From Chromera velia (taxonomy: Eukaryota > Sar > Chromeraceae), in assembly GCA_018398765.1 (NCBI GenBank), contig JAHBMJ010000128.1, forward strand, positions 1 to 41,069: a DNA stretch of 41,069 nt, in the 5' to 3' direction. The notes under the pieces are model-generated. The model worked only from the letters and a program-made list of their open reading frames with translations, did no database searches and was not told the DNA's origin. A program made the position numbers and the translations under genes. Below are positions 1-41,069 of the stretch, piece by piece. Positions within the stretch are counted from its first letter, which is position 1; each line of letters begins with the position of its first letter.

Positions 1-485
1 GCTGACGCATCTACTTCCCCCAGTCCCAGAACGACCCTCTCCCACACGTAGTGAGGTCCGAGGAACCCCGTCAGAATGTCCGTCTGGTAAGTAGCGAGCG
101 AGAGGACTCGGTACTTCAACGCGAAGTACTTGAGGCCGTTCGACACGCACAATCTGTAGGACAACCAATTCAATGAATCGTGAAATTCATTGAATTCGTC
201 CTTGCACAAGTCAAAAAAGGCCCGGCCCCTCGTAACCCAGTGCCCTGGGATTTCTTTTGGGGCCTCCCTGGCCCCGTACTCAGGCCTCCGCATTGTCGAC
301 GAGAGCAGATTTTCGAACAAAACAGAGAAAGAGTTGGTCATCTTCGATTGGAGCGAGTCAAACAATTTAAGGACTCCGTCTTTCTTCTCTTCTGGGGGGG
401 CCGACTTTTCTTCCAACGCTAAAATTAGGGCCGTGATGGGTCCCTCATCCGTCTCCATGGCTTCCTCCACACTTTCAGCAGCCAT
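1..485 (-). CDS. N-terminal part of an unrecognised protein, runs off left edge
   Basis: An uninterrupted minus-strand frame runs from an ATG at 485 in a good context (CTCCATGGC) to the left edge, giving 161 residues. It is open upstream only for about 20 codons, so this ATG is the first in frame. The protein starts MAAESVEEAMETDEG, has an acidic/lysine-rich first 50 residues, then a mixed hydrophobic and aromatic stretch including the segments GHWVTRGRAFFDLCKDEF and LSLATYQTDILTGFLGPHYV. Composition and codon use look like real coding sequence rather than a shadow frame. I do not recognise the family; it could be a host gene or part of a mobile element. There is no signal peptide or clear membrane segment in the visible part. 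Confidence 0.55.
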   Translation of the reverse strand, partial: MAAESVEEAMETDEGPITALILALEEKSAPPEEKKDGVLKLFDSLQSKMTNSFSVLFENLLSSTMRRPEYGAREAPKEIPGHWVTRGRAFFDLCKDEFNEFHDSLNWLSYRLCVSNGLKYFALKYRVLSLATYQTDILTGFLGPHYVWERVVLGLGEVDAS

Positions 486-1740
486 GGAGACGGAAGGGAG
501 CGGACACGAATTTTTTTCAAAAAATAAACTGGCAAACAGGAAACTGCTGGTGCATTAGCTATAGTTGAAGTCTGGAGATTCCGTTCCATAGAATTGATGA
601 GAGTGGGATAGCTAAAAAATCCCCCAACTTTCAGCTCTGGAGGGCACTTGGTTGGTTCAGTCGAGTTTTCGGCGGCGAAGTGCCGCTTTGGGGGGGCAAA
701 AAAGAACCTGGCGGGCCCCGGCATGCAAAGGCCGATCTGGCTCCCTCAAACAGCCTAGTGGGAGTCCCAAATCCTGCCTGCAGATACATACCAAGAAGAT
801 AAAGAAGTATGGGAGTTTAGGCAAAGGTGGGCGAGCGCTTGATATGATGCAACGAGGGTCACGGCTAGCTCACGTCTGAGAGGAGACGGAACCTTAAACT
901 CACCAGAAGAAAGACGAAGAGAGCTCCAGTTCTCCCAGTGAGGCAAGCAAGAGCTCAAAAGCTTGCATTGGGGCATGCATGCAGTAGAACAAAACGTCGA
1001 CCTAAGATTGGGAGTAAGACGACCCTCTCGAATTTTACTCACAAAACCTACTTGACAGAACGAGACGGGGAAATAAACCCATGCCCAATAGAAAAGAGAC
1101 GGCTGAGGTTCCACCCAAAGTCTACTACCACACGCGTACATCAAAATCGGATTCCAATCCGATTTTAAATCCCCTTGAAAGCTTTGTGAGCTGCAGTGTG
1201 CGTAGCCGCCGCGGACTATTAATTATTTGGGGGGGCGCGCGGATGCAGGCTTGCACTTGGTCACGCACCGTCATACGTGTAGGCGTAATACATTTTTTCT
1301 ATAGCACTCGCCAACTATGATTCATAAACGCAAAAATGCACTTGCAGAATGTTTAAAACTCTTTGTTTCTACTTTTTAACCACTGTTTACTGCCCAAACA
1401 TGCCTGTGGGATAGGGTTGTTTTGGAGACCGTTTTGGTGTTAGAGACCGTTTTGAAAAATTTTTTCTTAGTCTCCAGATCGCTGCAGATAAGAAAATCCA
1501 GCACTACTGGGAGGATTTCTGCAAATGTCAACACGCTGAAGTGGTTCGGATTCGACATGTTGGAGGTGTCAAAATGGATATCGTGTCAAATGGGAAGTAA
1601 TAGGAAGGTATCTGTGGGTCTTCCATAACAAGTGTGTAGCCCGAAAGACAGGCCGCCTTCAGGTACAGCCAAGGCTCGATAGGGTGACACGGGGCTCCCA
1701 GCAAACATAACAGTTGGTGTACTTTTAAAACTCAGTGCAT
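486..1740. other. Interval without a supported gene
   Basis: Short frames are open on both strands here but none starts well, shows a family motif or joins a neighbour in phase. An AT/GC-mixed stretch near 1200-1290 holds a G7 run and CpG-rich words. The 11-bp inverted repeat at 1143-1166 is the only structured element seen. Confidence 0.4.
1143..1166. repeat. Perfect 11-bp inverted repeat
   Basis: AAAATCGGATT is followed after CC by its exact reverse complement AATCCGATTTT. The arms could form a hairpin with a two-base loop. It lies outside any supported gene. It could be a terminal-repeat relic or chance; nothing else identifies it. Confidence 0.6.
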
Positions 1741-1813
1741 GTTCCTTATGCACAAGGGTCTGTGCAGACGGGACGTATACAGGGCTATTTGCGAACTGCA
1801 CAACTGTGCATAG

Positions 1814-2737
1814 TGTAGCTACTGCGCGAGATGGGCTGAGGCCAACCTCAGCTATCATTCATGTGGTAACGAAGTGAATCCCGACTGCTGCTGCATTTGT
1901 GAGAGTCCGGACGCTGACATTGTCAACGACGACACCGTAGACCAAATAGCTGAACTTCAAGACACCCTGAATTCTCTTATACCACAGCTCTGCTGCAGAA
2001 AGTGTCAGGAACCCACATGCGACGACTGCAGAGAAGAGGGATGTATAAATTGTTACCCCGACGGCATTAAATTTTGTAATGAGTGTCATAAGGATGAATT
2101 TGGATGCAGCATTGATTCGTCGCCTGACGCGTGTGCAGGGTGCAGCGTGACTCCTAGCCGTCGGCTAAAGAAAAAAAAAAGAAAAAAAGTAAGTGATCAG
2201 AGAAAATTTTTTTTTTCTTTCTTTTTTACTTTTTTACCCTAAACAACACTTAACAACAGTTGTGCAACACCTGAACAACACTTGTGCAACACTTGAACAA
2301 CAGTTGTTTGACTGAAAAAGAAAAAAAAAAGAAAAAAAGTAAAGGGTTTTGGGGGATCTTTTTTTTTTTTTCTTTAGCTGACGTCTAGCGTAACTCTCTG
2401 TTCCGAATGCCTAGAGTACGCTAGGGAGTATGGAGATCTCCCGTGTGAAGCATGTGATATGGAACCACTCTGTCCTGACTGTGCAGAACAGCACAGAGAG
2501 GACCTGGAGAAAAAGTTAGAGGATGAGGGCCTCGAAATTGAACCTCACCCAGTCTACTGCTGGGTATACGCCGACGGTCCCTATTGCTGGTGGTACAGAG
2601 ATGATTTTCTCAAGGAGTGCTGCAGATGCAAACACATGAAATGCAGGGAGTGCATTATGAGGTTGGCGAGAGATCCGGCCCTTTGTGGAAATGGCCCTCC
2701 TCTTTCTTCTCGTGGTTTTTTCTTCGGAAATTCTTGA
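1814..2737 (+). CDS. Two-exon cysteine-rich, probably zinc-binding protein
   Basis: Exon 1 (1814-2188) and exon 2 (2378-2737, stop TGA) join in phase 0 across an intron with donor GTAAGT at 2189 and a T-rich acceptor ending TTTAG at 2377. The spliced product has repeated C-x2-C pairs: CCCIC and CCRKCQEPTCDDC in exon 1, then CINC and CNEC. Exon 2 has CSEC, CEAC, CPDC, CCRCKHMKCREC. This dense paired-cysteine spacing is typical of structural zinc binding (B-box/RING-like arrangements), but I cannot assign a named family. Exon 1 ends in a lysine/arginine run encoded by the A-rich tract at the donor. No ATG exists in exon 1, so the start lies upstream: either in another exon or at ATG 1739/1748, which is in frame but separated by a TAG at 1811-1813. 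It may be a decaying gene. Confidence 0.5.
2189..2377 (+). other. Intron of the Cys-rich gene with internal duplication
   Basis: The donor-bearing tract AAAAAAAAAAGAAAAAAAGTAA occurs at the exon-intron junction (about 2171-2192) and again near the middle of the intron (about 2320-2341). T-rich tracts follow both copies. Between them sits an imperfect tandem array of AACAACACTTG / AACAACAGTTG units (2240-2310). Either GTAA could act as a donor; only the first gives a readthrough without a premature stop that I can support. Confidence 0.55.
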
Positions 2738-3520
2738 GACTATAGTCTCATCTAGTCTCATATATAGTTACACGGATGTAGGTATGGATCGACTCACCAT
2801 GCACTGTGTAGCACTGAGCAACTATGCAGTACCATGCAGCGTCTTGTAATTAACTCTTTCTGTTACGTACTCATCGATCATAATTCACAAGAAATTGACT
2901 CCCAAAGCTAGTGTCAAAGTTTCATCAAAATCAGTAATTCAGAAATTATTTAGAATCAGAATTTAAAATAATTTCAAATAAATCTAGAAAACGATATGAA
3001 TTACTCTAAACTTAAACTTTTGTAAAATATTTTAAATCGAATTACCTAGGTACGTACAGACAACGCCGGACTACGTTGGACTGTATAGGGTAGTTTAAGG
3101 TGAAATTTCAGCTAAAGTTAGCACTGGCACGTTAACTAACCTTAATATATTATCTTTCCACTAACTTTTCTATCGAGATAAAAAAAAAAATAACTAGGAA
3201 AATAAATTTTTAAATTAATTCTTATGGATATAAAACTAAACTACATAAAAAAATAGCTAGAAAAATATGTGGATCGCCTGATAGTTTTGTGTATCAAATT
3301 ATATAAAAGTACCACTGACATGCATTAACATGCATACATCTAAGCATACATGATATGCAGATTTTATTAATGTCTAGGCCAATGTGGACCACAACCTAGA
3401 CCACAGCCTAATAATTTATAATAGCATACAGAATAGTTTATCTTTTGCGTTTGCGATTTGAACCCCTTTTCTGTATGACCACGTCTATTCGATCAATAAT
3501 ACCAAAAGTTTAATTGACGT
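2738..3520. other. AT-rich intergenic interval, nothing coding
   Basis: Markedly richer in A+T than its flanks, with A-runs and TATATA-like words and no frame longer than a few dozen codons. It separates the plus-strand Cys-rich gene from the minus-strand gene ending at 3530. I see no RNA gene, promoter motif or repeat with a known partner. Confidence 0.5.
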
Positions 3521-3529
3521 GGAAGATGC

Positions 3530-4490
3530 TCACAAAAAAGGCCCTTTCCCGGAAATGTCACAAACAAGGAGATTTGGCTCTGATGTTCTCAATGGCATCA
3601 ACGGTTTACGGATCTCCTGCAGCACCTGAGGGGGGAGACAGTTCGGGTTCAGTGGGCCCCCAGCATGAACGGTTTGCTGGCAGTCTCCAGGCACCTGCAG
3701 CGCCTTGATATACAATCCAAGCTCGAAAAGAAGCTCCTTCAGGTCATGCAAAAATTCCCCGTCTCTCAAAACGTCTCTGTCTCCTTTATTCAGAGCATCA
3801 ACTTGCAATTCCGAATCCCCAGATCTCTGAAATGCTTCAAAAAGACTCCCCATCGACGCCACCAGAGTCTCCCATCTTTCTGTCGTCTTCCCCTCGTCCG
3901 CAACGTCTACTGACTCCGCAGAGACACAACAGTCTCCCCCACTCCTTAAAGAGAGTGGACAAGCCCAAACAGTACGCGACGTCGCTGAAGCTCTGGGATG
4001 ACCATCTCCATTCCCTCCTCTCCCTAATTCCTTCTCCCTCTCTTCCACTGCTCGCGCCTCCACACCCTCAGAGGACCACACAGAGAGCCTGCCACGATCC
4101 ACTCGACCCTCTTTGTCCTGAAGGAGCAAAACTGTCTGCACGCACAAGGCCATCATTTGCACATACAAATGGAGAGTGGGGTGACCGCAGGATGAAGTCA
4201 AACCAAGAATATCTGATTGGCACAAAGCCCTGCCCCAAACGATCTAAACGCCAACTCAGCATGCAGAAAGAACACCGATAGATCGACAAAGGAAACGGAG
4301 ATACACTAAAAGAAACTCACGTTGGAATAGATACGATATTCGAAATACCGAAGCAGAAAGTTAGTGACGGGCCGCCCTCTGACCCGATCTAATTCCAGTC
4401 AGGAAGAAAAGCATACAACATTCTGGCATCATCTCCCTTCCTTCCTCCCATCTGGACAGACAGACAGACAGACAGACAGACGGACGGACG

Positions 4491-4525
<35 letters not shown>

Positions 4526-4534
4526 GGACGGACG

Positions 4535-4570
<36 letters not shown>

Positions 4571-4646
4571 CAGACGGACGGACGGACGGACGGACGGACA
4601 GACAGACAGACAGACAGACACAGACGAACGGACGGACGGACGGACG

Positions 4647-4678
<32 letters not shown>

Positions 4679-4694
4679 GACGGACGGACGGACG

Positions 4695-4725
<31 letters not shown>

Positions 4726-4768
4726 CATATGTTTCTTCTTCTTCTCCCTCCTTTTCTTCATGAACACA

Positions 4769-4806
<38 letters not shown>

Positions 4807-7800
4807 AGCAACCACACGTGGAGACAAAAAGTCTGTCGTCTCGAAACGCAAACTCTCACACCGGAACGAATGCATCATGGATCTATTTGGCAGTGTCCCG
4901 ATACACTCACTCACTCATTCACTGAGTTCCCATGCAAGAATGCATTCTTTTCAAGCAAGCACTCCTCAAGTTCTGTCTGTTACCGATGCATCGACGTACC
5001 GTCACGACATCTCGCGCACTCCAAAAGCACTCACAAGCGCTCTGCAGCACAGCCGTTACCCCCTCTGCCCTCCTCCCCGGAATCACACGTCCCTCCTCTA
5101 GCCTGGAGCTGCCCCCCCCCGCCGCTTTCGATTCCCCCCGAAGAGTCACACAGAGACCCGACAGAGCCTCCCCAAGAGAATTCAGAACACACGAAACCAC
5201 AGAGGCCTCTTCCCTCTCCACCGACCCTCCCACCCCCGGACCAGACAAAGAAAATCCAAGAGCCTCCCTCATCCAACCCTCCCGAGAGTCCCAAAAGTCA
5301 TTCGGAATTCCTCCAGACACACACGAACGACGAAGCGCACCGCATGTCAACGAAAAAAGGGGAGCGCTCAATGGGAACACCCAAAGAGGATCGCCATCAA
5401 CATCAGGTTCTGCACCCTGCACCCCCCCACCCTGCCAGAACGTTTCGTCCTCTTCTTCCTTCATTTCACTCGCTTGCTTCTGCGGTTTGCAAGGAGCAAT
5501 GATCAATAACCGATTTCCAGGAGGCAGCCGCAGAACTAGCGGTTGGGGTGCCACAAAGTCGAGAGGGTTCACACGGGCGGGCCCTCCTCCGCTTCCCGGA
5601 GCATGCCGGGGCCCTCCTGTCGACGCCACTACCCGAGTGACGACGTGGATCTTTTCCAGTGCAGCCATCAAGCGAGGAAAACTGGAGACCAACGAAATTG
5701 ACGGCACATCCGCAGCCACAAGCCCTCCCTCTGAAAAGGAGACACCGCCTCCGTCCGTCCCCCCTACTGTTCCAACAAAATGCCTACCGCACTCTGCTTC
5801 TTCATCCACTTCCTCCAAGTGATCTCCCAACGTAGAACGATCAAACCACACTCCCTCCTGGCCGCTCTCACGTGCTCTGGTTGCTGCTGCAAGAACGTGA
5901 CGAAGCAACGCTGCCCCTCTCTCACCCGTAACGCCACTCACACCCCCAGCCTCCTCTGCCTCTGCTCCCCCCTGATTCTCAAACCCCCGACTTTTCAACA
6001 GACGTGCCAGAGTCGTCACAACAGAAGGCACACTGAGGGGCACACTGCCTGCCACCGTCTCCCCTCGTGGTCCTTCCCTCCCCTGCCTGGTACCCTCACT
6101 GCTGCTACACCCTCTGAGGGTCGAGGAGACGTGCACCCCTCCCAGAAGGAGTCCGGAGAGGCCCAGGGTTTCCCTCAGAGGGGAGGTCAGGAGGAGGACG
6201 GACACCGCCTGCATGACACGACATAGAGGCAGCACGCAAACCAGACACAAGGCCAGAAGGAGCACCTCAGAACCGACACGTAGTGCAACATTCTGAAATT
6301 CTATTAATATTAGGGAAAGGAGAAGGGACAGCACGGGACGAAAAAAGAACATGAGATGCAGATTCCAGCAAGGGTGCCGCCGCGTCATCTGATCAAGTCA
6401 GCTTGGGTCTCTCTGTCGGTCCAATGAATGGGCAAGGAAACAGAAAAAAAGTGCCATGTCCCTTGACAAACGAATTTATTTCTCTTCTGGAATCCTCGTA
6501 ATGCATTTTGTAATCACATGCACAGCGACAAGCAAAAAGTCGAGAAGGGAATCACTCTTTCTCTACGCAGCTACCTGTTTTCAACCCCTAAACTCCATGC
6601 ACTCACTCACTCCGCTCTTCGCTGTGAATCTCCACACCCCCATACCCCCTTCTTGAGCTAGTGACTACTACAAGAACAAGAAGAAGAATACGAAGCGGGA
6701 AAAGAAGAACAGCATCAAAATGGCCAAGGTAAAAAGGTCCCCTCCCACCTTAAGAAACCTGAAGGGTGCGCTCTCCTCAAGTTTTTTCAATTCTTCCCTC
6801 TCCCCCCTGCCCTCTTCTCCCGACGCTCCCACGTCCTCCTCGAATGGATCCATCCTCACGTCGTCCGCACATGATGCACTTACTTGCACCATCGTGTCGC
6901 CCTCCCCGTTCTTTTCTTTCAAACAGGAACCTCCAGATTCGTCCTCTGCGAGTTCTCTTAACTTCTCAACTGAGCTGATCAGATCTCTCACACTAAACGA
7001 AGTGGAAGAACCGGGAGAGGAGCTCTTCTCTCCCTGTGCGTCTCTCTCCCCTTCCTTCACTGCATCGTCTATCTGACTGCAGAGAATCTCAAAGGACCCA
7101 TGCCAGTCGAACCCCTCCTCCCCTCTCCCCCCTTCCTGTGTTCCCTCCTGCATCTTCCTCAAAGGAGAGGAGGAACCGGAAGTACCAGAAGAGCAAGGTG
7201 GTTGCATCACAGCATCCTCACCACAACCCTTCTCTCTATCCACCTCAGAGCCCCCCGCCTCCACACGCCAGTTGCTTGCAGGAAGGCGAGAGCAATACAC
7301 AAACACCTTGGTTGATTCGGATTCGGCACTCACTTCCCCTTCCCCACCATTCTCTCTCCTCCCCAATCCCGAAGGATGACCTCCCGCCGCCCTCCCACTC
7401 ATCTGCCGGGAGATGAATTCCAGACGGCTGATCAGAAGGAACAGGGCGTCTCCATTCAAAGTCCATGCTGAACTTTTCGAACAGTACGAAAAGAAGGTAC
7501 TGCAGTTGACGAAGTAAACGACCTTACAAGCGTGGCTTAACAAACGCATGGAGGAACGCAGAACATTCGACAAGTGGTCCGTCCACCAGTCACCCCCCCC
7601 TTCCCCTCCCATCTGCTTCCTCTCACTATTCTCGTTTCCAGCCATCCCCGCTGAAGGCCGTTCTTCAGTCTGATTGTCGCCGGTCAAAAGACGCCCCTGT
7701 GAGAACTCCATGAGACGGTCTAGGTGATCGCCCCCTATCTCGCAAAAGTGCAGACACACGAACCGGGCAGAGTCAGAAACCAGTCCCCCCTCGCCCGACA

Positions 7801-8399
7801 CCCCCGCCATGTGCACAGGCTCCATGGGCACATCTAATTCTTCATCAGCCCCAACAGGCCTGTCCCCTTCCTCCCCCTCCTGAATGCCGAATTCGAGGCA
7901 GAAGAAGCGAAAGTCATCGGCCGACAGCGTCACCAGACCTCTGCATGCAGGAAGCCAGCGAACACAACGGAAGGAAGGAAGAGGGGTTTCACAACTGGGA
8001 GGAAACAGGGAAAGAGGAAAGTGATCCTAGAGAGGAGGGAAGATGCTGACACTGGGCGGAGTAAACTGGTTTGTGTTTGCGTACCCTTTGTCTTGCAACC
8101 CCCCTCACTATCCCCCCTTCCCCTCCCCCACACACTCCGATCTCATCTAACCGGACCTTGCAACGTCGGTGTCCAGGAAAGGGAGTTCGTCACGCGCTTC
8201 CACAAGGAGACTCTCTAAGGCCGCATCCTTCTCTGTCTCCTCCATCTCCTCCTCGAGAGCCTTTGCAGCTCTATGAGAAGAAGGGCGCGTTCTGAGGAGG
8301 CGGCAGTTGACGAAGGAGGACGAGAGAATGGGAAGGAAGGAGCAGAGCTGAGTGAAGGTCTCGTTCCTCTGGTCACAGAAGGCGTGGAGAAGGGTCGAC
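3530..8399 (-). CDS. Large multi-exon unrecognised protein (C-terminal ~1,110 residues)
   Basis: Four exons join with consistent phases on the minus strand: 8399-8157 (enters in phase 2), 7940-6749, 6292-5000 and 4135-3530 (stop TGA). The 7941-8156 intron has donor AAG|GTCCGG and acceptor TGCATGCAG. The 6293-6748 intron has AAG|GTGGGA and TAATAGAATTTCAG preceded by a pyrimidine tract. The 4136-4999 intron has ACG|GTACGT and GTGCAG. The product is Ser/Gly/Glu-rich with helical leucine-rich patches such as RSTLLHAFCDQRNETFTQLC in exon 1 and a hydrophobic stretch VGSEVLLLALCLVCVLPLCR at the start of the third listed exon. No catalytic motif or named domain is visible. Upstream exons are expected but not identified; a candidate (SLEESLSAFFDFQLA, near 8500-8560) has the right phase at GCTCC|GTCACG. 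The 3' end is uncertain because CTGCAG|GTGCCT in the last exon could be another donor. Confidence 0.45.
4455..4806. repeat. Interspersed (GACA)n/(GACG)n tetranucleotide tract in an intron
   Basis: Blocks of GACA alternate with blocks of GACG in a quasi-regular higher-order pattern from about 4455 to 4725. A shorter pure GACA block is at about 4768-4803 after a 40-bp unique spacer. The tract lies within the 4136-4999 intron of the minus-strand gene. Long open frames across it on both strands are low-complexity artefacts. Confidence 0.85.
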
Positions 8400-10236
8400 C
8401 TGCACTCATTCACTCACACACATGCACACTCACATAGATATCATGTCGGCCTATATGTCGGTCTCTCGATCCCATTGTAACGAATTCTCTAATCACGAGA
8501 GAGGGGACTCGTGACGGAGCAAGTTGGAAGTCGAAGAAGGCACTGAGGGATTCCTCCAATGAAGTTAGTTGTCTTCTGTCGGTTGCGTGCGTCAAACGAG
8601 CGGCTTTTGTGTTCTCTCATCTCACATACATCAGAGAATCCAGCACACACTCACGGCAGAATTCTTCGCGAGAGGAAAGAGAGATTCATGAGCACTCCCA
8701 TAGATCATTTCAGATACATGGGCTGGGAGAAAGGATTGCTCTAGATTGTCCAGGGCACTCAGCAACACGACAAGAGAAGCAAGGCCAAAGTCCAAACGGA
8801 GGAAGGAGGGTCCTTACGGAGTCAGACCCAGGTCAAAAAGAGGACAAAGGGCACTCCTTGATCAAGGGCAGAAAGAGGAGAAAGGAACCATTTACCCAGG
8901 CATGCGGAAAACAAAAAAGAAAGGGAAAGGGGAAGGGAAAAAGAAAGAAAAAGAAACGGAGAGAGAAAGAGAAAACCATGACGGTAAAGAGGAAGTTGTA
9001 GAAACAGAGAAAGAAAAAATACCCCAGAACCAGTAAGCTGACTTTCCAGCGTTTTGATCCCCAGTCAGGAGGAAGGAAAACATCTGCACCTCATCGCTGC
9101 CACTTAAAGGCTCCGCAAGGGCTCCCGAGAAGTCGACCTCGTCTAGTTCCTCGTGACATCTGCACGGCCGGTGAAGTGATGGAATCAGTTTAGGTCGAGA
9201 AGCAATGAAATGAGCTGGAGGGCATTCGAGCGAACAACTGACCGAACAAAAGGAACGTCAGCTTAGGCTCAAGGGCACCGAACGATAACAGTTTTTTCCC
9301 TTTTCACTTTTAGATTTCTCTCTTTTCCCCTTTTTTCGGATGTGCGTCTTTCTAGACGCTCACCGGACTCAAACTCCCATTTGAGACTGACCTGTCAGCG
9401 TGTCGGAAGGACCACCGCTGTTCGATTCCGTAATCCGTGCGGAAGAGAGGAATGTCCATTGCCAACGAAACCAAAATGCAGATCGAGAGTTTTGTGTCAA
9501 CCTGAACGTCGCGTTCAGTTTTCTTTCTGCACCCGGCGCTCAGAGCCTGTCGGGGGCAGAGCGCTCACTGAAAAGATGTTTCCCGACAGCGAACCTGATC
9601 CAAGAGCTGGGCAGTTTTTTCACTTGTCGGGCGGCTAAACTTAGTTCCAGGCCCAAATCATATGCGCCGTCTACATGCACGCTTCCATGCACGCGTCTCT
9701 TCTTGTAGGCACGCCACCCGAAGGTTTTGAAAGGCTCGACAGGAACAAAAACATTCCAGCTGGAAAGCACCGCTAAGTTTGCTTCGCATGCAGGAGGCAC
9801 GTATAGGATCGATCCTGGACCAGCAACAATTAATTGGCAAGGCAGCAATGGCCCATGTTTTTCCTTCCAGCTGATGTTGCTGATCGGACAAGGCAGTCCG
9901 TCTCCGTCTCCCGTGCGCCGCGGCCCGCGGGCGTGCCGCGCTGCATTGGGCGGCGAGGGGCGGCATCCGGATGCATCCGAGCTAGATTTTGCAGTGATCG
10001 ATTGGTCCGACGAATCGGCGACGATGTGCGTCGATCGAGGGTGAGAGGGATCAGATGAAGATGCCGGTTGTCACCTGTTTGTGCAACGTACAACTGTCTA
10101 CTCTCCTGGGCGTACACTTTCGCAGTACTCCTCCTGGCTTGCTGCGTCGATCAAACTGAAATTACTGTGTTGTTGGATCCACTGGAATTTTCTCGAGAGA
10201 GGCTCCCTTTTGCGGTGAGGAAGGCCGGGGGCATTG
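8400..10236. other. Interval without a resolved gene
   Basis: Contains a purine-rich tract (about 8820-9015), then mixed sequence, then a GC-rich patch at about 9880-10020 with CGCGGCCCGCGG. Frames are open on both strands between 9340 and 9850, but none has a recognisable family or a convincing ATG. It lies between the divergently oriented minus-strand gene and the selenoprotein T gene, so it may hold their promoters and first exons. Confidence 0.35.
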
Positions 10237-10920
10237 ATGGCCAACTTCCAGCAGGTCCTGGCGGTTGCCGTTCTTTCCCTTCTCGCCTACAGACTCGTCC
10301 GTGACCTGGCATCGACTCCTCAGGAGGGAAAGCCGATGGCCGGAGACGGGGAGGGAGGAGGGGGAGTGGGGTCGATGCTCAAGTCGTTGACGGAAAGCGA
10401 TTACGTGCAGCATTTCTTTGAGGCACGGAATCCGCTTCCTCCGAATGTTGGGCCAAAGACTGTGACTGTTCAATTCTGTACTTCCTGAGGGTTCAGGGGA
10501 GCTGCTGTGCAAGTGGAGCAAATCATAAAAAATCGTTCGTTGGAAAATGTTGAAGTGATTTTGAAATCTTACCTTCCGTCTCCTTTCCGCGTCACCATTT
10601 CGTACCTCATCAGTGCCATCCAATTGGTGGCTTTTGCCGCCATCTTTGCCGGGAATCACTTGGTGAACCTTTTCGGTCTTCCACCGTCTCCTTTTCTTGC
10701 CATGTTGGGTGAGAACAAGATGACTTATTTCATCATGGTCATGTTCGGAGGAAACTTTGTGAACACCCAGATGATGACCACCCACGCATTCGAGATCTTC
10801 ATAGGCCGTGACAAGGTCTGGTCGACCCTCGAGAAAGGACGAATGCCTCAGCAGCTGGACATCGTCAGAGCCCTCTCGGAGCACAAGGACGGCTTCGAGT
10901 TCATTCCTGTTAGGGAGTAG
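10237..10920 (+). CDS. SELENOT: Selenoprotein T (UGA = selenocysteine)
   Basis: One frame from ATG 10237 to TAG 10918-10920, interrupted only by TGA at 10486-10488, encodes 227 residues counting selenocysteine; animal SelT proteins are near 195. The TGA falls exactly in the SelT redox motif, reading QFCTS-U-GFRGA, which matches the family's C-x-x-U with a following G-F/Y. The protein has an N-terminal hydrophobic segment (FQQVLAVAVLSLLAYRLV), the thioredoxin-like beta strand before the motif (KTVTVQFCTS) and a second hydrophobic hairpin region (ISYLISAIQLVAFAAIFAGN). The C-terminal half keeps family-like features, including the KMTYFIMVMFGGNFVNTQ segment. SelT is an ER-membrane oxidoreductase of the Rdx family. 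An in-frame TGA at 10216 precedes the ATG, so the start is well bounded unless there is an upstream exon. The frame has no intron. A SECIS element is required in the 3' UTR; I could not fold one by eye. Confidence 0.93.
10486..10488 (+). other. Selenocysteine codon (UGA)
   Basis: In-frame TGA between TTCTGTACTTCC and GGGTTCAGG. It sits at the U of C-T-S-U, four codons after the conserved Phe, and the frame continues for 143 conserved residues beyond it. Confidence 0.92.
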
Positions 10921-11590
10921 ACGGACAGACAGACGCAGAGAGAAAGAGACAGAAACGGAGACGAGGTCCAAGATCAGACAGACAGACGGACGGACGGACG
11001 GACAGACAGACAGACAGAGAAAAAAAAAAAACGAAAGAACGGAAGGAATGAAGCACAGAAACAAAAAGAGTACACAAAGCAAGAAACCGACTGGGGACCC
11101 AGATGTTCACACCAAAAGAATTCTCTTCCTCAACGATGACTCTTGTACCCCTTCCCCCCCCCACCCCCTCTATCCGTAGAATCACTTCAACCAGCAAAAA
11201 GAGAAGAATGATCAACCAACCGAAGAAAAAAGCTCCTCTCAGCACACCACAGCACAGCAGCTTCCCTGCCCAACAGGAAGCCCCTCAGAAGTGAGGGAGG
11301 GACTTGGAGAAAAGACCTGTCTGACCTTTTTGAAAGGGAAGAAGACGGGTCCGACGGCCTGCCTGCGTGTCCGGACGCCTTCAAGTCCATTCATGAATGA
11401 ATGAAAGAATGAGAAGAGATCAGAGAGCTGCACCCATGCAGTACCGACAAAACGAAGAGCTCGACCGTAAAGGGGATCAATCTCTCCGGGGTCCTGCTCT
11501 GATTTCGCAGTCTGACTCATATTGGTTTTCGGTCTTTGCTTCTCTCACCCCCCCACCCAGGCAGCTTCTGGCCAGCCGTTGTTGAGGAGG
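10921..11590 (+). other. Probable 3' UTR and downstream flank of selenoprotein T
   Basis: Starts with GACA/GACG tetranucleotide repeats (10921-11018) and an A11 run. ATGA words occur near 11048, 11135, 11207 and 11393-11415, any of which could begin a SECIS core, but I could not pair convincing stems around them. No coding sequence is supported here. Confidence 0.35.
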
Positions 11591-12025
11591 GGTACAGAGT
11601 AGGGAGGAGGGAATGAAGACCTGGAGGGCCGAAGTCAGGGCCGGTTCCATGCGCGCTCTTGAAGTCTCACATGCAATACTTAATTGAATGTTAGAGTTGA
11701 ATGTTCAATTTGTTTTCAAAACCCAGCCGGCATCGATTTAGGCCGACATACAACACATTTTAAGCTGTATAACGGTGTAAGCCTACCCCTGGCAGTAGAC
11801 CGCGGAGGACCCCGGAACATAAATCCTAATTCTAATCCGGTATACAGCTGTTTTACATTCAAAATTAGAACTTTGAGTTTTCTTTTTACCATTTTTTAAA
11901 TAAGTAGTATATAAAATTCAAAGTTTTAAGTAATTTTTTTAAATAAAAAATATAATTGGCCGGTATAGATTAGTGAAAATAGCTAACTATCATGCATATT
12001 CAATGCTAGATTCAATGCCACATTG
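11591..12025. other. AT-rich intergenic interval
   Basis: Becomes strongly AT-rich after about 11680. It holds a plus-strand frame (11684-11899) without family resemblance. It directly abuts the direct repeat at the LINE 3' junction. Confidence 0.4.
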
Positions 12026-12131
12026 ACATGCAGGATTTTACTAAGGCATATAGCGCTAGCAAATCTAGTAAAAATAGTTATTATTTTTATGATTTGTCTC
12101 ATTTTTGCCAGGGGGCCAGTATTGCCAAATG
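12026..12131. repeat. Direct repeat, LINE 3' side (long target-site duplication candidate)
   Basis: Begins ACATGCAGGATTTTACTAAGG and ends GTATTGCCAAATG. It matches 18741-18845 with about six differences, including a one-base indel. It touches the (CATT)n tail of the minus-strand LINE. Confidence 0.8.
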
Positions 12132-12328
12132 AATGAATGAAGTTGGCTTTGCTAGAGTGGAGCCGTGCTCCCAGCAGCCCATGTTCATGCAAGAGATCGT
12201 CAATCACTCAACTCTAGAGATAAGGCTAAGCGCGAGATCCCCTGAAGTACTCGCTTGGTGAGCTCATGAGCAGCATACGCGTTGGAGGTGGCAATAGAAG
12301 ACTCGAACAGAAGAAGAAAAGGTCGCGT

Positions 12329-15300
12329 TCACACAGAAACAGGTATGCACAGTGAGTAACAAAGATCGCAAACGGCTCTGCATACTTCATACGGATCGAC
12401 TTGTAAAGCCAAAAGCAGCATCTTTCTCGCTTCTGTTTTGGCTGCATCCGTTCCCTCAATTCCTTCTCTCTGAATCCTTTGCTTCACTTTCTTTCCCTCT
12501 ACCACTTTGTTTAGTTTATTTCTTGTTTCTACCTAATTGGAGCATATTGAAAGCCGGTGCTAGAGATCATTAATTTTTCTTCCATTTGAACAACCCTCTG
12601 CCAGATAAAACACCTCTCCCGGAGAGTTAGCCCCCCCCGTCAGACCCTTCCGATTTAGTGTCAATGCCCTTAGGAGTGGCTCAATCTTCTCACATAAGGC
12701 ACTTCTTGGCAGACAGGACATCCGTACCTTGGGGCCATTCTTTGAAGACAAAAGAAATAGAGAAGAACGTGAAGAAGACGGAAGAGCTCTCTGTAGTCCT
12801 GATAAAGAGGCAGACAAGGGGAAGTTGCCCCTTTCTTCCCTGTCTCCCTTTTTTATGCATTCCATTCCCCAGGCATCCTTAATTTTAGCAGAAACAAACA
12901 AAATTTTAATTCCCCTTCGGGGCCCGTCTTTCTGAGCTATGGACAGGGAGAGACGTCAAAAAGTTAAGGCCTGCCCATCTAAACAGACCATTGACGGCTC
13001 ATCTTTACTTCTACCCCGCTGGTCCCTTCTATAAATTCAAAAGAGCCTGAGGAATACGGAGATACGAACGGCTAAGTACAATCTAGAATGATTCAGAAGC
13101 AAAACGAGCATACAAGAGCGCGCGAGCAGACATTAAATTAACAGATAAAAGAGAGGGTACACGCAAACTCCTGACCAGAAGTCGGGCTGCCCATCGAACA
13201 AACCAGAGCCGCAAGTTATTAATCGCCTCCCAGTCTCCCTGTCTTATCGGAAAGCACTCCAGGCTATAGAGTACCACCGGCTCTCAGTACGCCTTCAGCA
13301 GCTACATCTTTCCCCCGAGAGGCAACCTAGACAGACTCGCAGCCAGACCAATCACCGCCCCCATTGTACGCTCTGCACTGTGTAGGCGTGCTTCAATCGA
13401 CCGAGTCAAATCCCTTCCCTCAAACAGAAGGCAACCCAAATATTTGTATTGATCACACCAGTCTACTTCTTTCCCTTGGTACAAAATCATGCCGTTACAG
13501 TCCTCGCGGTATTCACAAAGGCACAGGACCTTAGTTTTCTTTAGATTGACATTCAACCCCCACTTTCCGCAATATCTCTCCAGGGCATCGAATTTTACTT
13601 GGAGGTCAGCTGCTGAGTGTGCAAACAAGACAAGATCATCAGCGTAGCCTATACTTCCCAAACTGGCCCCAGCAAGGTGAACCCCCTCCGTTTCCTTTCC
13701 ATCTCCCCGTTTTCCTTTCTGAATCTCATTATGCAGGTCATTAATGAATAATAGAAAAAGCGACGGGGACAACGTATCACCTTACTTAACCCCTGCCCCC
13801 TCCGGGAATAGAGCCGAGTCCCTATCGACTCTCGCTTTCACGCCTCTATACATTGATGCAATCATCAACAGATCTCTCTTCTCTATTCCCTTAGCCTGCA
13901 GCTTTGCCAGAAGCTTCAGCCGAGGGATGGAGTCAAACGCCTTTGAGAAGTCGACAAATCCGCCTAGGAGCCCCTTCTTGCCTCTTCTGTATTCCTGTAC
14001 CAAGCCTACCACAGTGTGACTGCTTCGATCCCCTTTCTTGTGCCCACCCCTTTCCTAAACCCGATCTGTCTGTCGTCAAAACGAGTTTGCTAACGGATTT
14101 TATCATCCATAAGGAGACCAAAGAGCTTTGTAAGGGGGTTAACAACATGGACTGGACGCCAGTCATTCGGCTGTGGCGAAGGGGGACCTTTCGGGACGGG
14201 TACGATTCTCAACAAATTCTAGTTATCAGGCTAACATGCATATGCATGCATTAAATTAAAGAAAACAAACAAAAAGAAGCGAGGGATGGAAGAGTAACAA
14301 AAGCAAAAGTCGAGTTGTTGAGGAGAGATACCATCGAGCCCTGCCGCTTTCTTTCTATCCATTCCTTTCAGACGATCAGTCACCTGCTTATACGAGAAAA
14401 TGAATTGTTTTGGGGGCTCCGGCTCCGGATCAGGCTCTGGCAATTCTTCGCCCTCCCCAAAAACCCGTGTCCAATGGTTTGAGAAGTCTCTTGCCCCTGG
14501 TCTCAGACCGTCTTTCGACAACTTTTTCTTTTCTTTCCAAAGGAAGAGGGGGTCATTAAGCAAATGTGTCTTCGCTTTTTCAGTTTCCGCTCTCTCATAT
14601 CTCTTCCTTTTCTGCCGGAAGATCTCTCTCCTTTTCTTTAAGATGTCTTCCACCCTTTCCTACTTTAACTCTCTCTCCACCCCACTTGCACAGTCCTCAA
14701 CTTCTTTCCTTACTTTCTTCAGGCATTCCTGCAGCTCTTTACATTCCTCATCCCACCACCCTTCCTTCTCTCTAAACAACGTTTTGAAGGTAGGAGGCTG
14801 TTGCTTCTCTGTCGCTTTCACTATTACTTCCTTCACCGGCCCAACCAAAACCTGACACCAGGCTATGGCCAAGGCTTTCACCCGGTCTTTCTTATCTTGA
14901 GAGCTCACTGGGGAGAAGGTCAAAGAAGAGGGTAAAAAGGCTGTTGAAGAGGGTGGGGAGGAAGACACAGGAGGGGGTGGGGGAAGGGGAGGCTTTTCGA
15001 ATGGTTTAACTTCTCTATGATGCTCCCAGAGTCCCTGCCATGTCTCTCCCACCAGCTCTCTTGCTGCTGCTGCTATTGGCAGCAAATCCTTATCTTTCAC
15101 CACTGCCTTTCTGATAGATCTGTAAAGCGGGGGACACTCAGTCTGCTGCAGGGATGGGGCATCCGTCCGCTTTCTTGCAGCCTCAAGCGAAGAAGAGAGG
15201 AGAGAAAAACAGATAGATGCATGGTCATGATCAGAGCCAATCAGTCTATCGAAAGCGATTTCCCAGTCCGTGCAAGAGGAGAGAAGGAAAGGCTCAACCA

Positions 15301-16537
15301 ATGCATAATCGACAACGGATGCCTTTTTTTTCATGTTCTTTGATTTACAGGTACAAGCACCCAAAAAGTGGAAGTTTTTGCCCCCACACTTCCCTTGCAG
15401 ACCATTTAGGATGAGTAGGTTGCTCTTACCGCAAAGACGCACCAATTCATCGCCCATGAGGTCGACTGACTGCTTGCATTCTGAATGCCGGATGAAAGAG
15501 GGAGCCGACTCGTCAGAGCCGGTAGATTTGTCCTGTTCAAACAGTTGCCCAGGATTCCATTCGAGACCTTCTGGACAGAGCGATGCTGTGTGAGAGTTGA
15601 GGTCTCCCAGGACCATTCTCGGCTCTCCCAGGGGGACAGAGCACAGGAAATCAGACAGGATCTCTTTCGTGTCATCTTTCTTATGATTTGACCAACCCCC
15701 CGGCAAATACACCCCAAACACATGCAGTTTTCTACCCGACAAATGGATGGCCACCCTGGCGATGCTCGGCCCTACTAGCTTAAACTCTGGTCTGAGCTCC
15801 CCCCAATGGTCCGATTTGACCAAAATGCATACGCCTCCAGACCGGATTTCTTTGTCTGCACAAGCGGAATGGACTTTTGTCTTTTTCTTTCTCCATTCCC
15901 TATGTGACCAATTTACTCCTTTCCAACCCCCCAGTTCTAGATCGCAGGACAGGTGCTGTGTTTCGACCAGAACCACAACATCCGCATCCGTTTCAGTGAG
16001 CCATGAACGGATGTCTCCATTTCTTATCTTCCGCTGCAATCCTCCCACATTGATGTAAGCAAAGCGTAGACGGTCCCGTGGGTGAGACACCGTCAAGTCC
16101 TGGTAGCAAGCATTCCCTCGCTTCTTGAACTTGCCTCTTCTCACCTTCCAATACTCCCTCACGGCTTTTTGTATGATTATTCTCTCATCCTCTGACCTTT
16201 CTTTTATTAAGTCCCTTTCTTTTACCCATTCGAGACCAGACTCAGGAGAACGCCTGATTTCAAACCATCTCTCACCACCATGCAACCTTTTATGCCCTAA
16301 TACAAGTAGAGGAGGAGAAAAAAAAGAAGAAGAAGAAGAACAAGAGGAGGAGGAGGGGGAGGAGGGGGGAGAAGAAGAATCCAAAAAAGAAGAAAAAGAA
16401 GAAGAAGACGATTTGGGAGGAGCATGCAAGGCAGCAGAGCAAAAGGAAGAAGAATCATTCAGAATATCATGATCTTTCCTTCGTTTCTTTCTCCTCCTTC
16501 TCTTACTACGTGGAACGAGGAATGTCAAGGCTGGCAC
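12329..16537 (-). pseudogene. LINE ORF2: AP-endonuclease / reverse transcriptase, disrupted
   Basis: The N-terminal AP-endonuclease fold shows its motifs in order: FAYINVGGLQ, VVVLVETQ, VFGVYLPGG, MVLGDLNSH, VVDYALV and the catalytic SDHDH near 15230. It runs to about 15150. RT motifs follow: KKAAGLDGIS, then DWRPVHVVNPLTKLFG, the catalytic FVDFSKAFDSI (about 13940), GDTLSPSLFLLFINDL and YADDLVLF (about 13645). A tail homologous to copy 2 closes it (DAAKTEARKM ending at a TGA at 12329-12331). Disruptions: in-frame TAG at 14660-14662; a garbled stretch around 14231-14320 where RT sequence is missing; TAG/frameshift near 14010-14090; TAA replacing the motif-B glutamine near 13783; TAG and TGA near 13280-13303; and a frameshift before 12901. 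Reverse transcription at the target is the family function; this copy cannot do it. Confidence 0.88.
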
Positions 16538-16573
16538 AAAAGAGGAAGGTCGATAAATAGGAGGGAGATCACC

Positions 16574-17106
16574 CTACAGGGAAGGGGACTCAGAGTTAGA
16601 AAGGCGTGGCGATCCAAAAAAAGGGGACAGAAGGCCCTGTCCCCTCGAGTGAGAAAGCTCCTTAGATGACGGCGAAGGCTGTGAAAGCAAAACTTCACTC
16701 AAGCTGCGATTCAGTGCAGGATCAGATCCTCCGTCAAGTCCCAGCTCACTCTCATCATAAGCAAACAATGAGGAAGAGGAAGAAGACAAAAAATGTGAAG
16801 ATGCAGAGAGAAAAGGTTCTTTGGCCATAGCAGATCCAGAAAGAGGAGAAAAAGAGGAGAGAGAAAGAGAGTTCACAGGATTTTGAACCTGCATGCATGC
16901 ATTCAACGGGTCGATCAGGCCAGGATGGGGGAGGGGTCCAGCTGGATGGTCCCCCTCCTTCCCAGCACAACCTGACAAATCTTGCGCGGCCCTATTTCTA
17001 TTAATCCCTCCCCCCCTTCCTTCTTTCCCCCCACTGCCTGCCGCCGAGGAAGAAAAAGAAGAAGGAGAAGAAGAAGAAGAAGGAGAAGAAGAAGAAGAAG
17101 AGGAAA

Positions 17107-17152
<46 letters not shown>

Positions 17153-17460
17153 AAAAGAAGAAGGAGGAGAAGAAGAAGAAGAAGAAGAAGAAGAAGAAAA
17201 AGAAGAAGAAGGGTCCATCCAGTGGCCTAGTCTCTCCCCCCCCTCCCCTCCTTATCCGTTGCCCCCCTCGTTCCTTCCCTTGTCAGGTCCGGTGGAAGAG
17301 GAAGAAAAGAAAAGAGCAGACGAAGAAGAAGAAGAAGAAAAAGAAGAAGAAGAAGAAGAAGAAGAAGAAGAGGAAGCAGGAGCAGGAGCAGCAGCAGCAG
17401 CAGCAGCAGCAAAAAAAAAAAAAGAAGAAGAAGAAGAAGCAGAAGAAGAAGAAGAAGAAA

Positions 17461-17506
<46 letters not shown>

Positions 17507-18625
17507 AGGAGAAGAAGAAGAAGCAGGAGCAGCAGCAGCAGAAGAAGAAAAAAAAAAAGAAGAAGAAGAAGAAGAAGAAGTAGAAGTAGAAGAAGAAGAA
17601 GAAGAAGCAGCAGCAGCAGCAGCAGAAGAAGAAGAAGGGGAAGAAGAAGAAGACGAAGAGGAAGTGGAAGGAGAAGAGAAGGGAAAAGAAGAGGAAGAAG
17701 AAGAAGAAGAAGAAGCAAAGGGGGAAGAATTTCCAAAAGGATTCTGACATTTGCCCTGTCTTCCTAGAGAACAGTTCCAGCAAGCCCTTTTAAGCTTAGC
17801 GCACCTACAGCGGTTGCAGGTGCTATTCGCAGCACAACTACATTTGTAGCACTGGGTCCCCTCCTCCTTCAACTTCTTTCTCCCCGAGGCGTCCGGAGGA
17901 CCCGGGCCGTCACCCCCTCTTTTGTCTTTTCCTTTTTCATTTTCTCCATTCCCTTTGAAGCTTCTTCCATTACCCCCCTTTCCTTTCTCCCCCCGTCTAT
18001 CCGTTCCTTTCCTTGTCTCTTCATTTTCTTTCCCTCGTATCTTCCCCGTTGGTTGGTTCTTCCCCCCTCCCCCCACCCCAGTGAGAGAGAGAGGAAGAGG
18101 AAGTGAGAGAAAAGGAAAAGAAACATCGCATACATTTGTTACCTTCCATTTGATACCTTCTGCACTCATGTGTTCTTCTTTATCTAAAGAGATGACATTG
18201 TCAGCTACTCCGAGAGGAGAATGGCATGTATCGAGAGTCGATGCACCCGAGAGAGGCGAAGGTGTCCGACTTGTGTGAATGTCATGTATGATCACTGGAG
18301 AAGATGGCGTTCTGTCATACGTTCTTTGTCCAAAGTCTACCGAGAAGGCCTCTCTTCTATGCATGCACGAGCCGAGCTTACTGTGATCGCATACTTCATT
18401 CCCTTCCTGCCCGCCCAGAAAGTCCTCTTCTATGTCCCCCCCTCCAAGTTGCTGTTTCCCCTCCCCTCCCTTCAACCTCCCACCCTGACTCTTTGGAGTT
18501 CCCGTTTCCAACAAATCCGGAGGTCTTTGGCCCACCTCTTTCCAGAAGGCCATCCGCGAGTCCCTTTCCGTGCCCTCCTGAAGTGTCGCCCTGTCCATCT
18601 CCCTCCGCCCTGCCGTGACCTGCAC
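16574..18625 (-). pseudogene. LINE ORF1: Cys-cluster and Ser-rich protein, interrupted by TAA
   Basis: One minus-strand frame runs from 18625 to a TAG at 16574 with a single in-frame TAA at 17252-17254. The N-terminal half is charged and Gly/Lys-rich. A compact cysteine cluster near 17760-17860 reads CYKCSC, CNRCRC, CWNC with a final C-x-N, a plausible nucleic-acid-binding zinc module. The rest is Ser-homopolymer encoded by TCT/TCC codons opposite the GAA tract, then a Ser/Leu-rich tail. The position upstream of an endonuclease/RT frame gives the ORF1 call; the cluster is not a standard CCHC knuckle. ORF1 and ORF2 are in the same frame, separated only by the TAG and 12 codons. Confidence 0.7.
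17050..17730. repeat. GAA/GCA-rich trinucleotide tract inside LINE ORF1
   Basis: About 650 bp dominated by GAA/GAAG units on the plus strand with GCA blocks (17375-17410, 17530, 17605). A unique spacer lies at 17212-17290. It encodes Ser/Ala runs in the ORF1 frame; the Glu-run and Phe/Leu-run frames are artefacts. Confidence 0.9.
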
Positions 18626-18740
18626 ATAGGGGGAAGAGGGGGAAACTGTGTCTTCTCAGGAAAAGCATGAAGGGGAGCGCGATCAGAAACCTTCCCTGCC
18701 CTACTGACCGGCGTCGGATAGACCGTGGTTCCCCCTGTTA

Positions 18741-18845
18741 ACATGCAGGATTTACTAAGGTATATAGCGCTAGCAAATCTAGTAAAAATAGTCATTATTT
18801 TTATAATTTGTCTCATTTTTGCCAGGGGGCCAGTATTGCTAAATG
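18741..18845. repeat. Direct repeat, LINE 5' side (long target-site duplication candidate)
   Basis: Begins ACATGCAGGATTTACTAAGG and ends GTATTGCTAAATG; partner of 12026-12131. It lies immediately upstream of the minus-strand LINE's 5' end. Confidence 0.8.
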
Positions 18846-19378
18846 TTGCGAAATGAGGGTCCATCATTTAACAATCTGCCTTCCGTGTTGTGACTTGCCG
18901 AACGCTAGACGCCTATTATAGGCCGATAGCGATGGCGTATAATAAAGATAATGATGGCCAATAACCTATAGCCAATAATAATGGTGAATGAATTCAGAAT
19001 GCCAGTGATGATGATCGATCGATAAACGTAGTTAAACGTAGTAAACCAGTAATTTTATGGATGCACTGGCAGAAGCATCAATCCTACCTTATATATATAT
19101 CCTTGTACGTATGCCATCTTTATATATAGATGAAATAACTCAAAACTTATCTAACAATTAATGATCTATTGATCCTAACTAGGATCCTAAAAATGATCCT
19201 TTATCATCAAAAAAAAAAAAAAAACAGATAGAGATATATATAGACACTTTTAAATAATATAATACCAACTATTTTATTTGGCGGCTAGTTTGGGGGAAGA
19301 GAACTTGTTTCCACACTGCGAAACTACTAATAGACCTGCATGCAAATCTGGCAGCAAATCTGCTAGCAAATCTGTTTA
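18846..19378. other. AT-rich intergenic interval between two LINE copies
   Basis: AT-rich with TATATATATA runs, a 16-17 bp A-run near 19210 and a small tandem array of GCAAATCTG units at 19340-19375. No coding frame is supported. Confidence 0.45.
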
Positions 19379-20165
19379 TAGATGAATGAATGAATGACTA
19401 TAGCCGTCGGAGCCTAGTTCCTGGCAGTCCATGTTCATGCAAGCCTTGTTCAAGATCCTAGCTCTACTTCAAGAGACGGTAGGCTGAAGCAAGACTTCAA
19501 CGGCGAAGCTGAATTGGAATCAGAGGAAAAATCGAGAAACAACAAGTTAGAGAGTGTTCAGCGAACTGATTCAAGTGAGTAAAAAGAAATACAAAGCTCT
19601 CGAATAATTTTCATAGCGCTTTCGGGGTCTGCCTTCAAGCCATCCCACAACCATTTCCTCGCCTCTTTCTCTCCCGGGTCTGCTCCCTCCACCCCCGAAT
19701 TACGATTCACTCTGAGTCCCTGCAACCGATGTGCCCGTCTCTCAGAGTCAATCGCCCGCAACCTCTCTCTTGCGGAGGCCCACCGAGGGCAAACCGACAG
19801 TCTATGCCATAGGTCGTCAACTTTCCTCCCTTCCATGCAAGAAGACTCTTTGCAGAAGACCTCAGCCGACACGCCTGCTCGCTCACCTTGTCTGTTGAAG
19901 GAAAGGACCCTTACCAGCGGCTCAATCCTCTCGTGCAAAGCTTTCTTAGGCAGACCAAAAACTCTCACTCTGCCCCCCCCCCTGTGCACGTAACGGGAAG
20001 AGAGAAGAAAGAGACAGGATCTGGAAGAAGAAGGAAAGGCTCTCTGCATACCAGACAGGTGTGCAGTCAGGGGAAAACGGGTAGCCTCCTGTTGCTCTCT
20101 TTTTCTTATACACTCCTTTCCCACTGCATCCTTTATTTTCGAATCGATGAAAAGGTCCTGTTTAA
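19379..20165 (-). mobile_element. 5'-truncated second LINE copy of the same family
   Basis: Minus-strand fragment holding the ORF2 C-terminus, a 3' UTR resembling that of the 12-18 kb copy, and a (CATT)n tail at 19381-19397. Homology to the first copy fades near 20150-20165. No target-site duplication was recognised. Confidence 0.8.
19558..20165 (-). pseudogene. LINE ORF2 C-terminal fragment with C/H cluster
   Basis: An intact frame of about 190 residues. It aligns with the broken copy: KECIRKREQQEATRFPLTAH corresponds to MECIKKGDREERGNFPLSAS there, and LFLLSS, RIEPLVRVLSFNRQG and DPGEKEARKWLWDGLKADPE all have counterparts. It shows the C-terminal cluster C-x4-C ... DLWHRLSVC (about 19795-19850) typical of APE-type LINE ORF2 ends. 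The first copy has YLAEGC at the same place, so its first cysteine is lost. Upstream the frame meets TGA near 20170. It lacks the RT domain and so is non-functional alone. Confidence 0.82.
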
Positions 20166-20236
20166 TTCAAAATTTTCTACCGCCTTATCCATCGATTGCT
20201 CGATCGATCCCCTCTTGTTGTAATGTTTTTGCTCCT

Positions 20237-20308
20237 TCAATCAGACCGCCGAAGACCCGAAGAAGAAGAGAAAGAAGTGCATGCCGCCGCCAGAAAGCAC
20301 TGGTACAA
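20237..20308 (-). CDS. Receptor last exon (candidate)
   Basis: Acceptor ATTTTGCAG, then 23 codons from LYQCFLAAAC to SGLRRSD and TGA, in phase 0 with the preceding donor. If the donor at 20497 is not used, the frame simply reads 11 codons further to a stop at 20462. Confidence 0.35.
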   Translation of the reverse strand: MYQCFLAAACTSFSSSSGLRRSD

Positions 20309-22848
20309 CTGCAAAATCGAGGAAAGCACAAAGACAAACAAGAGTAGAGACAGAGCAAGAACGAGTCTCGGGATTGACTGTTGATTGCAGACAAAGTGAG
20401 TCAAACAAGAACTCCTCACCAAACAAAAAACACCTGAGAGAAAAAAACGGAGGAGAAAAAGTTAGAACGTGACCCCAACCGCTCCCTTTAATCTTACCTG
20501 AAGGACTTGTGCAGGGTGAAGGTGCAGAAAGAGCTCCACCCCCTCCTTAAACTCCCTCTGCGGTATCCCCTCGTCCCTCAAGGCCCTCTCAATCGAAGGA
20601 GAATCGAAAAACGCTCGTCCAACCGCCGACATCCTCCAAAAGCACCGCCTCTCCTTCTCACTCGCACCCTCCCGCAGCCACTCCTCCAACGAATCCACCA
20701 GCGCTCCTTGCTGACGCTCTGTGGTACCGTCCTGATGGAAGGCAATCAGTCGGTCAGTCAGGGCGCCGTCTGCCGTCTCTGCGTCCTCCTCCGTCCACTG
20801 CCTCTGCCTCTGGTGGAGGATCTGATCGTCCTCACCCCAGCCGCAGTTGGAGGAGCCCCCCCCTCTCTGTCCCTGGCTGTCACCCACAGCTGCGGCTGAC
20901 GGTTCTTCCTGCTGCTCACCCCTCCGCTTCCGCAACAGATTGCCTGACAGTGTGTGTCCCCCAATGAATCTTACCTTTTCTTCTTTGGTCTGGGTGCTTT
21001 TGTTCTCTTTCCTCTCTTCCCCTTTCTCCTCTGTCTCCTTCCCCTTCCGCTGATGGACAGGCTCGGACAAGGCAGGAACAGCAGAGGGTCCTTGTGGTGC
21101 GGCTTCTCCTGTGACAGAGGCAGGCACAGACGGGGCAGCACCCACTCCTGCACTCGCGACAGCGTCTCTACTTTCATGCGGATGCTCGCCGACAGCGTGT
21201 GCGACTCTCATTCTTCTCTCTGCGAATTCGAGGAGAGAGGGATCGTCTGAGAGGGGAAGGCTGTTGAGGGACAGGGAGGCCTCTCTCTCAGACTGATACT
21301 CAGACTCCCTCCCCCCTTCTCCTTCTTCAACGGCGGCAGCGACGGGGAGGGAGGCTGAAGCAGGCTCAGCAGCACCTTCTGAGTCCGCACGAGGGGGAGA
21401 AGGGGAAGGAGAGAATCCATCGATTAGGGCCACCTCTCTTCCTTCTGCTTTCCCTCCCGCGCCCTCCCCAGCAGGCTGAACGCCACCAAAAGCGCGAACA
21501 CTCTGTTCGCCCCCCTCCTCTGCCGGTGGCTGGAGGCCCGGAAAAGGGATTATCGGTTGACCTGGGCGGTCATGGCTGGAGTCTCCGGAGATGGGAGGGG
21601 CGACCGGGTGGGGGACCCTGAGCAGTTCTCTCACAATAGCACAGTGCTCTGCGGTCTCGTCACAAGAAGAGGCGATGAACCGCTTCTCGTTGTTTTCTCT
21701 CCTGCTCCCTTGGCTCATAGAAGCTCGAGAGAGGCAAATCATGCGGAAGGAGAAACTGGCGATGAAGGGGAGGAGACGGAGATCAGCAGGTGTCGAGCTG
21801 AGTGCCTCCCCACAGTCTTTCCCATTCGTCCTCCCAACACCCTCTACACCCCCTAGCCCTGCCTGTCTCGCCTTGTTTAGTCTTGCATTGACGCGCCGCG
21901 CTTGGGTGTCGATGATTTTCTCACACTTCTCAAAAAGCGCACCGTCAGATGGGAGCAGGGGCTCTCGGGGGATGACAAGATCCTCCCCCTTCACCCTTCT
22001 GTTTCGGTTCATCTCTCCCGTTCCCACCTTCCCCCCCCCTGCGGCTGCGAGGCGAGAAGACGGCTGCCGCATGGTCACCAGAGCGTGCCCCCCTTCCTGC
22101 AGGCAGAAGCGCAGCTCCTCTCTGCACATACACCACCGACAGCACTTCAGGGCCCTCAGCTGTCGGCAGCAACACGCTGCAACAGACAGACAGAAGCTGA
22201 AAGGTAGCAGCAGGAGTCTGTACAGAGACGCACCGACCCGCCTGCAATTGCAGCATGAGGGCCCCTTCTGCCCAGAGTCGCCGTCACAGCAGCGACAGCA
22301 CCGGAAGCTTCCGAGCACCCACCGCCAGATGCCCCCCCAGACCCTCTTCCACCACGGCACCTCCGGCACAGGCAGGCAGGTCCAAACTTGTCCTTCTTCC
22401 CCCTTTCTCTGTCTTTTTCTCAAGACGTTCTCCAGAAGGAATCTGACAACGATGAACCCCCCACAAACGGCACCAAACGAAAGAATCAGAAGGAATAGCA
22501 AGAGCACAAGAGCAACTCTCACCTCCAGAAGGATCGCTCTGTCCGTCACAACCTGCAAGAAATAGCGACCAAAAGCAACTCAGACGCGCACAGGCATGCA
22601 GGCAAGCCAACAGGCACACAAGCAGACACAGAGAACATATGTTTTCCTTCCTTCCTTCCCTCCTTCCTTCCTTCAATGCATCCGTCCATCCATCCATCTA
22701 CAGACAGGCTTTTTACCATTCCTTTTCGCTCTTCTGTTTTTCGGTCCCTGTGGTGGTGCAGACACAGGAGACAAAGAGTGAAGCAGGCAGATAAACAGAG
22801 AGGCAAGCAAGACAGTAAAACAAGCGGGCTAGGCGGCAGGCAGGCAGT

Positions 22849-22879
<31 letters not shown>

Positions 22880-24926
22880 AGAGACAGGCAGCCACATCGT
22901 TCTCATCGTTAAACAAACAGACAACCTTACAGACAGACACCCTGACAGAGAGACAGACTGTCATTCCCAGACACAGACAGCAAGAAGACCAATGCAACAG
23001 ACATCAAAAGAGACCGACGAGAGCAACGGGAGCAGAATTGATGGATAGATGGATGGATCGACGTCACCGCATCGAAACAGAGAAAAGAAAGAAAGAAAGA
23101 AAGTTTTAAGCCAGCCATTCTACGGCTGACTGACTGACAGACCGACCGACCCTCAGAATCACCACACCACAGAACCAAACGATGAGAGAGAACGTCTCCA
23201 GCCAGTTGAGGGCTGCAGACCTATACGGCCAGAGAAGCGTTTGAAGAAGGAGAAACAAGACGGCGTGGAAGTTCAAGATGGTGTACCGAGTGGACTCATT
23301 CTGTACAAGGAGAGCAAAGGGAATGCTCAAACGCCGTGCGTACACAACGAGTTCCCAGAAGATGAACCTATCGGAGTATCCAGATAGCAGCACACTGAAC
23401 CTTCGCTGAAAAGACCCCAGGTTCGCCCACACATTATGCAGCACCAATGCGTAGTAAGAGGGTTTCCTTCTCTCTGGTCTTGGCGGCAGCCGGCCGGCAC
23501 CCTTATGACCCTGTCCTGCTGCCCCCCCCCCCCCCCCCCCCNNNNNNNNNNNNNNNNNNNNNNNNNNNNCCCTCCGCCCCCCTCTGCCGTGCCCTCACGG
23601 AACTCCTCGCAGAGGCAATCGCCAGACAGACCCAGACAGGCACCCCAATGACCCCCGCAAGCAGGACACCCACAGACCAACCCTGCCAACGGGTGTAGGC
23701 GCGCACAGTCGGGCTGCACACAATGGAAGGGAATGTGTGGAGGCGGCGCTCCGAGAGGTCAGGGTGCAGAGGCTCGCACCTCAGGGAGGCGAGAGGGGCG
23801 CTGACGATGGACGGCGCCCACAAGAAAACCGTGGAAAGAATGACAGGGGTCATGTCCTGATGGAGAGACAGCAGCCGCACCCAGATGCTGGTCTCTCTAT
23901 CAAAAGTCCAACGGAAGACCCCTAACACTCGCCTGTTGTACGAAAGCCGCATGCAAAAGCGCTCACGAACCCACTCAAAGCTGTCAGAGAAAGAAGGAGA
24001 GACAGAGACGGTCCCCGCCGACCGCATCTCCAAAGGGGAAAGGTTCGCACCTCTGCTGGGCCCAGCAGCGGCACCAACTGCGCCCGCACCCCCCCCCAAA
24101 TTATCGGGAAGAGCACTGGGGGCATCCGCTTCAGGAGGAACTGTCACCATGCCCACTGTGTTTCTGCGAGTGGGTGGGAGAGCAATAGTGGAGCGTGTCT
24201 GTTCTCCGTCTCTCGATTCTCTCCCCTCCCCTTTCCCCTTTGCACCAGTGCAGTAGCTCGACAGAACCACCACCAGCCCGACAGAGCCGATCAAACCGAC
24301 AACCCCCAGCGGCACGAGGAGAGCGAGCATTTCCCGACCCGCCTCATTCTCCCCTGTCGACCAATCAAGGAGATCCATCAAGCACTTTATGCTGAACAGC
24401 TCTCCGATCGTGGGCAAACTGCGCAAGAAATCCAAAAACTCCTGCGCCGTCGTTGCCAAAAAAACCGCACCGCCCTCCATCGGATTTCCACCAGACGACC
24501 TCCCTTCTCCTCCCCCAACGCCCAAACCCCTCTCCGCGAGTTCTTCCCGAAAGACGATGAACGCGGGACGTGCGAGGTTCGCCAGGAAGCCCAGAGCTGT
24601 CAGAAACACCGTCAGGATCTTCGCAGCGATGGCAAAATCGGGCACGTCTTTTCTCGGGTTGTCCTTTGTGACCAAGCCTGTATAGCCGACCACCAGAGCC
24701 ACTGCCAAAAGGAAGAGCCCCACCCCCGCGACGATCGTCCGAGAGGCATCCGGGCACTCGCGGCACCGAATTTCTGTTCCCCTTCTCAACAGGTGTCGGC
24801 CCGTCTTGCACTCACTGCAAAGAGGCTGCATTCACACACACAAATTCTTTTTAACTGAATTGGACCCCAGAGAGAAAGAGGAGCTGGGCTGAAACGAAAG
24901 CATTGTCACCCTGAGACAGAGACCAA

Positions 24927-24963
<37 letters not shown>

Positions 24964-27900
24964 AGAGACTTCGAATCGACAAACAGCCAGTCATGCAAAG
25001 ACGACCACCCCAGTCTGAGAGTTAAGAAAGAGAACGCGAACGTCGGCAGAGTTATCTCGATCCCTTCACTGACTTACCCCTTCGTGTCCCTCTTCACAGA
25101 CAGTCCCAGCAGTCTCGTCTTGGAAGTGCCTCTGCACACTGCTGACAGCGTCGGCGAGGTCTTCGTGTCCGGGCTCGACAGAAGTGCAGGTGCCGTCGAA
25201 GGGGCACGGGACAACAACCGCGCGGGGCCAGCGCTGGACGAGGGAGAAGTTTCCGTGGGGGACGGGGCGGGGGTGCGCCATGAGTTGTTTCAGCGTCTGC
25301 TGGGAGCTGTCGAGTGACTGTGCCTCCAGGAGGCGCAAAGGAGAGAGGTGCTGCAGCTCGGTCCCGCACGAACCGTCACTACAAAGTTCCCAGCGGCGGT
25401 CTGCCTCCCTGCTTGTCAGAGCTTTCGGAAGGCGGCTCTGTTTGAGGACCTGAGACACTTGAGTGTCGGTCAGGAGCTGTCCACTGCATATGGAGTTGGG
25501 GGGGCAGGGTTCGCATGTGCCTGAGGTGAAGAGAGCAAGGGGTTTGTTCACTTTGTGCCAGTGAGAAATGATCTCTACAAGGGAGACGATCGGCTCTCCT
25601 TCAGAATTCTTCGTCTCGGGGGGAGAGAAGTAGAAACGTTCGACGCACCCGCACTGGGAAGGCAGCGTGGCCCCCCTCTGGCTGTGGCTGTTGAGGATGC
25701 ACTGCCTGCAGACGGAGGCGTCAGGGACAGAAGGGTCCCTGTAGAATCCCTCGTTGCAGAGACAGTCGAAGGAAGAGGTGCTCCCCCTCTTGCTCTGACT
25801 GTTGGAGTCGCAAGGACGGCATACGAAGCCCTCTTCTGGAGGGCTGCGGTAGAAGTTTTCCCTGCATCAAGGAAGGAAGGAAGGAAGGAAGGAAGGAAGG
25901 CATAAAAGGTGAGACAGCGGGGCAGGGTGGACAACTGGTGCGCAACGTGTTTTTCTTTTTTGCTCCCTTCGATGAATCTTTCTTTGGTTCTTTCTTTCTT
26001 TCTTTCTTTCCCTCTCTTTCTTTTTGCGGCGCGGTGCGGGTGTGTATGGGTGTATGAAGAAAAAGTCTCTTTGACGTTTTTGCCTGCAGCTGCAAGTGAG
26101 AGAAGGCGGAGAGGTAGATGTCTGGTGCGCATGTGACGGAAAGAGCTCCTTCGCTTTTCTTCTCTCCCTGGCGTATCGCTCTCTTGTTTTCCGTTTGCGT
26201 GGAAGAAACAGGAAAGATTCTCTGGGCAAGACCCAGTGATCTTCTCTGCATCAAACTGTTGTCCGTGTAAGCGACAGACAGACAAACAGACTGAGGGACT
26301 GACATGCAGAGGCAGGGTGAGTCCACAGTCATTCTGTCGGCGTTGGAGGGGCACCTGTCTGCCGTGACGACGATTGTGCAGTTACCGGTGTTGCCTGCCT
26401 TGTCGGTCCCTTCTACCAGAACGTTGAGGGTCTCCTCCGACGAGAAGTGTCGCTGCAGCTCTGACCCATTGGGGGTCCTGAAGGAGAGACGGACGTCGTC
26501 GGGGAGGTCCACGTTGTCACTGACAGTCGGATCGGCTAAGGAGAGGACCGGGGTCTCTCTGCTGATCTTCAGAGGGACTGGAGATGCGCAGGTCATCTGC
26601 GGGGGCTCTCGGTCTGCCCCCATGTAGAAAGGGAATCAGTTCCCACACAGGCAGAGGCAGGGGACAGTCGCTCTCAATTCAGTGAACCTTTTGTCTTTTT
26701 GATGGTTTCTTCTTCAGTCTGCTGATGCATTGAGCCAGCCGACCAGTCAGTCCGTGAGTACGACCATGAACGAGAAACCAGCATGGGTAGAGGCGCTTCT
26801 CAAAAAGGAGAAGGGGGGCATGGGGGAGGGTGGAGGAAAAGGGCAAGAGGGGTCAGAAAGGTGGAAAGGAAATTGCATGAGAAACGATCAAGTTTTCGTC
26901 CGGACGGTTGATGCTACTTCCCGTCTTCGTTTTCTTTTTTGTTTGCTTGCTTTCATTTATTCATTCATTCATCCATTCATTTATTGATTGTTTCTTTCTT
27001 TCTTTCTTGTCTGTCTGTCTGTCTGTCTTTTCTTCTTTTTTTCTTCCGCAGTCGATGGTTTTCCTTCTTCGACTTCGCAAAAGCAGCTACTGAGACTGAC
27101 CGACCGATAATTCCGACAGTGAATTCGCACGTGCCTTCATTCTCTCGTGAGAGAGAGTCTATCAGTCGCACTCGGATCTTCTCAGGCTTCCCAACGTCAA
27201 AGAGCCGCGGCTCAACGGGAGGGGAGAACTTGATGTGAATTCGGGAGGCGCTGTTGCCCTGAAGGTCTCCTTCTCCTTCACGGTCGAGAGAAGAGAACGG
27301 AAAGGGGAAGAAGCGGGCGAAGGAAGCCCTCGAGGATCTCCAGAAGGATGCACCGCGGTCGTTCTGGAAGTGAATTGCCGGAGAGGGACACTGAGTCGTC
27401 ACTGCACACATAAGAATGTTCACGCAGACACACATTTTCTCCCTCCCTTCCCCTCTATCTCAGCCGCTCTTTTACACAAAGAGACAGAGCCACACACACA
27501 CACACACACACACACACATGCACAGACGCGGGGTGTAAGACGGGTGGGGGAGGGATGCTGTGCTGCGTGGCCGCACAAGAACTCCTCAATAGATGAAACA
27601 TACTCCTTTCATACCTACCTACAGATAAACAGAAAAAAAAAAGAAAGCAAGAGAGAGAGAGAGGGGNGGGGGGGGGGGGGGGGGAGAGAGACAGAGACAG
27701 AGACAGACAGACAGAACCAGCCAGACAGACAGAACCGGCCATCCAGACACAGGGCGGCAAAGGGAGCCGACACGACATGAAGGAGGAAGTGGCCAGCTCA
27801 ATTGTCTAAACAAACAACCCCCCAGGAGGGTCGATACATTCTTTTGGTGTCTGGGGCTATTCAAGAACGTGTGAATGCGTGGATTTGTGGATCCATGTAT

Positions 27901-29732
27901 CTATGTCATTCGAAATATGCGTCTGCCCGATTCCAGACCCCTAAGTATGAAAATTTCTATTTCAATAGAGAAAAGATCCTGCTGATTGACCCTTCACACG
28001 CAAACACGTGTACACATCCTGGCCCCGACTCACTCAAGAGGGGCACAAGCGAGAAATCCCGACCAGTCAGACCGCCCCCTTCACCCAAACCGAGCTGTCC
28101 TTCCTCGTTCCTCCCTGCACCCACCACTCCGCCCCCAGTGATCAGGAGCGAAGAGAGAGACCCAGACCCCCCCTTCCACAGCCTCTCCACCCTGACTCCT
28201 TCAACCTCCCGAGGCTCTCTTTGAGTGGTCGTTTGGCCGTAAATGCCGTCATTGTTCGAACGCCCAAGGTAGAACACCCTACCGTCTCCCACTCGAACGA
28301 CTAAATGACTCACACCCGCTGCGATCTCTACGGCTCCTCCCGGGAGCTTCTCCAACGGCTGGGGAGTTGAAGAGAAGGATCCTAATGTGCCTCCGATATT
28401 AGACCCAAACCGAAAAACCTTTCCAGAGGAAGTGAGGACCAAAGAGTGAGTTTGACCCGCCGCCACTGCAACAACTCTCTCCCCTCCCGTCCCAACAAAA
28501 ACCTCGACAGGCTTAGTCTCTCTCTCGCCCCTCCTCCCATCCCCCAGTTGACCCAGAAAGTTCCACCCCCAAGAGAAGAGCCGCCCAGAACGGCAGGCGA
28601 TGAGTGTGTGACTGCCTCCCAGGGCCACCTGCGTGACGGCTTCTCCCTCCAGCACCGCCGCACTCACAAGAGAGGCATTGCGCCGGGTCTCTCTGTCTCC
28701 AAGGCCGAGCTGCCCGTGCTCTCCCCGCCCCCACATGAATAGGTTTCCCTCTTCTGTCCAGGCGGCACTGCAAGCAACCAGGCAGAAAGGGAAACAGAAA
28801 GAAATGTGACCGGATTGTTTAAAAAAAAAAAAACAAGCAGAGCAGCGAGGAGGCAAAGAATGCAGACAGACAGACAGACAGACAGACAGACAGGCAGACC
28901 TGTGACTCCCCCCACACGCCACGCCAACGACCCTCTCGCCCTCCAGTCCTTCCACAGGCAGCGGCCTCCAGTCACTCCAATCTCCCCACACCCATCCACT
29001 CCCACGCCCGAGTTGTCCGAAACTGTTGTCACCGAATGAGACCACCGTCCCGTTCCCCAACAGAACCAGAGAGAAGGAGAATGCGTGCCCTCCCCCTCCG
29101 CAAACGTCGACGACGTCGGAGAGAGAGGGCACTCTCGTCGGCAGTCTGAAGTTCCCTATGTCCTCCAGCCCCAGCTGGCCGTCCCTGTTGGAACCGAAGA
29201 CAAAAAGGTCTCCCCGGTTGTCAACCATCAAAGAATGTTTGCCACCTTGCGCGACGAGTGAGGGGGAACCGACTGCAAGCACGACGGGAAACACCGTGTC
29301 CTCTCTCTCTCTCTGCGTGAGTGTCCCATTTCTTAGACACATGCGACATTCAAATGAACAAACACAGAAATGCGCCTACACCCATGCGTGCACGGAGGTG
29401 AGAGAAAGCGAGAGACAACATTGTCGTGCAGCCCTGACGGTCGCAATTCAGAGGCAGCGTGCAGTCAAAAAAGTGCAAAAGGCAAACAAGGAAACAGGCA
29501 GTGGAAGCTTGCACAATTTTGCACATGGGTACGGAAATGATGGGAAACATGCAAATGGGAGCAGGCAACCAAGAAAAACAGGGAGAGAAGGGGAGAGGAG
29601 AGAAGATAAAGGGCGAGAAGCGACGGAGCGTGGAATAGAGAGGAGAAACACAGAGAGCGGAGAGGGAAGGAGAGAAAGGGAGAGAGCCAGAGAGAACAAA
29701 AGAGGGAGAGGGAGAGGGAGAGGGGGAGAGAG

Positions 29733-29767
<35 letters not shown>

Positions 29768-30029
29768 GAAAGAAAGAGATGCGAAGACGCGAGAATTAAA
29801 GAGAACAGACGGGAGAACTGTCAAAATGCTAGAAAACAAAAGCTGAAGAGAGAGAGGCACGCAACCGACCAACCACAGAGAGTCCCGTCGCCACTGCTGG
29901 AGGTGCCCTGAGGGCACTCGCAGACAAACGACCCGACGGTGTCTCTGCAAATCGCACGAGCGTCACAGTGCCCTTCCGCCATCACCGCACACTCGTCGAG
30001 GTCGAGCGCTGGGAGACAGACAGACAGAC

Positions 30030-30060
<31 letters not shown>

Positions 30061-30078
30061 GAGAAAGACGCACTCACA

Positions 30079-30120
<42 letters not shown>

Positions 30121-33100
30121 GAGAGAGAGAGAGAGAGAGAGACCATTCAGGGCAATGCGCATGCACGGCAAGCCTACTCAACACATCAATAGGGCAATCA
30201 TTATGCTCTCCTCTGTCAAATGAGAAGAAATTTACTTGTGCCGACTCACTTCCACATGCGTATACCATGACAGAGATATAGAATCTTTGCGGGTATGCAT
30301 GTCATCACACATGCAGGTCTTGAGGAAGCATATACGTACATGACTGTCCGTATGTATTGAAGAACGAAGGAAATCGTGTCTTCTTTGCCATGATCTACAG
30401 CCCGCCTGCTTCCTTCCATTCATCGTCTATCGATGCAAGGCCTCCCTGTCCCATTTGCTCCCCTACTCCCATCACTGTCTAAAGAGAACACATGGGCACG
30501 TGCAATTCCCGACTCATCTAAAAGGGACACAAACGAAAGCTTATCTCGATGACTTAGACCCTCCCCCCCACCCAAACCGAGCTGTCCTTCTTCGTTCCTC
30601 CCTGCACCAACCACTCCGCCCCCAGTGATCAGGAGCGAAGAGAGAGACCTATACCCCCCCTTCCACAGCCTCTCCACCCTGACTCCTTCAACCTCCCGAG
30701 GCTCTCTTTGAGTGGTCGTGTGGCCAAGTCCCAGTTCCCCGTTCTCGTTTTTCCCAAAGGAGAACACCCTTCCGTCCTTCACACGAACGAAAGAGTGACT
30801 CCCACCCGCAGCGATCTCTACGACTCCCTCCGGCAGCTTCTCCACCCACTGGGGAGTCGAAAAAATATCCTCAGAGCTCCCCAACCCCAGTTGGCCATAC
30901 TCATTATCCCCAAACCCCAAAACCTTTCCGGAGGAGGTCAGGATCAGAGAGTGATCCGCACCCGCCGCCACTGCAACAACTCTCTCCCCTCCCGTCCCAA
31001 CGAAAACCTCGACAGGACTAGCCTCTCTCTCAAGATCCCCACTTCTCCCATTCCCCACCTGCCCAGCATCATTCTTCCCCCAAGAGAAGAGCCGTCCAGA
31101 GCGGCAGGCGATGAGGGTGTGCATTCTTCCCAGGGCCACCTGCGTGACGGCTTCTCCCTCCAGCACCGCCGCACTCACAAGAGAGGCATTGTGCCGGGTC
31201 TCTCTGTCTCCGAGGCCGAGCTGCCCGTCCTCTCCCCGCCCCCACATGAATAGGTTTCCCTCTTCTGTCCAGGCGGCACTGCAAGCAACCAGGCAGAACG
31301 GAGAAAGCACAGTTGATCAGCAGAGAAAAAAAAAATCAAACAGACCAAACCACACCAGCGAAAGGACCCTCCCTGCAACATCTCGTCTGCCATTCAGGGA
31401 AGGGAGAAAAAATTGACCGGATTTTTTTCCAAAAAAAGAATCAGAGCAGCGAGGAGGCAATAATGCAGACAGACAGACAGACAGACAGACAGACGGGCAG
31501 GCAGGAAGGCAGGCAGACAGACAGGCAGACCTGTGACTCCCCCCACACGCCACGCCAACGACACTCTCGCCCTCCAGTCCCTCAACAGGCAGCGGCCTCC
31601 AGTCACTCCAATCTCCCCACACCCATCCACTCCCACGCCCGAGTTGTCCGTAGTAACGATTGCTACCGGAAGAAAGCACCGTTCCGTTCCCCAACAGGAG
31701 CAGAGAAAAGTCCGAGCCCCCGCAAACGTCGACGACGTCGGAGAGAGAGGGCACTCTCGTCGGCAGTCTGAAGTTCCCTATGTCCTCCAGCCCCAGCTGG
31801 CCGTCCCTGTTGGAACCGAAGACAAAAAGGTCTCCCCGGTTGTCACCCATCAAAGAATGTTCGCCACCTTGCGCGACGAGAGAGGGGGAACCGACTGCAA
31901 GCACGACGGGAAACACCGTGTCCTCTCTCTCTCTTTCTCTTTGTCTGCGTGAGTGTGTGTGTGTGCGTGTGTTATGTCGTAGACACGCGCCACATTCAAA
32001 TGAACAAACACAGAAATGCGCCTACACTCATGCATGCACGGAGGTGAGAGAAAAAGAGAGACAACGTTGCGCTCCAATTCAGAAGTGGTGTGCAGTCACA
32101 AAAGGGCCAAAGCCAAAGTTCAAAGATTCTCCATCAGAATACAAGTCGATACGAATGATTTGAATCCCGGTTAAAATTCATGCAAGAAAAAGAGAACACA
32201 AACGTAAACAGATAAGGAAAGGGGGAGGGAAAAGAAGACGGCAATCATGAATGACTGAAAAAAAAAGAAAAACGGATGAGCGGGGCGAAATAGAGAGGGG
32301 TAGAGAGGGAGAGAGATGAGAGACCTTCTGGTCGCTCCACCGTGACAGTCAGGTTGAAGCTGCTGCCGTCACCTCTCTGGCCGACGACGACGAAAACTTC
32401 CGAGCTTCCCCTCTCCACAAACGACACCCGCGATCTTCCGTTCCCGCAACTGTTCTTGAAGTCCCAAACGCCGCCATCCCATCCCTCACATTGACAGACA
32501 GAGGAATCAGAGGGACACCCTGCCCCTGACAGAACTCCAATTATCGTGTTTACCTGCAGGTCAAGTCACATGAGAGAAAAGAGAAAGGACACGTCGGGGA
32601 TGAATTCATCATACTTGATGCACTGAATGATACTAAAGAAAGCAGAAACAAAAAAACCAAGCGCGGTCTGCCTGCCTGAAATACACCGAAGGAAAAAACA
32701 AACTCAGCCACCATACAGATTCGATGACTCCAAGTCCATATTGTGGCTGCTCTGAAGAAATCTACGGTGTATCTGAGTAATGAAAGGAAGCGCCCGAAAT
32801 CTGAACTGAACCATCTCACGAGACACGGCAGCATTTTTTAGAAAAGGGCCAACAGAAGCGAATGCACAACACCACACCCACACACCGCAAGAGAAACAAG
32901 GACAGAGAAAGAGAAGACGCTGACCGATGTGCCAGTGCAGGTATCCACAGAGACAGCAAGGAGACGCCCATTCGATTCGGGAAGCCGGAGCCTGTACCAG
33001 ACCCCAGGCCTCGAAGCGCTACCCCCGCACTCCCCAAACTCTCCATCCCCCGTCGCCCTCTCCCAGTTTCCCTCCACAGAGGTTGTCTCCATCCCTTCTG

Positions 33101-36100
33101 TGAGGGCAGGAGAGAAGCGATTGGAGAGGTGAAAGGCGGTCTCGAGGGTGTCGTGAGAGTGGGGGGCTGCAGCAGGTTGGGAGGAAGGTGGGACGGAGCA
33201 GCTGACACAACCAAGTTCAGGAGCTTGATCGAAGTACAGAAGCTGATTTTATACCAGAAGCGCTCAACTTTCACGAAGGGCTTGCCTCAGACAAAGTGAT
33301 CATCGTCATTCTAACGTATCCTCAAAGGAATGCTTTTGACACCGGAGCAAAGGCAGAGAGAAGAAGCAAAAAAAGGCAGACCTGAGAGCGCCACGGTCAG
33401 GTTGAAGTTGCCTCTGTCTTCCCACTCATACGGACGGACGAGGACATACAGCTCGGACCCCCCTCTCTCCAAAGACGCGAACGGCAGCTCCCGATAGTTA
33501 GCCGACCCCTTACACTCACAGGCGGAGGAATCAGAGGGACACCCGGTCCCCGACAGAACCCCAATGACCGCCTTTGCCTGCAGGACTCTCACGAACACGC
33601 ACCATTCAGACAGACGCGCATCATGAACTTGCAGACAAAAGTGACTCCCTCTCTCTTCATGCTGAAGCACTCCGTCATCCATATAATCTTCTGACCGACT
33701 GCCCCATGGAAAAGGCAAACAAACAGAGACCCCAAGGCGCCGGTCAATAAAGCGAGGCAAAAAACAACACAGGAGTCACTGATGTTGTCTACATACATTC
33801 ATATTGACACATGCAAGTACAAGGAAAGCCGGACAAAACCTGAATTCACCGACCAATGTGTACAGGGAGACGGCCACAGGGCCACTTGAGGGGGGAACAG
33901 AGAGAGAGAACCAGACGCCAGGAAAGGAGTCAGAGCTGCCTCCACAGTCCGCAAAGTCAGGGTCTCCCGTCGCCCCCAACCACACTCCTTCCACAGAGGT
34001 TGTTTCAGCCCGTCCTTTGAGAGCAGGCGAGAAGCGGTCGGAGAGGTCAAAGGCGGTCCGGAGGGTGTCGTGGGGGTGAGCTGCATGGTGAAGGGGGAGA
34101 GGGAATGATGGGAAGCTCCGTCACTAGAAACATAGAAAGCGCGTTGCTCCTTTGGGCATACAAACACTGACTGAGAAGGACAGGGAACGGAAGGGGCGGG
34201 GGGGGACGGAACAGGCCGGTGTGCATACACGCATCCATCCCACATGGTTATGCTAGAACAGGAAGTGACACAACCAGATGTCAATTACTGGAAGTCTCTT
34301 CATGACATGACAGGGCTCTCTGTTCGGCCCTTCCGCTCTTCATTTCATTGTCGCTTCCTTGAGACAAGTCTCTCTTACTTTCTGCCCGCCCTCCGTGATT
34401 TTTGTTTGACGCGTTTTCTTCACACGAGAATATGTTTGTTGGCAGGTCCGTCTGAAATGTTCTCTGTCAATCAATTAGTCTATCTCTCTGTCGGTTCACA
34501 CCTTCATACATTCTGTGTGTAGGAGCATCTTACAGAAATAGCCAGTTTATCCGCTCCCTACATCGAGCTCTTTCCTCCGCCTTTCTCCGAACCAACTCCA
34601 TGCACACAGAGAGAAGGGGGGCAGAGAAAAGCCATCACACACACAAGTCCCTCCCCACCTGCACACGTCAAATAGCGACTTCCCGCAGCAACCACCAGCT
34701 GCCCCCCCAGGCACTGCATCTCCGTGAAGCATTCACCGCCGCCTCTCCACCGCCCCCCCTCCCCGAGTCTGTAACTACACACAAGCCCCTGAGGGCACTG
34801 CAGGTCCAGCCTCTGTGCCACAAAGCCGACAGACAGAGGACCGTCAGAGCTCCGCGACAACAGCGGGTGGAGGCCGGAGACGTTCAGAGAGGAGAACTCA
34901 ACGGGAACGTCGCACGTCTCTGCACGCACACAGAGAAAGGAGGGCACGGACAGGTTCTCAGGCACAGTTGCGTTGCACGTCTCTGCATGTGGATAGATAG
35001 ATGGGAACGGGGGATTTGATGGAGGCGTGGAGAATGAGACACAAGGAGACGCAGGGCAGATCAGAAAGGGAGAGCGAGCAGAGCAGACAGAAAAAGGGAG
35101 GGGGTGGGGCAAATCATTGTCAGAGGAGGAAAGGAGGAGTGTAGAGGAGAAAAGCAAAGAGAAAGAGGACAGAACGGTGACAGACCTGAGAGCATCACAG
35201 TCAGGTTGAAGCTGCGATCGTCATGGCTGCTTCTGTAAGGACGGACGACGGTAAAAATCTCCGACCCCCCCCCCCTTCACAAACGACACCCGCGACTGCG
35301 GACCAAAATAATTATCGTTCCACCCCTCACACACACAGGCAGAGAAGTCAGAAGGACACGCCGCCCCCGAGAGCACACCCACCACCGTGTCTGCCTGCAG
35401 GACGCAGAGGGGACACAGAGCGATCAACTGCATCCCCGAAAAATGGGAAAAGGAGGTCCCACTGTCCTTTGTGTCTGGGTCTTCACATTCACAACGTATC
35501 GCAAAGCATGCATGCCATCGGTGAAATACAAGCGCAAAAAAGCACGGAAGGCACCATACATCGTTGCCACGCCCTGACCCATGCCACTGATGCGTGCGCC
35601 AAAACAACCAACCCCCAAGACTGGCCGTTGTGCCAGTGAAGGTGTCCACAGAGACCCCCAGAGGTCGGCTCGACTGGGGGAGACGGAAGCGGAACCAGAC
35701 ACCAGGACGAGAAGAGTCACCGCCGCACTCCGAGAAGTCAGGATCCCGTCGCCCTCTCCCAGTTTCCCTCCACAGAGGTTGTCTCTATCCCTTCTGAGAG
35801 GGCAGGAGAGAAGCGGTCGGAGAGGTCGAAGGCGGCCTGGAGGGTGTCGTGAGGGTGAGGGGCTGCAGGGCATGGGAACGCGAAAGGGAGCGACGGAGGC
35901 ATTCCTGACTGGAGAGACACAGAGCGTTGTCCTTCTGACGCACAAAAGCCGGGAGGGACGAGGCAAGAAAGAGAGCAGGCAGACGAGGAAGAGGAAACAG
36001 CTCTCCTCTCCTACCCTCCCCTCTGTCTCCTTGGCACAACATTTCCGTGACACATTGATGATCCTTTACTTGTGTCCTCCATCTCTGTGGTTTCTCTTTC

Positions 36101-36313
36101 TGGATGTCGACAAGTCAACAGTCGGATATAAATAGAAAGGAAGAGAAGTTCTTCTCTTTCTTTTTCGTCATCCACCACCCACCTTGACCCGGAGCAAATC
36201 CGGAAGACAGAGAGAGCAGAACCACAAAACACCAGAGGAGACTCTGAACGGAGGCGCCAAAAGTGCGCGGACGGCGGAGACGAGAGACCCCAACCAATTC
36301 TGAAATTTTGCTC
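20237..36313 (-). CDS. Giant mosaic receptor-like membrane protein (~3,100 aa, ~20 exons)
   Basis: Reconstructed minus-strand exons: 36313-36183, 35862-35626, 35394-35186, 34982-34659, 34080-33854, 33577-33382, 33166-32925, 32553-32325, 31894-31531, 31278-30500, 30008-29874, 29272-28900, 28767-28016, 27401-27105, 26613-26304, 25861-25078, 24825-23599, 23510-23151, 22552-20498 and 20308-20237. Phases match at every join once two frameshifts in exons 2-3 are allowed for. Domain order: signal peptide (LLWCFVVLLSLSSGFAPGQ), PPC-like 1, linker, PPC-like 2 and 3, RCC1 propeller, EGF, RCC1 propeller, HYR x2, Cys-rich stalk, multi-pass membrane region, cytoplasmic tail. The layout indicates a plasma-membrane protein with a large adhesive or sensory ectodomain; ligand and signalling partner are unknown. 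The first exon with the ATG is not resolved: the 36313 exon enters in phase 2, and ATG...CTAGG|GTCCGG near 37020-36980 is one phase-compatible candidate. The exons around the N gap and the last exon are the least certain. Confidence 0.75.
20498..22552 (-). CDS. Receptor exon: last membrane pass and cytoplasmic tail
   Basis: A 685-codon exon starting VVTDRAILLEV after TTGCAG. The hydrophobic VALVLLLFLLILSFGAVCGG is the last clear pass, followed by a palmitoylation-prone Cys-rich patch (CCRCCDGDSG, CCNCRR, CCCRQL, CCRWCMCREEL). The remaining ~500 residues are hydrophilic, Pro/Glu/Ser-rich and probably disordered. A helical end has SLEEWLREGASEKERRCFWR. No kinase, phosphatase or cyclase motif is present. 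Donor is CTTCAG|GTAAGA. Confidence 0.7.
23151..23510 (-). CDS. Receptor exon: membrane region, second part
   Basis: Reads RKPSYYALVLHNVWANLGSF, then GYSDRFIFWELVVYARRLSI, hydrophobic stretches, LLWPYRSAALNWLETFSLIV and WFCGVVIL. The Y-x-x-x-x-FWE-x-x-x-x-x-R-R and PY-x5-N-x-LE-x-x-S patterns recur in C-terminal membrane regions of protist GCC2/GCC3-type proteins, as far as I recall that family. Donor is AGG|GTCGGTCGG, in phase 0. The acceptor beside the gap (GACAG|GGTCAT) was chosen for phase. Confidence 0.65.
23542..23569. other. Assembly gap in a poly-C tract
   Basis: Twenty-eight N directly after about 19 C (plus strand) and before CCCTCCGCCCC. It lies in an intron of the receptor gene between 23511 and 23598. 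The true intron length is unknown. Confidence 0.95.
23599..24825 (-). CDS. Receptor exon: membrane region, first part
   Basis: Opens with PLCSECKTGRHLLRRGTEIR and CREC, completing the GCC2/GCC3-type pattern. Hydrophobic segments follow: TIVAGVGLFLLAVALVVGYT, then IAAKILTVFLTALGFLANLA, LLVPLGVVGLIGSVGLVVVL, PVILSTVFLWAPSIVSAPLA and GVLLAGVIGVPVWVCLAIAS. That is about five membrane passes joined by charged or Gly-rich loops. The donor TTCC|GTGAGG is inferred; the following intron contains a poly-G/C run and the assembly gap. Confidence 0.7.
24930..24962. repeat. (GA)n microsatellite
   Basis: Dinucleotide run within the receptor intron 24826-25077. Comparable simple tracts occupy other introns: (GAAG)n at 25867-25903, (CA)n at 27491-27518 and 30074-30117, (GA)n at 29727-29763, (GGCA)n at 22833-22879, (GACA)n at 28863-28892 and 31465-31494. 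Confidence 0.85.
25078..25861 (-). CDS. Receptor exon: ephrin-receptor/GCC2-GCC3-like Cys-rich stalk
   Basis: Cys-rich repeats: GFVCRPCDSNSQSKRGSTSS, FDCLCNEGFYRD, CRQCILNSHSQRGA, CGCVERFYFSP, then TCEPCPPNSICSG and, later, CPFDGTC. The C-x-C-x-x-G-F/Y and C-x-x-C-P-x-N-S-x-C spacing matches the GCC2/GCC3 and tyrosine-kinase-ephrin-type modules common in protist membrane proteins. It ends EEGHEG|GTAAGT, phase 0, and continues PLCSECKTG in the next exon. Confidence 0.75.
26304..26613 (-). CDS. Receptor exon: HYR domain 2 plus first Cys-rich residues
   Basis: Reads DREPPQMTCASPVPLKI, LADPTVSDNVDLPDDVRLSF and GTDKAGNTGNCTIVVTADRC. This is a textbook HYR layout: PPxxxC, PTVSDN, then GTDKAGN-x-x-x-C. 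The exon continues into SPCLC, the first cysteines of the stalk, and ends in phase 2. Confidence 0.8.
27105..27401 (-). CDS. Receptor exon: HYR (hyalin repeat) domain 1
   Basis: A phase 1-1 exon starting TTQCPSPAIHF and ending FDVGKPEKIRVRLIDSLSRE with ENEGTCEFTVGI. The N-terminal Cys-Pro and C-terminal G-x-C-x-F-T-V pair, with the intervening V-G-x strand, fit HYR domains, Ig-like folds of cell-adhesion proteins. Sequence between is more divergent than in HYR 2. Donor is ATCG|GTCGGT. Confidence 0.6.
27653..27684. repeat. GA/poly-G tract with one undetermined base
   Basis: GAGAGAGAGGGG, an N at 27667, then 17 G. It lies in the intron between propeller B and HYR 1. Length is likely unreliable. 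Confidence 0.85.
28016..29272 (-). CDS. Receptor exons: RCC1 propeller B (tandem duplicate of A)
   Basis: Exons 29272-28900 and 28767-28016 with the same internal phase-2 intron and same borders as propeller A. Blades 1, 3 and 7 are almost identical to A. Blades 4-6 diverge (GWNFLGQLGDG, GSNIGGTLGS, GRSNNDGIYGQ), and the fifth-sixth junction is shorter. Exon 1 is nine bases longer (HAFSFS in place of DFS near 29090). The aligned donors GGAT|GTGTAC (B) and GCAC|GTGCCC (A) close both cassettes in phase 1. Confidence 0.84.
29874..30008 (-). CDS. Receptor exon: EGF domain, calcium-binding type
   Basis: A 135-bp phase 1-1 exon reading DLDECAVMAEGHCDARAICR then DTVGSFVCECPQGTSSSGDG and TLC: six cysteines with the D-x-D-E-C start and the C-x-D-T-x-G-S-F/Y-x-C-x-C core of EGF_CA. 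It sits between the two RCC1 propellers. The acceptor directly follows a (CTGT)n tract ending CTCCCAG; the donor is TGTG|GTTGGT. Confidence 0.85.
30500..31894 (-). CDS. Receptor exons: RCC1 propeller A (seven blades)
   Basis: Exons 31894-31531 and 31278-30500 join in phase 2 inside GGSH-SAAWTEEG. Seven RCC1 blades are readable, each ending in a G-Q-L-G-like turn: GSNRDGQLGLED, GQLGRGSG, GRGEDGQLGLGD, GKNDAGQVGNG, GDNEYGQLGLG, GKNENGELGLG and GRNEEGQLGLG. Alternating VxxVAxGxxHS strands (VVGVACGGSH, VVAVAAGADHS, VVEIAAGGSHS) confirm the family. RCC1 folds act in GEF, chromatin or protein-binding roles; its place in a signal-peptide-bearing ectodomain points to a binding surface instead. Bounded by phase-1 introns. 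Confidence 0.85.
32325..33166 (-). CDS. Receptor exons: PPC-like module 3
   Basis: Exons 33166-32925 and 32553-32325. First half: SHDTLETAFHLSNRFSP, ECGGSASRPGVWYRLRLPES, VSVDTCTGTS. Second half: NTIIGVLSGAGCPSDSSVCQ, SRVSFVERGSSEVFVVVG, SFNLTVTVERP. This is the best-preserved of the three modules and serves as the reference for reading the breaks in module 1. Donors are TCG|GTCAGC and GAAG|GTCTCT. Confidence 0.62.
33382..34080 (-). CDS. Receptor exons: PPC-like module 2
   Basis: Exons 34080-33854 and 33577-33382. The first half carries HPHDTLRTAFDLSDRFSP and SFPGVWFSLSVP; the second IGVLSGTGCPSDSSACECKG and RGNFNLTVALSG. The C-x-G...PGVW(F/Y) ... SDSSxC ... FNLTV pattern resembles the pre-peptidase C-terminal (PPC) beta-sandwich repeats of secreted proteins. 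An intron splits the module between halves (phase 0) and phase-1 introns bound it. The 5' donor of the internal intron was chosen as ATTG|GTCGGT because it alone gives phase 0. Confidence 0.6.
34659..34982 (-). CDS. Receptor exon: Cys-containing linker between PPC-like modules
   Basis: A phase 1-1 exon of 108 codons starting ETCNATVPENLSVP, with eight or more cysteines and Asn-x-Ser/Thr sites. It is unlike the neighbouring modules and I do not recognise the fold. Acceptor is CACATGCAG; donor is TGTGCAG|GTGGGG. Confidence 0.55.
35186..35394 (-). pseudogene. Receptor exon: PPC-like module 1, second half, with +1 in a G11 run
   Basis: Starts ADTVVGVLSGAACPSDFSAC, equivalent to the second halves of modules 2 and 3. 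An 11-base homopolymer (35265-35275) shifts the frame by one. With ten bases the downstream frame would read on into SFNLTVMLSG, as in the paralogues. Donor is CTCAG|GTCTGTC, phase 1. Confidence 0.65.
35626..35862 (-). pseudogene. Receptor exon: PPC-like module 1, first half, with 2-base deletion
   Basis: Begins PHPHDTLQAAFDLSDRFSP, matching modules 2 and 3. At 35741-35747 the sequence reads GACGGGATCCTGAC where the paralogous exon has GACGGGAGACCCTGAC, so two bases are missing and a TGA follows. After the break the frame resumes with DFSECGGDSSRPGVWFRF. Restoring two bases makes the exon length fit the phases at both ends. The donor aligned with module 3 is ACG|GCCAGT, a GC rather than GT. 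Confidence 0.65.
36183..36313 (-). CDS. Receptor exon: signal peptide
   Basis: Exon between TTTTGCAG and CAAG|GTGGGT. A basic stretch (RLRRPRTF) precedes the hydrophobic core LLWCFVVLLSLSSGFA; cleavage is likely near APGQ. It ends in phase 1, matching the next exon, whose first residues (APHPHDTL) start module 1. Confidence 0.65.
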
Positions 36314-37439
36314 CTGCAAAAGAGGAGAAAGAACGAGAGAAAGCAGCGGGAGATGGACAGACTGACAGATTGAAAGATGGGACAGACAGACACACAGAAG
36401 GGGGTAAGAAGGACTGATTCCACAAAACAAAGAAAAACGAATGATCGTGCCTGTTTTCATCTTGAAAAGACCGAAACGGAAAAGAGCGGAAGCGAGAGAT
36501 AACGCAGCGTCGCCACGACAGTAGAGCCGAGAGGAATTCTCTGCGTGCTCAAATGGACACACAAACGTGGAATACGAGATGGCGAGAGAAGGAGGGAGTG
36601 CCAGTACGAAAGAGAGGAAGGGACGAAGGCAGTCAGACTCGCATGCAGAGAAGAAGGACGAAAAAAGGAGGCGGACAAAAAAGGGAAGACGGAGGGAAGG
36701 CGAGACAAAAAGGAATGCCAAGGACAAACATATGCAAACATATACACACAAACACACACACACACACAGACGGATGAGACTGACTCAGGAGGAAGGGGAA
36801 GAAAGGAAGAGCTGCTCTGCTCCCCCCACGGCCAGACCTTCGAATCTCCCCCCGCCCCCCTTACTGGACCTTCCACCATTTCCCCTTCTTCGCGATCTCT
36901 CTCCAGTTGCAGAACGGGCGGGAGCGGAGGCTCGCAAAGGGAAAGGCCGTCTCTTCTTCTCCTTTCTTTCGCAGAGGCGCAGAGGTGCCGGACCCTAGTG
37001 CACATTCCGCGCACGGCACACACATGTTCGGGCTCTTGGGAAGAAAAGGAACAACAGTGAGGTAAGATCAGACATGGAGACACAGAGGCGGAAGGAGACG
37101 GCCCTGAGCTGCACGCCTGAATGAATATAATCGTCAGCCGACGGTGGCCTTTGAGTCCCAGAAATGTTGCGCAACTCACATCCACTCACGTACGTCTTTT
37201 GGCGCCTGTCTCACAAGCTTTTGCTAGAGTACGTCTCTCTGGGAGGTGGGATACCAACGAAGAGGAGACGGATCATATGCAGCCACAGGGCGCGCGCGCG
37301 CCGAAGATTTCCGAGGGCGCCATGCAACGTACCGAATTATGGATCAATAATAGATAATAAATAATGAGAAAAGATAATTAACTTTCATTATCGATCGGTA
37401 GAGTGAGCATACAGGGGTAGAACAGTTTCTCGACTTAAG
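36314..37439. other. Upstream region of the receptor gene
   Basis: Should contain the 5' UTR, start exon and promoter of the minus-strand receptor gene. It includes a (CA)n run (36750-36768) and a GC-rich CGCGCGCGCG at about 37291-37300. Composition falls sharply to AT-rich by about 37340. No promoter motif is identifiable. Confidence 0.35.
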
Positions 37440-37666
37440 ATGGATGAATAACCCTATCTACCCTGCTAACTTAACTCTGTGTGTGTTCAGATTAACTCTG
37501 TGTATGTTCAGATTAACTCTGTGTGTGTGGGCAGGGATATTTGTGTGTATAAGGGGTAATAGTGTTCTACCACATATACTGTCGAGACAACATAAAGTGT
37601 CTCTTCCACTCTTCTATCATTCCTATCAGTTCTTCTAATCTCCCAGCAATATTATCTGTGTATGGA

Positions 37667-37744
37667 GGGTAAATATCGGTGGTGACAGCCTATTCCTCTA
37701 CCCTTCCTGTTTAACTCCTCACCGCCTCCTACCACACACACAGA
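37667..37744 (+). repeat. Tail module M2, copy 1 (direct repeat with 38961-39038)
   Basis: 78 bp identical by eye, from GGGTAAATATCGGTGG to CACACACACAGA, again ending in the motif. Sequence after the motif differs (TAACACAG versus GTTAAGTT). Confidence 0.9.
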
Positions 37745-37930
37745 TAACACAGATAGAAGGGAAGAGACGATTGGGTATAGGAGGTAGGCATGGAAGATTT
37801 GTGGAAGAGTTTGATGTTTGTGGATGAATAAGGTCTTCCCACTAAACCCACAACACTCTCTGTGCACACTCTGTATTATCTGTATGTATGGGCTCATGGG
37901 TTAATATGGAGTGCCAACACCTCCTACCAC

Positions 37931-38056
37931 ACACACAGAGTTAATAGGAATGTTGGTAGGAGAAGATGAATAGTGAATTACAACATAACTCTACCACATA
38001 TTGTCCTCACACCATCCAGCGTAGATCTGTGCTCACCCTGCTAACTTAACTCTGTG
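37931..38056 (+). repeat. Tail module M1, copy 1 (direct repeat with 38806-38931)
   Basis: 126 bp, one mismatch seen (ACATAACTCT versus ACACAACTCT). Starts at ACACACAGAGTTAAT and ends at TTAACTCTGTG, so both edges lie in the joining motif. Confidence 0.9.
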
Positions 38057-38066
38057 TGTGTGGGAG

Positions 38067-38126
38067 GGATAATTATTAGCTAATTCACCAAACCTACCAG
38101 CATAGCTACAGTGACTGTGTATGTGG
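38067..38126 (+). repeat. Tail module M4, inverted partner of 38738-38797
   Basis: 60 bp; its reverse complement matches 38738-38797 with one mismatch in the motif (CATACACAG versus CACACACAG). Ends in the joining motif on one side. Confidence 0.88.
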
Positions 38127-38417
38127 GAGAGACTGAACGATAGATCCCATAATCCTCGAATCTATAATTATAATTCAAATAATTATCACCTAATCCTACG
38201 ATCAGTACCTTTCCTCTGTACGCCCCTAACCTTTCTACTCAGTATCTTATCTTAACTCTGTGTGTGTGGGAGACAGCGTAAGACCAAGAGTGTTTGGTCC
38301 ATCCCACCCTCTCTGTATAATCTCTGTTCAATATCTTTTATCTGTTGTTGTAATATCATAACCACAAATACCAAATTTGGCGGCCGTGATTATTCGGTTA
38401 AACTCCCAAACTGCTTG

Positions 38418-38447
38418 TATAAGCGGGCAATTGGTGTTGCCCGAGTC
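38418..38447 (+). other. Hairpin CGGGCAA-TTGGTG-TTGCCCG in the tail
   Basis: A perfect 7-bp stem with a six-base loop at about 38425-38444, in a stretch that is single-copy within the tail. It could be a structured RNA segment; no tRNA cloverleaf can be drawn around it. Confidence 0.4.
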
Positions 38448-38737
38448 GATATTGAGGTTTAATAATTATACACCACTTCACCCACAATAATCTATCATCT
38501 ATTCCTATTATAATCTACAGATGGAACCCATGGTTCCCTTCTAACCCTCCTACCACACACACAGAGTTAACTTATACTGGGAGGGACGGTAGGGCGGCAG
38601 CGGTAGTCAAACCTAATCCAAATAGTATACTCACTATTATTCTTGTTTATCTGGATCATATAATAAGGAAATGGTGGAGGTCGTTATTCTGTTTGAACAG
38701 GTCAATAATTATTTGATGTTTACCTCACCGCCTCCTA

Positions 38738-38797
38738 CCACACACACAGTCACTGTAGCTATGCTGGTAGGTTTGGTGAATTAGCTAATAATTATCC
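38738..38797 (-). repeat. Tail module M4, inverted copy
   Basis: Reverse-complement partner of 38067-38126. Confidence 0.88.
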
Positions 38798-38805
38798 AAG
38801 ACCAT

Positions 38806-38931
38806 ACACACAGAGTTAATAGGAATGTTGGTAGGAGAAGATGAATAGTGAATTACAACACAACTCTACCACATATTGTCCTCACACCATCCAGCGTAGA
38901 TCTGTGCTCACCCTGCTAACTTAACTCTGTG
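38806..38931 (+). repeat. Tail module M1, copy 2
   Basis: Direct partner of 37931-38056. Identity stops exactly where the motif's GTGTGTG is replaced by AGGCCTGC. Confidence 0.9.
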
Positions 38932-38960
38932 AGGCCTGCTAACTTAACTCTGTGTGTGGG

Positions 38961-39038
38961 GGGTAAATATCGGTGGTGACAGCCTATTCCTCTACCCTTC
39001 CTGTTTAACTCCTCACCGCCTCCTACCACACACACAGA
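38961..39038 (+). repeat. Tail module M2, copy 2
   Basis: Partner of 37667-37744. Confidence 0.9.
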
Positions 39039-39049
39039 GTTAAGTTAGC

Positions 39050-39172
39050 AGGGTAGATAGGAATGGTACTGGGAGAAGGTGAAGGGGCAGGCGGCCTCCA
39101 TCTGCCGCCGTCCCTACCACACCTACTAATAATACTTCTTCACCAAGTTACCTTTCTACTCTGTGTGTGTGG
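39050..39172 (+). repeat. Tail module M3, inverted partner of 40691-40813
   Basis: 123 bp with about four mismatches to the reverse complement of 40691-40813. It includes GGGGCAGGCGGCC, unusually GC-rich for this tail, and ends in TCTGTGTGTGTGG. Confidence 0.9.
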
Positions 39173-40690
39173 TAGGAGGTAGCATACGGTCTGAGCTGCC
39201 GCAGTTATTCATTCAGATAATCGAGAGAGATGGTTTTATGTAGTCTCTATGAACACTCTATAAACACACACAGAGTTAAGTTAGCAGGGTGAGCACAGAC
39301 CGATAGCATTCATCAATAACTGTGGACACAACACTCTCTGTGCACACTCTGTGTTATCTGTGTGTGTGGTAGGAGGCGGTGAGGTAAACAAATCTATAAC
39401 TGATAATGATCTGTACTACTGAGTATCTTACCTTCCCACATAAATATTATCTTCTCCCACATACACAGAGTTAATAGGGGAGACGGTGAGAGAGTAGATA
39501 GTGGAGAGGTATTATTAACCAATCTCAACCAACATAACCACAAACAGGTGTTGGCACTCCATATTTCCCGAATAAGAAGGATTGATAGAAAAGATAATAA
39601 ATGATTATTAATAAACCAATAAGAACCACGGTTAACCTCCTACCACACACACAGAGTTAATAGGAATGTTGGATAGATAGTGGTTATGTGGTATGGTTAG
39701 AGGAGTTGGTATGGATGGTAGAGTCTGTATGGAGTTAGTGTGAGTAGGAGGGATGGTAAAGTATAAGAATGAACCTATGAACTCATCTACCCATTCATAA
39801 TCGATAATGATAATTATCCGGGGTCTCTAATCCCATTATCCCTGACCATTTCTGTTATATAGAGACTCAACATAATATTAACTCCTCACCGCCTCCTACT
39901 ACACACACAGATACAAGATATTGTATTCAGTATGGATTATTAATCATCCTTCCGTACCTCCCATATACACCATCTATACTTATCGATAGAGTTCTTGTAT
40001 CTGTGTGTGTGTAAGACAGAGGTGGGATAACTAATTCAGGTATTCATCATTATTATCGATAATTATAGATTGGGTGGTAGAGATGGAAGATTTCCTGGAT
40101 AGTATGTGGGAGTGTTGGTAGATCAGTAGTACAGATAATTAACAGAAAGGTAGAGATCTGTGGGAGAAATCGAGCCTTCCTGTATAATATTGACGTCACA
40201 CTTATATTTGTATTTTATCTATGCCGTTTGCCCTGAATCTTTATCTTCCTTCCCAACTTGCATAGTATCTCTCCTACACACTATTATATTGAGTATCGTT
40301 GCCTTCCTGTGTAACTCTTCCATTTTACTTACCAACGCCTGCTGCTGTTGCTATCCTACCATCCCAACACATATATCTGTGAGGTAGAGTGAGCAAGAGA
40401 CTCTTCGATATCGATCTGTACTTACAAAACAAAAAGTATCTTTCTTCCACACCTAACGCCTTCCTACCAACACTCTCACTCATCTATTCCATATTTATCG
40501 AACCCTTCATGTGTGTTAGGTAGGTGGTTAACCTGGTAGAATAGTAGAGAGGAACACAGCTATGTGTGGGAGTTTGTGATAGAGTTGTGTTAACAGATAT
40601 CTGTGGGAGGCAACGATACTTCATTAATATTATTGATATTTGTATTCTACACCGTTTACCTTATAACCATGAGGGGTGAACCAGTAAATC

Positions 40691-40813
40691 CCACACACAC
40701 AGAGTAGAAAGGTAACTTGGTGAAGAAGTATTATTAGTAGGTGTGGTAGGGATAGCGGCAGATGAAGGCCGCCTGCCCCTTCACCTTCTCCCAGTACCAT
40801 TTCTATCTACCCT
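40691..40813 (-). repeat. Tail module M3, inverted copy
   Basis: Reverse-complement partner of 39050-39172. Confidence 0.9.
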
Positions 40814-41069
40814 CTCACCGTCTCCCCTATTAACTCTGTGTATGTGGGATTTACAGCTACAAGTTCACAGTCAACTACCGTACAACGACTTCGATTCATA
40901 ACCACAAACCACCCATGCTATGCTACCTGCCCAGTACAGATGTAATTGGTAATCCTGAATAAACAAATAATAATGGAAGTGTTGATGGTAAAGATGATAA
41001 GGTAACTTGGTTATATAGTTGTACTATGGTTGGTATGGTTGCAGGCAGCCCTGTCTAATGCCTGCTCTA

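What the first reader, a model, noticed from the sequence alone, without database searches (positions are those of the whole stretch)
20237..36313. A ~3,100-residue receptor with two RCC1 propellers inside a PPC/EGF/HYR ectodomain
RCC1 propellers are known mainly from nuclear and cytoplasmic proteins (RCC1, HERC, UVR8) and some bacterial secreted proteins. Here two complete seven-blade propellers lie after a signal peptide, flanked by EGF_CA, HYR, PPC-like and GCC2/GCC3-like modules, upstream of a multi-pass membrane region. All 20 inferred exons agree in phase (allowing two small indels), which makes a single gene very likely. The combination looks like an undescribed surface receptor or adhesin architecture.
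Basis: partly seen in the sequence, partly recalled or inferred. Interest (0 to 1): 0.88.

Follow-up and report, generated by a model that had tools for sequence, protein, structure and literature searches.

The report
Algal surface receptor with RCC1 propellers
A photosynthetic relative of malaria parasites carries a family of very large membrane proteins that appear to hold propeller-shaped RCC1 domains, best known from inside cells, outside the cell on a many-pass membrane anchor; they may be sensors, but their function is untested.

Summary
Minus-strand 36313-20237 is one gene: the public collection already has a model of it from Chromera velia CCMP2878 (UniProt A0A0G4F642, 2803 aa, "HYR domain-containing protein") that agrees with my exon model over the shared part. 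The module order recurs at five other fetched loci of this genome, so chance juxtaposition of separate genes is very unlikely. RCC1 and EGF_CA pass Pfam cut-offs. The PPC-like modules match no Pfam family by sequence, but their predicted fold matches collagenase PPC-type domains. HYR is below cut-off; GCC2/GCC3 is unrecognised by Pfam. In this copy the first PPC-like module has two frame breaks and the signal-like exon lacks an ATG.

[quoted passage not shown] CRMP membership is not shown. RCC1-type ectodomains are already known in plant receptors, and "many diverse CRMPs" in Chromera are mentioned in print. New variant of a known kind.

The parts
36183..36313 (-). Hydrophobic signal-like exon (no in-frame ATG in the exon)
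   Evidence: exon model; similar exon at C3568 15520-15642
35186..35862 (-). PPC-like module 1 (two exons, two frame breaks)
34659..34919 (-). Cysteine-containing module of unknown family (CYS)
   Evidence: 44-67% identical copies at C292, C3287, C3568; no Pfam match
33382..34080 (-). PPC-like module 2 (two exons)
32325..33166 (-). PPC-like module 3 (two exons); its fold was predicted
30476..31894 (-). RCC1 propeller 1 (two exons, seven blade motifs)
   Evidence: Pfam E=1e-69. The 3' end is uncertain: the public model uses an earlier donor
29874..30008 (-). Calcium-binding EGF domain
   Evidence: Pfam EGF_CA E=3.2e-9
28034..29272 (-). RCC1 propeller 2 (two exons, two degenerate blades)
   Evidence: Pfam E=6.1e-52
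27105..27401 (-). HYR1: module of unknown family in the position before the HYR-like domain
   Evidence: no Pfam match
26304..26613 (-). HYR2: HYR-like domain
   Evidence: Pfam HYR E=0.0025, below cut-off
25078..25861 (-). Cys-rich GCC2/GCC3-like region with a conserved HPRPVPxxNFxLVQRWP motif
   Evidence: no accepted Pfam match
23151..24825 (-). First multipass exon; interrupted by a run of N at 23542-23569
20498..22552 (-). Last transmembrane segments and cytoplasmic tail with conserved blocks
20237..20308 (-). Last exon in the public model (my model had a short alternative, 20416-20433)

Best explanation
One gene of Chromera velia encodes a very large multipass surface protein. Shown: the module order (PPC-like x3 with one Cys module, RCC1, EGF, RCC1, HYR1, HYR-like, Cys-rich region, a row of hydrophobic segments, long tail) and its recurrence in paralogues. 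Inferred: the N-terminal half is outside the cell; the PPC-like beta-sandwiches and RCC1 propellers are the ligand-binding heads; the HYR-like and Cys-rich parts are a stalk; the multipass core and conserved tail pass the signal inward, in the way proposed for CRMPs, whose ectodomain is thought to sense contact or surroundings and trigger regulated exocytosis. Symmetric phase-1 modules would let heads be duplicated and swapped on a constant base.
Against: Sequons are not significantly enriched in P0001, the window protein (10 vs 8.0, reached in 128 of 500), or in P0002 (103 of 500). No search linked the multipass core to a known CRMP. The AF2 model of the core is poor (mean pLDDT 44.7). Eight or nine hydropathy peaks, depending on how neighbours are split, clear the threshold before the tail, so a count of nine is not firm. 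PPC-like module 1 is frame-broken and no start codon was found here, so this copy may be damaged. PPC-like modules also occur without RCC1: 9 of 16 contigs have no RCC1 hit within 12 kb downstream. No expression, localisation or ligand data were seen.
Confidence: 0.6

Rival explanations
1. It is a surface adhesin or cell-wall/matrix-anchoring protein: the heads bind glycans or matrix and the multipass part is only an anchor, without signalling.
For: The PPC-like fold matches matrix- and carbohydrate-binding beta-sandwiches.
Against: A long tail with conserved blocks and a conserved multipass core suggest more than an anchor.
Confidence: 0.2
2. The multipass core is a channel or transporter gated or localised by the ectodomain, not a receptor of CRMP type.
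For: Core homology is unresolved: no PDB sequence match, no Pfam match.
Against: No channel or transporter family was matched either; Cys-rich ectodomain plus C-terminal multipass region is the described CRMP layout (PMC9815656).
Confidence: 0.15
3. This particular copy is a decaying pseudogene of a functional family.
For: Two frame breaks in PPC-like module 1, no ATG in the signal-like exon, degenerate blades in propeller 2, a GC donor.
Against: The other exons are open apart from the N-run; between the two propellers dN (0.121) is below dS (0.232), a weak argument. One break is in a poly-G run and the N-run lies beside poly-G, so assembly error is possible.
Confidence: 0.2
4. Several neighbouring genes read as one.
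For: No transcript evidence was available here; the public model is itself a prediction.
Against: Same order at five other fetched loci, the public model spans the parts, phase-compatible introns.
Confidence: 0.03

Closest known systems
Cysteine repeat modular proteins (CRMPs) of Apicomplexa and ciliates
   Same: Large Cys-rich ectodomain with EGF-like parts, C-terminal multipass region, cytosolic tail; extra binding domains at the N-terminus in apicomplexans; Chromera is said to have many diverse CRMPs (PMC9815656 section 6 and passages; PMC9670195 passages).
   Different: RCC1, PPC-like and HYR domains are not among the domains named for CRMPs in the section, passages and Fig. 1 legend that I saw; sequence homology of the core was not shown.
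CRINKLY4 (CR4/ACR4) receptor-like kinases and other plant RCC1-type receptor-like proteins
   Same: Extracellular seven-bladed RCC1-like propeller next to a Cys-rich TNFR-like domain on a membrane receptor (PMC4617170, passages); a class labelled RCC1-RLK/RLP is listed in PMC9603095 (passages).
   Different: CR4 has a single transmembrane helix and a kinase; crinkly repeats are only distantly related to RCC1; no PPC-like or HYR parts are described in the passages seen.
Nd6p, RCC1-like exocytosis protein of alveolates
   Same: RCC1-type protein linked to regulated exocytosis in alveolates (PMC9815656 introduction passage; reference 41 of PMC9159632).
   Different: From recall, Nd6p is not a multipass modular receptor; not compared here.
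PPC / collagen-binding domains of bacterial collagenases
   Same: Predicted fold of the PPC-like module; that collagen-binding domains belong to the PPC type is recalled.
   Different: No relevant Pfam or NCBIfam match and no PDB sequence match for 14 copies.
UniProt A0A0G4F642, A0A0G4HPQ8, A0A0G4ICE9, A0A0G4FDY1
   Same: The gene itself and three paralogues at C3287, C3899 and C292.
   Different: Automatically named; the first three lack N-terminal modules that their loci hold.

Membership tests
CRMP | EGF-like / ephrin-receptor-like Cys-rich ectodomain | tested here: inconclusive
   EGF_CA met; no PF07699 match at E<=1 in the window piece and none listed on C128 (candidates capped at 150 of 154); weak hit to an Ephrin_rec_like protein (P0005, E=0.0037).
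CRMP | Nine C-terminal transmembrane segments (apicomplexan CRMPs) | tested here: inconclusive
   Eight or nine hydropathy peaks before the tail, a conserved sub-threshold segment (FWELVVYARRLSIPFALL) and one peak in the tail; AF2 model unreliable.
CRMP | Sequence homology of the core to known CRMPs | tested here: inconclusive
   Three searches returned only Chromera relatives plus two marginal hits, P0005 and P0007 (E=0.0094); the search from P0004 missed even P0002, so this is a weak negative. No CRMP sequence was compared.
CRMP | Signal peptide / exposed N-terminus | tested here: inconclusive
   Hydrophobic N-terminus in P0004 and similar exons at C3287 and C3568; no ATG in the window exon; no signal-peptide predictor was run and topology was not tested.
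CRMP | Role in regulated exocytosis | not testable with these tools
   Needs mutants.
RCC1 propeller | RCC1 repeats over Pfam cut-off, about seven blades | tested here: met
   231.4 and 174.4 bits vs 21.7; 7 and 6 motif hits.
PPC (PF04151) | Match to the Pfam profile | tested here: not met
   0 of 14 copies at E<=1.
PPC (PF04151) | PPC-type beta-sandwich fold | tested here: met
HYR (PF02494) | Match over the Pfam cut-off | tested here: not met
   18.5 bits vs 21.7 for HYR2; none for HYR1.
CRINKLY4 receptor kinases | Cytoplasmic protein kinase domain | tested here: not met
   No kinase match in the whole proteins P0002-P0004 or in the first 788 residues of the window core and tail; the distal window tail was not scanned.

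The most novel reading that the evidence does not exclude
Chromera has a diversified receptor family in which interchangeable heads (PPC-like arrays, one or two RCC1 propellers, others) are set on a constant HYR/Cys-rich/multipass base, a free-living counterpart of the CRMP contact sensors of apicomplexan parasites, with propellers doubled and homogenised inside each gene. It would show RCC1 propellers used as exchangeable recognition heads in alveolates.
Probability: 0.35. Interest if true: 0.75.

Novelty: new variant of a known kind. Interest (0 to 1): 0.52.

Why it matters
CRMPs are proposed to link host contact to rhoptry discharge, and what their ectodomains bind is stated as an open question (PMC9815656, passage). 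A free-living relative with a large set of differently headed multipass proteins would give an ancestral-state comparison and testable binding heads. It also adds an alveolate case of RCC1 propellers in a likely extracellular position.

Tried and rejected
Separate genes: rejected by conserved order in paralogues. UBX: the HYR2 piece scores above the UBX cut-off (26.9 vs 21 bits), but over 34 of 82 profile positions and inside the HYR-like stretch; taken as a false positive. TNFR_ELAPOR1 in the Cys-rich region is a chance-level hit (E=0.42). Positive selection between the two propellers: dN/dS is about 0.5 overall; one of 18 overlapping 40-column windows has dN slightly above dS (0.213 vs 0.181); divergence is patchy, as gene conversion would give. 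In a tree of 10 propellers from the window and six other loci, propellers of one gene group together: window pair 0.930, C3287 pair 0.965, C3568 pair 0.973; propeller hits shorter than 180 aa were dropped, so C3899 and C4005 have one each. Core fold: the AF2 model was too poor to search, so no fold search was run on it. Core relatives outside Chromera: none found beyond two marginal hits, a weak negative. PDB sequence searches with the core, one PPC-like module and the PPC-like profile: none. A review likely to treat Chromera extracellular proteins (10.1017/S0031182015001213) is not held, so earlier description there cannot be excluded. No signal-peptide or transmembrane predictor other than a Kyte-Doolittle script was available.

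Full report
What is there. The window is G000:C128:1-41069 of a 177.8 Mb assembly. The gene is on the minus strand. The public protein search identifies it as Chromera velia CCMP2878, UniProt A0A0G4F642, 2803 aa, named only "HYR domain-containing protein". I had built an exon model before that from splice sites and phase: 19 exons, 9280 bases. The public model aligns at 99.6% over its residues 1-2045 and at 97.6% over 2026-2780 to my residues 192-2244 and 2327-3084. It is a prediction, not a transcript.

Gene structure. Read from the exon frames, all nine introns between modules (signal|PPC1|CYS|PPC2|PPC3|RCC1|EGF|RCC1|HYR1|HYR2) are phase 1. Introns inside PPC-like modules are phase 0, inside propellers phase 2, and the introns after HYR2 are phase 2 or 0. 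The signal-like exon has a hydrophobic stretch but no ATG. A similar exon at C3568 has none either, and one at C3287 has; P0004 is annotated with a hydrophobic N-terminus.

A paralogous family. I fetched seven loci, six because PPC-like and RCC1 hits lay together and one (C864) because RCC1 and HYR did; that part of their co-occurrence is selected, but the downstream parts are an independent check. tblastn of window pieces finds the Cys-rich region in 7 of 7, the core in 6 of 7 (not at C3736; weak at C864), the tail in 4 of 7 (C3568, C3287, C3899, C4005), and where parts are found they lie in the same order on one strand. RCC1 on both sides of an EGF is seen at C3568, C3287, C3899 and C4005; C292 has one RCC1 block and no EGF hit. 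CYS is found at C292, C3287 and C3568 only; HYR1 is not found at C4005 or C864. P0002, P0003 and P0004 are annotated proteins of C3287, C3899 and C292.

A common base. A genome search with the Cys-rich region gave 37 matches; I counted 33 after leaving out four second exons of the same genes. Of these 33, 18 have a Pfam-detected HYR within 3 kb upstream, 13 have RCC1 within 15 kb (11 within 4 kb; the two at 13-14 kb could be other genes), and 7 have PPC-like within 25 kb. About 0.06 RCC1 neighbours are expected by chance under a simple coverage estimate. Seven of 16 PPC-like contigs have RCC1 within 12 kb downstream and nine have not. So RCC1 heads are one variant on a HYR/Cys-rich base, and PPC-like modules also occur elsewhere.

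Evolution of the propellers. The two window propellers are 80% identical over the second-exon part, with 83-85% DNA identity and patchy divergence. In a tree of 10 propellers those of one gene group together (0.930, 0.965 and 0.973 for the three genes with two long hits), pointing to duplication or homogenisation within genes. No clear sign of positive selection was seen.

Orientation. Sequon enrichment is clear in two of four ectodomains (P0003, P0004), not significant in P0001 and P0002, and absent in all four tails. This gives partial support for an extracellular or luminal N-terminal half.

How it may work. CRMPs are described as large Cys-rich proteins with EGF-like domains and C-terminal transmembrane regions (nine predicted in Toxoplasma and Plasmodium, five in Tetrahymena). 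They are needed for rhoptry discharge in Toxoplasma and mucocyst discharge in Tetrahymena, the N-terminus of TgCRMPa is exposed, and they are proposed to act as contact or environment sensors (passages of PMC9670195 and PMC9815656 and section 6 of the latter). PMC9815656 states that many diverse CRMPs are found in Chromera. The present protein has the same layout with different heads. I infer, but have not shown, that it works in this way. Woo et al. (PMC4501334, passages and section 55) describe chromerid extracellular proteins; the main text has no occurrence of RCC1, HYR, ephrin or CRMP.

Prior knowledge. RCC1-like propellers next to a Cys-rich TNFR-like domain are known in the ectodomain of plant CR4 receptors (PMC4617170, passages), and classes labelled RCC1-RLK and RCC1-RLP are listed for plants (PMC9603095, passages), so the idea that such propellers can serve a receptor outside the cell is not new. 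Searches for RCC1 with HYR or with the other modules found no paper with this combination (in one search the one paper with RCC1 and 'hyr' has 'hyr' only in 'hyrolase'), in a library that lacks most subscription journals.

Verdict. Real, single gene, member of a family found here only in Chromera; the combination is unusual; the function is inferred by analogy; CRMP membership is open.

Noticed in passing
13305-16573, minus strand: Remains of a non-LTR retrotransposon downstream of the gene: endonuclease-like ORF (14663-16573, Exo_endo_phos E=5e-6) and reverse transcriptase (13305-13781, RVT_1 E=1.5e-14).
   Followed up: partly
17255-18655, minus strand: ORF with long Ser/Ala low-complexity tracts and a short Cys-rich stretch (CYKCSC...); no Pfam match at E<=0.01.
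   Followed up: no
about 34982-34950, minus strand: By eye, a short imperfect duplicate of the 5' end of the CYS exon, with its own AG, just upstream of the real exon at 34919.
   Followed up: no
26304-26613: The HYR2 piece scores above the Pfam UBX cut-off over a partial profile; probably a false positive.
   Followed up: no
G000, several contigs (e.g. C3287:69-70k, C3445, C1807, C3659): HYR followed by the same Cys-rich region without a listed RCC1 hit nearby: other heads on the same base.
   Followed up: partly
G000 C864 17-25k: Divergent relative: RCC1, EGF, HYR, Cys-rich region and a core 27% identical over 91 residues.
   Followed up: partly
20.5-22.5 kb and paralogues: Two conserved blocks in the cytoplasmic tail (around DLRLLPF...AEHCAIVRELL and QWTEEDAETAD...) with no known domain in P0002-P0004.
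   Followed up: no
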